Shown here: positions 1-64,000 of the stretch, in pieces
Numbering within the stretch: the stretch's first letter is position 1
How the letters are laid out: each line of letters begins with the position of its first letter
Assembly: GCA_029582165.1 (NCBI GenBank)
Contig: CM055888.1
Span: 18,915,501-18,979,500, forward strand
Reading direction: 5' to 3'
DNA from: Portulaca oleracea
Taxonomy: Eukaryota; Streptophyta; Magnoliopsida; Caryophyllales; Portulacaceae
Length of the DNA stretch: 64,000 bases
Notes under the pieces: model-generated
Database searches by the model: none
Told to the model about the DNA's origin: nothing
Seen by the model: the letters and a program-made list of their open reading frames with translations, nothing else
Position numbers and translations under genes: made by a program

Positions 1-279
1 TCATTCGATCAAACGATTCATTCTTGTTGTAAGTTTCAATCTATTCTTTTGAATCTTTTGATTTCCATTGCATTTTCATTCCATTCTATTCCATACCAAC
101 CAGAATACATCCCCATTCATTCGATCACCTATCCATCCATTCGTCCATCATCCATTATTCATTCATTTACACTCCATTTCCATTTTTTCATTCGTTTAAA
201 AATCAATCTAACCAACCCCAAGTTTAAAGATCCTGTAGAATTTTGTGTAATGAGATCTCTTTGATCCCATTATACATCA
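1..279 (+). repeat. 5' LTR of element 1 (3' part only)
   Basis: It matches 4243-4521 of the 3' LTR with few differences. It contains the CATT/ATTC-rich stretch seen near the 3' end of nearly all LTRs here and ends in TATACATCA directly before the primer-binding site. Confidence 0.92.
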
Positions 280-283
280 AAAT

Positions 284-295
284 TGGTATCAGAGC
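284..295 (+). other. Primer-binding site of element 1 (initiator Met tRNA)
   Basis: TGGTATCAGAGC is complementary to the 3' end of plant initiator Met tRNA and lies 4 nt after the LTR end. Confidence 0.92.
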
Positions 296-554
296 CTAGA
301 AGATTGGTTCTTGTGCCATCTTTAAACATCTTTCCGTCACCATTCATCCTACAAAATCAGCCCACTCAAACGCCATCCATCCCCCATCAAATCTCCAAAC
401 CGTCCACCAAGAAACCCCATCAAGAAACCCACCCTCTAACCCAAACACAATCCCATCAAACCTAGCCTAAACACATTCCCCCATTTCGTCCCTTACATTT
501 CTCCATTAAATCGTGAGTCTTGTTTGAGTCTTTCTTCATCAAGATTCATATTCT

Positions 555-1373
555 ATGGCTTGCAAAAGATCTAGCATGAATTCACAAAGTGATTTACAAC
601 GTTTGGAGCAACAAATTCATGATCTCACTAAACAAATGGAAGAACTTGGGATCCTTCAGAAAAGATCAAGAAGCGCAAACTCACGTGAGGTACATCCTTA
701 TGAGGTTGAATATGAAACACCTTATGAATGGAGTAAACGTTCCAGCAAGAAGAATGGAAATAATGTTCAAGAAGAGTTTTTGCCATTTAATTACAAAGGA
801 GACTACATCAACAAACTTGAAAGAATGGAGCAAGGGAGCAAGGATGTGGTTGAATATACAATAGAATTCAGGCGGCAACTATGGACATATGCTCTTAAGG
901 AGAATGATCCGCGAGTTTTGGTATGTTACTCTCTTGGTCTTAATGATTACATTCGGTGTGTTGTTGTATATCAATCTTACACAAACTTGGAGGAGTTAAG
1001 TTCTTTAGCCCTTTATGTTGAAATACAAGTAAAGAATAAAGAACTTTGGGATAAAACCCATATACAACAAAGACCTCACAAACCATCCCAACAATCCCAC
1101 GCCAAGGACCTTCAAACTAAGACACCAACTCGTCCCAGACCTCTCGTTCAAAAGCCTACAAATCTGTCCCAAAACGCTCCTAAATTTCTCGTCCAAACGC
1201 CTCCAAAACAGCCTCTACAAGCTATTGCCCATCACTCCACAAAACAGCCCCTAAACCTCCCCACACCTACACTATCCAAAGCTCCTCAAAACAGCCTATA
1301 AACCTCACCACTCCCATTGTCCCAAGTACATGTCTATGTTGCCAAAGTTTTGATCATGTTGAAAGTGCATGTC
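555..1373 (+). pseudogene. Shortened Gag of element 1
   Basis: The frame opens at the ATG at 555, after a C-rich leader, and runs to a stop at 1299-1301. It begins with a heptad-like region (QRLEQQIHDLTKQMEELG). It continues with the C-terminal half of a Ty3/gypsy capsid (QGSKDVVEYTIEFRRQLW, then SLGLNDYIR and ELSSLALYVE) and a Pro/Gln-rich linker. The N-terminal capsid half found in elements 2, 3, 5 and 7 (around IPEFDGNLDPENFLDWMQ and HASIWW) is absent, by the same deletion as in elements 4 and 6. A zinc knuckle, CLCCQSFDHVESAC, is encoded at 1332-1373 in a different frame, so there is at least one frameshift. Structural role in particle assembly is inferred from the family. Confidence 0.8.
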
Positions 1374-1393
1374 CTAAGGAGAAAGAAGTATCT

Positions 1394-3114
1394 TTGGTTG
1401 ATTGTCAAACATCATTAAGCATGCAACCAGAAATTGAAAGTGTGGTATTTGATGTATTTGTCGAGCATGAGGATGTTCATGAAACGAGTAATAACCTTGG
1501 CATGAATGAGGTATGTAGCGTACCTCATGAAGTACACGAGGAAGAAAAAAAGGAAGATATTATAATAGAAAAGATGTATGTAGAAGAATTAAATGGAGAA
1601 GAGTTGCTTGTTGTAAGTAGAGTCTTGAAAGAGGCTAGTGTTCCGTAAGATCAACAACAAAGAGAGCCTATTTCTTACTCTCATTATACCATCCAAGAAG
1701 AAGTATGTTTATTGATCCAAGAAGGAGAAAGTAGTGCCATCTATAAGGACCATGGCAATGATATTGGCCTCGCTACAACAAGGGTCCAAACATTACAAAC
1801 AGAGAGCTATTCAGACGGTCATTCATTTCATGACAAGGACATTCATTTTGATCCAAGAAGTTTAGTAAATCTTTTTTTTTACAAGATTTACAAAAATTCA
1901 TTATATTGTAATATTACTTCTATGGATTCTTGTTATACTTTGTTGGAAGAATCAAAGTTGTATGATAGGAGTATCATGCCCCAAGAGGCGTCCTTATTAC
2001 CACCTTGTGTCTCACGGCTCAAGGAGGATCAAAGCACTCTTATGGCACTTATGGAGAATAAGTATCATGAATTTGAAGAACCAAGGAGTCTCATTCTTAC
2101 ACCAATGGAGGTTGGAAACCGTGAACCTATAAAGGATCAATGTCCTTTACCGTCACTTGTTCTCATTTGTGAATATTTGGATGAAAGACAAGCACCATCG
2201 ACAAGTGACCACTCTCTCTTATCTCTTTGGAAACGTTTCTCTCTTATGAGTATCATCATACAAAAGTATCATCAAAGGCTGCCATCGAATCCCTTGATTC
2301 ATCACCGAATGGCCTATGCAAAGGATCAAGCGCAATTCATGGATAACTACATCAACGTCCTTGATTTTCATAGTATACAACATATTTTGAAAGAGTATGT
2401 ACCATTGCAATGTAAAGAGAATGTATTTGTATACTTTGATAACATTTTTGTATGTAGTAGAAGTAGAAAGGAGTATGTAACTCCTTTGAGTTAGCCTTAT
2501 CGAAGTATGAGAAGCCACATGGAAAATTGGAGAAGTACTTGGAGAAATGTCCTTACCTCTCGTCCAAGAATGTGCTATCTCAACATATCTCGTCAAATGG
2601 AGAAATTCAATTGGACAAAAGGAAGAAAGGAACTAGTCAAGAAGCTTTCATACTTGCATCCATACTTGAGGTACTATGTCTTTTAAAGGATGCTAAAGAT
2701 CATCATATTCTTTTATTCCCTATTCTTGCATCATATTTTTTCATTACAAATGGAGTTGAGAAAGGTGAAATCCCATCTCAAGGAAGTTGTCCCCTGGATT
2801 ATTTTGGTGAAATACTAAGTGGAGAAAAGAAGAAGCTACATGCTTATGGCTTAGCATTCATACTTGTTGCTATCATGAGGGTATTTGAGCAAAAGGAATA
2901 TTATCTTGGAGGATTCATGCTTAAGCTTCGTGATTCTTACAAAGTATTGGAGTATGTTTCATATGATAAGAAGATCAAGCCATCATTATGCTTTGAGATG
3001 AAGTATTCGATTCATTCATCAAAACCAAGTCACTTGGTGGAAGTAAGTCCTTTACATAAAGGAAGTTTTCTAACGAGAAGATATATGTTTGATTCAAGAG
3101 TACTTCGGCTTTAA
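1394..3114 (+). pseudogene. Catalytically dead PR-RT-RNase H region of element 1
   Basis: Three frames (1394-1648, 1712-2494, 2527-3114) cover an acidic linker and then sequence alignable with the Pol of elements 2, 5 and 7. The protease DGGSCTN site reads as an EGESS-type peptide. The trailing LLGRPWLFDR reads LLEESKLYDR. The RT box YFDD is YFDN at 2432-2443, inside FVYFDNIFVCSRSRKEYV. The RNase H part aligns as FITNGVEKGE to FGEI and has lost its acidic residues except one. Breaks are a stop at about 2493 and another before 3115. It agrees closely in protein sequence with element 4 (17730-18986), so the altered sites were inherited and are not private decay of this copy. Confidence 0.75.
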
Positions 3115-3515
3115 TATATCAAGGAGTTGTTTAAAGATGATATTATGATCGTTGAAGGTCATTCTTCAAAGATGGAACGTCATATTACTAATATCTTCAT
3201 CATGAGTTACAAGCTTGTGAATCTATACTTTGAAGTTGAGAAGTTATATGAGATTTCTACATTCTCCATGAATAAACGAGATTTGAAGCACCATAATGTC
3301 ATTAAAAAGAGATCTATGATGATTTCAAAGCATTTAAAAAGAGAGTTTGTAATCTCTTCAAGAAACGCAAGAGGAAGAAGCAAGTTGACGTGTACAATAT
3401 TTTTGGAAAGATTTCTTATAAGAAGAAGGATGAGCTTAGAAGAAGAAGTGCTATGTAACGGTTTAGAAGAAGTTTTGTCTAAGTTTGAGGACAAACTTTT
3501 TCAGCCGGGGGAGAA
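3115..3515 (+). pseudogene. Integrase remnant and C-terminal tail of element 1
   Basis: YIKELFKDD is fused directly to a piece matching the integrase core (IVEGHSSKMERHIT, YKLVNLYFEVEKLYEIS). The zinc-finger part present in element 4 is missing, with a GATGAT microhomology at the join. The first core Asp (VVDRFSK in active relatives) is Glu, and VSDRDSKF is not conserved. The lineage-specific IYDDFKAFKKR tail is encoded from about 3308 in a shifted frame. The last codons run into the polypurine tract. Confidence 0.7.
3504..3515 (+). other. Polypurine tract of element 1
   Basis: GCCGGGGGAGAA immediately precedes the TG of the 3' LTR, the expected place for plus-strand priming. Elements 3, 4 and 6 have near-identical tracts. 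Confidence 0.8.
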
Positions 3516-4521
3516 TGATGTATAATCGCCAAGCTATATACATCAAGGTTAGCTAAGAGGACCTTAATCCAGCTTGAAGCTACAAATGACATCTAAGGCA
3601 ACCTTAACTACGATGGTTTATTAAGCTCAAGGTAGAAAGCACGAAGGACCTTGATGGTATTCTAGCTTACAAGGAGTTACTCTTATATATATATATATAT
3701 ATATGAGGACATTGACGAGCTTATCAAGTGCAGTTCGATATTTTGCTCTATAACTCTAGATCCATACGTCTATTAAGGAAGTCATCCAAAGACAGATTGA
3801 AGTACATTGAAAGAGCTTTCCAATGGTTTTTGAATCTTGGAAAACGGACAAGTATTGAAGGAGATATAGCTAGTTCTTTCTAGTGTTGTATTTTAGAAAG
3901 TCCTTTATGTTTTTATGATGTAATCAATGTAGAGCATGATGTAAGCCTCAAGGGCCTAACTTCTTTATTAGTACACGTCCAAGGGGGCTTAGGATTACTA
4001 TAAATACCCCCTTAGGCCTCTTGTAATTCATATCACATATCACATAATATACACAAATCAAATCAAAAGCTTTTGCTTTGTTCTCTCTAACCTTTGCGTT
4101 AGAATTTGAGTCTTCTTGAGAGGAGTCTCTTTGAATCTCTTCTTCTATTCTAAGATTGGCTATCTTAGATTGGTGATAGGAAGAGTTGGAGGATTCTAGG
4201 AGTGGTGAATCTGTATCTCCTTAGAAGATCCCAACCCGTTTATCATTCGATCAAACGATTCATTCTTGTTGTAAGTTGCAATCTATTCTTTTGAATCTTT
4301 TGATTTCCATTGCATTTTCATTCCATTCTATTCCATACCAACCAGAATACATCCCCATTCATTCATCCACCCATCCATCCATTCGTCCATCATCCATTAT
4401 TCATTCATTTACACTCCATTTCCATCTTTTCATTCCTTTAAGAATCAATCTAACCAACCCCAAGTTTAAAGATCCTGTAGAATGTTGTGTAATGAGATCT
4501 CTTTGATCCCATTATACATCA
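3516..4521 (+). repeat. 3' LTR of element 1 (1006 bp)
   Basis: It starts TGATGTATA and ends TATACATCA. Within the first 30 nt the opening is repeated inverted (TGATGTATA, 12 nt, TATACATCA). A (TA)n run lies at about 3683-3704, a TATA box at 3999 and CATT-rich sequence near the end. It is followed at 4522 by unrelated sequence of the host element. Confidence 0.93.
3999..4006 (+). promoter_or_regulatory. TATA box in 3' LTR of element 1
   Basis: TATAAATA is flanked by a GGGGGCTTAGG / CCCCCTTAGG pair, giving the loop of an inverted repeat like those around the TATA boxes of the other LTRs. Transcription from the LTR would start about 30 nt downstream. Confidence 0.7.
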
Positions 4522-5140
4522 CCTGAAGTAGCAGCGGGCTCCCTCGAAAGTCATGTTCTGGATTCAGGTTATCCAAGCCCATCATGGTTTCCGCTAACAT
4601 TAGGGGCACGGGATTGTAGCCTCGGGACATGTCATCGACGATTTGAATTAAATTCGCAGGTCCGGTTCTTTTGCCGCCGTGATAAAAACAAAACTCGCCA
4701 AGGAGACATAATACGAGCGCTCGCACTCGTATCACAGGACCATATTCCAATGTATCAGGAGATTGAAAATATTCGACTATGGTTTGGAAGTGTACCTTTT
4801 CGCCGAATATGGCACTTCCGATGACCCAGGACGACAGACATAAGAGGTCCTTGTATTGCTTGGGAATGTCCATTGGTGTTGGAGGCGACGTCGGCCGAGC
4901 AAAGTGATTTGTCCCTAAGATTGAGGACCATTCCTCCGGAAGCGGACACAACTCCTTCCACGCGAAGCTAAAGACATGCATCTTCTGATCCCAAAAAGTT
5001 TCCGCCGCACGGAGAAAATCGTTGTTAATCCTCACTTGTCGAAGGCTCAACAAGCTCGTCAATTTGTATCTTCCAAGCTCTTTCTTCTCCTCCTTGGGTA
5101 AAGTGCTCATCCAAGTTGCAAGTGTCTTCTCGAACGCCAT
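4522..5140 (-). pseudogene. DUF7745-like cargo gene of the Tat-like element, truncated
   Basis: On the minus strand the frame opens at the ATG at 5140 and gives about 206 residues before element 1 cuts it at 4522; an apparent extension to 4466 is LTR sequence. It begins MAFEKTLATWMSTLPKEEKK and contains AAETFWDQKMHVFSF followed by ELCPLPEEWSSILG. That resembles the WDP...F.F...E..PT.EE....G signature of DUF7745-type plant proteins, which occur widely in transposable elements. Function is unknown. The start is supported by a TATA box about 95 nt upstream and a CT-rich leader. Family assignment is from memory of the motif; the coding frame itself is clear. Confidence 0.6.
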
Positions 5141-5233
5141 GAGAATCGGGGATTTTCTTTGTGTTTTAGGAGAATATGCGGTGAAGGCTTAGAAGTAGAG
5201 ATGAGGAGTGATGATTACATGCATAACATGGGG

Positions 5234-5241
5234 TATTTATA
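5234..5241 (-). promoter_or_regulatory. TATA box of the DUF7745-like gene
   Basis: TATAAATA on the minus strand (TATTTATA on plus) lies about 95 nt upstream of the ATG at 5140. A start site near 5205 would give a leader of about 65 nt. The gene therefore seems to have its own promoter and not to depend on the LTR. Confidence 0.6.
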
Positions 5242-5373
5242 CACCTTCATTCAAGCTCAAAAATGGAGAAATGCAGTCAGCAAGTGATCATGGAGCCATT
5301 GCATTCATATCCCATGATTTTAGCCATTTAGCAATGGCTAGCAACCAAAAAAAAAAAGGGAGGGGGGGAATAA

Positions 5374-5473
5374 ATCAAAACCCGCGCGGGTTTTGATCTG
5401 CCCAGGTCTACACACACACTTGCCCAATCCCAGGCCCAGGGCCTGCTGAAGAGAAAGCCCGCGCGGGCTTTCT
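5374..5473. repeat. Two perfect GC-core palindromes
   Basis: 5374-5397 is a 24-nt perfect palindrome with arms ATCAAAA/TTTTGAT around CCCGCGCGGG. 5452-5473 is a 22-nt perfect palindrome with arms AGAAAG/CTTTCT around CCCGCGCGGG. Both lie upstream of the DUF7745-like gene and are flanked by GGCCC/GGGCC words. They are two of about eleven copies in this element. Confidence 0.9.
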
Positions 5474-5885
5474 ATCGCCATGGGCCGCCTCTCCGACGCT
5501 CGGCCCACCCGCTTCTAATTGTATTTGGGCCATGGAATTAAACTGGACCGTTTGTGCATTTTTAATGTTTCGAATCCTAACCCAATGATGCTCGGTTCTG
5601 AAATTTTTGATCGTTGTTTACTCTGACACTTAAGTTTTTGTTTTCTTTTATTTTCTTTTCTTTTTGGGGAAGCGGGATTAAGTTGGGTTTAATCCCGTCA
5701 TGTAGAGAGTCGTTCAATGTATTAATAAAATAAATCCGTGCATTCACCAAGTCTTGCATATAAAACAAGAAATAAAATGCATAAAAGTCTTGCATTAAAA
5801 TAAAAGAAAAGTAGTACAAAATTAGCCTTGCATAACAGAAGTCTAAAAATGGATAGAGTCTTGTTTGTCATCGGTTTGATCACTA
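5474..5885. other. Spacer between the two cargo genes
   Basis: AT-rich sequence with no gene I can support. A frame at 5577-5819 on the minus strand is rich in Phe/Tyr and resembles nothing. It may hold the 3' end of the PMD gene transcript. Confidence 0.5.
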
Positions 5886-8572
5886 CAGGGAGCCCGAATC
5901 GCCGCTGTCTTCAACCAAGTCGGCACTAGCATGAGCAATCCCAGCGTTAGAGGCACCGGCCGTACCGAAATAAGTGTCCCAGGAATAGTAGTCAGAACCA
6001 GGAGCCGTCTGCGGTGGCCCAGACAAGGGAACTTTGGAAGGATGCATGCTCGACGGTGATGATATGGAATGATCCTGTGAACCAGCTAGCTATGAATGAT
6101 CAGGAACACGCCACTCAACAGAAGGGGTAGGCCATACGGGACCAGTTCCATAACCGGGGGCTGGCCAACCAGAAGAGGTAGATCCTCCTAGCCAAGAGTG
6201 TTGGGGTGCAGACCACTCTTGCGTACCCGCAGGCCATGAAGGACCCATTCCAGGAGCCGGGACTGGCCATCCAGCAGAGTAAGAGCAAGAACCAAAGGAG
6301 GAGGCGTCGTATGGTGCAGGACGTGAGGAAGCGTCATCCGCTAGGGCTTGACTTCCAGGTACCCTACGGATGCACTTAAGTCATGGTCCCTCACCACAAT
6401 CTCTCGACCACGACGAGCAGAACGCACTGAAGCTGCAGTGCGGCAAGAATGAGAAGGCCGGTTGGTAGCACTCGACTTTGAAGCATCCTCCACCCAATAG
6501 GAATGAGGCTGGGTATCGCCACCATACCCAACGCTATGATGTGACCCCCCTTGGCCAAGATGCTCCTCTAAGGACATCTGAGCCATGTCTTCATCCATAG
6601 AGCGACGACGTCTACTACCAGATCCCTTACGATGGGACCTAGTTGAATGATGACCCTCAACCATGATGCCTTTACCACGACCCTCCGGCACAACTGCTAG
6701 GGGAGGACGAGAGGACCCACCAACCTCCTCCCGTGATCGGCCCCGGGAAGAATATTCCCCCACCGAAGAACGACGTAGGGGCTCAGTACGAGGAACTCCC
6801 GCAGTAGAGCGTCGAGGTGGTTCTCGAGGAACAGACTCCGCATCGGCCTCCATGTCAGCTCTTCCGGCGGTATTCCCGCGATATCTGCCTGAGCCAGTGA
6901 ATGATCGGTTGAAATGCTTCAACATAGTACTCCACTCTTTAGTCATTTGCCTGAAGCTAGACCATCATGGTTGAAAGGTAATGAGAACAAAGGTTACGCA
7001 TGTATAAGTGGCATATGAGATAAAAGGAAGCAACAAGAAATGAGGAATTACTGGTTTCCGATCAAACTCTTGGAGTGCAGAGCACTGACTACTAGTCTTA
7101 ACATCCAAGAAACCACCGATCTTTCTTCTCACTAGTTGGGCCTCCACCTCAGCAGCCATAGCAAAGGGCCCCAGCATGGTTAGGAATCGGTCAAAAGCAC
7201 AACATAGGAAAAGTGGGAGATACATACCACTCGGGGCGCTAAACGACTCAAGTAGCGTTGGAATTCCTCATTAAACTGCTCCTGTGGGACATCATGCACG
7301 AAGTTGTCGAAGTCTCGATCACGAATCCAATCTCCCAAGACATTCGGAGCGACTCGCCAAGGCTCGAACACGTGCTCTGGAGGATCCTGGGGTATGAGGC
7401 CAGGATATCCCCCCAGGATCTTCCTTGTAGCTCCCTCCCCCAGGTACCATATGAAGCCCGAAGGTCCCTCCATCAAGATGCGGAGGCGAGTATCGTCCTC
7501 CACTTGTTGCAAAGGGGTGGGCAATCCACTCAAGTCAAACTCAGCCCATGGATGCCAGTTTACGTGGTCCTGTGAAAGAAAGAGAGTCATTTCAAGAATG
7601 GAGGTAAAAAAAATAAATAAATAAAGTTGTCAAGTATAAAGAAATACCGGGGTGAGATCATCCAGAGCGCGACGGATACGGTCAAGACTGCCCGACTGGA
7701 ATTTCTTCCCTCGAATACCCTCAGAAGTCCAGTGTTCAGCAGCTGGGACCGTCCTATTTCTCTTGGAACAAATGCCCAAGGATAGGATATACTCATATGC
7801 CCATGACTGCGCGAATATAAAGTCAAAGAAATAGCAAAAGAGTAGCAAAACTACAAAGAGGAGAGTCTTGGGTACATACCTCGAGCACCTTCCATAAAGA
7901 AGGACCATACTGAAAGCGGGTGTGAGACTCGTGGAGGTAAACTGGATCATCATCCGGCATCAGTCTGACACCGCGACGAAGCCAGAGGAGGAAATTCGCA
8001 TACGCAGCTTTACCCCAAATCAAGTTCCGGACCTCGTTCAAGTCCAGAAGATTCCGGAACCATGTCAAAGTAATGTTATCTCCCCGGTTGGCAAAAAGAG
8101 TGGCAGAAATAACATAAGCCAAGAAGATAAAGCGGCGTTGAACCCCGGGCAAATTTTAAAAGTTGGCATCACGGATGGCCACCTTGAAGTGCGCATAGGC
8201 AAGGTTGGACAGGCCTTGACCTGGGCCTAAACGCGCTGACACTGGACCCAGCAAGTCCAAAACCATTGGAGGGATCTCAGCATTGAAGACTATGTCACGC
8301 CCGCCCCAAGGAAGACCAGTAATCATAACAAAATCTGTGGGGGTAATCGTCATCTCACCCACAGGTAGATGGAAGGAGTTGGTCGTATCCCAAAACCTTT
8401 CCGCTATAGCGCGACCTATCACGCGAAATGTATGGCCTTTCCAGGCCACCAGGCGTTTCCAGAATGGCATGAGTCCTACCGCAGTAAGGGTGTTGCTAAC
8501 GAAATCCCCGGGAATTGAATCAGCTACCTTAAGGAGATCCTTTAGGACGCCGAGAGTTTTCAAGTTATCCTC
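5886..8572 (-). pseudogene. Plant mobile domain (MAIN-like, PMD-C type) cargo gene, interrupted
   Basis: On the minus strand an exon from 8572 to 7880 encodes the PMD: LVAWKGHTFRVIGRAIAERFW, then HLPVGEMTITPTDFVMITGLPW and, after an in-frame TAA at 8156-8158, FIFLAYVISATLFAN with LLDLNEVRNLIWGKAAYANF. These match the MAIN/MAIL1/PP7L-type PMD. Clean introns follow at 7879-7807 and 7647-7570 (GT...AG), with a donor at 7227. Later exons cover 7569-7228, roughly 7165-7050 and 6960-6341 (Arg/Ser-rich). After a one-base frame change near 6360 the coding-like sequence continues to about 5886 as a Gly/Pro/Trp-rich tail with recurring GWP-type repeats. Arabidopsis MAIN and MAIL1 are nuclear and help silence transposons. 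The TAA and frame change suggest decay, but splicing signals and domain order are well kept. Confidence 0.7.
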
Positions 8573-9115
8573 CTAGTGGCAAAACGGGAAAAGGCAAAAT
8601 TAAAATCGGGGGCTCACCTAATGCATTGACCAAGGCATAGTCTTTCAGGCCCTAGCTGGACCCAGCACCAACACTGGGCCCACATCCATGGCCCGCAAGA
8701 TAAAGGAATTGGAAAAAGTGAATACAAAAAAAAAGTAAAAAGAAAAAAAACTGCTGGCCCAAATAAGTCGGCCCAGCAGAGCCGAAACCCGCATGGGTTT
8801 TGGTCCTGCTAATGGGCCGCACATCCAGGCCCAGTTTTTTTGGTTGGGGTTTATGTCCCAGAAAACCCGCGCGGGTTTTCCCTATTTTAGTGGGCCGTTT
8901 TCTTTGTTTCCTTTGGGTCGAGCATATTTGTAACCCACTCTGTTTTCTTTGGGTCAGGTTTGGTCCGTCTCTCAAAATGGGTCATCATTGCAAATAAATA
9001 AAGGGACATCGTGTGCTTAAAATAATAAAAATCGACAAGACAAGAAAATTAAAATTCGTGCTTGCTCATTCTTCATTATTAAACTAAGCATCAAAAGAGG
9101 GGTTTCAACAATTAC
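8573..9115 (-). other. Probable first-intron region of the PMD gene, with palindromes
   Basis: A donor (GGCAAG/GTAATT, 9115) and an acceptor (CCACTAG, 8573) bracket this stretch. It contains a slightly imperfect palindrome at 8784-8800 (AAACCCGCATGGGTTT core) and a perfect 20-nt one at 8861-8880 (GAAAACCCGC/GCGGGTTTTC). Both sit between GGCCC and GGGCC words. A second possible donor at about 8617 would give an implausibly short 45-nt intron, so exon structure here is uncertain. Confidence 0.45.
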
Positions 9116-9277
9116 CTTGCCATGGGAACGGTAGAATCAAGCATGCTTCCAAGAATGGATGGTAAGATCCGAAGGGTCAGCATTTGCACCCGTAATAAAA
9201 TTGCGCCTTGAAGACATCTCGTGAGGCCATGCCGCCGCATGAGGAAAATGAGGATTTCTACGACCTCTACGATGCAT
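9116..9277 (-). other. Probable first exon of the PMD gene
   Basis: A CT-rich leader ends at an ATG at 9277 (MHRRGRRNPHF...), giving a 46-residue frame that stops at 9137-9139 before the donor at 9115. A second ATG in another frame stays open through the donor. Which one is used cannot be decided from sequence. The leader continues to about 9375, where element 2 separates it from its TATA box. Confidence 0.4.
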
Positions 9278-9391
9278 TTTCTCAAGAACCCGAATTATCT
9301 CCAAAAAAGAAGATTTCCAGAGAGAGAAAGAGAAGCTAGAGAGGTAATGAAGAGTTGAAGATGGAAGATGTGAATGAAAGAGGTGAATGAG

Positions 9392-10261
9392 TGATGTAGA
9401 TTTGGTCCCAAATATACATCATGGGAGCCAAATGGTTGATTTCATACAAAAGGAGCTTCAATCACTCATGCTTATCACTCGTCCAACTAGCTTCATCAAG
9501 GGTGGTTTGGTAATTTGCTCAATAACTCAAGATCCATGAATATGTTGTGAAAGTCATCCTAGCATCAAATGATCTACATCAAAGGAGCTTCACAATGGCT
9601 TTTGAATCTTTGAATTTGGACAAGAATAGAGCAAGTTATAATTGTTTTAATCTAGCTTATGTACATTTGTTTCTTTATGATGTCATACTTGTATTAGATG
9701 ATGTAAGCTAGATGCACCCCTTTTCTTGATTTGTACACGCCAAGGAGGTCCTTCATTTAGTATAAATAGACCCGTTGGGTGCCTTGTAATCACACATTAT
9801 TCAATAATACAATACAAATCAAATTCAACATGTTGTTGCTTTCTCTCTAGCTTTTGTGCTAGTTTTGTTTCTCTTGAGGGAGAATCGACTACTTCTAGCC
9901 TTGGGTTGGCATCCTTGGTGGTGATAGGTAGCATAGAAGAGTTCTTGAAGGTGGTGTGACTATATCCTTCCAAGATCTCCTCGCCATTATCAATCGTTCA
10001 TCAATTCGTGAGTTTCTCTTTGTATTTCATTGATCTTGTTTTGTTTCAATCCCAAGATTCATTTGAATATCATTCTATCATTCAAAGAAACTTTCATTCC
10101 AATCATTTCCACATTCATTTTCATTCATTCGTTCGTCCATTTCATCCATCCATTCATCCATTTCATTCGTTTCATTCATTCATTCATTCAAACTTAAAGA
10201 ACCATGTTAAAGATCCTTAGCTTTTGTATAATTTGATCATCCTTGGTCTCATTATACATCA
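9392..10261 (+). repeat. 5' LTR of element 2 (870 bp)
   Basis: It begins TGATGTAGATTTGG and ends TTATACATCA before a primer-binding site. The first 148 nt can encode an integrase tail ending at the TGA at 9537-9539. A TATA box (TATAAATA) lies near 9761, inside a CCAAGGAGGTC / GACCCGTTGG pair that is damaged compared with the 3' LTR. CATT-rich sequence follows. Confidence 0.94.
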
Positions 10262-10265
10262 AAAT

Positions 10266-10277
10266 TGGTATCAGAGC
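10266..10277 (+). other. Primer-binding site of element 2
   Basis: TGGTATCAGAGC, initiator Met tRNA complement, 4 nt after the LTR. Confidence 0.92.
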
Positions 10278-10491
10278 CAAGGATTTTGAATCTTGTGGTT
10301 CTTGATATAATCTTTTACAATCTTTTTCATCACAAATCCATTCCCCATCATCTCCATTCTCGTCCCCCATATAAACTCCACAAAGAACCCTCTAAACCCA
10401 AACACAATCTAGCCTAAACACATCTAAACTCTCGTCCCTACCCCCTAACCCAAACCGTGAGTTTCTTTGTGATCTTTTTGAAACAAGATTG

Positions 10492-11331
10492 ATGGCTAGT
10501 GGAAGTAATCCATCGGATCCACCCACGACGTCCCAAGAAGAAGATGTAGAGTACATGAAACAAAGGATCGTTTACCTCTCCGATCAATTAAAGAAGTATA
10601 TGCATCTTCAACATAGAGAGATGCGTGATGATTCTTTTGTGAGAAAACCTCAAGAAGACGAGGAGGATGCTCAAAGTGAACGAAGTGCACGTCCAAGGAG
10701 GGAGGAACGTTTTGACTTCAAAGTGGAAATCCCCGAATTTGATGGTAATCTTGATCCCGAAAACTTCTTAGATAGGATGCAAACTTTTGAACGTGTTTTT
10801 GATCTTAAAGAAGTTCATGATGAGAAGAAAGTGAAGTATGTGGCCCTTAAGTTGCGAAAACATGCGTCCATTTGGTGGACCTATTTGCAAAAGAAGAGGC
10901 AAACTAAAGGGAAGGACAAGATCAAAACGTGGATTAAGATGAAGAAAAAGTTGCAAGAAAAGTTCCTACCACCAAGTTATCTCCAAGATATATTACAAAT
11001 TGCAACGTTTGGTTCAAGGAAGCAAAAGTGTTGAGGAGTACACAAAGGAATTTGAACATCTCCTTTGGCGTTGTGATCTCCAAGAAGATGAACCACAAAC
11101 TTTGGTACGTTTCTTATATGGTCTTAATGATTGGATTCGCAATATTGTTGAATTACATCCTTACCAATCTTTGGATGAGTTGAGTTCTTTGGCCTTGAAA
11201 GTAGAAAGGCAAAAAAAAGAAAGAGGAAAACAGACCATAAAGTACGAAACATCCTACAAACCCCCACAAAACACACGATCCTACACTCCACAACAAAAAT
11301 CCACATTCCCACAAAACAATCAAACACAAAA
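10492..11331 (+). pseudogene. Gag of element 2, N-terminal part
   Basis: The ATG at 10492 gives MASGSNPSDPPTT, a heptad-rich region (YMKQRIVYLSDQLKKYMHLQ) and a full capsid: FDFKVEIPEFDGNLDPENFL, KLRKHASIWW, KFLPPSYLQD. A 2-nt deletion near 10993 relative to element 7 shifts the frame. The second half (QGSKSVEEYTKEFEHLLW, YGLNDWIR) continues to 11331. There element 3 interrupts the Pro/Gln-rich linker; the gene resumes at 15386. Confidence 0.88.
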
Positions 11332-12195
11332 TGATGTATATTTGATGGCCATATACATCAAGGTCATCAAGGGAGACAACGCATACACACCATAGAAGCC
11401 AAATACTCACCTACATGGAAGAAGAGCTCACATCTCTTACATATCTCTCTACTTTGGAAGAATTCTACAAGGGTACTCAAGTAATTTGCTCTTTAACTCA
11501 AGAACCATAAAGCTACCATGGAAGATGTCCTAGAGTGAATTAATCTACATTCCAAGAGCTTTTCAATGGTTCAAGAATCTTTAGACTTGGTTAAGTATAG
11601 AGCAAGTTATGATCATTTGTAATCTAGCTTAGTTCATTTGTTTCTTTATGATGTAATCATTTGTATAGGATGATGTAAGCTAGATGGTTGTAGTTTCTTT
11701 CATATAACATGCCTAAGGGGGCCTCTACTAGTATAAATAGACCCCTTAGGGTGCCTTGTAGATTCATTCAATCATATATCAAATACAAAGTAAACACATG
11801 ATGTTTTCTCTCCAGCTTTGTGCTAGTCTCTTCGTTTCTCTTGAGGGAGGACAAAACTATCCCCTTCTTCTATCCAAGGTTGGCGTCCTTGGTGGTGATA
11901 GGAAGGAATTGAAGGTCTCTTGAAGGTGGTGTGCTTTTATCCTCCAAGAATCTTCAAAGCCATTATCAAGCATTCAACCATTCAAACGTCCATTTACATC
12001 TCGTCTAAAGACATCCATTCGTTCATCATTTTCATACATTTGGTAATCATCTTTCATAGTTCTTTCTATCTTTTCTATTCATTTCCATCCCATTTTTGAT
12101 TCTTAAGAACTTTGAGAAGCAAGATTCTTATCTTGGTTTTTAAAGATCCTTATATTGTTGTGTAATGTGATCATCCTTGATCCCATTATACATCA
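11332..12195 (+). repeat. 5' LTR of element 3 (864 bp)
   Basis: It opens with TGATGTATAT, a 9-nt loop and ATATACATCA, a perfect 10-bp stem, and ends TTATACATCA. TATAAATA near 11733 lies between CCTAAGGGGG and CCCCTTAGG. CATT/CATC-rich stretch near the end. Confidence 0.94.
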
Positions 12196-12199
12196 AAAT

Positions 12200-12211
12200 T
12201 GGTATCAGAGC
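12200..12211 (+). other. Primer-binding site of element 3
   Basis: TGGTATCAGAGC follows the LTR at the usual 4-nt distance. Confidence 0.92.
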
Positions 12212-12441
12212 TTAGGAGATTGATTCTCTTAGTTCTTGATCTATCTTTTACCATCTTTTCACCATCTTTCCTTCACAAATTCATCCCCCCATCATCCCCA
12301 TCTCAGGTCCACCAAGAACCACAAAAAGAACCCCCAAATCAAACTCAAAACCCACCTAAACACAATCCCCCTCTCGCCCTTCACCCCCACAAACCCCAAA
12401 ACCGTGAGTCTTGCAATCTTTTTGCACCAAGATTGTTCAAG

Positions 12442-14523
12442 ATGGAAGGTCCAAGCACTCTCACACCTACACTTACGGAGTCCCAAGAAGAGGTAGAAGC
12501 GATGAAGCAAAGAATCATCTATCTCAACGATCAACTAAAGAAATACATGCATCTACAACATAGGGTGAACGGAGGAGATAGTGAGACTAATGAAAGTGAT
12601 GAAGAGGTGCCACAAAGACGTCCCCCAAGGGAGGAGCGTTTTGACTTCAAAGTGGAGATCCCCGAATATGACGGTAATCTTGATCCTGAAAACTTTCTAG
12701 ATTGGATGCAAACTGTTGAACGTATTTTTGATCTTAAAGAAGTTGATGATGAGAAGAAAGTGAAGTATGTGGCTCTTAAATTGCGAAAACATGCGTCGAT
12801 ATGGTGGGCCAATTTGCAAAAGAAGAGGCAAGCTAAGGGCAAGGACAAGATTAGAACGTGGGATAAGATGAAAAGGAAGCTCCAAGAGAAGTTTCTACCA
12901 CCAAGTTATCTCCAAGATAACTACTACAAGTTACAACGATTGGTTCAAGGAAGCAAAAGTGTGGAGGAGTACACAAAGGAGTTTGAACATCTTCTTTGGC
13001 GTTGTGATATCAAGGAGAATGAACCACAAACTTTGGTATGTTATCTTTTTGGTCTTAATGATTGGATTAGATACATTGTTGAGTTGCAACCATACAAAAC
13101 CTTGGATGAGTTGAGTTCTTTATCCCTTAAAGTTGAAAGGTAAAAAAGAAATAAGGGTAAAGAAGCCTTGAACAAGTACCAAACTCCACAAGAATCATCC
13201 TACCCTACACACCCATACACGCCACAACAAAACCCTCCATTCCCCACAAAACAACCAAACACAAAAGCTCCACAAAATCAACCCCCGTCCATCCCAAAAC
13301 CCAACGTCCAAGAAGCCGAAAGTCTAGCCCCACGAAGATGTTTTCGTTGCCAAGGGTTAGGTCATTATGCCTCGGAGTGTCCTAACAAGAGAATTGTATC
13401 TTTGGTTGAATATCAAAGTGCTTTGTATGTTGAGCCGGAGTATAATGAAAGAAAGAATGAGGAGGAAGTAGTTGGTACAATTGACGTGAACGAGGAAGAA
13501 AAAGTGGAAGAGGAATGTATAGAAGAGCCGGATGAAGGAGAGTTACTTGTGGTAAGAAGGGACTTGGATGTAGTTCATGTGCCGAATGACCAAGAACAAA
13601 GGGAGGCTATCTTTCGCTCTCGTTGTACCATCAAAGGAAAAGTGTGCTCATTAATCATAGATGGAGGAAGTTGCACCAATGCGGCCTCTACAACAATGGT
13701 CAAGAAATTGCAATTGGAGGATATCCCTCATCCCACACCTTATACTATACGATGGCTAAGCCAAGGTCAAGACATTCGTGTGGATCAAAGGGTCTTGGTA
13801 AGTCTTTCAATTGGGAAGAGTTATAAAGATTCATTATGGTGTGATATTATTCCTATGGATACTTGTCATATTTTGTTGGGAAGACCATGGTTGTTTGATA
13901 GGAGTGTCATACATGATGGGAGAGCCAACACTTATACTCTCACTCTCAATCAAAAGAAGATCATTTTGACACCTCTAGCACCATCTTCTCGACCTAAGGA
14001 GGAAGAAAGCCACATTGTGTCGATTATGAAGGAGGAAGATCATGAGCATGAAGAGCATAAGGGCCTTATTCTTACAAACTTGGAGGAGAGCAATTCGGAT
14101 CCAAGCCACCACCCAATCTTGAGATTTCCTATGAGGCGAATCTTTCATGTGCACCCTAGAGATATCCACTTGGATCTCATGGTTGAAAAGCCAAGGCTTC
14201 GAAGGAACCAAGAAGCTAAAGTTATCAAAGTAGGTTGTTTCATGCTAAATGATGAAGGTAAAGTGGTGAAGCTTGACTTGAAAATTGAAAAGCTACATGG
14301 AGTCTCTATGTTCATGGTGAAAATTCCAGGATCCAAGTCTTATAATGCCCATGGATTACTTGGGAGAAAGATGAAGAAGTTTAGAAAAGGAGTATATAAT
14401 GATTTCAAGGCCTTTAAGAAGAAAGTTTGTATTTTTTTTTTTGTGAAGAAGGCAAGTAAGAGAGTTGATGCTCAAAGTTTGAGGATAAACTTTTTCAACC
14501 GGGGGAGTATGATGTATATTTGA
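12442..14523 (+). CDS. Gag-protease-tail polyprotein of element 3 (one in-frame stop)
   Basis: From the ATG at 12442 a single frame of 694 codons runs to 14523, broken only by TAA at 13141-13143, where relatives read CAA. Order: heptad region, full capsid (FDFKVEIPEYDGNLDPENFL ... HASIWWANLQKK ... QGSKSVEEYTKEFEHLLW), Pro/Gln-rich linker, zinc knuckle CFRCQGLGHYASEC, acidic stretch, protease with LIIDGGSCTNAAS and LLGRPWLFDR. Then comes a domain not found in autonomous relatives, with IFHVHPRDIHLDLMVE, VGCFMLNDEGKVVKLDLK and KGVYNDFKAFKKKV. The tail is shared with elements 1, 4 and 6. Apart from the stop all visible protease residues are intact. The function of the last about 150 residues is unknown. 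Confidence 0.85.
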
Positions 14524-15385
14524 TGGCCATATACATCAAGGTCATCAAGGGAGACAACCCATATAGACCATAGAAGCCAAATACTCACCTACATGGAAGA
14601 AGAGCTCAAATCTCTTACATATCTCTCTACTTTGGAAGAATTCTACAAGGGTACTCAAGTAATTTGCTCTTTAACTCAAGAACCATAAAGCTACCATGGA
14701 AGATGTCCTAGAGTAAATTAATCTACATTCCAAGAGCTTTCCAATGGTTCAAGAATCTTTAGATTTGGTTAAGTATAGAGCAAGTTATCATCATTTGTAA
14801 TCTAGCTTAGTTCATTTGTTTCTTTATGATGTAATCATTTGTATAGGATGATGTAAGCTAGATGGTTGTAGTTTCTTTCATATAACACGCCTAAGGGGGC
14901 CTCTACTAGTATAAATAGACCCCTTAGGGTGCCTTGTAGATTCATTCAATCATATATCAAATACAAAGTAAACACATGATGTTTTCTCTCTAGCTTTGTG
15001 CTAGTCTCTTCGTTTCTCTTGAGGGAGGACGAAACTATCCCCTTCTTCTATCCAAGGTTGGCATCCTTGGTGGTTATAGGAAGGAATTGAAGGTCTCTTG
15101 AAGGTGGTGTGCCTTTATCCTCCAAGAATCTTCAAAGCCATTATCAAGCATTCATCCATTCATTCAACCATTAAAACGTCCATCTACATCTCGTCCAAAG
15201 ACATCCATTCGTTCATCATTTTCATACATTTGGTAATCATCTTTCATAGTTCTTTATATCTTTTCTATTCATTTTCATCCCATTTTTTATTCTTAAGAAC
15301 TTTGAGAAGCAAGATTCTTATCTTGGTTTTTAAAGATCCTTATATTGTTGTGTAATGTGATCATCCTTGATCCCATTATACATCA
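14510..15385 (+). repeat. 3' LTR of element 3 (876 bp)
   Basis: Preceded by the purine tract AACCGGGGGAGTA. Same 10-bp opening hairpin as the 5' LTR. A 12-nt longer CATTCATC stretch near 15150 explains most of the length difference. Confidence 0.94.
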
Positions 15386-16132
15386 CAAAAGCACCACAAA
15401 ATCAACCACCATCCATCCCCAAACCCTACGTCCAAGACCCAAAACCCTTAGCCCCAAGAAGATGTTTTCGTTGTCAAGGCTTAGGACATTATGCCTCGGA
15501 GTGTTCTAATAAAAGAGTTGTATCTTTGGTGGAATATCAAAGTGCTTTGTATGTTGAACCGGAGTCTCATGAAAGTGAGAATGAAGAGGAGGAAAATGGC
15601 ACCATTGACGTGAATGAGGAAGAAGTAGAGGAGGCGGATGAAGGTGAAATGCTAGTAGTAAGAAGAGCCTTAAGTGTTGCTTGTATTCCAAACGAGCAAG
15701 AACAAAGGGAGAACATCTTTCACACAAGGTGTACCATTCAAGGCAAAGTGTGTTCATTAATCATTGATGGAGGAAGTTGCACTAATGCCGCTTCAACAAC
15801 CATGGTGAATAAGCTACAATTGGAGGTTAGTCCACACCCATCCCCCTACACAATTCAATGGCTAAGTCATGGGAAGGGAATTCGTGTGGTTCACCGTGTA
15901 CTATAAGTCTTTCCATTGGTAAAAACTACAAAGATTCTATTTGGTGTGACGTAATTCCAATGGATGCTTGCCATATTTTGCTTGGGAGACCTTGGCTTTT
16001 TGATAGGCATGTCACGCATGATGGAAGAATGAACACCTACACGATTGTTCTCAACAAAAAGAAGATCACATTGGCTCCTCTCTCACCATCATCGATCATA
16101 CGTCCCCAACAACAACCACAAAAGAAGGAGAC
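15386..16132 (+). pseudogene. Gag zinc knuckle and protease of element 2 (continuation)
   Basis: The reading resumes exactly where gag was split. It encodes the linker, CCHC knuckle CFRCQGLGHYASEC (15462-15503), an acidic stretch and the protease IIDGGSCTNAASTTMV (from about 15761), then LLGRPWLFDRHVTHDGRMN. A frameshift at about 15902 separates the two protease halves. At 16132 element 4 interrupts the linker to RT; coding resumes at 21348. Confidence 0.88.
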
Positions 16133-16910
16133 TGATGTATAATGGGATCACAAGATCTCATTACACAAAAGGGTTTAGGATCTTTAAGAGTGAAGATGAA
16201 AATCTCCTTTCTCAAAGTTCTTAAGAATCGAAAATGGGATGGAAAACAAATGGAAAGATAGAAAGAACTATTAAAGATGATTACCAAATGGGTGATTGAT
16301 GATGGACGAATGGTAATGAACGATTGGATGAATGAAACGAATGTGTAAATGAATGGAATGAATGAATACAATGACACCCTAGGGGGTCTATTTATACTAC
16401 TCTTAGGACCCCTTGGACGTGTACCTAGGGTTCAAGAAACCAAGAATCAACTATTACATCATATATCCTATTTATGACATCATAAACTCTAAAATACAAC
16501 TCTAAAAAGAAATTGCTATAACTCCTTCAATACTTGTCCGTTTTCAATGATTCAAAAACCATTGGAAAGCTTATTTAAAGAGCTCCAATCTGTCTTCTGA
16601 TGATTTCCTCAATAGACGTATGGATCTAGAGTTATAGAGCAAAATATCGAACTGTACTTGATGGAGTCCTTTGCTGCCGTGAGAGATGACTTCTCAATAA
16701 GGACTTGGGAGTTATTTATGCTCATTGATGTCCTCCAAATGTGAGAGTAACTCCATGTAAGCTAGAATACCATCAAGGTCCTTCATGCTTTCTTCCTTGA
16801 GCTAATAAACCCTTGTAGTTGTTGATACCCAAGGCGACATTTGTAGCTTCTAGCTGGATTGAGGTCCTTTAGCTAGGCCTTGATGTATATAGCTAGGCAA
16901 ATATACATCA
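16133..16910 (-). repeat. 3' LTR of element 4 (778 bp)
   Basis: In element orientation it opens TGATGTATAT, a 10-nt loop, ATATACATCA and ends TATACATCA. A TATA box (TATAAATA on the minus strand) lies near 16390-16397. Confidence 0.93.
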
Positions 16911-16959
16911 TTCTCCCCCGGTTGAAAAAGTTTGTCCTCAAACTTAGACAAAACTTCTT

Positions 16960-17718
16960 CTAAACCAGTACATAACACTTCTTCTTCCTTGTTTTCCTTC
17001 CTTCTTTATAAGATGTCTTCCCATATGTATTATTGACATCACTTCTCTTGTTCCTTCTTATGAGTTTACAACTTTTCTTCTTAAATGCCTTGAAATCATC
17101 ATAGATTCCTTTGATGCTTGACTTGAACTTCCACTTTCTTCCAAGTCTTCTCATGAATAAGCCAATGATATTATGGTGCTTCAAATCTCGTTTATTCATG
17201 GAGATTGTAGAAATCTCATATAACTTCTCAACTTCAAAGTATAGATTCACAAGCTTGTAACTCATGATGAAGACAATAGTAATATGGTGTTCCATCTTTG
17301 AAGGATGACCTTCAACGATCTTAATATCATCTTGACTTCCTTGAATCCTTGGCACTTCAACCATAAAATTCAAGCTTTCATCTCCATATGGTATAGAAGG
17401 ATTGCAAATGTCACAATATTGCAGCTTATACTCGATATCAACGATCATGCTAGGCCAGAAATAATACTCCTTCATATTGAAATATGTATTGAGTAGACAC
17501 AAATGATCAAAAGAACTTCCATGTACTTCCATGATCAAGATTTCACGAATTCCACTCCTTGGAATACACACTTGATTCCCTTTGAAAAGAAATCCATGAT
17601 CAATATAAAAGGATTGTTGAGGATGCTTCTCACATACCTTGTATACTTCTTTAAAATCATCATCATCTTCATACAACTCCTTGATATATTCAAGACTAAG
17701 TACTATTGAATCAAACAT
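16960..17718 (-). pseudogene. Integrase-derived frame of element 4, catalytic residues lost
   Basis: A 252-residue frame aligns with the integrase of elements 5 and 7 from the RNase H-integrase linker onward: EYIKELYEDDDDFKEVYKVC, GFLFKGNQVCIPRSGIREIL, an HHCC-like zinc finger (EVHGSSFDH to YCDICN) and the core. The core reads IKIVEGHPSKMEHHIT where active copies read VVVDRFSKMAHFIP, so the first catalytic Asp is Glu. The second (VSDRDSKF) is replaced by a sequence with MNKRDLK at the equivalent place. The active DGQTE region is gone. The C-terminus is the KGIYDDFKAFKKK tail. A 4-nt deletion relative to element 1 separates it from the preceding frame. Confidence 0.78.
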
Positions 17719-17729
17719 GTATCTCCTCG

Positions 17730-18986
17730 TTAACTTCCTTTAGTCAAAGGACTTGCTTCCTCCAAGTGACTTGATTTTGATGAACGAATCAAGTACTTCA
17801 TCTCAAAGCATAATGATGGCTTGATCTCCTTATCACATGAAACATACTCCAATACTTTGTAAGAATCACAAAGCTTAAGCATGAATCCTTCAAGATAATA
17901 ATCCTTTTGCTCAAATATCCTCATGATAGCAACAAGTATGAATGCTAAGCCATAAGCATGTATCTTCTTCTTTTCTCCACTTGGTATTTCACCAAAATAA
18001 TCCATGGGACAACTTCCTTGAGATAGGACTTCACCTTTCTCAACTCCATTTGTAATGAACAAATATGATGCAAGAATAGGGAATAAAAGAATATGACGAT
18101 CTTTAGCATCCCTTAAGAGACATAGTACCTCAAGTATAGATGCAAGTATGGACCCTTCTTGAATAATTCTTTTCTTCCTTTTGTTCACTTGAATTACTCC
18201 ATTTGATGAGATATGGTGAGATGGCATATTCTTGGACGAGAGGTAAGGACATTTCTCCAAGTACTTCTCCAATTCTCCATGTGGCTTCTTATGCTTCGCT
18301 AAGGCTAACTCCAAAGGATTTACATACTCCTTTCTACTTCTACTACATACAAAAATGTTATCAAAGTATACAAATACAATCTCTTTACATTGCAATGGTA
18401 CATACTCTTTCAAAATATGTTGTATACTATGACAATCAAGGACATTGATGTAGTTATCCATGAATTGCGCTTGATCCTTTGCATAGACCATTCGGTGATG
18501 AATCATAGGATTTGGTGGCAGCCTTTGATGCATGATAATACTCATGGAAGAGAAACGTACCAAAAGAGATAAGTGAGAGAGGTCACTTGTTGATGGTGCT
18601 TGTCTTTCATCCAAATATTCACAAATGAGAACAAGTGATGGTAAAGGATCTTGATCCTTTATAGGCCCACGGTTTCCAACCTCCATTGGTGAAAGAATGA
18701 GACTCCTTGGTTCTTCAAATTCATGATACTTATTCTCCATAAGTGCCATAAGAGTACTTTGATCCTCCTTGAGCCGTGAGACACAAGGTGGTAATAAGGA
18801 CGCCTCTTGGAGCATGATACTCCTATCATACAACTTTGATTCTTCCAACAAAGTATAACAAGAATCCATAGAAGTAATATTACAATATAATGAATCTTTG
18901 CAAATCTTGTAAAAAGCAAGACTTACTAAACTTCTTGGATCCATATGAAGATCATTGCCATGGTGTGAATAACTCTTCATTTGCAA
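17730..18986 (-). pseudogene. PR-RT-RNase H-derived frame of element 4, catalytically dead but open
   Basis: A 418-residue open frame aligns over its whole length to Pol of active relatives: LVSLAFYKICKDSLYCNITS (protease C-terminal part), MDNYINVLDCHSIQHIL (RT fingers/palm), FVYFDNIFVCSRSRKEYV (YFDD changed to YFDN, 18357-18368), EKYLEKCPYLSSKN, then the RNase H region LFITNGVEKGEV to LCDSYKVLEYV. Most catalytic acids are replaced, yet the frame is uninterrupted for over 1.2 kb. The same substitutions occur in element 1. This suggests the protein was kept for some other role; alternatively the ancestor decayed recently and then amplified. Confidence 0.75.
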
Positions 18987-18989
18987 TTC

Positions 18990-20246
18990 TTAGACATTTG
19001 TTGTAGCGAGGCTAATATCTTGGTCAAGATCAATGTCAACGTCAATGATGGCACAACTTTCTCCTTCTCGGATCAATGAACACATTTCATCACGTAGCTC
19101 TTCTCCATTCAATTCTTCTACTTCCTCTACTTCAAGATCCTCCTTTATGTGTACTTCATTTACTTCTTTAGCCATGCTACTACATACTTCTTGAACTTGC
19201 TCATTTTCAACAAAAACATCACATTCGGCAAATTCAACTTCTTCATTCACGCCTTCCTCCTCATACAATGGGTTGTCATATACTTGAAACTCCTCATTAT
19301 TCTCCTCATACAATGGATTGTCATACACTTTAAACTCATCTTTAGGCACGCTACATACTACATTAACTTCCACATTCGTGCCAAGGTTATCACATACTTC
19401 ATGAACATCCTCATACACGTCAAATACATCAAATGATTCACTTTCAAATTCTGGTTGCTCATAGGATGATGTTTGACATACACTTTCAACATGATCAAAA
19501 CTTTGGCAAGATAGACTTGTACTTTGGTCAATGATTTCCTCGTCTTGGACAATAGGAATGGGGAGGTTTAGGGGCTGTTTTGTGGAGCTTTGGATAGTAG
19601 GTGTGGGGAGGTTTAGGGGCTGTTTTGTGGAGTGATGGGCAATAGGTTGTTGGGGTTGTTTTGTAGGCGTTTGGACGAGAGGTTTGGGACGAGTTTGTGG
19701 CTTAGTTTCAAGGTCCTTGGCGTGGTATTGTTGGGATGATTTGTGAGGTCTTTGTTGTATATGGGTTCTGTCCAAGAGTTCTTTACTCTTTACTTGAATT
19801 TCAACATCAAGAGCTAAAGAACTTAACTCTTTCAAGTTTGTGTAAGATTGATATACAACAACACGCCGAATGTAATCATTAAGACCAAGAGAGTAACATA
19901 CCAAAACTCGTTGATCATTCTCCTTAAGAGCATATTTCCATAGTTGCCGCCTGAATTCTATTGTATATTCAACCACGTCCTTGCTCCCTTGCTCCATTAT
20001 TTCAAGCTTGTTGATGTAATCTCCTTTGTATTTGTATGGCAAGAACTCTTCTTGAACTTTATTTCCATTCTTCTTGCTGGAAGGTTTACTCAATTCATAA
20101 GGTGCTTCATATTCAACCTCATAAGGATGTATCTCACGTGAATTTGCTCTTCTTGATCCCTTTTGAAGGATCCCAAGTTCTTCCATTTGTTTGGTGAGAT
20201 CATCAAGTTGTTGCTCCAAGCGTTTCAATTCACTTGGTGAATTCAT
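18990..20246 (-). CDS. Shortened Gag plus dead protease of element 4
   Basis: From the ATG at 20246 (MNSPSELKRLEQQLDDLTKQ) the frame has the heptad region, the C-terminal capsid half (QGSKDVVEYTIEFRRQLWKY, SLGLNDYIRRVV), a Pro/Gln-rich linker with a repeated HSTKQPLNLPTPT-type unit, a zinc knuckle that lost its first Cys (SLSCQSFDHVESVC), and acidic repeats with YDNPLYEE. It ends in the protease remnant CSLIREGESCAI, where active copies have CSLIIDGGSCTN. A TAA at 18990-18992 separates it in frame from the next reading frame; element 1 has CAA there, so this is a point nonsense change. Confidence 0.75.
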   Translation of the reverse strand: MNSPSELKRLEQQLDDLTKQMEELGILQKGSRRANSREIHPYEVEYEAPYELSKPSSKKNGNKVQEEFLPYKYKGDYINKLEIMEQGSKDVVEYTIEFRRQLWKYALKENDQRVLVCYSLGLNDYIRRVVVYQSYTNLKELSSLALDVEIQVKSKELLDRTHIQQRPHKSSQQYHAKDLETKPQTRPKPLVQTPTKQPQQPIAHHSTKQPLNLPTPTIQSSTKQPLNLPIPIVQDEEIIDQSTSLSCQSFDHVESVCQTSSYEQPEFESESFDVFDVYEDVHEVCDNLGTNVEVNVVCSVPKDEFKVYDNPLYEENNEEFQVYDNPLYEEEGVNEEVEFAECDVFVENEQVQEVCSSMAKEVNEVHIKEDLEVEEVEELNGEELRDEMCSLIREGESCAIIDVDIDLDQDISLATTNV

Positions 20247-20548
20247 GAAAAGATCTTTTAGAAGACACAGAATATGATGAATCTTGATGAAGAAAGACTT
20301 CAAGCAAGACTCACGGTTTAGTGGGGAATGTAGGGGACGAAATGGGGAATGTGTTTAGGCTAGGTTTGAGTTTGGTTTAAGGTATTTTTTTGTGGAGTTT
20401 ATGGTTCTTTATGAGTTCTTGATGAGTTCTTGATGAGTTCTTGGAAGAACTTATGGGTGGCGTGAGAATGGTGGGATGGTGGGGGATGGATTTGTGGTGG
20501 AAAGATTGTAAAAGATGATATCAAGAACCACAAGAATCAATCTCCTAG

Positions 20549-20560
20549 GCTCTGATACCA
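20549..20560 (-). other. Primer-binding site of element 4
   Basis: GCTCTGATACCA on the plus strand, the reverse complement of TGGTATCAGAGC, 4 nt from the 5' LTR. Confidence 0.92.
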
Positions 20561-20564
20561 ATTT

Positions 20565-21342
20565 TGATGTATAATGGGATCACAAGATCTCATTACACAA
20601 AAGGGTTTAGGATCTTTAAGAGCGAAGATGAAAATCTCCTTTCTCAAAGTTCTTAAGAATCGAAAATGGGATGGAAAACGAATGGAAAGATAGAAAGAAC
20701 TATGAAAGATGATTACCAAATGGGTGATTGATGATGGACGAAGGGTAATGAACGATTGGATGAATGAAACGAATGTGTAAATGAATGGAATGAATGAATA
20801 CAATGACACCCTAGGGGGTCTATTTATACTACTCTTAGGACCCCTTGGACGTGTACCTAGGGTTCAAGAAACCAAGAATCAACTATTACATCATATATCC
20901 TATTTATGACATCATAAACTCTAAAATACAACTCTAGAAAGAAATTACTATAACTCCTTCAATACTTGTCCGTTTTCTATGATTCAAAAACCATTGGAAA
21001 GCTTATTTAAAGAGCTCCAATCTGTCTTTTGATGATTTCCTCAATAGACATATGGATCTAGAGTTATAGAGCAAAATATCGAACTGTACTTGATGGAGTC
21101 CTTTGCTGCCGTGAGAGATGACTTCTCAATAAGGACATGGGAGTTATTTATGCTCATTGATGTCCTCCAAATGTGAGAGTAACTCCATGTAAGCTAGAAT
21201 ACCATCAAGGTCCTTCATGCTTTCTTCCTTGAGCTAATAAACCCTTGTAGTTGTTGATACCCAAGGCGACATTTGTAGCTTCTAGCTGGATTGAGGTCCT
21301 TTAGCTAGGCCTTGATGTATATAGCTAGGCAAATATACATCA
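20565..21342 (-). repeat. 5' LTR of element 4 (778 bp)
   Basis: Same boundaries and hairpin as the 3' LTR. Followed at 21343 by the second GAGAC copy and the resumed RT linker of element 2. Confidence 0.94.
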
Positions 21343-21347
21343 GAGAC

Positions 21348-22680
21348 TAACATTGTGACATTCATGAAGGCCGAATATCATGAATTCCAAGAGCATAAAG
21401 ATCTTATTCTAGCAAACTTGGAGGAAGAAGAAGCGACCCCAACACATGAGCATGCACGTCTCAAACCTCTTTTGGAACGTTTCAAACATTTGTTCCCAAA
21501 AGAGATGCCGAATGGGTTGCCACCAAGAAGAGATATTGAGCACAAGATAGATCTTGTTCCGCGTTCTATGCTCCCCAACAAGCCAGCCTATCGAATGAAT
21601 CCAACAGATGCTCAAGAAGTTCAAAGGCAAGTGGATGAACTTCTATCAAAAGGCTTGGTTCGTGAAAGTTTGAGTCCATGTGCCGTTCCAGTCTTACTTG
21701 TTCCAAAGAAAGATGGATCTCAAAGAATGTGTAAGGATTGCCGAGCTATAAACAAGATCACAATCAAGTATAGATTCCCAATTCCATGCCTTGAGGATCT
21801 ACTTGATAAGTTACATGGAAGTGTTGTGTTCTCCAAAGTCAATTTGAGAAGTGGATATCATCAAATAAGAATTCATGAAGGAGATGAGTGGAAAACGACA
21901 TTCAAGACCAAGGAAGGGTTATATGAGTGGCTTGTGATGCCATTTGGTCTTACAAATGCACCATCTACTTTCATGCGTTTAATGAATCATGTATTGAAGC
22001 CTCTTATTGGCAAATGTGTTGTAGTTTACTTTGATGATATTCTTGTGTATAGTAGAAGTGAGCATGAGCATGTAAAGTATCTAGAGTTGGTTATGTACAT
22101 CTTGGAAAAGGAGCAACTCTACGCCAACATGGAGAAGTGCCACTTTTTCTCATCCAAGATCGTGTTCCTTGGATATGTTCTCTCAAAAGATGGCATTCAA
22201 GTTGATAAGGAGAAGGTGAAAGCTATTCAAGAGTGGCCTACACCAACATCTATTCATGAAGTACGAAGTTTCCATGATTTAGCTTCGTTTTATAGAAGGT
22301 TTATAAGGAATTTTAGCTCCATTCTTGCACCTATGACCGAGTTATTGAAAAAGAAGGAGTTTTCATGGAGTAAAGGTGCTAATGAAGCTTTCGAGTTGAT
22401 TAAGGGGAAATTGTGTCATGCACCTATTCTTGCATTACCTTGTTTTGATAAAATGTTTGAAGTTTAAGTTGATGCAAGTGGAGTTGGAATTGGAGCCGTG
22501 TTATCACAAGAAGGCCGACCTCTTGCTTTCTTTAGTGAGAAATTGAATGAAGCCAAAAGGAAGTATAGTACATATGATAAGGAGTTCTATGCAATTATAA
22601 GAGCTCTTGAACATTGGCGACACTATCTTCTAAGTGGTCAGTTCATTCTACATAGTGATCATCAAGCTCTTAAGTTCATT
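21348..22680 (+). pseudogene. Reverse transcriptase and RNase H of element 2
   Basis: The frame 21355-22467 encodes a complete Ty3/gypsy [77 protein letters not shown], and the catalytic YFDD at 22027-22038. In the first Asp motif FSKVDL reads FSKVNL, a likely inactivating change. A G-to-T change makes TAA at 22465-22467 just before the RNase H Asp ([12 protein letters not shown]). RNase H continues in frame to another nonsense codon at 22681-22683. Confidence 0.9.
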
Positions 22681-23725
22681 TAAGGGCAACACAAGTTGAA
22701 TCCAAGACACGCCAAATGGGTAGAGTTTAGACTTCGTTGTTGGTCTACCAAGAACTCAAAGGGGCAAAGATTCTATTATGGTGGTCGTTGATAGGTTTTC
22801 AAAGATGGCACATTTCATTCCATGCCATACCACCTATGATGCTACTAAAGTTACATATCTATATTTTAAAGAAGTAGTGAAGTTACATTATATCCCTAAG
22901 ACCATGGTAAGTGATAGAGATTCAAAGTTCCTTAGTCATTTTTGGCTAACGTTGTGGAAGAAGCTTGGTACAAAATTGAAGTTTAGCACCGCTTGTCATC
23001 CACAAACGGATGGACAAACTGAAATTACCAACCGAACTTTGGGAGCTCTACTTCGAATCTTAGTGAGCAAAGATAAGAAAGGGTGGGATACTCTTTTATG
23101 TCATGCTGAATTTGCTTTCAATCGAAGTCCAAGTAAAGCCACGGGATTGTCACCTTTTCAAGTGGTTTATGGAAGGAACCCTCTCCAACCTATGGATCTT
23201 ACACCTATTTCTACTTCAACAAAGTTTAGCTTTGAAGCTAACAAAAGAGTGGAAGAGATTAAGAAGCTACATAAAGAAGTTCGTGAGAAAATCTTGAAGT
23301 ATACACAAGATGTTGCTAGTAGAGTGAATAAATCAAGGAAGAAGGTTGTATTTGAACCGGGAGAGCTTGTTTGGATTCACTTGAAGAAAGATTTCCTTCA
23401 AAGAGGAGATGGTCCTTATGAAGTTTTGGAAAGGATTGGTGACAATACTTATAAGTTACAACTTGGTGAAGACTATGAAGGGAGTTGTACATACAATGTG
23501 AGTGATCTCAAGCCCTATTATGGAAATAATGAAGAACTTCCTAGTTTGAGGACAAACTCTTTTCAACTAGGGGGGAATGATGTAGATTTGGTCCCAAATA
23601 TAGATCATGGGAGCCAAATGGTTGATTTCATACAAAAGGAGCTTCAATCACTCATGCTTATCACTCGTCCAACTAGCTTCATCAAGGGTGGTTTGGTAAT
23701 TTGCTCAATAGCTCAAGATCCATGA
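22681..23725 (+). pseudogene. Integrase of element 2, N-terminal zinc finger deleted
   Basis: At about 22722 the RNase H end (HAKWVEF) joins directly to the integrase core leader, removing roughly 450-500 bp compared with element 7; a GAGT microhomology lies at the join. From about 22774 the core is well kept: VVVDRFSKMAHFIPCHTTYD, VSDRDSKFLSHFWLTLWKKL, ACHPQTDGQTEITNRTL, giving the D, D, E triad. The C-terminal part has FEPGELVWIHLKKDF and NVSDLKPYY. The frame crosses the 3' LTR start and ends at 23725 after 148 nt of LTR. Confidence 0.88.
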
Positions 23726-24440
23726 AGATGTTGTGAAAGTCATCCTAGCATCAAATGATCTACATCAAAGGAGCTTCACAATGGCTTTTGAATCTTTGAA
23801 TTTGGACAAGAATAGAGCAAGTTATCATTGTTTTAATCTAGCTTATGTACATTTGTTTCTTTATGATGTCATACTTGTATTAGATGATGTAAGTTAGATG
23901 CACCCCTTTTCTTGATTTGTACACGCCAAGGGGGTCCTTCATTTAGTATAAATAGACCCCTTGGGTGCTTTGTAATCACACATTATTCAATAATACAATA
24001 CAAATCAAATTCAACATGTTTCTCTCTAGCTTTTGTGCTAGTTTTGTTTCTCTTGAGGGAGAATCGACTACTTCTAGCCTTGGGTTGGCATCCTTGGTGG
24101 TGATAGGTAGCATAGAAGAGTTCTTGAAGGTGGTGTGACTATATCCTTCCAAGATCTTCTCGCCATTATCAATCGTTCATCAATTCGTGAGTTTCTCTTT
24201 GTATTTCATTGATCTTGTTTTGTTTCAATCCCAAGATTCATTTGAATATCATTCTATCATTCAAAGAAACTTACATTCCAATCATTTCCACATTCATTTT
24301 CATTCATTCGTTCGTCCATTTCATCCATCCATTCATCCATTTCATTCGTTTCATTCATTCATTCATTCAAACTTAAAGAACCATGTTAAAGATCCTTAGC
24401 TTTTGTATAATTTGATCATCCTTGGTCTCATTATACATCA
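23578..24440 (+). repeat. 3' LTR of element 2 (863 bp)
   Basis: Preceded by the purine tract ACTAGGGGGGAA. The TATA box near 23947 lies in an intact CCAAGGGGGTC / GACCCCTTGG pair. It ends TTATACATCA and is followed by ATGAG. Confidence 0.94.
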
Positions 24441-24449
24441 ATGAGGTTT

Positions 24450-24460
24450 GGTATTTTATA
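24450..24460 (-). promoter_or_regulatory. TATA box of the PMD gene, cut off from its leader
   Basis: TATAAAATACC on the minus strand lies 5 to 15 bases beyond the ATGAG duplication. Before element 2 inserted it would have been about 25-30 nt upstream of the CT-rich leader that begins at about 9375 and leads to the ATG at 9277. Confidence 0.5.
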
Positions 24461-24654
24461 GAAATGTTGAGTGAATATGAACCGCTCGTTTCTAGGACCC
24501 GCCTCGAGATGCCAAATGCGTTTCATTGGCCGAAAATCCAAAGGTCATCCCTTTGCTACCCAAAGAGGAGACCGAGCTGTGTGGCACCCTCTCGTCAACA
24601 CAAATGCATGGCCCACCATTGATTCCCTTCACGAAAAAAAGGAAAAAAAGGGGC

Positions 24655-24753
24655 CAAAACCCGCGCGGGTTTTGAGCACCCTACAGGCCCATTTTCGCAG
24701 CTCAGCGCTTTTTAATGGCCCAGCAGGAGTCATAAAACCCGCACGGGTTTTAT
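24655..24753. repeat. Two palindromic motif copies upstream of the PMD promoter
   Basis: 24655-24674 is a perfect 20-nt palindrome with CAAAA/TTTTG arms. 24732-24753 has ATAAAA/TTTTAT arms around CCCGCACGGG (one central mismatch). GGGCC, AGGCCC and GGCCC words flank them. Confidence 0.9.
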
Positions 24754-24891
24754 ACCGACACAAAATTTTTTCAGCGACCAAAATTCAGCAGCCCAAGTTC
24801 CTGCGACCCAAGGATCCCCAACATTTAGGTAAAAATCTGAACCCATTTGCATTTTTGCGAAAACTAATATTTACTTTTCTGATGTTTTTCA

Positions 24892-25350
24892 GGTTGCCAC
24901 ATAAAAGAGCACCATCATCCGGTCACCGCTGAAAGGGACCATCTATCGTCAGGTTGCCATACAAAAGAGCACCATCATCGGGTCGCCGCTAAAAAGGGAC
25001 TATCTATCATCCGGTTGCCACACAAAAGAGCATCAACAGTGACAGTCGTCCAACGGTCGCCACCTAAAGGCCTCCATCGATGTCGTCAACGATAGTCGTC
25101 AAACGGTCGCCACCTAAAGGCCTCCAACGATGTCGTTTAAACGGGTTCCACATAAAGGTCTCCAACGACATCTTCAGCATCAGTCGTCCAACGGTTACCA
25201 TCTAAAGGTTACCTATAACCTCATCAACAGCAGCAGTCGTCCAAACGAATTCCACCTAAAGGTCTACAACGACATCTTCAGCAGCAGTCGTCCAACGGTT
25301 GCCATCAAAAGGTTACCGACGACGTCATCAGCCGGTCGCCATATAAAAGA
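24892..25350 (+). repeat. Tandem repeat array before the 3' LTR of the Tat-like element
   Basis: Two related unit types follow each other. About two to three units of roughly 60 bp contain GGTTGCCAC.TAAAAGAGCACCATC. After them come about six units of roughly 50-60 bp built on GTCGTCCAACGGTCGCCACC and TAAAGGCCTCCAACGA. Units diverge by several bases. Such arrays near the 3' LTR are known in Retand and Ogre elements. Confidence 0.75.
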
Positions 25351-25412
25351 GCACTGCCAGCATCAAGACAGACATCAAGTCTACTTGACCTTCGTCCTAT
25401 TCGGACTCGATT

Positions 25413-25427
25413 AAAGTGGGGGCTCTC
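25413..25427 (+). other. Polypurine tract of the Tat-like element
   Basis: AAAGTGGGGGCTCTC lies directly before TGTAGACACC, placing the element interior to the left of this LTR. Confidence 0.65.
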
Positions 25428-27084
25428 TGTAGACACCGGGATTTACACCAATATAATCCCGACTTATCAAAAGTGTGAATAAAAACATCGAAGACTGGAT
25501 ACATCAATGGGCCAATGTAGCAAGCGATGCAAATAAATCAAAACAAGCCGACCCACTTCGAGTAGCAAAACGCTTACGGGTTTTAAGTTGAAGGAGACAA
25601 ACCAGAACCAAGACAGGCCCAAGGCGCGCCCCGGCCCAGACTCCAAAACCCGCGTGGGTTATCTATAACTAAGCGCGTCATTTTGACTTTGTCCACGTCA
25701 CCGATCTGTGTCTGGATATTATAAAACCCGCGCGGGTTTTATCTTCAAAAATCCGGCGCCAAAAATATGATCATCCTCCCTTGATATTAGCCCCATGTGC
25801 TTTGACATTGGCCTTGACTTGGAAGCTACGTGATTGCATGGCATGATTATGGGGATGTGTCCCCCATGATTTTCCCTTCTAAACCTCACCTCACTCAACT
25901 ATAAATACCCCCTCCATTCTTCCACTCATACCATCAACTATCCTTCACAACACTCATACTCTACTTAAATCTCCCCTCAAAATTTCATACTTCCATCCAT
26001 TTCATCAGCAACTCTCATAAACTACCACATTATACTCCCATTCTCACCAACTATCACCATAATTCTACCCTTACTCTCATAAACTCTCATCATACTTCTA
26101 TCATTCTCATTACTCTCATTACCATAACTCCACCAAAAATATCATCCACACACTACCATCCTAATCCTCTTACAATCATCCTTCATCTATCAAGTCACCA
26201 AGTCAAGGCGAGGTCACGATCTTCGAACGGCGCATTCGGGCTCCTAAATCAAAGAGGTTCGCTTTTATGTTTCTTAAATTATTATTATTTCAATCATGTA
26301 ACTTGTACTTTAATTTCGATTATATGTGCATATTTTATAAACCAAAAATTCCATTTTATCTTGCATGTTAAGAATTTAAACTTGCAAAATCTATTAAACT
26401 TCTCCCCGCTTTATTTCACTTTAATGTCGATTTTAGTAAAGTCCGTTTTCTAACGGGCGAATTCAAGAAGTTTTATAATTCTTGAATTTGTAATCTTACC
26501 CTGGACTTAGAATCGGGTTTCGTAGACCGGAGTTATTTCTATTATTTTTTACGGTTTGTCGATTTCCTTAAATCGGCTGGCGACTCTTTTATTCTTTTTA
26601 TAATCCGTTTAATTATTTAACATTTGAATTTACACTAAAAATAATTAAACATGACTTAACATTTCTTATTCATCACATTCAAGGTTTTAACCGAGAGAAA
26701 ATGGGCCATGAAATGGTAAAACCCGCACGGGTTTTATGGTTTCTGACCCACTTTCTCTAGCCCAGGAAAGCGGACGGCCCAGTCCAAGGACTGTCGAAAC
26801 CCGCGCGGGTTTTGACAGCTCTTGGTGGTCCGGTTGCTTTCTTTTGGGCTTGAATTTGCTGTTTGGGCCAATTTTAAGTTATATTTAATATATTTTTGGT
26901 CTAGTTTCAAGTATTTAAATAATAAAAAACGGATTTGTAAAATAAATAAAATTTCACCACCCCGAAAATGAATTTCGAAAATAAAATTATCCTTATTTAA
27001 GGATTAAGCAACCTTAGTCGGCTCCCGATCATTAAGTAAAGTATCACGGAGAAAAGTGGTCTCACTTTTTCCCGGGGTCCTACA
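25428..27084 (+). repeat. 3' LTR of the Tat-like element (1657 bp)
   Basis: It begins TGTAGACACCGGG and ends GGGTCCTACA (TGTAG/CTACA ends). The solo LTR at 39843-41404 shares both termini and internal stretches. A TATA box (CTATAAATACC) lies near 25899. It contains five copies of the palindromic motif: degenerate at 25567-25584 and 25641-25661, perfect at 25721-25742 (ATAAAA/TTTTAT arms), one mismatch at 26717-26736, and 26791-26818 (28 nt, one wobble pair). Confidence 0.85.
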
Positions 27085-27801
27085 AATTTCAAACTATAAC
27101 CACACTAAAATTACTCAAGTAAATTACTCAAATTCACCCTAAAAATTTACATTCAAAAGACAATTCTAAATCGAATTTCAAACCCTAAACTTGACTAACA
27201 CTAAACACTACCCTAAATTTGAATTTCAAACCATAACCACACTAAAATTACTAAAATAAATTACTCAAATACAACAATATATATGAATTTTACAATTAAA
27301 AATCAACAATTTAACTACAAAAATAAATTAGGGGACTCACATTGGTGGTTGCCGGAGATGTTGGCGTCGGTGGTTGCCGGAAGTGTGCGCACGATGGTCG
27401 CCGGTGGTCGTCGGTGGTCGCAGTGTCGGCCAGCGTCCACGGTGGTGGCCGGAGTGAAGGTGGTTGGGGCGGTGGTTGGGGTCGGGGTGTGAGAGGAATG
27501 AGCGAGATGGAGAGAGAAAGAGCAGCGTTTCGAATTGTATTCTGCCCGTTGCGTCATTAAAAAGGCCAGCGACCTATAGCCAGATACCGATACCGTATTG
27601 GTCGTTGGCTTAGCGACCGATATAACTCCAGACGAAATTAATATTACCGTTGTCGTATTTATTGAGCCTCGCGACCGATACCCAGCGACCGATAAAGTGA
27701 GCATTGCGACCGATACCGTATCGGTCCCTGCGTGTCGGTCGCCCGTGTCAATCCGAGCGACCGGTACATATCAGTCGCCCCAGACGTTTCATGTTGTAGT
27801 G
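27085..27801 (-). mobile_element. Terminus of a CACTA (En/Spm-type) DNA transposon
   Basis: On the minus strand a CACTACAACATGAAACG terminus starts at 27801. It is followed to about 27566 by subterminal repeats of CGACCGATA and CGGTCGC in both orientations, including a 19-nt palindrome GACCGATAC-C-GTATCGGTC near 27710. Next inward is G-rich GCCGG/GGTGG sequence (27340-27490) and AT-rich sequence in which AACCACACTAAAATTAC occurs twice (about 27099 and 27233). The other terminus was not found; the Tat-like LTR joins at 27084. No transposase is recognisable. Confidence 0.6.
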
Positions 27802-28317
27802 AGGCAAAGGTAGAGGACTTGTACATGACAAAGAGCATCACCAACAAGTATCGCCTGAAGGAGAAGCTCTCAGGCTACGAATGCCTGAAGGTACTCCTAT
27901 GCAGTCTCATCTTAATGAGTTTGATTCTGTTATTACTGACTTAGAATCTATGAATATTATGTATGATGATAAGGATAAGTCTATACAGCTGATTTTGCCC
28001 ATATCACCATCATATAAACAATTTAAGGAGATCATGCTCTATGGAAACTCTAGTTCCCTAAACCTTAGTGAAGTTTGATAATGATGGTGATAGGGGCACA
28101 GAGCAGGCTATTGAGGCCTTGAATGTCAGGGGTAGGGACAATGACTGCAGGTGGAACGGTAATAGAGGGAAGTTTATACATCGTTCAAAATCTAAGAATC
28201 CTTGCAGGGCGGTAAAGATAACCAATCTAATCCTGGTAACTTAAATTGTGTTGAGTCTGAGTTATATAGAGAGGGGTTCATTGCAATGGATGATGCCCTA
28301 GCTACTACCTTAGGTAG
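27802..28317 (+). pseudogene. Ty1/copia Gag remnant
   Basis: VEDLYMTKSITNKYRLKEKL and, after a one-base frame change at about 27877, RMPEGTPMQSHLNEFDSVIT and DDKDKSIQLILPISPSYKQF match the UBN2-type Gag of copia elements (LY..KS..N...LK..L / M.EG....HL.EF). An RSKSKN basic stretch at about 28185 suggests the approach to the zinc knuckle. It is cut on the left by the CACTA terminus and on the right by element 8 at 28318. Confidence 0.75.
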
Positions 28318-29035
28318 TGATGGAGGTCCTCCATCAGAACCAGCATTAGGAGTAGCAACGACCTCACCAACATCAGCATTGAGGCCATCATCAACCACAT
28401 CAAACACTGACATCCAAGAGTGCTTTATGATGGTCCAACAAGTCATGAGGTCGTCCAACAACAGCAGCATCATCACCAACAGCAGCAACCAGGCAGTGAG
28501 GTTATTTCTCAATTCCATATCTTTGGATTGAGGTCCTCCATAAAGACTTCATTTCCGAGCTGTTGAGGTCTTTTCCAGCTTGTGAGGTGAACTAACGGCT
28601 ATGTAATAATGAAAACGCGCTTTTTATTTTATTTCCTTTTATTTTGATGTTATCCAGTTTGTAATGAGGCTTAATTAGCTTGCTAAGTTAGTTAAGTAGC
28701 TTAAGCTTAATTAGTGAGTTTCTTGAGCAAGGGGAAACCCTTAATCATCCAGCTCAACCCTAGCTTTATATAGCTTGTAATTGGCAGCTTGAGGTCATTA
28801 TCTATCAGTGAAATTAATAGCATTTTGAGTGCCTTGATTGAGCCTCTTGTTTGTGAGTGACGTTAAACTCTCATTTTTGGTTAATTCTACTACAGTAGTA
28901 AGGATTTGGCAATCCTTGTGGTGGGTGTAGAGCTTGATAATCTCGATGGTGGTGTGCCTGTATCCATTGAGGTCATCCAGTCCATTGCCCTTGATGTTCT
29001 AGCTGTGGTGGGTCTGTATCAGCTTGAGCCTCAAG

Positions 29036-29848
29036 TGATGTATAATGAGACCAAAGATGATCAAATTATACACAAGATAAGGATCTTTAAAAACCAAGAT
29101 AAGAATCTTGCTTCTCAAAGTTCTTAAGGTTCGAAAATGGGATTGAAATGAATGGAAAAGATGGAAAAGAACTATGGGAAATGGTTACCAAAATGTTGAT
29201 GATGGACGAACGGATGAATGATCGAATGCTTGGATGAACAACAATGGCGACTTGAAGCTTCTTGGAAGGATAAAGGCACACCACCTTCAAGAGATCTTCA
29301 ATTCCTTCCTATCACCACCAAGGATGCCAACCTTGGATAGAAGAAGGGAGATAGTTTCGTTCTCCCTCAAGAGAAACGAGAATGACTAGCACAAAACTAG
29401 AGAGAAAAACATCATGTGTTTACTTGTATTTGATTTATGAATGAATGAATTACAAGGCACCCTAAGGGGTCTATTTATACTACTAGAGGCCCCCTTTAGG
29501 CGTGTACAAAACAAGAAATGAGCCTTTTAGGGCTTACATCATCTACTCTAATGATTACATCATAAAGAAAACAATGAACTAAGCTAGATTACAAATGATG
29601 ATAACTTGCTCTATACTTAACCAATTTTAAAGATTCTTGAACCATTAGAAAGCTCTTGGAATGTAGAACATTTCACTCTAGGACACTTTCCTTGGTAGCT
29701 TCATGGTTCTTGAGTTAGAGAGCAAATCATCACTCCTTCATGGTTAAGATCATTCGAATGTAGACCAAATGTGATAGTTTCAAGCTCTTTATCAATGTAG
29801 CTAAGTACTTGGCTTCCATGATGTAGGTTTGGAACCAAATCTACATCA
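29036..29848 (-). repeat. 3' LTR of element 5 (813 bp)
   Basis: In element orientation it opens TGATGTAG..TTTGG and the inverted CCAAA..CTACATCA, ends TATACATCA, and its first 148 nt continue the integrase frame to a stop at 29701. The purine tract is on the minus strand at 29849-29862. Confidence 0.94.
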
Positions 29849-30926
29849 TTCCCCCCTAGTTGAAAAGAGTTTGTCCTCAAACTAGGAAGTTCTCCAATAT
29901 CTCCATAAAAGGGCTTGAGATCACTCACATTAAAAGTGAAACCCCCTTCATAGTCTTCTCCAAGTTGCAATTTATATACGTTATCACCAATCTTCTCCAA
30001 AACTTTATAAGGACCATCTCCTCTTGGTGCAAGCTTACATTTCCTTTTAGAAGGAAATCTTTCTTTCTTCAAGTGAATCCAAACAAGGTCTCCCGGCTCA
30101 AATACAACCTTCTTCCTTGATTATTCACCCTACTTGATACATTTGAGGTATACTTCTCAATTTTAGCTCGAACCTCCTCATGTAGCTTCTTAATCTCTTC
30201 CACCCTTTTGTTAGCTTCAAAACTAAACTTTGTTGATGTAGAGATGGGCGTGAGATCCATAGGTTGGAGAGGGTTCCTTCCATAAACAACTTGAAAAGGT
30301 GACAACCCTGTGGCTTTACTTGGACTTCGATTGAAGGCAAATTCAGTATGACATAGAAGAGTATCCCAACCCTTCTTGTCTTTACTCACCAATATTGGAA
30401 GAAGAGTTCCCAAAGTTCGATTAGTCACTTCGGTTTGTCCATCCATTTGTGGATGACATGCGGTGCTAAACTTCAATGTCGTACCAAGATTCTTCCATAA
30501 AGTAAGCCAAAAATGACTAAGGAACTTGGAATCTCGATCACTTACCATGGTCTTTGGAATGCCATGTAGCTTCACTATTTCTTCAAAATAAAGATTTGCA
30601 ACCTTAGTAGCATCATAAGTAGTATGGCATGGAATAAAATGAGCCATCTTGGAAAATCTATCAACGACCACCATAATAGAATCCTTGCCTCTTTGTGTTC
30701 GTGGTAGACCAACAACGAAGTCTAGGCTCACGTCTTCCCATCGATGATGTGGAATGGGCAAAGGAGTATACAACCCTTGTGGCAAAGCATGTGCCTTTGC
30801 GATATTGCAAGTATTACATCTCTTTACCATATGCTCAACATCTTTAATCATGCTTGGCCAAAAATAATGCTCCTTCATCATAAGGTAGGTCTTTTCAATT
30901 CCAAAGTGACCATGAGGATCCTCCAT
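29701..30926 (-). pseudogene. Integrase of element 5 (two frameshifts)
   Basis: Frame 30926-30069 carries the zinc finger (HFGIEKTYLMMKEHYFWPSM with RCNTCNIAKAH) and the core: VVVDRFSKMAHFIPCHTTYD, VSDRDSKFLSHFWLTLWKNL, ACHPQMDGQTEVTNRTL, so D, D and E are present. A 2-nt deletion near 30920 separates it from the upstream frame. A one-base loss in an A run at about 30122 shifts the C-terminal part to the frame 30072-29701 (RGDGPYKVLEKIGDNVYKLQ, FNVSDLKPFYGD). That frame ends 148 nt inside the LTR with CSLTQEP. No chromodomain is visible. Confidence 0.9.
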
Positions 30927-33900
30927 GGACCTCCATGATCAACAACTCTCGAATGCTACTTTTAGGAATACAAAGTTGATTCCCTTTGAAGAGAAACCCA
31001 TTTTCAATATGTAAAAGTTGATGAGGGTGCTTCTTACAAAGCTCATAAACCTCCTTGAAATCCTCATCATTTTCATACAACTCTTTAATATGCTCAAAAC
31101 CAAGGACTCTTGAATCTAAAACATGAGTAAGTAAGTACCTTCTTGACAAAGCATCCGCTCCTTTGTTAACATGTCCCGCCTTATGTTTGATCACAAAGTG
31201 GAATGCTTGCATATACTCTACCCATTTAGCATGCCTTGGGTTTAACTTGTGTTGCCCTTGGATGAACTTAAGAACTTCATGATCACTATGTAAGATGAAT
31301 TCACCACTTAGAAGATAATGTCTCCAATGTTCAAGAGCTCTTATGATGGCATAGAACTCTTTATCATAGGTGCTATACTTCCTCTTAGCTTCATTCAACT
31401 TCTCACTAAAGTAAGAAATGGGGCGGCCTTCTTGGGTTAGGACGGCTCCAATTCCTACTCTACTTGTATCCACTTCAACTTCAAACACTTTGTCAAAACA
31501 TGGTAAAGCAAGAATAGGTGCATGACACAATTTCTCCTTAATCACTTCAAACGCTTCATTAGCACCTCTAGTCCATGTAAACTCTTTTCCTTTCAAAAAT
31601 TCGGTCATAGGTGCAAGAATGGAGCTAAAATTCTTTATAAACCTTCTATAGAAAGATGCTAAACCATGAAAGCTTCGTACCTCATGAATGGACTTTGGTG
31701 TAGGCCACTCTTGAATAGCTTTCACCTTCTCTTTGTCGACTTGTATTCCTTCTTGTGAAAGAACATATCCAAGGAACACAATCTTGGATGAGAAGAAATG
31801 GCATTTCTCCAAATTGGCATATAGCTTCTCCTTCTCCAAGATGTACATGACCAACTCTAGATGCTTCACATGTTCTCTTTCACTTCTACTATATACAAGA
31901 ATATCATCAAAGTAAACTACAACACATTTACTAATAAGAGGCTTCAATACATGATTCATTAAGCGCATAAAGGTAGATGGTGCATTTGTAAGACCAAATG
32001 GCATCACAAGCCACTCATATAAACCTTCCTTGGTCTTGAATGTCGTTTTCCACTCATCTCCTTCATGAATCCTTATTTGATGATATCCACTCCTCAAATC
32101 AACTTTAGAGAACACAACACTTCCATGTAGCTCATCAAGTAGATCCTCAAGGCGTGGGATTGGGAATCTATACTTGATTGTGATTTTGTTTATGGCTCGA
32201 CAATCCATACACATTCTTTGAGAGCCATCTTTCTTGGGCACAAGTAAGACCGGAACGGCACATGGACTCATGCTTTCACGCACCAAGCCTTTGGATAAAA
32301 GCTCATCTACTTGCCTTTGTACTTCTTGAGCTTCTTTTGGATTCATTCGGGTGGCCGGTTTGTTGGGGAGCATAGAACCCGGAACTAGATCAATCTTGTG
32401 CTCAATTTCTCTTCTTGGAGGTAATCCTTTGGGCATCTCTTTTGGGAACAAGTGTTTGAAACGTTCCAAAAGAGGGTGAAGTCGTGCATTCTCAATAGTT
32501 GAGGTCGCTTCTTCCTCCTCCAAGTTTACTAGAATAAGATCTTTATGCTCTTGAAATTCATGATGTTCGGCCTTCATGAATGTCACAATGTTAGTCTCCT
32601 CCTTTTGTGGTTGTTGCTGGGGACGTATAATCGATGATGGTGAGAGAGGAGCCAAAGTGATCTTTTTTTTGTTGAGAATAAACGAGTATGTGTTCATTCT
32701 CCCATCATGCGTGACATGCCTATCAAAAAGCCAAGGTCTCCCAAGAAAAATATGACAAGCATCCATTGGAATTACATCACACCAAATAGAGTCTTTGTAG
32801 TTTCTACCAATAGAAAGACTTACAAGAACACGATGAACCACTCGAATTCCCTTCCCATGACTTAGCCATTGAATGGTGTAAGGGGATGGGTGTGGACTAA
32901 CCTCCAATTGTAGTTTGCTCACCATGGTTGTAGAAGTGGCATTAGTGCAACTTCCTCCATCAATGATTAGAGAACACACCTTGCCTTGAATAGTACACCT
33001 TGTGTGAAAGATGTTTTCCCTTTGTTCTAGCTCGTTTGGGACACTAGCAACACTTAAGGCCCTTCTTACTACTAGCATTTCTCCTTCATCGGCCTCTTCT
33101 ACCTCCTCTTCCTCATTTACGTCATTTTCTTCTTCTTTCTCATGTTCATCCTCATGATACTCCGGTTCTACATACAAAGCACTTTGATATTCCACCAAAG
33201 ATACTACTCTTTTGTTAGGACACTCCGAGGCATAATGTCCTAAGCCTTGACAACGAAAACACCTTCTTGGGGCTAGGGGTTTCGGTTCTTGAACGTGGGG
33301 TTTGGGAATGGATGGGGGTTGATTTTGTGGTGCTCTTGTGTTTGGTTGTTTTGTGGGGAATGTGGGTTTTTGTGATGGATTGTATGGGCGTGTGTTTTGT
33401 GGGGGTTTGTATGAGGTTTGGTATTTGGTCACATTTTCTTTTCCTCTTTCCTTTCTTTGCCTTTCTACTTTTAAGGCCAAAGAACTCAATTCGTCCAAAA
33501 ATTGGTAAGGATGTAATTCAACAATGTTACGAATCCAATCATTTAGACCATATAGAAAACGTACCAAAGTTTGAGGTTCATCCTCTTGGAGATCACAACG
33601 CCAAAGAATATGCTCGAATTCCTTTGTGTACTCCTCAACACTTTTGCTCCCTTGGACCAAACGTTGCAATTTGTAATAGTTATCTTGGAGATAACTTGGT
33701 GGTAGGAACTTTTGTTGCAACTTTTTCTTCATTTTGATCCATGCTTTGATCTTGTCCTTCCCTTGTAGTTGCCTCTTCTTTTGCAAATTAGTCCACCAAA
33801 TGGACGCATGTTTTCGCAATTTAAGAGCCACATATTTGACCTTCTTTTCATCTTGGACCTCCTTAAGATCAAATACATGTTCAACGGTTTGCATCCAATC

Positions 33901-34158
33901 TAAAAAGTTTTCAGGATCAAGATTACCGTCAAATTCGGGGATCTCCACTTTGAAGTCGAAACGTTCCTCCCTTGGGGGACGTCTTTGAGGCACTTCTTCA
34001 TCACTTTCATTAATCTCACTATCTCCACAGTTCACCCTATGTTGTAGATGCATATATCTCTTAAGTTGATCGTTGAGATTGGTGATTCTTTTCTTCAAAG
34101 CTTCAACATCTTCTTGGGGTTCCATTGGAGTAGGTGCGGATGTGCTAGAATTGTTCAT
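30895..34158 (-). CDS. Gag-PR-RT-RNase H polyprotein of element 5
   Basis: Uninterrupted frame of about 1087 codons from the ATG at 34158 (MNNSSTSAPTPMEPQEDVEA). Order: heptad region; full capsid (FDFKVEIPEFDGNLDPENFL, HASIWW, QGSKSVEEYTKEFEHILW); zinc knuckle CFRCQGLGHYASEC (33220-33261); acidic linker; protease LIIDGGSCTNATS (about 32945-32975) with GRPWLFDR; RT with [35 protein letters not shown] and YFDD (31903-31914); RNase H with VDTSRVGIGAVLTQ, YDKEFYAIIRALEHW and LHSDHE. It ends just after the first integrase zinc-finger residues because of the 2-nt deletion near 30920. All visible PR, RT and RNase H catalytic residues are intact. Confidence 0.95.
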   Translation of the reverse strand: MNNSSTSAPTPMEPQEDVEALKKRITNLNDQLKRYMHLQHRVNCGDSEINESDEEVPQRRPPREERFDFKVEIPEFDGNLDPENFLDWMQTVEHVFDLKEVQDEKKVKYVALKLRKHASIWWTNLQKKRQLQGKDKIKAWIKMKKKLQQKFLPPSYLQDNYYKLQRLVQGSKSVEEYTKEFEHILWRCDLQEDEPQTLVRFLYGLNDWIRNIVELHPYQFLDELSSLALKVERQRKERGKENVTKYQTSYKPPQNTRPYNPSQKPTFPTKQPNTRAPQNQPPSIPKPHVQEPKPLAPRRCFRCQGLGHYASECPNKRVVSLVEYQSALYVEPEYHEDEHEKEEENDVNEEEEVEEADEGEMLVVRRALSVASVPNELEQRENIFHTRCTIQGKVCSLIIDGGSCTNATSTTMVSKLQLEVSPHPSPYTIQWLSHGKGIRVVHRVLVSLSIGRNYKDSIWCDVIPMDACHIFLGRPWLFDRHVTHDGRMNTYSFILNKKKITLAPLSPSSIIRPQQQPQKEETNIVTFMKAEHHEFQEHKDLILVNLEEEEATSTIENARLHPLLERFKHLFPKEMPKGLPPRREIEHKIDLVPGSMLPNKPATRMNPKEAQEVQRQVDELLSKGLVRESMSPCAVPVLLVPKKDGSQRMCMDCRAINKITIKYRFPIPRLEDLLDELHGSVVFSKVDLRSGYHQIRIHEGDEWKTTFKTKEGLYEWLVMPFGLTNAPSTFMRLMNHVLKPLISKCVVVYFDDILVYSRSEREHVKHLELVMYILEKEKLYANLEKCHFFSSKIVFLGYVLSQEGIQVDKEKVKAIQEWPTPKSIHEVRSFHGLASFYRRFIKNFSSILAPMTEFLKGKEFTWTRGANEAFEVIKEKLCHAPILALPCFDKVFEVEVDTSRVGIGAVLTQEGRPISYFSEKLNEAKRKYSTYDKEFYAIIRALEHWRHYLLSGEFILHSDHEVLKFIQGQHKLNPRHAKWVEYMQAFHFVIKHKAGHVNKGADALSRRYLLTHVLDSRVLGFEHIKELYENDEDFKEVYELCKKHPHQLLHIENGFLFKGNQLCIPKSSIRELLIMEVHGGSSWSLWN

Positions 34159-34431
34159 CTTGATCAATCTTTGGTGCAAAAGATTACAAGGTTCACGGTT
34201 TAGGGGATTTGGATGGGTAAAGGACGAGATGGGTTTGTGTTTGGGCGGATTGTGTTTGGGCTATGGGGTTTTTTGTGGAGTTGATGGTTCTTTATGAGTT
34301 CTTGATGGGTTCTTGTTGAGTTCTTGATGAGTTCTTGGAAGAACATAGGTGGCGTGATGATGGTGGGATGGATTTTTTGATGGAAAGATGGTGAAAAGAT
34401 GGATCAAGAACTAAGAGAATCAATCTCCTAA

Positions 34432-34443
34432 GCTCTGATACCA
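34432..34443 (-). other. Primer-binding site of element 5
   Basis: GCTCTGATACCA on the plus strand, 4 nt from the 5' LTR. Confidence 0.92.
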
Positions 34444-34447
34444 ATTT

Positions 34448-35257
34448 TGATGTATAATGAGACCAAAGATGATCAAATTATACACAAGTTAAGGATCTTT
34501 AAAAACCAAGATAAGAATCTTGCTTCTCAAAGTTCTTAAGGTTCGAAAATGGGATTGAAATGAATGGAAAAAATGGAAAAGAACTATGGGAAATGGTTAC
34601 CAAAATGTTGATGATGGACGAACGGATGAATGATCGAATGCTTGGATGAACAACAATGGCGACTTGAAGCTTCTTGGAAGGATAAAGGCACACCACCTTC
34701 AAGAGATCTTCAATTCCTTCCTATCACCACCAAGGATGCCAACCTTGGATAGAAGGGAGATAGTTTCGTTCTCCCTCAAGAGAAACGAGAATGACTAGCA
34801 CAAAACTAGAGAGAAAAACATCATGTGTTTACTTGTATTTGATTTATGAATGAATGAATTACAAGGCACCCTAAGGGGTCTATTTATACTACTAGAGGCC
34901 CCCTTTAGGCGTGTACAAAACAAGAAATGAGCCTTTTAGGGCTTACATCATCTACTCTAATGATTACATCATAAAGAAAACAATGAACTAAGCTAGATTA
35001 CAAATGATGATAACTTGCTCTATACTTAACCAATTTTAAAGATTCTAGAACCATTAGAAAGCTCTTGGGATGTAGAAAATTTCACTCTAGGACACTTTCC
35101 TTGGTAGCTTCATGGTTCTTGAGTTAGAGAGCAAATCATCACTCCTTCATGGTTAAGACCATTCGAATGTAGACCAAATGTGATAGTTTCAAGCTCTTTG
35201 TCAATGTAGCTAAGTACTTGGCTTCCATGATGTAGGTTTGGAACCAAATCTACATCA
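34448..35257 (-). repeat. 5' LTR of element 5 (810 bp)
   Basis: Same structure as the 3' LTR. A TATA box (TATAAATA on the minus strand) near 34882 lies between CCTAAAGGGGG and CCCCTTAGG. Confidence 0.94.
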
Positions 35258-35510
35258 TCAAGACTATCTCGGTTACTGATTGATTGTAAGTTTGTTCATC
35301 CGATTATCATCTTATCATCATCCATTTCATCCATTTGTTCATTGGTGTTCATACTCTGTTTTGGAGGAGGTTATAGTTGTTTCTCTGTGTTGAGGTCTGT
35401 TTTGGGTGAATTTGATTCTCTGTTTTGAGGCCAGATTGTGTGCGAGTTGTGTTAATGTGGTGTACTGTGAGGTCAATACTCTGATCTTAGGACCTTGGAT
35501 ACATCATAAT

Positions 35511-35522
35511 TGGTATCAGAGC
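35511..35522 (+). other. Primer-binding site of element 8
   Basis: TGGTATCAGAGC, 4 nt after the LTR end at 35506. Confidence 0.92.
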
Positions 35523-35563
35523 TGAGTAACATCTTGGAGGAAGTTTTGTTTGTGCATTTTATA

Positions 35564-37000
35564 ATGTCGGGCTGTAGTAAAACACCTCAGGAAGTAGCAG
35601 AACAAGCCTTGAGGGAGAAGGAGGAAATGGAAGGGAGAATGAAAATTATGGGAGAACAGTTACAATATTACATGAGGTTGCACAGGAGAGAAATCAATGG
35701 AGAATCTGATGAGGAGTCTGAAGAAGAAGAAGAGGAGAACCCTTTTAGTGGATCTGAAGGAGGAGGAAGACCTAGGTATCACAGAAGAAGGAGGAATGTA
35801 AGGAGATCACCTAGGAGTAGTGTTAGTGAATCTAGGAGTAGGAGTGAGAGGGAAAATAGAAGAGTTGAGAAATTGGACTTCAAAATTGATATTCCAGAAT
35901 ATGGAGGAGAGTTGGATCCTGATGTATTTTTGGATTGGTTGCAAACAGTGGAGAGAGTGTTTGATTTGAGGGGGTTGTCTGATGAGAACAAGGTGAAGTT
36001 GGTTGCATTGAAACTGAGGAAATATGCATCTACATGGTGGAACAACTTGCAAAGAAGGAGAGAAGAGATAAATGAGCCTAAAGTCAGTACATGGGTTGAA
36101 ATGAGGCAGAAGCTCAAGGAGAAGTTCTTACCTGAATGTTACATGAAGGAGAATTATTTCAAGCTTCAACACTTGGTCCAGGGTAGCAAATCTGTTGAGG
36201 AGTATACCAAGGAGTTTGAGCATCTACTGTGGAAGTGTAACATGAAGGAAAATGAGGTGCAGACATATGTGAGGTATCTTGCAGGGTTGAATGAAAGCAT
36301 CAGAAATGTGGTTGAACTTCAGGTGTATAATTCACTTGATGAGCTGAGTTCTTTGGCTCATAAGGTGGAACAGCAGAAGAAGACCCAAAGGAAGGAGTAT
36401 GGGAGCAAGTATCCAGCCAAAACCTATCCTCAAACCAAATCAGACCATTACCATAAATCCCATAACCCACCTCAAAGAACCTATCCATCCCCACAACCAC
36501 AAACCAGATATCCAGCCCCTAAACCACCTCAAACACAATCCCAAAACCCCCCACAAAGAACCCCAGTCCCTACTAATCGACCATTCCCTGAGAGGAGGTG
36601 CTTTAGATGTCAAGGTCTTGGACATCTAGCCTCAGAATGTCCAAACAGAAGAGTAGTGACCTTAGCAGAATATCAAGCAGCATTGTTTGTTGAACCTGAG
36701 TCAGTTGTTGAGGAGGAACAGTTTGATGAACCTGAAGGAGGTCCTGTGTATGATGAAGAGGAAGTTGAGGCCAGACCTGATGAAGGTGAAATGTTGGTGA
36801 TCAGGAGGGTCCTTAGTAGTACAACAGTTGATGAGGAAGTTGAGCAGAGGGAGAACATTTTTCACACAAGATGTACAGTGCAAGGGAAGATTTGTTCATT
36901 GATTATTGATGGAAGCGGTGTACGCAATGCCTCACGGACTATGTGCAAGCTGAATTTGCAAACTGTCCTCATCCGGCACCTTACACCATCCGATGGTTGA
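35564..37000 (+). pseudogene. Gag and protease start of element 8
   Basis: From the ATG at 35564 (MSGCSKTPQEVAEQALREKE) the frame encodes an N-terminal heptad region, an acidic stretch, an Arg/Ser-rich stretch, a full capsid (LDFKIDIPEYGGELDPDVFL, KYASTWWNNLQ, QGSKSVEEYTKEFEHLLW), a Pro/Gln-rich linker, the zinc knuckle CFRCQGLGHLASEC, and the protease beginning CSLIIDGSG. Base losses at about 36915-36930 scramble the expected GGSCTN site and end the frame at 36999. Confidence 0.88.
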
Positions 37001-37536
37001 GTCAAGTAGAGGTATCAAAATCTCATCTAGATGCCTTGTGAATTTTTGATTGGTTACTGTTTATAAAGATGAAGTATGGTGTGATGTTATACCTATGGAT
37101 GCATGTCATTTATTGTTGGGAAGACCTTGGTTGTTTGATAGAAGTGTTAACCATGATGGAAGAGCCAATACTTATTCCCTTAACCTGAACCACAAGAAAA
37201 TTGTCCTCACCCCACTTAAACCATCCCAGCTCACAAAAAGAACCAAGAACCTGATTGTTGAACCATCCCTTGATGTGATTTTACCTGCTGAATATCATGA
37301 GTTCTGTGAACAGAAGGAGTTACTTTTGCTTGATCTTGATGAAGAACCAGCCTCACAAAATGAACCAGCCCCACAAAATAGCCATCCTTTATTCCAACCC
37401 ATCCTAAATCAATACCTACATGTTTTTCCAAAAGAAATGCCACCAGGTTTACCCCCCAAAAGAGACATCCAGCATAAAATTGACCTCATTCTAGGATCTA
37501 TCTTACCAAACAAACCAGCCTATAGAATAACCCTTG
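37001..37536 (+). pseudogene. Protease C-terminal part and RT start of element 8
   Basis: DEVWCDVIPMDACHLLLGRP and FDRSVNHDGRANTYSLNLNH continue the protease. Then come the linker to RT and FPKEMPPGLPPKRDIQHKID through LPNKPAYRI. The RT stops there, at the junction with the LTR at 37537. Confidence 0.85.
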
Positions 37537-37950
37537 TGTTGTGTAAAAAAACCCCAATATAAGGGTATTAATTGTAATGAGCATGGACCTTTTCATTTCC
37601 CCTAATCCTCTCCCACTCCAATATATATATGCATTTAAATTGTTGAGGAAGAGCATTAATTATGAATGAATGAAGCTTAGTTCTCTCTCAAAAACCTTCC
37701 TCTCAAGTCTTGATTTCTTTATCCTCAATTGCATTATGGTGGTGATCCAAGCCAAGCTCTTTATAGAATTGTGGTTGTTCAACCTTTAGAAATTCTTGGT
37801 GGGTTTGCTAGCTCTTGGGTGATGTTTATCCTTTACCCCAAGTTCATATCCTTTGTAAATTGTTTGCTTAGTGCTTGGTTTGTTTATGATTCTTTATCTC
37901 CTCCATATCCAACAACTCAAGAATCAAATTTTCTATCATAATACGCTCCA
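37537..37950 (+). repeat. 5' LTR of element 9 (about 414 bp)
   Basis: Starts TGTTGTGTAAAA and ends ATACGCTCCA before the primer-binding site. It shares long stretches with 48232-48600 (GGGTATTAATTGTAA, AGAGCATTAATTATGAATG, AAGCTCTTTATAGAATTGTGG). Both are preceded by ACCCTTG, so the exact start may lie a few bases to the left. Confidence 0.7.
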
Positions 37951-37951
37951 A

Positions 37952-37964
37952 TTGGTATTAGAGC
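37952..37964 (+). other. Primer-binding site of element 9
   Basis: TTGGTATTAGAGC differs by one base from the initiator Met tRNA complement. Confidence 0.75.
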
Positions 37965-38267
37965 ATCTAGGTTGGGTTTGATTGAGTTACCTTGCTCTTG
38001 TTGTTCCAAGAGTTAGAGTTTCAATTTCTTGTTGTAACTGTGATAGAGAAATTGGGCACCCTATCCCCTGTACTTCCCCAAATGTGTTGGAGTTATTATT
38101 ATTGTCGTTGTTATTGGTGTTGTGTTGTTGTTGAGTTAGCCACAAAGAACCCAAAAACCCAAACACAAGCCAACTACAAAGAACCAAGCTCCACCAAAAT
38201 TTGCTAAACACATTCCGTCTCTTACCCTCCTTTTGAAGTGGATGAAGCTAATCCGAACCAAGAGGAG

Positions 38268-41200
38268 TCAAGCTGGCGCCAAAGATCCCAAAATCCGGTC
38301 ATGGAAGACCGCGTCTTGTCCATTGAACGAAATCATGAAACTCTCATGGCCAAAGTACAAAACATCTCCACCCACCTTCAATGCCAGCCTCGTGAAGAAT
38401 GAATAAGACCAACTTGTAGCCCTATCTGCCCTTCTCCCGCTTTTGAGTTGAGTGACTACAATAGAGGCTCCCCTCAACACTATCGTTGATGGAAGATAGA
38501 CAAAAAACCTCCATGAGATGAATTCTATGATGTGAAAATTGAGATCCCACAGTTCAATGGCTCTATCGACCCCGACGATTATCTGGAATGGGTCCAAATC
38601 ATGGAACAAATTTTCGACACCAAAGAGTATAGCGACGAAAAGGCATTCAAAATTGCCAGCCTGAAACTCACCAAACTGCATCGCTTTGGTTTAAGAATGT
38701 GAAGTCACAGCGAGCTAAGGAGGGTAGAACGAAAATCACCTCATGGAGGAGGTTAAAGCAGTCGATGAACCGACGATTTTTGCAAAGGACTTACAAGCAA
38801 GACGTCATGAAGAAGCTCTTCGTCCTTACGCAAGGGAAGAGAAGTATGACTGATCACATCCAAGAGTTTGAGCAACTCCTCATCAAGAGTGACCTTCAAG
38901 AACCTGATGAGCAAACAATGGTGAGGTTTTTGAACGGGTTGGACCCTGCCATCGCTGAAAAGATTGAAATTCAGCCCTACCACTCTTTAGATGGACTTTG
39001 CAGTTAGGCCTCAAGGTTGAGCGGTAAAGAAAGGAGAAGGATGCCACCAAGCCAATGACTCGACCCTTTTTTCCTTCTCCCACCCGACCCCCTACTCGAA
39101 TACTCCAAGACAACAAGAAGCTCCCAAGTCCACTACTTCCACTAGAGTCGATAAGAGCAAGGGCATTGCTTTTCCCTCCCCTACTGAGCTTCCCAAAAAG
39201 ATAGAGGGTAATTAGTGCTTCAAGTTCCAAGGGAACGACCAATTTTAGGATGATTTCCCATCCCGGGGGACCTTGAGCCTTCAATAAGTTCAAGAAACTG
39301 ATGAGGATCTTCAAATTGCACAAGAAGAACCACCCTTCGTTGTTGAGGATTGGAATGAACCCGATGATGATAACATAGTACCTTCACCGGTAGTGATAGA
39401 AAGTCTTCTTATCTTGAGAAGGGTACTACATGCTCAAGAGTCCCCTCTTGACAAGGCTCAAAGGATATGATTTTCCAGATGACATGCTTTGTTGGGGGAA
39501 AGTTTATAACATCATCGTCGATGGAGGGAGTTGCACTAATGTCGCTTCCACCCCACCCAGTCTCCCTCCTATTCACGACATAGAGCATCAGATTAACCTT
39601 GTGCTTGGACCCCCTTACCCAACAAGGAGGCCTACTAGTGCAACCCGCAAGAAACCAAGGAACTCCAACAACATGTGGATGAGCTCATTTCTAGGATACG
39701 AGAGAACATGAGCCTTTGCTCCGTCCTGACTCTCTTGGTTCCTAAAAGGATGACACTTTCCATATATGCGTCGACATTCGAGACATCAACAACATCATCA
39801 TCAAATACCCGTATCCTATAATGAGGGTTGTCGACATGTTAGTGTAGGACCCGGAAAAGATTCTCATTCGGGGAAATCGTTTCGGATGGCTACTTAGGTG
39901 ATGGAGAGCCGACTGAGGTTGCTTAATCCTTAAATAAGGATATTTTTATTTTTTGAAATTCATTTTTTGAGGTGGTGAAACTTTATTTATTTACAAACCT
40001 AATTATATTATAAAAATACTCGAAATCGCACAAAAATATTTTATTAATGACTTAATACCGACCCATTCTCGGATTTAGGCCAAAAAATTAAGAAGACAAA
40101 TGAGCCGCCAGAAAATACAAAAGGCTGCCTAACCTTTGATGTCTTCTTGGTTGGGCCTTTAATTCTCTCGCCCCAGAGAAAATGGGTTGAAATTAGTGAA
40201 GGTCGCGTAGCCTTTGCTAATTTTTGTGCCCATTTTCTCTTGGGTTAGCCTTGGATTGGTGAATATGGAGGTACTAAGCCATTTTTAAATATTTTAATGC
40301 AAAGACCTGTATTTTTAATAATTAAAAAGGTTGTAAAAAGAAGAAAGAGTCGCCAGTCAATTTAAGAAAATCGACAAAGCAAAATAAAAGAAATAACTCC
40401 GGTCCACGAACCCGATTTCTAAGTTCAGGGGTAAGGTTACGAATCCGAGAATTAAAGGAACTCTCGAACCCGCCTGTTAGAAAACAGACTCTACTAAAAT
40501 CGAACTTGAAATGAAAAGAGGGGAGAAGTTTAATAAATTTCGCAACAACACATTCTTGAACATGTAATAAAAACAAAGAGGTTTTCTTTTACAAAACATG
40601 TACAATTAAAGGAATTAAAGCACAAATTACATTATTAAATACAATAATAATGAAAAGCAAACCTTGTTTGATGGTGGATGTTTGAATATGAAGATCAACC
40701 CCTTGATTTAGCCTCGGTTTGGAGCTCGGATGGAAGAATGTATATAAGAATGGTTAGGAGGATGGTGTAAGAATGGTGATGTGGTGATGATGAGAGTGAT
40801 TATGGGAGCATTAGAGAAGGAGAATGGATATAATGGAGAGAATTTTGAGAGAGTTTTGGTAGTATGATGATAGTAGTTGATGAAAATGATTGAAGAATGG
40901 TGGGGTATTTATAGGTGGAGAGGTGAGGGATTTGGAGGGAAAGATGAAAGACATATCCCAACAATCAAGCCCCTCCATGCAATGATCAAAGGTCATACGG
41001 CTATTGACATTTTCTGGTCAATCCAAAGTCAATCACGTGTGCTATGATCAAGGGATGTGCATGGGAAATTCTGGTGCCAAAATCAAAAGAATTCGCAAAG
41101 GTCAGGCGGGCCTATGGTGTGCAAGGACACGGATCGGTGACGTGGCGTATGAAGGCGGGCCGCTACTCCTTGCAAAGGTCATGCGGCTTTTACCATTTTC

Positions 41201-43622
41201 TACTGGGCTAGATTCGCTTGTTGGGCCAGCTTGTGAATTAGTAAAGGTCCTACGGCTTTTATAATTTCCATACTGGCTGTCCTGATATGTTGGGCCTGCT
41301 TTGTTGACTCCGTGGGCTCAATGACCCATTTTGGTATTCGGCCTAAATGACTTGCTGAGTTTTTACGGGTCGGAATTTTGTTGGTGCAAATCCCGGTGTC
41401 TACAGTTAGATGAGTTGCATAACTTCCTGATCTTCTCTAAAATTGATCTATGAAGTCGCTACCACTAGATTCAGGTGCGGGCAAGGTGATGAGTGGAAAA
41501 CGACATTCAAAAGCAAGGGTAGGTTATACGAGTTATGCCCACTTCAACGCCCCTAGCACCTTCATGCACCTCATGAATGAGGTTTTGAGGCCTTTCATCG
41601 CCGAGTTTGTGGCTGTGTACTTCGACAACATCCTCGTCTACTCTAAGAGTGAGAGCGACCGTATCTCACACTTAGAGTCCATGTTGAAGATCCTTCTCGA
41701 GAAAAATTGTTCGGTAAGCTCGAGAAATGTGAGTTCTTTACTCAACAAGTCATATTTCTCGCCTTCATTGTGTCAGACTAAGGAATCTCCTTAAATTCCT
41801 CGAAAGTGGAAGCAATTTGATCATGGCCCGTTCCCTCCTCCCTCACAGAGATGAGAAGCTTCCATGACTTTTCTTTGTTCCATCGGAGGTTCATTCAAGG
41901 ATTCAACACCCTCACTGCCCTCATCACCGAATGTATGAAGAAGGGCACCATCGAATGGACCAAATCGGCCCAATCGACCTCTGAGAAGTTTAAGGCCAAG
42001 TTGTGTGAGGCTACAGTTCTCGCCCTCCAGACTTCTCCCAGGTGTTCGAGGTTGATTGTGACACCAATGGAGTAGGCATTGGCGCCATACTTATGCAAAA
42101 TCAACACCCGAAAGCCTACTTCAGCGATAATCTTAATGGCTCGAGGAAGCACTACTTGATCTACGCCGAGGAGTTCTACGCTTTGGTTCGTTCCCTCGAC
42201 CATTGGGCACACTGCTTAAGGCCCAATCAGTTTGTCCTGCACTCAAACCACGATGCCCTTAAGTACTTAAACGGCCAGCACAAGCTCAACACCTGACATG
42301 CCAAGTGGGTAGAGTTTCTCAAGAGCTTTATTTTCCTGGCCAAACACTAGAAGGAGAGTGTTAATGTTGTGGCTGACGCCCTCTTGAGGTGCCATACTCT
42401 GTTGCCGGTCATGGAAGCTCGTGTTCTAGGTTTTTAGCATGTCCAAGCCTTGTACAAGGGATTTCAAACCTCGCCTTGATGGTGATAGTGGTCCGTACAT
42501 CCTATAAGAAAGGTTCCTTTTCAAGGGGAACAAACTCTGCATCCCTAGATGCCCACTCGAAGCTACACGTCAAGGAGGTTCACAATGGTGGTCTTTTCGA
42601 TCATTTCGGCATCAACAAGACCCTCAATATGCTCAAGGAGCACTTTTACTAGCTCGGATGGGTGGCGATGTGCACAAGGTGATATCAAAGTGTATCACGT
42701 GCCGTCATACTAAGAGTCAGTTCCATCAAGGACTTTATACTCTTTTTTTGATCCCAAACAACCCTTAGGAGGATCTAAGCATGAACTTCATCGTGGGTCT
42801 TCCCCGGATTGTACGACATAAAGACACGGTGATGGTCGTGGTGGACTAATTTTCAAAGATGTCGCACTTCATAGCCCGTGAGAAAACTGATTTTGCGACC
42901 TACATCGTTAACCTCTTTTTCTGGAGGATTGTAAGGTTACATGGCATCCCGAGGACTATCTACTTGGACCGAGACACTAAGTTCATCAACCACTTCTGGA
43001 GGTCCCTTTGGAAGCATCTTGTGGCACTAAGTTGCTTTTCAGCACGTCCCATCATCCCCAAACTGACAGTTAAGCTGAGGTAACCAACAAGGCCCTCTTC
43101 ACCTTGCTTCGAGGACTTGTAAGCAATTTATGGGATTCGGATATCAAGCTATGCCATGCCAAGTTCGTAGGCAAACCGAGCTCCCTCCTTCGCTACCGGC
43201 CACTCGCCATTTCAGACTTGCTGCGGCATGAACCCGCACACTCCTTTTGTGCTCCTTCTATCACAGTTGGAATCGAGAGTGAGTTTCGAGGCTAGCGAGA
43301 AGGTCAACGAGGTTTAAAAGCTTCACCAACAAATTCGGGGAAGGATAAAAAACATCAACGAGATCTACAAGTCTAGGGCCAACAAGCTCTGCCGGAGCAT
43401 CAACATTCAAACTTGGGGACTTGGTTTGGCTACATCTGAGGAAGGAATAGTTCCTGTCGAGGAAGAAGAACAAGCTCATGCAAGGAGCAATGGACCGTTC
43501 AAGCTTTTGGAGAAGGTCAACGGCATCGCCTACAAGCTTGATCTTCCCGGCGACATGGAAGTCTTCTCCATCTTTAACATTGGCGATCTCTCTCAGGTTC
43601 CTTACTCTTCACTTGTCATCTA
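38268..43622 (+). pseudogene. gag-pol of element 9 (many stops and frameshifts)
   Basis: Recognisable in changing frames: capsid IEIPQFNGSIDPDDYLEWVQ (about 38540) and QGKRSMTDHIQEFEQLL (about 38830); protease VDGGSCTNVAS (about 39520); RT start HDIEHQINLVLG (about 39575), then the solo LTR splits the RT at 39842/41405; VYFDNILVYSKSES (about 41615, YFDD changed to YFDN by G to A); RNase H EVDCDTNGVGIGAIL and YAEEFYALVRSLDHW (about 42050-42200); integrase FGINKTLNMLKEHF, DRDTKFINHFWRSLW (about 42970) and a C-terminal FNIGDLS (about 43580). Not functional. Confidence 0.85.
39843..41404 (-). repeat. Solo LTR of the Tat-like family (1562 bp)
   Basis: In LTR orientation it begins TGTAGACACCGGGATTTGCACC and ends GGGTCCTACA, like the LTR at 25428-27084. 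It is flanked by GTTAG at 39838-39842 and 41405-41409. Shared blocks include CACGTCACCGATC and GAGAAAATGGG. Instead of the AAAACCCGCGCGGGTTTT motif it has six copies of an AAAAGCCGCATGACCTTT-type motif at 40118-40138, 40198-40216, 40987-41006, 41096-41115, 41173-41191 and 41242-41261. Confidence 0.92.
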
Positions 43623-44157
43623 AGCCAGAGGGTAGTCACTTCTCGCCTAAGTATGTGTGTCCAATTCCCAATTGATTTCGCCCTCTCCAAGTTCGTTTCA
43701 ACAATCCTTTGGAGTGGCCACAAACCCTTTTAGTGGCTCATAGCTCATCACCAACCTCCAGGGCTTTTTGGTTGTTTGGTCGTCCTGATTGCATATCGAT
43801 CTTTTGACATTATGGGGTTGGTCGAAAGAGAGTTTGTAGAAGAAAGGAAAGTAAGACAAGGTTGTACGATCGTGCTTTGTAGTTGCACGAACATGCCTTA
43901 GGGTCACAAGCCCCTTTTAGAATCTTACCACGTCGCACGAGCGCACACGTTGAGGGTATGATCGTGCGCCTCTCCCGACAGGACGACACGGTCGTGCCAT
44001 TAAAGTTGCACGATCGTGCATATAGGTGTGCTGGGTTCTTTTCCTAGAGTTGAGAGCTAGTGCACGATCGTGCCATTCTGGCACACGATCATATAGTCAT
44101 CGAGTAGGAGCTTGGTGATTTGGCATTGAACAAGACCACACCGATCATGTGCCATAG
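43623..44157 (+). repeat. 3' untranslated region of element 9 with ACGATCGTG palindromes
   Basis: After the integrase end no coding is seen. Between 43860 and 44100 a palindromic word recurs: GTACGATCGTGC (43864), GATCGTGC (43970), GGTCGTGCC (43990), TGCACGATCGTGCA (44007-44020, perfect 14 nt), GCACGATCGTGC (44062-44073, perfect) and CACACGATCAT (44082). The sequence resumes after element 6 at 48136. Confidence 0.75.
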
Positions 44158-45130
44158 TGATGCATAATTGATGGCCTTATGCATCAAGGAGACATTCCAT
44201 ACTCACCTAGAAGAAAGAAGAGCTCAAGTCTCACATATCTCTTTACTTGGAAGGGATCAACTCATGTGATCGAATACTTTTGCTCCTTAAATTCAAGGAC
44301 CATGAAGCTACTAAGAAAGACGTCCAAAGGTGGATTAATCTACATTCCAAGAGCTTTCATATGGTTCAAGAATCTTTAGATTTGGTTGAGAATCAAAGGA
44401 GTTATCAATATTTGTAATATAGTTTAGTTCATTGTTTTCTTTATGATGTAATCATTAGAGTAGATGATGTAAGCCTCAAGGGGCCTAATTCTTGATTTGT
44501 GCACGTCTAGGGAGGGCTAGGATTACTATAAATACCCCCCTTAGGCCTCTTGTAATCTCATTCAATTCAATCATAAATCTAATACAAACACAAGGTGTTG
44601 TTTTCTCTCTAGCTTTTGTGCTAGTCTTTTCGTTTCTCTTGAGGGAGTTTCGAAGTTATCCCCTTCTTCTATTCAAGGGTGGCATCCTTGAAGGTGAAAG
44701 GAAGGAATTGAAGAGTTCTTGGAGGTGGTGTGGCTGTATCCTCATCGATCCTTCAAAAGCCGAATCTATCCAACTATCCATTCCATCGTTCATTCAACTA
44801 CATTCATCCAACCTCACGTCATTCATCAAGAATTCATCAAGAATTCATCAAGAATTCAACAAGAATTCATCAAGAATCCAACAAGAAGCATTCGTTCTTC
44901 ATCAATACGTCCAAGCTTCAACAAACGCTCATCCGTTCAACGCTTCATTCGTTCATCATCATTCATCATTCGTTCATTTCTTTCTTTGGTAAACGATTTC
45001 ACTATCTTTCGTTTATCATTCATCCTTTTTCCATTCATTCTTTTGGACTAAGAGTTGGGATTCTTATCTCGTTCTTAAAGATCCTGAATTCTTGTGTAAT
45101 GTGATCATCCCTTGGTCCCATTATACATCA
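44158..45130 (+). repeat. 5' LTR of element 6 (973 bp)
   Basis: Opens TGATGCATAA, 9-nt loop, TTATGCATCA (10-bp stem) but ends TTATACATCA. TATAAATA near 44529. At about 44820-44886 a CATCAAGAATT unit of 11-12 nt is repeated about six times. Confidence 0.95.
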
Positions 45131-45134
45131 AAAT

Positions 45135-45146
45135 TGGTATCAGAGC
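45135..45146 (+). other. Primer-binding site of element 6
   Basis: TGGTATCAGAGC, 4 nt after the LTR. Confidence 0.92.
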
Positions 45147-45394
45147 TTAGGAGTTTGAATCTCTTAGTTCTTGAAACAATCTTTTTACAATCTTTCCCTC
45201 TCCCACACGTTCCCCATCACCCCTACCATCACACGTCCATCACAAAAATTCATCCTCCATCCCACGTCCCCACTAAACTCCACAAAGAACCCGTGAGCCC
45301 AAACACAAATCCAACCAATTCCCCCTCACGTCTCTTCTATGCTAATCATCCTACCATGAGTTTCTTGCGATCTTTTGAATCAAGATAGGTTCTA

Positions 45395-46213
45395 ATGGAT
45401 TGCAAAAGGTCCAGCAAGAATTCCCAACGTGAGCTACAATGCTTGAAGCAACAAATTGATGATCTTGCCAAGCAAATGGAAGAATGTGGAATTCTTCCAA
45501 AGGGATCAAGAAGCACAAAATCACGTGTGGTTCACTCTTCTAAGGTTGAATATGAAGCACCTTATGCACGGAGTAAACATTCCAACAAGAAGAATGGGAA
45601 GAAAGTTCAAAAAGATTTCTTACCATCCGATTACAAAGGTGACTCCATCAACAATCTTGAAGGAGTTAAGCAAGGGAGCATGGATGTACTTGATTATACA
45701 ATAGAGTTCAAGTGGCAATTATGGAAGAATGGCCTTAAGGAGGACGATCCACGCATTTTGGTATACTACTTTCTTGGTCTTAATGAATATATTCAGCGTG
45801 CTGTTATATATCAACCTCACATTAGTTTGGAGGAGTTAAGTTCTTTAGCTCTTGATTTTGAAGAACAAGCAAAGAGTAAAGAGCTTAGGGATAAAACCCA
45901 CACACGTCACAAACCTTCCAAATCAACCCCACAACATCACGCCAAAGGCATTCAAATCCAGCCCCATATTCGTCCCAAACCTGTTGTCCATCACTCCACA
46001 AAACAACCTCCACAAGATCAACCCTCATCCATTCCCAAACCCCACGTCCAAGAACCAGCACCCATAGCCGCAAGGAGTTGTTATCATTGCCAAAGTTTAG
46101 GTCACATTGAATTGGAGTGTCCTAACAAGAAAGAAGTGCCTTCGGAAGGGTACCAAACACATGATAACAAACCATTTGAGGAGGAAAAGGAGAGGAAGTT
46201 GGCGTTGACATGA
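45395..46213 (+). CDS. Shortened Gag of element 6
   Basis: The ATG at 45395 (MDCKRSSKNSQRELQCLKQQ) opens 272 codons: heptad region, C-terminal capsid half (QGSMDVLDYTIEFKWQLW, FLGLNEYIQRAV, EELSSLALDFEEQ), Pro/Gln-rich linker, intact zinc knuckle CYHCQSLGHIELEC. It lacks the N-terminal capsid half, at the same place as elements 1 and 4. The stop overlaps the next ATG (ATGA at 46210). Confidence 0.85.
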   Translation: MDCKRSSKNSQRELQCLKQQIDDLAKQMEECGILPKGSRSTKSRVVHSSKVEYEAPYARSKHSNKKNGKKVQKDFLPSDYKGDSINNLEGVKQGSMDVLDYTIEFKWQLWKNGLKEDDPRILVYYFLGLNEYIQRAVIYQPHISLEELSSLALDFEEQAKSKELRDKTHTRHKPSKSTPQHHAKGIQIQPHIRPKPVVHHSTKQPPQDQPSSIPKPHVQEPAPIAARSCYHCQSLGHIELECPNKKEVPSEGYQTHDNKPFEEEKERKLALT

Positions 46214-47120
46214 AAGGAGAAGAATTTGAGGTTGACGCAAAAGAAGAAGAAATTGGGATTGACGCATATGAGGAGGAGAACAAAGAGGAAGAAAAGGTAG
46301 AAGAGGAGCATATGGAAAAGTGGCGTGTGACAAAAGAAGCAAGTGTGGCGTATGAACATCCACAAAGAGAGTGCAAGATCTCTCATTATACCAACAAAGG
46401 AGAAGTATGTTCATTGAACCAAGAAAAGGAAAGTTGTGCCTCCTATGGATATATCATTGTCCTTACGCAAAGGTTAAGCCATGACAATTTCAATCCAAGA
46501 AGTTTAGTAAGTCTTTGCTTTTACAAAATTTTCAAAGATTCATTATATTGCCAAATTACTTCTATGGATTCCTGTCATACTTTGTTGGAAGGACCAAAGT
46601 TGCTTGATAGGAATATCATGCCTCTTGATGCATCTCTACTTCCGTCTTACACCACACGGCCTAAGAAGGAAGAAAGCCAACTTGTGTCGATCATGAAGAT
46701 GAAGTATCGAGGGAATAAAGAATATAAGGATCCTATTCTTATACATTTGGAGAAGAATGAAATGGGTCCAAGTATCCATCACATTTTGAATCTTCCCACG
46801 AAGCATATCTTCCATGAGCATCCAAAAGATATCTACTCAGATCACTTGGTTGAAAGTAGAAAATTCGAAAGGATGAAATAGCCCAAGTCATCAAAGTGCA
46901 TTGTTTCATGCTAAATGACAAGGGTAAAGTGGTAAGAATAGACTTGGGAAGTGAGAAGCAACATGAACAACCCACGTTCACGGTGAAGAAACGCAAGTCC
47001 AAGTCTTATTGTGTTCGAGAATTGATCAGAAGAAAGTTTAAGAAGTTCATCAAAGGAATCTATGATGACTTCAAAGCTTTCAAGAAGAAAGTCTTTGTGA
47101 AGAAGGCAAGTGAGAGTTGA
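46210..47120 (+). pseudogene. Dead protease and tail domain of element 6
   Basis: The frame 46210-46881 is very acidic at first (KEEEIGIDAYEEENKEEEK), then has the protease region with SLNQEKESCASYG replacing SLIIDGGSCTN, and SLCFYKIFKDSLYCQITSMD. It enters the tail domain shared with element 3 (IFHEHPKDIYSDHLVE). After a stop at about 46880 the tail continues at 46896-47120: CFMLNDKGKVVRIDLG and KGIYDDFKAFKKKVFVKKA. Confidence 0.78.
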
Positions 47121-47162
47121 TTTTCCAAAGTTTGAGGGCAAACTTTTTCAACCGGGGGTGTA

Positions 47163-48135
47163 TGATGCATAATTGATGGCCTTATGCATCAAGGAGACAT
47201 TCCATACTCACCTAGAAGAAAGAAGAGCTCAAGTCTCACATATCTCTTTACTTGGAAAGGATCAACTCATGTGATCGAATACTTTTGCTCCTTAAAATCA
47301 AGGACCATGAAGCTACTAAGAAAGACGTCCAAAGGTGGATTAATCTACATTCCAAGAGCTTTCATATGGTTCAAGAATCTTTAGATTTGGTTGAGAATCA
47401 AAGGAGTTATCAATATTTGTAATATAGTTTAGTTCATTGTTTTCTTTATGATGTAATCATTAGAGTAGATGATGTAAGCCTCAAGGGGCCTAATTCTTGA
47501 TTTGTACACGTCTAGGGAGGGCTAGGATTACTATAAATACCCCCCTTAGGCCTCTTGTAATCTCATTCAATTCAATCATAAATCAACTACAAACACAAGG
47601 TGTTGTTTTCTCTCTAGCTTTTGTGCTAGTCTTTTCGTTTCTCTTGAGGGAGTTTCGAAGTTATCCCCTTCTTCTATTCAAGGGTGGCATCCTTGAAGGT
47701 GAAAGGAAGGAATTGAAGAGTTCTTTGAGGTGGTGTGGCTGTATCCTCATCGATCCTTCAAAAGCCGAATCTATCCAACTATCCATTCCATCGTTCATTC
47801 AACTACATTCATCCAACCTCACGTCATTCATCAAGAATTCATCAAGAATTCATCAAGAATTCAACAAGAATTCATCAAGAATCCAACAAGAAGCATTCGT
47901 TCTTCATCAATACGTCCAAGCTTCAACAAACGTGCATCCGTTCAACGCTTCATTCGTTCATCATCATTCATCATTCGTTCATTTCTTTCTTTGGTAAACG
48001 ATTTCACTATCTTTCGTTTATCATTCATCCTTTTTCCATTCATTCTTTTGGACTAAGAGTTGGGATTCTTATCTCGTTCTTAAAGATCCTGAATTCTTGT
48101 GTAATGTGATCATCCCTTGGTCCCATTATACATCA
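47163..48135 (+). repeat. 3' LTR of element 6 (973 bp)
   Basis: Preceded by the purine-rich CCGGGGGTGTA. Same hairpin opening and the same CATCAAGAATT array (about 47825-47891) as the 5' copy. Confidence 0.95.
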
Positions 48136-48231
48136 CATAGATGGCAAGGTCATGCACATTTTGGCCAGCAGCAGCAGCCGCCTTGATACTTAAATTTTTT
48201 TGTTGTTTTCCCCTTTTTCCCCCAACCCTTG

Positions 48232-48600
48232 TGATGTGTTAAAACCCTAATGTGAGGGTATTAATTGTAAAAAGCATGGGACCCTTATAAATTTCCTTAA
48301 TCCTCTTCCACGCACTCCAATGTATATATGCATTTACATTGTTGACAAAGAGCATTAATTATGAATGAATGAAGCTGAGTTCTCTCTCAAACACCTTCCT
48401 CTCAAGTTTCGATTTCTTTATCTTCAATTGCATTGTGGATGTGATGCAAGCCAAGCTCTTTATAGAATTGTGGTGGTTCAACCTTTAGCAATTCTTGATG
48501 GGTTTGCTAACTCTTGGGTGGTGGTAATCCTTTACCCCAAGTTCATATCCTTTGTGAATCATCAACAACTCAAGCATCGAATTCCCTATTACGGTACACA
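48232..48600 (+). repeat. 3' LTR of element 9 (about 369 bp)
   Basis: Starts TGATGTGTTAAAACCC after a pyrimidine-rich stretch and ends ACGGTACACA. Relative to 37537-37950 about 45-50 bp are missing near 48560. Confidence 0.7.
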
Positions 48601-48900
48601 CTAGCATGTTTCTAGGTTATGGATTTGAGTCTAAGGGATACATATTGTTGTGTCCAGACTTAGAGAAGGTTATACAGTCTAAGGATGTAACCTTTATTGA
48701 AAATGTACTGTTTCTTCTAACGGTGCAGGTAATCAAAAGAATGGTGCTGGGAGAGTTGGGTTCAAGATGGAGCAGTTTGGAGCTCAAGGTGGAGCCATTG
48801 AGACCTGCAGACAGGAGCAAGTTGTTGGCACTGTTCTTGAGACTTAATATGAAGCTTTGCAGTACACTGAGGTCTAAGAGAGATAATTAGAATGAGGACA
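48601..48900 (+). pseudogene. Ty1/copia Pol fragment
   Basis: MFLGYGFESKGYILLCPDLE followed by KVIQSKDVTFIENVLF matches the region between integrase and RT of copia elements (FLGY...KGY.....KV..S.DV.F.E). After a stretch with NQKNGAGRVGFKMEQFGAQG in another frame it fades out near 48900. Cut on the left at the element 9 LTR. Confidence 0.7.
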
Positions 48901-50792
48901 ATTATATGAACCATATATATTCAATTAAAAGAGGTATTTAACTAACATTTCATTTTAATTTATTGGATATTGAATTATGGTAATATTTCTTACTCCATCG
49001 TATGATTATTCAGATAAAACTAAAGCTTATATATTATGGTAAGGAAAAGTCTAAACAAAATATTTAGTTTCTACTAGTGAATAATATGGTTTTTAATTTA
49101 AGTTAAATATATATCTTATTTTTTTCATAAACAAATAATTGACTAATTGAATAAAATTCAAATTTAATTTAATTTTTCATATTATGTAAGAAATTTTCAT
49201 TCATTATTGAAATGTTAAACTCTTTATTTATAATTTTCAGGTCATCACATGACCAGACTAATTTATTTAGGCTTCCGTTATATATATGTTAAGGTTTCAT
49301 CATATTTTCTCAAAATGTAATTCTAAGACCTATATCGGGAAAAACAAATTGCCATTTGTTTTGGAGTTGGTTTCTATTTTGATATAGTGGACAATTGATA
49401 CTAAAGATTTATTGATTTATATAGTTATAAGCGCATGACGGTACGAATCTACATCATCTCCGATATGATTTTCACTCGAAAGCAACCCTACCCAAATGCA
49501 AACCCACAAAACTATAAATCAAAACAACTAGAATTGAATTTAATCCAACTGAAACTAACTTCATCTGAAGCTAAAGTGAATTAGCCAGATCCGAACTAAC
49601 CCTAACTAACTTGAATAATATTCGTAAATCTCAATTTCACTCTCAAACAAGATGCTTTCAATTTTTTTTAGCGGGGTCACTTGACCCCACGTGAACCCAT
49701 GTTAAATCCGCCTCTATTATCATAAAAAAAAGTACTATTATGGGATTTGTAATGAAAAACATTATTATTTGAGGCCAACAAAAAAGCATTATTACTAAAG
49801 CATAATACTATAATTTTCAATAATAAATTATGTGAAAAATGGTTAGTCAAGATAGAATTTAGGATTAAAATATTTATTAAGTGACAGACAAAATATAAAA
49901 AAGGTGACAAATAAAAAAAGAGTATAATATTTTGTACCAAAATCATAGGTTATAGTATTGTCTAATGCATGAACTCGATTATTCAATGACCCAAATCTAA
50001 TTGTCAAAGTTTCTGCACTCCTGAATGTTTATACATAAACATGATCCATATTTGATCTGAACTTCATCAATAATCAAATTTTCGGCACCTCAAAATGGGA
50101 GGAATCCTTGTTTTCTTCAATTTTATTTGTTTTTCTTTCCTTTTTTAGGTTGGGTGGGGGAACTGAAAACCGAAAAGAATTAAGATGGTTAGAGAGATGA
50201 TGAGGAGGGTTGAACGTGGGATCACGAGGGGCCTGGCCCTTTTCTGTAATGGGCCTCCTCCTCAATCACATTTTGACCGTGACCCAATCTCACACAGCGC
50301 TTTGCTAATTCTTTCTTGAATTAGATTCCATCATTTTATTACCATTGTTTGAGTTAAACGAATTTAAAATAAATTTGAATGTTGGGCAAAACCAATCAAA
50401 TTTAAATTTCATCAACTGTTTCTAAGTTTCTTTCTGTGAAACCTTAATTAATCTCAATTGCATGTCCACCTACTCAGCCAATTTCGAGGGAAGTATAAAT
50501 CTAATTTTCAATTTCTAATATAGTGAATAAGTTGTTGACTCAAACTTACTAAGTGCCTGTTTGGTCAATTTTTAAAATATTATTTTTACTTCTTAGAAAT
50601 AGTTTTTATAAAAGCTATTTTTTGAGAAATATAGAAGTGTTTGAACTAACTTTTGACAAAAATGATTTTATAAATTAGAGTGTTTTTAAATATTAATATG
50701 ATAATATTAATATTATCTTTGTAATTTTCACGAATTATTTTGGCATAAATGATTTTACCAAATTAATATTATCTTTGTATTTTATATTAATT
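48901..50792. other. AT-rich intergenic sequence
   Basis: No gene supported. Contains a 16-nt hairpin GGGGTCA-CT-TGACCCC at 49674-49689, next to CCACGTGAACCCATG, possibly a transposon remnant. Frames of 60-90 codons are AT-driven and lack recognisable motifs. Confidence 0.5.
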
Positions 50793-50880
50793 AGAGTGTT
50801 TGGCCTAACTTTTGGCATAAATGATTTTACCAAATTAGAGTGTTTGGCCTAACTTTTGACATAAATGATTTTACCTAACT
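50793..50880 (+). repeat. Tandem duplication, 44-bp unit
   Basis: AGAGTGTTTGGCCTAACTTT and the following AAATGATTTTACC are repeated with period 44 (starts 50793 and 50837). Partial copies lie at about 50736 and 50878. Confidence 0.8.
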
Positions 50881-51250
50881 TTTGGCATAAAATATTAATA
50901 TTATCTTTGTACTTTTCACCAACTATTTTTATATTAAAATTATTATTAAATTTTAAATATTAATATGATAAATAACTATTCTCTTTCAATAAGTAAAATT
51001 TTACTAAACATAGTATTTACTCCTGAACAAACAATAAATTTAACTTTTTCGTAGTTTATTCTAAGAACATGTATTTTTATATTTATATTTAAATAGATTG
51101 GTGTTTATATCTATTGAAAAATACATCTTAAATACCATGGTTTTTTTTTACTACATTATATTGAGTTATCTGCTAAAAATTACTATAAATGATGATTGAA
51201 ATATCTATTCAAATATTTTTAATTATTATTGTAAAAATATTTTCCAATAG

Positions 51251-51975
51251 TTATGAATTTTTTCCGTTAAGGTGTTTTTAATTTTATTAATAATTTTAAT
51301 TGAGTAATAGAAAAGATAAAATATTTTAATAATATAATTTATGATTTAAGATCTTTTTATCTGATTAATGTATTATTTTATAAAATGAATATTCATATCA
51401 TGACACTAATATTGTTTCTTCTGTACATAAAAGTTCCTTTTGATGTTACATTAAATTTTTTATTTCAATTTTTTTGAGGATAGCTTTTATTTTTTAATTA
51501 AAATTAAAATTTCATTGTGTGTATTAATTAATTACTTTATCAAATGATAAAATATTTTGTATTATTTGTACAAATGTATTATCGATGCTATAAACCTTTT
51601 GATAGGGTCACAGCTTATATTTTTTTACATTCCTCTCTTACTAATTTGGGAGTGCTGTAGATGTTATGAATTTTATTCGTTAATGTATTTTAGGTTTTTA
51701 AATAAATTTATTGAGTAATAGACAAGATAAAATATTTTAATAATATTATTTATGGTTTAACATCTTTTTATCTAATTATTTATCATTTTATAAATTAAAT
51801 ATTCATATCAAGAAACTTATATTGTTTCTTCTGTTAAAGTTCCTTTTGATGTTACATTAAATTTTTTATTTCAATTTTTTTAGGATAGCTTTAATTATCA
51901 ATGTTATAAACCTTTCGATAGGATCACGATTTATATTTTTTTTACATTCATCTCTTACCAATTTGGGAGTGTTGC
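51251..51975 (+). repeat. Diverged tandem duplication of about 410 bp
   Basis: Unit 1 (51251-51663) and unit 2 (51664-51975) both run from TTATGAATTTT through AAGATAAAATATTTTAATAAT, TTCCTTTTGATGTTACATTA and CAATTTTTTT to AATTTGGGAGTG. Unit 2 lacks about 100 bp in the middle. Confidence 0.8.
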
Positions 51976-54164
51976 GGGTAGGAGTGAGTCTAGCTTTGGC
52001 GTGACATTCCCTATCCCCTGGTTGCTACAAGCTTGATGGGTTAGTGTTCCTTACAATAGGGGCCCAATGAGTTGAACTATTTACCGATGTAAAAAGAAAA
52101 TTAATTATTTTTTTTATGGACAATACATACTAATTAATACTATGTGATATGAACAATAAACAGGAAAAAATCAAAATAAAAATAAATTTGAAACACAATT
52201 TCAAAAGTTGAAAATAAATTGGTTAATAGGTAAGCAATAATACAAAGTGAAAGGCTCGATTAATCGAAACTAGGAATTGTTAATTAATAAATTAAGGGAA
52301 ACTTTTGATTTTTTCAAAAAAAAATTATAAAAAATTTGGATTTTTAAGCACCCAAATGTGTAGAATTGTCAAATAGTACATGAACCAATTAACTTGAAGT
52401 TTTTTGGTTTGGTTATCCGACCCAAAAATAACTATTTTTCCAATCTGGATACACAATTTTTTAGTAGAATATAATATTTTTTATTTGAAAATTTTAGATT
52501 CTTTTTAAACATTCCTAGTGTCAAAGTTAACAAAAATTCAAAACTTTGTGACATGGTGACAAGCTAGAACAAATAATAACTTTAGTGGCAAATTAGAACA
52601 AAGTTGAATCCTAGAGGTAAAGTGAAAAAAAAAAATAAAATTTGAAAGCTTGGGGACATATTAGAACAAACCTAGACCACAGTGGCAATGTGAATGAAAA
52701 ATTGAAAGCTTGGTGGTACATTAGCCTATGAACTGGCCTACCTGACTATATGCATTAACTTCTCTATAAATAATCGAGGTTCAAGGAGGAAAAGCAACAT
52801 ATGTTTTTGATGAATGAACTTTGGATCAAATAACTTCTCTATACAATCTTATTTTACCTTTATCCAAGATGGTTCTGAGTAGGCACCTTCCTAAGGTTGG
52901 TGATGCCACAACCTTTATCCTTCCTCCGACGGGCTTTTTTAGAGACCTTTATGAGATTTTTGGGTTGCTTGGCCTTTAAACAAATCCTTGGTGGACCCCA
53001 GAACAATATGGTGTCCTAGCCTTTATGATTTATCATATCCCCCTCATGTGTCGAGTTATAAGGAACTGTTTCCTCCTCTTTGTTTTTCGTTGCTTTTTTT
53101 TTATTTTGGTTCTATTTTACATGTTTAGGCTAGCGGGTTAAATTGATCCTTGCCTTCCTTGGGCTGCCAATTTTGATCCCCTGGTAATCCACATCTTGGG
53201 GTTGAAATACAGATTGGAGAGACTTCTCGAACATTCACTAGAGGGACTAGGCAAAAGGAGATGATTCAACTGGAAGATAAACAACTTAAAGTGAATATCC
53301 TAATCAAATGAATCATATGTGACTTTAAAAGGACATGCCTAGGATATAGGGATTTCATTTTATTACCCACATTATAGTCTCTTCATAATATGTCATTTTG
53401 CCACATATACCTTCACTATTTTCTCACCCTTTACCACATACACCATTTTCCTTTGTCACCTACATTAGTCTCCCATTGGTCATTTAACATTGACCACTTG
53501 TACCTTCTCCATTTTCCCTTTTGTAATCTACATCGTTTTCGCTCATCTCTGCCATTTCCAAATCTGAACATTCCACGTCCAACCTCACATGAAATCGAGT
53601 GTGTTATAAGAATAAACATGAGAAAAAAGAAACACCCACCCCCCCCCCCCAAAAAAAAAAAAGAGAAAAGGGAGAAAAGAAAAGGAAAATAAATAAATTA
53701 AAAATGAAAAATAAAAATGGGAAACGCAGAAAAGAAAAGGCAATAAAAGACAACAGAAGACGTGAAAACCCTATACACGCCTGATGTTTTCTAAGTCGCA
53801 CTTAAATCTATCAACCACAACCCCTAACATGCCCTATAAAGTTTTCCTAAAGGCATCAATCTTTTAGAGTTGCACCTGTTGGACTGTAATTGACCCGATT
53901 CTATATAAGATATGTAGGATGCCTCTATGAGGCTCGACCATTACATTTCACTTGCGAGAAAAGTTCATCATAAAAGATCTTCTCTTCAAATGAGAGATAA
54001 TATAGCAATTAGTTTAAAAACCCGCAAGGGCACGCTAGGCAAAAGGAGAAATAAAATCTTGGTTTCAGGTAAAGCATCCTCATAACATCCTCCATCAAAT
54101 ACACTCAGAATCTCCTACTAATTTGACTAGAATCAACCCTACATCAAAATTAGACGTGGCAAAA
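51976..54164. other. Intergenic sequence without recognised gene
   Basis: 52560-52740 has imperfect repeats of TAGAACAAA/GTGGCAA phrases. 52870-53260 reads for short stretches like protein in changing frames (for example LPKVGDATTFILPPTGFFRD) but I recognise no family. 53639-53665 has adjoining poly-C and poly-A runs. Nothing else seen. Confidence 0.45.
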
Positions 54165-54560
54165 CAGGCCCGACCTAAACTTGAACCGACCACCAAAACA
54201 TTGAACCCATAATGACCCAAGACCCTATAATGAACCAGCCCACAACTGAACCGAACCTATGACCCGATTTAAACCAACACCGAAGTAGATCTGAACTAAC
54301 TTAAACCCGAACCGAGCTTGACTCGGGAAAATTGAACCAAATTAGAGCCAATCCAAACCCGAATTGTATCTGAACCGAATGTTGACCTGATATAGACCCA
54401 CACCAAAGTAGACATAGACCGACCTAAACCCGAGCCGACTCAAACCCGAACCCATCCAAACCTAATAAAAATGACCCAAACCTGAATCAGTTCAAACCTT
54501 CATTATACCCGAACCTAATTACATTCAAACATAAACAACTCGAATCGACCCAAACTAATT
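54165..54560 (+). repeat. Degenerate CCCGA/GAACC-rich repeat, first block
   Basis: ACCCGA, GAACCGA, CTGAACC and AACCCGAACC words recur every 6-15 nt without strict period. A second such block lies at 55440-55850. Confidence 0.65.
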
Positions 54561-54764
54561 CAATCCCAAAATTTTAATGACAGTATGACACAAATCTCTG
54601 CAATGGAATCAGCAAATGTCTAGCCAAATCCTTCATGTCACTAAAATAAATATAAAATCATGAGATTGATGCTTAATAAGCATTAGCTAGCAGTCGCTCA
54701 GAAAGGAACTTAGCTTATGTTGTTATGTTCGTATGTACATTCACTTTGTTGTATATTTGATTTT

Positions 54765-55167
54765 GGATTATTAGACACCAATAATACCAACTTTGGGTAT
54801 ATTAGAGACTAATAATACAAACTATTTTCTTGGAGACTAGTAGTACCAACTATCGACTTATTTTCCTCCAACAATACACGGACTAGTTGTTATAGTTTTA
54901 ACTCATTGGAAAGATGACGTGACTCCATGATGTGTGACGTGGAAGGCAGAGGTTGGGTAGAGAATGTTGTCGTGGACACTAACATGCCTTCCATGTCACA
55001 TATTATGGAGCCACATCATCTTTTCGATGAGTTAAAACCATAATAATTCGACGGTGTACTGTTAGAGGAAAAAAGTCAATAGTTCGAACTGCTAGTGTCC
55101 AAGAAAATAATTTGTATTATTAATATCCAGTACCCCCAAAGTTGGTATTATTGATGTCCAAAAACCC
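54765..55167. mobile_element. Mutator-type MITE with 183-bp inverted arms
   Basis: Left arm 54765-54947 and right arm 54986-55167 are imperfect inverted repeats around a 38-bp loop. Termini read GGATTATTAGACACCAATAA and, from the other end, GGGTTTTTGGACATCAATAA. A 9-bp direct repeat TTTGATTTT flanks it at 54756-54764 and 55168-55176. Long terminal inverted repeats with a 9-bp duplication are the Mutator (MULE) signature; there is no coding capacity. Confidence 0.88.
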
Positions 55168-55439
55168 TTTGATTTTTAATGCTCTTTAATATTTTCTAGT
55201 AAAATTACAAATTCAAACATTCATGAAAATCATACCACAAGCCTATATTTTGAAATAATGCTAACGTGGTTTCTAGATAGCTAGTAAAAAAAATATTCGT
55301 ACTTGAAAAAATGGGTCCACCAAGTAATAGTAAGTTTAAGTTCAATTAGTATTTTAACTTTTTATTTTAGACATTTATTTTTTCAAGTGACTCCTACCAA
55401 ATTCCAATTATTCCTCACCGGAATCTTAGTAAACTTGAG

Positions 55440-55850
55440 GTTCACCCAACCCGAATCGTTGGACGACCAATGGTTGACCTGACCCAAATTTTACTCGACT
55501 TAAGGTTGGCCCGACCCGAATCTTACTCGACCTGACGTTGGCTTGCCCCGAATCTTACTCGACCCGATGTTGACCCGACCCGAATATTAATCGACTTGAG
55601 GTTTACCTGACCTGAGGTTGATCTGGACCATTGAACCCATAGATGACCCGACCCATAACTGAACTGATCCAAAGTGCGACAACCCGATGTCGAACCGAAC
55701 CACCCGCACCACACCTTGTTCGAACCAAATGGGTTGACCCAGACTCTGCCCCAACCCGAACATGGCCCAAATCCAATCCCATACCCGACCCAAATTATAG
55801 TGAACCAAACACACCGGACCCAACCTCTCCCGACCCCTACCCGACCCAAT
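55440..55850 (+). repeat. Degenerate CCCGA-rich repeat, second block
   Basis: GACCCGA, TTGACCCGACCC and CTCGACCTGA words recur irregularly. Overlapping frames in this stretch are Pro/Thr-rich by-products of the repeat. Confidence 0.65.
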
Positions 55851-57282
55851 GGACCCATTTGCCAGGTCTTCAAAATACAACCATCTACCCATTTCTTCTT
55901 CCCTTTTACCACCTCTTTCTTTATACATTCAACATGTCATCTATTAGTTCACCTCAAGCGCTATGACCATCTGCCCCCATAGAAAGATGGATCCATTCAT
56001 GAACCATCATATTATCTTTTCCATTACCTTTTCCTTCTCCACATACACTCATGAACTTGTATTACAATCATTAGACTCAAACACTCCACTAACCTTTCTG
56101 ACCCTCATTAGATTCATGCCACCTATAAATAAGCCCCACCTAATCCCAATAACTTTTTAGATAGACCTTCAATGTAAGCATGTGATTTATGATATGCTCT
56201 CTACCTTCAACATATCTAACAGAGGGCTCAACAAAATAAGTGATTTTGTTTCTTTCGCGAATATATTACTGGAGGTTAACTGCAAATAAATCTCAGAACA
56301 TTTAGGACATATAAGTCATGACTTACTTATGAGAAAGACATTTGCCAACAAATTGATGAGCATATCTTCATCTAATCCCCTAAATTTTGGATTGACTTGA
56401 TTAGACATCAACCTTAATTATATGCATAAAGGGCTTATCCCACTATGAGCACTTCATAATACAAGCATCGTGTTAAATAAAGATACTCTTAAAGAATTTT
56501 GGTTGGCAATTTCTCTACTACAGATAACCCCCAAAGCGCCTTCAGTTAAGAAATATTTTTTTCCAGCTTACAAAGTCTCACTAAAAATATCAAGACCTTC
56601 ACCAAGGAATTGTATTATACAAAATAGATTGCCAACCTAAAAATGCAGATCCTATTAAGCTTTAGCACATAAAGCCTAGATTTGAACAAGATTTCTTAAG
56701 GATCTTAAATGGTTGGTGATTAGGGTGATGTCCTCAACAGTATAATACAAATATGATGCTAGTGATGGAAATTGCCCAAGACATTATACATCAATATTTC
56801 CTTGCAATGTTCGATCCATTCCTTGTGATGGTTGTTACTTGAAAAATAATCTAGATAACTTTCAGAAAGCTTCCCAAACTTAAATAACATTAACTAACAC
56901 CAAAAGGAAGAGAAACATGAATTTTTCCCATACAACAACAAAATGCTATAGGTTACGCGATATCTAGCATGTATACTTGTTGGGTTGGGTTGTGACAGTT
57001 AGGCTTTTCAATCATCTTTTTCTTTTGGGATAATGGGATCTGCTTGAGTAGACTTGTGCTAAGATCTTTTTTGTAGTCGTTTTTAGAGGAAGAGTCGTCA
57101 TATCCACAAGGAGTTTTGTTCAATATTGAAATTTCTTAAGTGTTTAAGTTACGTTTTCTAATTTAATTATAAATAGTTCTAAACTAATAAAAAAAGAAAC
57201 TAGCTAGATAAACTAAATTAAAAATAAATATCCACTCTATAATTAATAAACAAAGTCAATCAACTAATAGATAACATACTAG
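55851..57282. other. Intergenic sequence, nothing recognised
   Basis: Low-complexity C/T-rich and AT-rich sequence; no coding or structural signal that I can support. Confidence 0.5.
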
Positions 57283-58305
57283 GTGTACATGTTTATTCAG
57301 AGAGACTCGAGTGGGTGTGGTGTGCTTTCATACTGGCGTTGGGCGTGTGAGGGTGTGTTGGTGCGATGGTGCGTGAATAGGAGTAGCGTGGGATGCATGA
57401 GTGGACAGAGACGAGGTAGGCGTTGGTCGCATCAGTGGAAGGTGGTGGACACAGTGGTGCGTGAGTGAAGGACAGATGGAGGGTGATGGGTGGCGATGCG
57501 TGTGTTGGGTGGTGTCTTAGATGGTTGTTGAGGCGGCGGATAGGCGTGCGACAAAGGGAGATGGGGCGGTGGTGGACGCCGACGGCGTCGACGACTGGCG
57601 AGAGTGGGCTGTGTTAGGCGGGGGTTTGTGGGGGTGGACGAGGGGTTAGATTAGGGTTTGGCGAGTAAGTTAGTGAGAAGAGGGAAGGGGTGGGGAAAAT
57701 TTTGGGTGTGAAATTAGGGCGCTGGAAATTATGGATGCATGTCTGTGCGTCTGGGTGTACGTGGGAAATGAAAATTTTTCTCACTCTCTATTTTGCCTGT
57801 GCAAAATGATTGCATACTTGTGCATCTGTCTATGGGCATCTGAAATTTTAAGGTCAGTTCTCATGCTTTTGGCATGGTTGTGCTGCTGGGTGTGCACCTT
57901 TCAAAAACATCACTCCACAAGAAGATTACTAACATATACTCAACTCCCTCCTTTCTTCTTTGCTCCAACACTATTACACTCAAATTTGCACTCAACAATG
58001 ACATGTGAAAAGCTCCAGCAAACTCTGAGGACATCACCACTACATCTGCTGAGGACCTCCAGCACCAGCACTGCGATTTTGTTTGAAAGTGTGCCAAAAT
58101 TAATTTAGGGAAGTATCCTCTATAAACCCTAAAATATACTTTCTCCTACTCTTTCGATTTTGATATGATAACGGTTGATTCCATATTTTCAGAAACTCAA
58201 GATATGGAAAGGAAATCAAAAGTATCAAACGGATATGGAAGATTGAGAAGATCAAAAATAAGAAGGAAACTATCCCCACCAAAGATCAAAGAGTCGTTGG
58301 AATGT

Positions 58306-58363
<58 letters not shown>

Positions 58364-58659
58364 TTCGAAGACTTCTTGAAAGGTATTGATTTCCAAGCAA
58401 GTAAATCAGTTGTAGGAGCTTTGTGAAAGAAAACTCTGAGTGTAGGAATATTGAGTGAATATTTTGAGTGTAACCACATTTGTGTTGTGGTGAGTTTTGT
58501 AACCAGTGGTCTAACTGGTGAGGACCTCCTGAGGTCGTAATTTTGGCTGAGTCCAGTGAACCTCTATTGAGTGAGGTCGCTGTTTGTAATCGCCTCTTCC
58601 GTGAGGCCTCAAGAACAGAAGACGTCTGCAAGGTCTTCTGTCCTAGTAAGCTGCTTTGA
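57283..58659. other. G-rich block and possible LTR remnant
   Basis: 57283-57715 is G-rich (GTGGTG, GGCGG words) and shows no family. 57720-58659 has recurring TGTGCATCTG and TGAGGTC/GAGGACCTC words, the latter shared with the LTR of element 8, suggesting a related LTR remnant. Element 7 is inserted at 58659. Confidence 0.35.
58308..58361. repeat. (AT)n microsatellite, about 27 units
   Basis: Uninterrupted alternating A/T for 54 bp. Confidence 0.97.
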
Positions 58660-59462
58660 TGATATATATTTGGTCCCAAATACACATCATGGGAACCAAA
58701 TACAAGCTTACATTGAAAAGGAGCTTCAATCACTCACATCCCTCTCATTAATGGAAGATTTCATCAAGTGCAATCGAATACTTTGCTCTATATCTCAAGA
58801 ACCATAAAGCTATTGTGAAAGACACCCTAGAGCCGAATGTTCTACATCAAAAGAGCTTTCCAATGGTTTTTGAATCTTGAATTTTGGAGAAGAATTGAGC
58901 AAGATATCAATGTTTCTTTCTAGCTGTGTGCATTTTGATTCTTTATGATGTCATATTGTAATAGATGATGTAAGCTAGAAACCCTTGTAATCTTGTTATT
59001 GTACACGCCTAGGGGGGGTTCTAATCTATTATAAATAGACCCCTTGGGAGGCCCTTGTATTGATTCATTCAATCATTCACAAAGTAATACTAACCAAACT
59101 TCTAAAGGCTAAATGCTTTTGAGTTCTCTCTAGCTTTGCTAGAAACGATTCTCCATTCTAGGGAATCGCCCAAATCTCTTCTTCTATTCCTTGCTTGGCT
59201 AGCTTGGTCGGTGATAGGAAGAGTTGAAGATCTTCTTGAAGTGGTGTGCCTATATCTTCAAGAGTTTCTCACGCCATATCCCATTCTATCATTCGTTCAT
59301 TCAATCGTTCATTGGTAACATTTCCATTGCTCATTTGAATTCTATCATCTTTCATTCTTTCGTTTGATCCTTAAGAACTTAGAGAAGGAAGATTCTTATC
59401 TTGGTTCTCAAAGATCCTGATTTCATGTGTAATGTGATCTCCTTCGATCCCATTATACATCA
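58660..59462 (+). repeat. 5' LTR of element 7 (803 bp)
   Basis: Opens TGATATATATTTGG (14 nt before GTCCC, as in element 2) and ends TTATACATCA. Its first 148 nt encode LVPNTHHGNQIQAYIEKELQ to CSISQEP and a stop at 58807. TATAAATA near 59030 lies between CCTAGGGGGGGTTC and GACCCCTTGGG. Confidence 0.9.
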
Positions 59463-59466
59463 AAAG

Positions 59467-59478
59467 TGGTATCAGAGC
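59467..59478 (+). other. Primer-binding site of element 7
   Basis: TGGTATCAGAGC, 4 nt after the LTR. Confidence 0.92.
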
Positions 59479-59680
59479 TTAGGAGTTTGATTCTCTTAGT
59501 TCTTGCACCATCTTTTTGCAATCTTTCCATCACAAATTCATCCCCCAACACGTCTCCCATAAACTCCACAAATAACCCCCTAAACCCAAACACAATCTAG
59601 CCTAAACACATACCATCTCTCGTCCCTTCACCCTAGCCCCAAAACCGTGAGTTTCTTTTGATCTTTTTGTATCAAGATTG

Positions 59681-61254
59681 ATGGCTAGTGGAAGTACTCC
59701 AACGGATCCATCCACAAATTCCCAAGATGATGTAGAATTGATGAAGCAAATGATTGTTTACCTCACCGACCAATTAAAGAAGTATATGCATCTTCAACAT
59801 AAAGAGATGCGTGATGATTCTTTTGTTAGGAAACCCCAAGGTGACGAGGAGTTCGCACGAAGTGAAAGGAGTGGATATCCAAGAAGGGAGGAACGATTTG
59901 ATTTCAAAGTGGAGAGTCCGGAATTTGATGGTAATTAATCTTGATCCTAAAAACTTCTTAGATTGGATGCAAACTATTGAAAGAGTGTTTGATCTTAAAG
60001 AAGTTCATGATGAAAAGAAAGTTAAGTATGTGGCCCTAAAGTTGCGCAAACATGCGTCCATTTGGTGGACAAACTTACAAAAGAAGAGGCAAGCTAACGG
60101 CAAGGACAAGATTAAGACATGGTGTAAGATGAAAAACAAGTTGCAAGGAAAGTTTCTACCACCAAGTTATCTCCAAGATAATTACTACAAATTGCAACGT
60201 TTGGTTCAAGGAAGTAGAAGTGTGGAGGAGTACACCAAAGAGTTTGAACATCTACTTTGGCGTTGTGATCTCCAAGCGAATGAACCACAAACTTTGGTAT
60301 GTTACTTGTTTGGTCTTAATGATTAGATTCGTAATATAGTTGAATTACATTCTTACCAATCTTTGGATGAATTGAGTTCTTTGGCCTTAAAAGTAGAAAG
60401 GCAAAGAAAAGAAAGAGGAAAAGAGACCATGACAAAGTACCGAACATCTTACAAACCATCCCAACCTACACGTCCATACACTCCACAACAAAGAACCCTA
60501 TTCCCCACAAAACAACCAAACAATAAAGCTCCACAAAATCAGCCCCCATCCATCCCCAAACCTCACGTCCAAGAACCCAAACCATTAGCCCCAAGGAGAT
60601 GTTTTCGTTGCCAAGGATTAGGTCACTATGCCTCGGAGTGTCCTAATAAAAGAGTTGTATCTTTGGTTGAATATCAAAGTGCTTTATATGTTGAACCGGA
60701 GTATAATGAAAGTGAGAATGAAGAGGAGGTTAATGAGACTCTTGACGTAAATGAGGAGGAAAATGTAGAGGAAGCGGATGAAGGAGAAATGTTGGTAGTA
60801 AGAAGGGCTCTAAGTGTTGCTTGTGTACCAAACGAGCAAGAACAAAGGGAGAACATATTTCATATAAGGTGTACTATTCAAGGCAATGTTTGTTCCCTAA
60901 TCATTGATGGAGGAAGTTGCACTAATGCCGCTTCAACAACCATGGTGAATAAGCTACAATTGGAGGTTAGTCCACACCCATCCCCTTACACAATTCAATG
61001 GCTAAGTCAAGGGAAGGGTATTTGTGTGGTACACCGTGTGCTTGTATGTACGTCTTTCCATTGGTAAAAACTATAAAGATTGTATTTGGTGTGATGTAAT
61101 TCCAATGGATGCTTGTCATATATTGCTTGGAAGACCTTGGTTATTTGATAGGCATGTTACTCATGATGGGAGATCAAACACCTACACGTTTATTCTCAAC
61201 AAAAAGAAGATCACATTGGCTCCTTTACCACCATCTTCTATCATACGTCCCTAA
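59681..61254 (+). pseudogene. Gag and protease of element 7
   Basis: The ATG at 59681 (MASGSTPTDPSTNSQDDVEL) opens the heptad region and capsid start. A duplicated TAAT at about 59935 makes a stop. The capsid continues in the next frame (LDPKNFLDWMQTIERVFDLK, HASIWWTNLQKK, QGSRSVEEYTKEFEHLLW) to a TGG-to-TAG nonsense at 60325. Then come linker, zinc knuckle CFRCQGLGHYASEC (about 60600-60641) and protease LIIDGGSCTNAASTTMV (about 60899). An insertion near 61045 shifts the protease frame; LLGRPWLFDRHVTHDGR follows and CAA-to-TAA ends it at 61252. Confidence 0.9.
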
Positions 61255-62448
61255 CAACAACAACAACAACAAGAGAAGGAGACAAACATTGTGACCTTTA
61301 TGAAGGCCGAGCACCATGAATTCCAAGAGCACAAAAGTCTTATTCTAGCTAACTTGGAAAAGAAGGAAGCGTCCCCAACAATTGAGCATTCACGTCTCCA
61401 ACCTCTTTTGGAACGTTTCAAACATTTGTTCCCAAAAGAGTTTCCAAAAGGATTGCCTCCAAGAAGAGAAATTGAGCACAAGATTGATCTAGTTCCGGGT
61501 TCAATGCTCCCTAACAAACCGGCCTATCGAATGAACCCAAAGGATGCACAAGAAGTACAAAGGCAAGTAGATGATCTTTTGTCCAAAGGCTTGGTGCGTG
61601 AAAGTATGAGTCCATGTGCCGTTCCCGTTTTGATTTTTCCTAACAAAGATGGATCTCAACGAATGTGTATGGATTGCCGAGCCATAAACAAGATTACAAT
61701 CAAGTATAGGTTTCCAATACCTCGACTTGAAGATCTACTTGATGAATTACATGGGAGTGTTGTGTTCTCTAAAGGTTATTTGAGAAGTGGGTATCATCAA
61801 ATTCGCATTCATGAAGGAGATGAGTGGAAAATGGCATTCAAAACAAAAGAAGGCTTGTATGAATGGCTTGTCATGCCATTTGGCCTCACTAATGCACCAT
61901 CTACTTTCATGCGTCTTATTAATCATGTATTAAAGCCTCTTATTGGCAAGTGTGTAGTAGTTTACTTTGATGATATTCTTGTGTATAGTAGAAGTGAAAG
62001 AGAGCATGTGAAACATCTAGAGTTGGTCAGGTACATTTTGGAGAAGGAGCAACTCTACGCCAACATGGAGAAGTGTCACTTTTTCTCACCCAAGGTTATG
62101 TTCCTTGGATATGTTCTTTCAAAAGAAGGCATACAAGTCGACAAGGAGAAGCTGAAAGCTATTCAAGAGTGGCCTACACCAACATCTATTCATGAGGTAC
62201 GAAGTTTCCATGGTTTAGCATCATTTTATAGAAGATTCATAAGGAATTTTAGCTCCATTCTTGCACCTATGACCGAATTGTTGAAAAAGAAAGAGTTTTT
62301 ATGGAGTAAGGGTGCAAACGAAGCATTCGAGTTGATTAAGGAGAAATTATGTCATGCACCTATTCTTGCATTACCTTGTTTTGACAAAGTCTTTGAAGTT
62401 GAAGTTGATGCAAGTGGAGTTGGAATTGGAGCCGTTCTATCTCAATAA
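61255..62448 (+). pseudogene. Reverse transcriptase of element 7
   Basis: The linker and RT from 61291: [76 protein letters not shown] and YFDD at 61963-61974. FSKVDL reads FSKGYL, removing the first catalytic Asp. The frame enters RNase H ([14 protein letters not shown]) and ends at a GAA-to-TAA change at 62446-62448. Confidence 0.92.
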
Positions 62449-63822
62449 GGTCGTCCAATTGCTTTCTTTAGTGAGAAGTTAAATAAAGCCAAGAGGAAGT
62501 ATAGTACATATGACAACGAGTTCTATGCAATTATAAGAGCTCTTGAGCATTGGCGTCATCATCTACTAAGTGGTGAATTCATTCTACATAGTGATCATGA
62601 AGCTCTAAAGTTCATTCAAGGGCAACATAAGCTTAATTCAAGACATGCCAAATGGGTTGAGTACATGCAAGCATTTCATTTCATGATAAAGCATAAGGCG
62701 GGACATCTTAACAAAGGAGCGGATGTTTTATCAAGAAGGTACTTACTCACTCATATTCTTGATTCAAGAGTCCTTGGTTTTGAACATATTAAAGGGTTAT
62801 ATGAGAATGATGAAGATTTCAAGGAGGTTTATGAGCTTTGCAAAAAGCATCCCCACCAACTCGATCACATTGAGCATGGATTTCTTTTTAAGGGAAATCA
62901 ACTATGTATTCCAAAGAGTAGCATTCGTGAATTGTTGATTATGAAAGTCCATGGAGGATCATTGGCGAGTCATTTTGGTATTGAGAAGACTTATTTGATG
63001 ATGAAAGAGCATTACTTTTGGCCTAGCATTATCAAAGATGTTGAGCATATGATCAAGAGGTGTAATACGTGCAATATTTCAAAAGCTCATGCCTTACCAC
63101 AAGGCTTGTACACGCCACTACCTATTCCACATAGTCCATGGGAAGATGTGAGTTTAGACTTCATTGTGGGTCTACCAAGAACTCAAAGAGGCAAGGATTC
63201 AATCATGGTTGTCGTTGATAGGTTTTCAAAGATGGCACACTTCATTCCATGCCATACAACCTATGATGCTACTAAAGTTGCAAATCTTTACTTTGAAGAA
63301 GTAGTGAAGTTACATGGTATTCCAAAGACCATGGTGAGTGATAGAGATTCAAAGTTCCTTAGTCATTTTTGGCTAACATTGTGGAAGAAGCTTGGTACAA
63401 AATTGAAGTTTAGCACCGCATGTCATCCACAAACGGATGGTCAAACAGAAGTTACAAATCGTACTTTGGGAGATTTACTTCGAGCATTGTTTAGTAAAGA
63501 CAAGAAAATGTTGGATACTCTTCTATGTCATGTTGAGTTTGCTTTTAATAGAAGTCCAAGTAAAGCCACGGGTTTATCACCATTCCAAGTGGTTTATGGA
63601 AGAAATCCTCTACAACCTATGGATCTTACACCTACTTCTACTACAACAAAGTTTAGCTTTGAAGCTAACAAAAGGGTGGAAGAGATTAAGAAGCTACATG
63701 AGGAAGTTCGTGAGAAAATCTTGAAGTATACACAAGATGTAGCAAGTAGAGTGAATAGAACAAGGAAGAAGGTTGTATTTGAACCGGGAGATCTTGTTTG
63801 GATTCACTTGAAGAAAGAATGA
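62449..63822 (+). CDS. RNase H and integrase of element 7
   Basis: Open in the same frame as the RT after the nonsense codon. RNase H: YDNEFYAIIRALEHW, LHSDHEALKF, GHLNKGADVLSRRY. Integrase zinc finger: HFGIEKTYLMMKEHYFWPSI and RCNTCNISKAH; core VVVDRFSKMAHFIP, VSDRDSKFLSHFW, ACHPQTDGQTEVTNRTL with the D, D, E residues; C-terminal FEPGDLVWIHLKKE. It stops at 63822 because of a local rearrangement (63805-63910). Confidence 0.92.
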   Translation, partial: GRPIAFFSEKLNKAKRKYSTYDNEFYAIIRALEHWRHHLLSGEFILHSDHEALKFIQGQHKLNSRHAKWVEYMQAFHFMIKHKAGHLNKGADVLSRRYLLTHILDSRVLGFEHIKGLYENDEDFKEVYELCKKHPHQLDHIEHGFLFKGNQLCIPKSSIRELLIMKVHGGSLASHFGIEKTYLMMKEHYFWPSIIKDVEHMIKRCNTCNISKAHALPQGLYTPLPIPHSPWEDVSLDFIVGLPRTQRGKDSIMVVVDRFSKMAHFIPCHTTYDATKVANLYFEEVVKLHGIPKTMVSDRDSKFLSHFWLTLWKKLGTKLKFSTACHPQTDGQTEVTNRTLGDLLRALFSKDKKMLDTLLCHVEFAFNRSPSKATGLSPFQVVYGRNPLQPMDLTPTSTTTKFSFEANKRVEEIKKLHEEVREKILKYTQDVASRVNRTRKKVVFEPGDLVWIHLKKE

Positions 63823-63910
63823 TTTCCTTCTAAAAGGAAAGGGAAGCTAGCACCTAGAGGAAAGGGAAGCTAGCACTTGAAGAAAGAATGATTTCCTTCT
63901 AAAAGGAAAG
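63805..63910 (+). repeat. Local duplication at the integrase C-terminus of element 7
   Basis: A 37-bp stretch beginning CACTTGAAGAAAGAATG occurs at 63805-63841 and 63874-63910 (offset 69), with GGAAGCTAGCAC also repeated between. The sequence coding GDGPYKVLE in element 5 is missing. Confidence 0.8.
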
Positions 63911-64000
63911 GATTGGTGATAATGCTTACAAACTACAACTTGGTGAAGATTATGAAGGTAGTTGTACCTTTAATGTGAGTGATCTTAAGCCATACTATGG

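Follow-up and report, generated by a model that had tools for sequence, protein, structure and literature searches.

Dispersed 18-bp near-palindromes that change together in an LTR retrotransposon family of Portulaca oleracea: probable binding sites and a candidate element-encoded recogniser

The locus

The 64-kb window of Portulaca oleracea DNA (the whole stretch analysed) carries two related long terminal repeats, LTR A and LTR B, and antisense genes (Table 1). The polypurine tract AAAGTGGGGG lies immediately upstream of LTR A, which is therefore the 3' LTR of an element and not a free-standing copy. A first-pass annotation had described LTR B as a solo LTR homologous to LTR A, with five similar 18-nt motifs in LTR A and six of another kind in LTR B. 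The same five bases at both ends of LTR B agree with its solo status, and homology is borne out by 72.7% identity over 781 bp and, in addition, by 88.9% identity over the first 36 bp. Five sites were found in LTR A, 0–5 bases off the positions first given and in exact 78-bp steps within each cluster, and six in LTR B. Two positional equivalences were also recovered: a slot about 30 bases past the start of CACGTCACCGATCNGTGTC in both LTRs, and a slot flanked by the GAGAAAATGGG arm on one side and the partner of this arm on the other, the partner being CCCACTTTCTC in A and CCCATTTTCTC in B. The slot after CACGTCACCGATC in LTR B, with 5 mismatches, is among the weaker sites of this LTR. The claim that each copy is internally consistent stands for LTR A, while LTR B is less uniform, its six words having 0, 2, 2, 4, 5 and 6 mismatches to AAAAGCCGCATGACCTTT. 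With up to 3 mismatches allowed, the window holds 10 matches to the A word, where 0.01 would be expected, and 3 matches to the B word, where 0.03 would be expected.

Table 1. LTRs, 18-mers and antisense genes in the window
Feature	Positions	Strand	Remarks
LTR A	25428..27084	+	3' LTR, element body to its left; TATA box 25900
18-mer, LTR A, slot U1	25567..25584	+	4 mismatches to the A word
18-mer, LTR A, slot U2	25645..25662	+	
18-mer, LTR A, slot U3	25723..25740	+	perfect palindrome
18-mer, LTR A, slot D	26718..26735	+	within longer pairing arms
18-mer, LTR A, slot E	26796..26813	+	within pairing arms
LTR B, solo	39843..41404	-	CTAAC at 39838-39842 and 41405-41409; TATA box 40913 (-)
18-mer, LTR B	41243..41260	-	LTR position 145
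18-mer, LTR B	41174..41191	-	LTR position 214; identical to the B word
18-mer, LTR B	41097..41114	-	LTR position 291; 5 mismatches; slot after CACGTCACCGATC
18-mer, LTR B	40988..41005	-	LTR position 400; slot closest to TATA box
18-mer, LTR B, slot D	40198..40215	-	LTR position 1190; 6 mismatches
18-mer, LTR B, slot E	40120..40137	-	LTR position 1268; best match inverted, 4 mismatches
Two 18-mers (24656, 24734)	24656..24751	.	upstream of TATA box of antisense PMD gene (24460, -)
Two 18-mers (8784, 8862)	8784..8879	.	between exon 1 and PMD exon; putative intron
Antisense frame, plant mobile domain (PMD, PF10536)	8156..8572	-	35.5 bits, cut-off 34.9, E 8.6e-9
Next frame of antisense PMD gene	7823..8155	-	weak PMD match below cut-off: 15.4 bits, E 0.011
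Two 18-mers (5377, 5454)	5377..5471	.	upstream of TATA box of second antisense gene (5241, -)
Second antisense gene, weakly DUF7745-like	4466..5188	-	22.1 bits, below curated cut-off of 26; E 9.3e-5

The A word is also present in the body of the element that ends in LTR A, where extra arrays are found at the antisense PMD gene (promoter and putative first intron) and at the promoter of the second antisense gene. Arrays of the same word stand at three TATA promoters, those of the LTR and of both antisense genes, and at least one further site lies 0.5–0.9 kb downstream in copies that could be read far enough. The element carries about 12 copies of an 18-letter near-palindrome next to its promoters. 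The same layout at the antisense PMD promoter is seen in L009, where positions 709-1404 of the minus strand match PF10536 with 55.2 bits (cut-off 34.9); the matches of the window and of L009 are above the curated cut-off and both are partial. All element proteins examined come from A-word elements. The predicted structure of the second antisense ORF has a mean pLDDT of 40 and was set aside. A search of the whole genome with the PMD profile (117 of 5,314 candidates scored, 119 matches) gave no link to word positions because its best matches are full-length or near full-length PMD genes.

Family size and word classes

A block common to LTRs A and B has 2,418 exact occurrences in the 1.13 Gb genome, and the two LTRs are members of one large family. 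The start word TGTAGACACCGGG, with 1,687 exact copies, is common to other LTR families too, and 9 of 20 loci around it matched LTR A or B. A plasmid search gave no match. In the LTR copies the 18-bp near-palindromes occupy fixed slots, 3–4 of them upstream of the TATA box and two about 0.8–0.9 kb downstream. The words are class-specific: AAAACCCGCGCGGGTTTT has 2,544 exact sites, AAAACCCGCCTAGGTTTT 3,143, AAAACCCGCTGGGGTTTT 267 and AAAAGCCGCATGACCTTT 24. Across classes the words keep one frame and a CCGC-like core, and several classes retain mismatches within the word at constant positions, GCC..GAC being one case. Most word classes are clades in the LTR tree, with rough agreement between class and clade, and only about five class changes were counted. 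Since the classes follow the tree, members of a class do not count as independent.

The spacing between sites is usually about 78 bp. In a hand-collected list that includes some non-representative copies, 53 of 79 spacings are 76–80 bp, and this spacing recurs at non-homologous arrays. Spacing modes lie near 50, 69, 78, 89, 100, 110 and 118 bp. Helical phasing of the sites is only suggestive, since 2.3% of random sets score as high in vector strength as these modes, which were picked by hand. A special constancy of the D-E interval finds no support, as 19% of 78-bp windows are equally constant.

Words match within copies

An initial search under stricter rules came up empty in 10 of 22 segments, including LTR B. 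With a looser framework the count was 154 sites, compared with 12 in locally shuffled sequence. Because this framework was built from words already seen, it limits positions 2-6 and 13-17 from the outset; its pairing rule limits positions 1-6/13-18, and positions 7-12 are free. From 35 LTR segments (20 picked for the absence of a listed exact A word, and 8 of the remainder from loci found via the exact A word), 26 representatives sharing less than 50% of their 12-mers were chosen. The 19 with at least 3 sites were kept, and L045, L048, L051, L052, L056, L058 and L062 were dropped from the within-copy test. The 19 copies include some doubtful assignments: L060 and L025 each have one apparently false word, and in L044 and L049 a downstream word labelled E by distance aligns with D.

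In these 19 copies, the distance between words of one copy is 3.66 of 18 positions, whereas words at the same slot of different copies are 5.86 (slot D) and 6.63 (slot E) positions apart. The upstream-to-downstream distance within a copy is 3.94 against 6.11 when permuted, with none of 5,000 permutations as low. The sites are therefore not independent, since in this comparison, which the first-pass annotation had asked for, likeness within a copy exceeds likeness at the same slot between copies. Exact words segregate in the same way. Among exact-word pairs no more than 1.5 kb apart, 49 are of the same word and 1 is mixed (permuted mean of mixed pairs, 24.8). The exact A word occurs in 18 of 78 LTR blocks, the exact T2 word in 12 and both in none, with 10 of the 12 T2-word blocks inside the range that the two word lists have in common. 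At one A-type LTR, T2 words lie at a distance of 8.5 kb. Independent variation of the sites is ruled out by the within-copy matching together with the exact-word segregation. The co-change of dispersed motifs is confirmed, and it extends beyond the pair of LTRs in which it was first noticed.

The change of words has not been perfectly simultaneous, because some representatives carry two kinds: L059 and L060 have one word upstream and a different word downstream, and L063 has one T2 word among A-like words. At slots D and E, the word has diverged more than its flanks in 96 of 130 different-class pairs and in 6 of 41 same-class pairs. Between A and T2 (word 0.241, flanks 0.276) and between A and T3 (0.267 and 0.263) the words differ no more than the flanks, which leaves the deeper splits as the source of the excess in word change.

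What the 18-mers may be

We infer from the sequence pattern that a protein binds the 18-mers, and they are probably recognition sites of a sequence-specific DNA-binding factor serving the element's own promoters. Such a factor would read the arrays upstream of the TATA boxes and the sites downstream, at the LTR and at both antisense promoters. Its specificity would drift differently between lineages, and selection on active copies would rewrite the sites of a lineage to fit the factor while the flanks keep diverging.

Host factors, whether transcription factors or insulator-like proteins, could instead bind the sites, with element lineages having switched from one factor to another. Their position upstream of TATA boxes is that of host-factor sites in LTRs, and binding by an element protein remains putative. 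However, the one frame and CCGC-like core across classes look more like drift of one specificity than like a jump between unrelated factors, and a single word is used at the LTR promoter and at the two antisense ones. On these indirect grounds a host factor is unlikely.

Gene conversion, or template switching in reverse transcription, would homogenise the words with no need for a recogniser, and the first-pass annotation had proposed repeated conversion beside sites following a changing recogniser. The sites are short and similar, LTR elements often recombine, conversion between transposable element copies is documented in the excerpted part of one report (PMC6598467), and the single T2 word of L063 could be a local conversion. 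But conversion tracts would drag flanks along, whereas among the upstream sites of one copy likeness is 0.51–1.0 inside the 18 bp and 0.19–0.44 outside. The D and E flanks are homologous across classes, every slot keeping its own, and the T2 words, direct at 14 of 14 upstream sites, are inverted at 9 of 9 downstream sites. The 18-bp edge, the homologous flanks and the clade classes favour binding sites that track a changing recogniser over gene conversion, which we regard as improbable; that part of the earlier interpretation is disfavoured by the edge and the slot-specific flanks, and the part concerning a recogniser survives.

We give similarly little credence to the proposal of selection for structure, with the words forming RNA hairpins or cruciforms that act as packaging, dimerisation or processing signals of the transcript. 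The words are near-palindromic, and the ten bases on either side pair better within than across copies at slot D (8.06 against 6.92 of 10) and slot E (7.35 against 6.20), an excess reached in 0 of 5,000 permutations at each. The same permutation test found no flank pairing at U1, U2 and U4 and a weak excess at U3 (304 of 5,000 permutations), so the proposal fits the D and E arms only. Several classes keep their in-word mismatches at fixed places, and structure alone needs no identical letters at dispersed sites. The pairing arms of D and E are more than a binding site alone needs.

Ordinary descent, in which the classes are subfamilies with inherited words and the concert is shared ancestry, agrees with the classes tracking the LTR tree and with the few class changes, but it is very improbable, as it explains likeness at the same slot and not the same new word in non-homologous slots with unrelated flanks, and is contradicted by the within-copy matching across slots. 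The divergence of D and E words beyond their flanks in most different-class pairs also counts against it.

A candidate recogniser and known systems

If the 18-mers are sites of a sequence-specific factor, the protein is most likely a product of the element itself, of its PMD gene or else of its second antisense gene, and by analogy would shield the promoters from silencing and keep them active, as VANC does for VANDAL. The best candidate is an element-encoded PMD-type protein with a VANDAL/VANC-like anti-silencing role. Tentatively, and with less confidence than the binding itself, we suggest an LTR retrotransposon lineage with its own promoter guard, in which an element-encoded PMD-type protein would bind the arrays, with sites spaced at about 78 bp, and hold the promoters open. 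Its specificity would have drifted several times, each drift being followed by the joint rewriting of the lineage's dispersed sites. The arrays would lie on both sides of promoters, and in at least one class the words beyond the LTR promoter are inverted. A self-recognition code of the VANC kind would then have arisen independently, and without tandem repeats.

The excerpted accounts of VANDAL elements in Arabidopsis describe short non-coding motifs, introns included, that differ between families and co-evolve (PMC5735166, PMC10398659). The motifs of the Portulaca element are likewise non-coding, differ between related families and change together, a likeness to the VANC system in motif pattern. 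In that system a protein encoded by the element binds the motif and removes DNA methylation, a role for which the antisense proteins here would be candidates. In contrast to the tandem-repeat motifs of VANDAL, the Portulaca motifs are dispersed, spaced near-palindromes with unrelated flanks, the likeness of upstream sites ending at 18 bp. VANDALs are Mutator-like DNA transposons, whereas this element has TG..CA LTR ends, a polypurine tract and a 5-bp duplication.

In Retand and other gypsy elements, antisense ORFs occupy the stretch from pol to the 3' LTR, and a regulatory, DNA-binding role has been proposed for them (PMC11963269, PMC7264820). The antisense genes described here also lie upstream of a 3' LTR, with pol outside the part read. 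The excerpts on Retand in the same two papers describe no LTR word set. Unlike Retand, the antisense pieces match PMD and, weakly, DUF7745 and not TRP28 (PF04195), which is absent from the Pfam matches of the pieces scanned. The PMD proteins MAIN and MAIL1 are linked, in the excerpted account, to transposable element silencing, gene expression and a 'DOWN' promoter motif (PMC7156037). A PMD match and a promoter motif occur together here as well; unlike the present case, MAIN and MAIL1 are host genes. Concerted evolution of non-coding regulatory sequences is reported, by its title, for non-autonomous pararetroviruses (PMC5491270), a different kind of element.

Implications

How a regulator and its many dispersed binding sites change jointly is an open problem. 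This family offers thousands of copies with matched site sets, candidate recogniser genes in the same element and, in L059 and L060, possible intermediate stages of word change. Because these coexist in one family, the path of word change is traceable and testable. If the recogniser is indeed encoded by the element, self-protection by sequence-specific proteins would extend beyond DNA transposons of the VANDAL type, and the antisense genes of plant gypsy elements, so far unexplained, would gain a function.

The LTR family and its words

The ends proposed in the first-pass annotation for LTR A (25428–27084, plus strand) and LTR B (39843–41404, minus strand) have been confirmed, as has the homology of the two LTRs (72.7% identity over 781 bp, plus the first 36 bp in common). 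The five and six 18-bp words, near-palindromes, that it placed in LTR A and LTR B are present within ±5 bases. A polypurine tract lies directly before LTR A, which is therefore a 3' LTR. LTR B is flanked on both sides by CTAAC and is a solo LTR.

The window is C21:18915501–18979500 of a genome of 1.13 Gb in 63 contigs, which contains 2,418 exact copies of the LTR block CCTTATTTAAGGATTAAGCAACC. The framework NWARSYNNNNNNRSYTWN occurs at 154 sites in 35 LTR segments, compared with 12 in local shuffles. Slots D and E, both downstream of the LTR TATA box, recur near −270 and −192 relative to this block. Upstream of the TATA box, three sites (U1–U3) recur in steps of ~78 bp, or of 69 bp in certain copies, and a fourth slot, U4, is often present ~100–110 bp further on. 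Spacings of 76–80 bp make up 53 of the 79 collected by hand, and non-homologous arrays repeat the same spacing; the D–E interval by itself shows no unusual constancy. LTR copies have been classed by word type (see table). Exact genome searches with reversed patterns of the A, T2, T3, and B words gave no matches. Much of the internal variation of class A (GCGC, GCAC, GCGT) looks like CG decay.

Words, genes, and related features (window positions unless a relative locus, L, is named)
Feature	Position or sequence	Detail
Class A word	AAAACCCGCGCGGGTTTT	2,544 exact genomic sites
Class T2 word	AAAACCCGCCTAGGTTTT	3,143 exact genomic sites
Class T3 word	AAAACCCGCTGGGGTTTT	267 exact genomic sites
Class B word	AAAAGCCGCATGACCTTT	24 exact genomic sites
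Further word types	GAAGGCC, CAAGGCC, ATAGGCC	
First antisense gene, TATA box	24460	−
Second antisense gene, TATA box	5241	−
Further A-word pair	24656/24734	spacing 77–78 bp
Further A-word pair	8784/8862	spacing 77–78 bp; between exon 1 and PMD frame, first antisense gene
Further A-word pair	5377/5454	spacing 77–78 bp
L009, words upstream of first gene's TATA box (2303)		three, 211–373 bp away
L009, words downstream of the same TATA box		three more, 523–677 bp away
L009, PMD frame		55.2 bits
L009, 3' LTR	3463	
CGTGGTCAATTGACCACG/GTCCATGCATGCATGGAC palindromes	L013:1562/1636 and 8761/8837; L019:3123/3198; L028:3875/3951	
CGCCCG- or CGGGCG-core palindromes	L014:1698/1771; L019:461/543; L028:4786	spacing 73 bp (L014), 82 bp (L019)

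Concerted change within copies

The dispersed words of one copy had been suggested to change together, and the comparison of words within copies with those at the same slot in other copies bears this out. The comparison covers 19 representatives carrying three or more sites each; the relatives all come from contig C1 of one genome, the sample is partly chosen, and copies of one class are not independent. Two words of one copy differ on average at 3.66 of 18 positions (211 pairs), and words of different copies at 6.25; when different copies are compared slot by slot, the means are 5.86 for D and 6.63 for E (136 pairs each). The upstream-to-downstream distance in the same copy, 3.94, is lower than in all 5,000 permutations (mean 6.11).

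The words are also segregated along C1. For 50 A and 65 T2 sites in their common range, pairs within 1.5 kb comprise 49 same-word and 1 mixed, against a permuted mean of 24.8 mixed. The exact A word is found in 18 of 78 LTR blocks, the exact T2 word in 12 (of which 10 fall where the two word lists overlap), and both in none. T2 words are direct upstream (14/14) and inverted downstream (9/9). In the adjoining 1.7–10 kb, six A-word LTRs have A words and three T2-word LTRs have T2 words. As counterexamples, two T2 words lie 8.5 kb from one A-type LTR, and an A word, itself slot E of another LTR, lies 7.8 kb from one T2-type LTR. In two relatives, L059 and L060, the upstream words are T3 and the D word is AAAAGCC..CTTTT; these copies may represent transitions or recombinants.

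In another relative, L063 (C1:20180760–20182620), four slots hold A-like words, slot E holds the exact T2 word, and two more T2 words lie ~7.1 kb upstream. Local conversion or recombination may have acted on this copy.

Descent, conversion, and pairing flanks

Descent alone would have each copy inherit its matching words. On a tree built from the downstream portion of the LTR, motif columns removed, the six classes require five changes, the minimum; the B class (L050 and LTR B) sits on two neighbouring branches, and the two ATAGG copies do not cluster by themselves. When ATAGG is merged into the GG types to leave five classes, D/E words are less diverged than their flanks within a class (0.154 vs 0.222, 41 pairs) and more diverged between classes (0.398 vs 0.302, 130 pairs), and we argue against descent as the sole cause. 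For A vs T2 and A vs T3, word divergence approximates flank divergence, so the between-class excess stems from deeper splits.

Gene conversion alone is also argued against, since the D and E flanks are visibly homologous across classes (except in L044 and L049, without an E region) and agreement among the upstream sites of a single copy is 0.51–1.0 within the 18 bp but 0.19–0.44 beyond them. The within-copy excess likeness is greatest at word positions 4, 5, 10, 11, 14, and 15.

At both D and E, the ten-base flanks to left and right show better pairing when they come from one copy than when they are combined across copies (0 of 5,000 permutations in either case). The same test is weak for the U3 flanks (304 of 5,000) and gives no within-copy excess for those of U1, U2, and U4. 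Because such arms are found at D and E and not at U1, U2, and U4, an extra function or mutational mechanism of some kind is likely at D and E.

Antisense genes of the element

The three further A-word pairs belong to two antisense genes on the minus strand. Nested gypsy insertions (~9392–24440), with CTCAT at both edges, split the first gene, which breaks after CCTCAT and restarts with CTCATTCACC; exon 1 follows the insertions, then an A-word pair, then a frame with a match to the plant mobile domain (PMD, PF10536; E 8.6e-9). The second gene has a frame with weak DUF7745 likeness, scoring under the curated cut-off. In L009, a less broken copy with the same order of parts, the insertion site is uninterrupted and reads CCTCATTC. 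We infer that LTR A and its minus-strand genes form one element because the insertion edges match and L009 agrees. In L031, L036, and L042, the second gene has two words each upstream of its TATA box and one each 0.78–0.79 kb downstream. From these layouts, each of the three promoters, that of the LTR and those of the two antisense genes, has an upstream array and at least one downstream site.

By eye, short units resembling GTTGCCACATAAAAGAGCACCATC and CGTCCAACGG are repeated at 24890–25350, in the stretch that separates the body array from the polypurine tract. At other loci starting with TGTAGACACCGGG, two different palindromes (CGTGGTCAATTGACCACG and GTCCATGCATGCATGGAC or close variants of them) lie 74–76 bp apart, and antisense-like PMD-type frames were noticed by eye in these loci (L013, L019, L028). 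Palindromes of a further kind have a CGCCCG or CGGGCG core.

Known systems and a possible recogniser

Titles and abstract openings, mainly open-access, contained no recognised report of an LTR element with a comparable set of words. As described in the available parts of the sources, gypsy elements with antisense genes, for which a regulatory role has been proposed, are known (PMC11963269, PMC7264820). In the LTRs and antisense pieces read, the present element resembles them; lineage definitions follow the accessible part of PMC6317226. TRP28 had no match in the antisense pieces scanned. Within this LTR family, the proteins read are from class-A elements.

For the putative mode of action, the nearest working likeness is VANDAL/VANC. 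According to the parts of the reports available, motifs that a DNA transposon carries in its introns and other non-coding DNA there change in step with its own anti-silencing protein (PMC5735166, PMC10398659). The present words differ from the tandem-repeat feature of that system, as those parts describe it. We read the words as probable binding sites at the element's own promoters, with a hypothetical recogniser.
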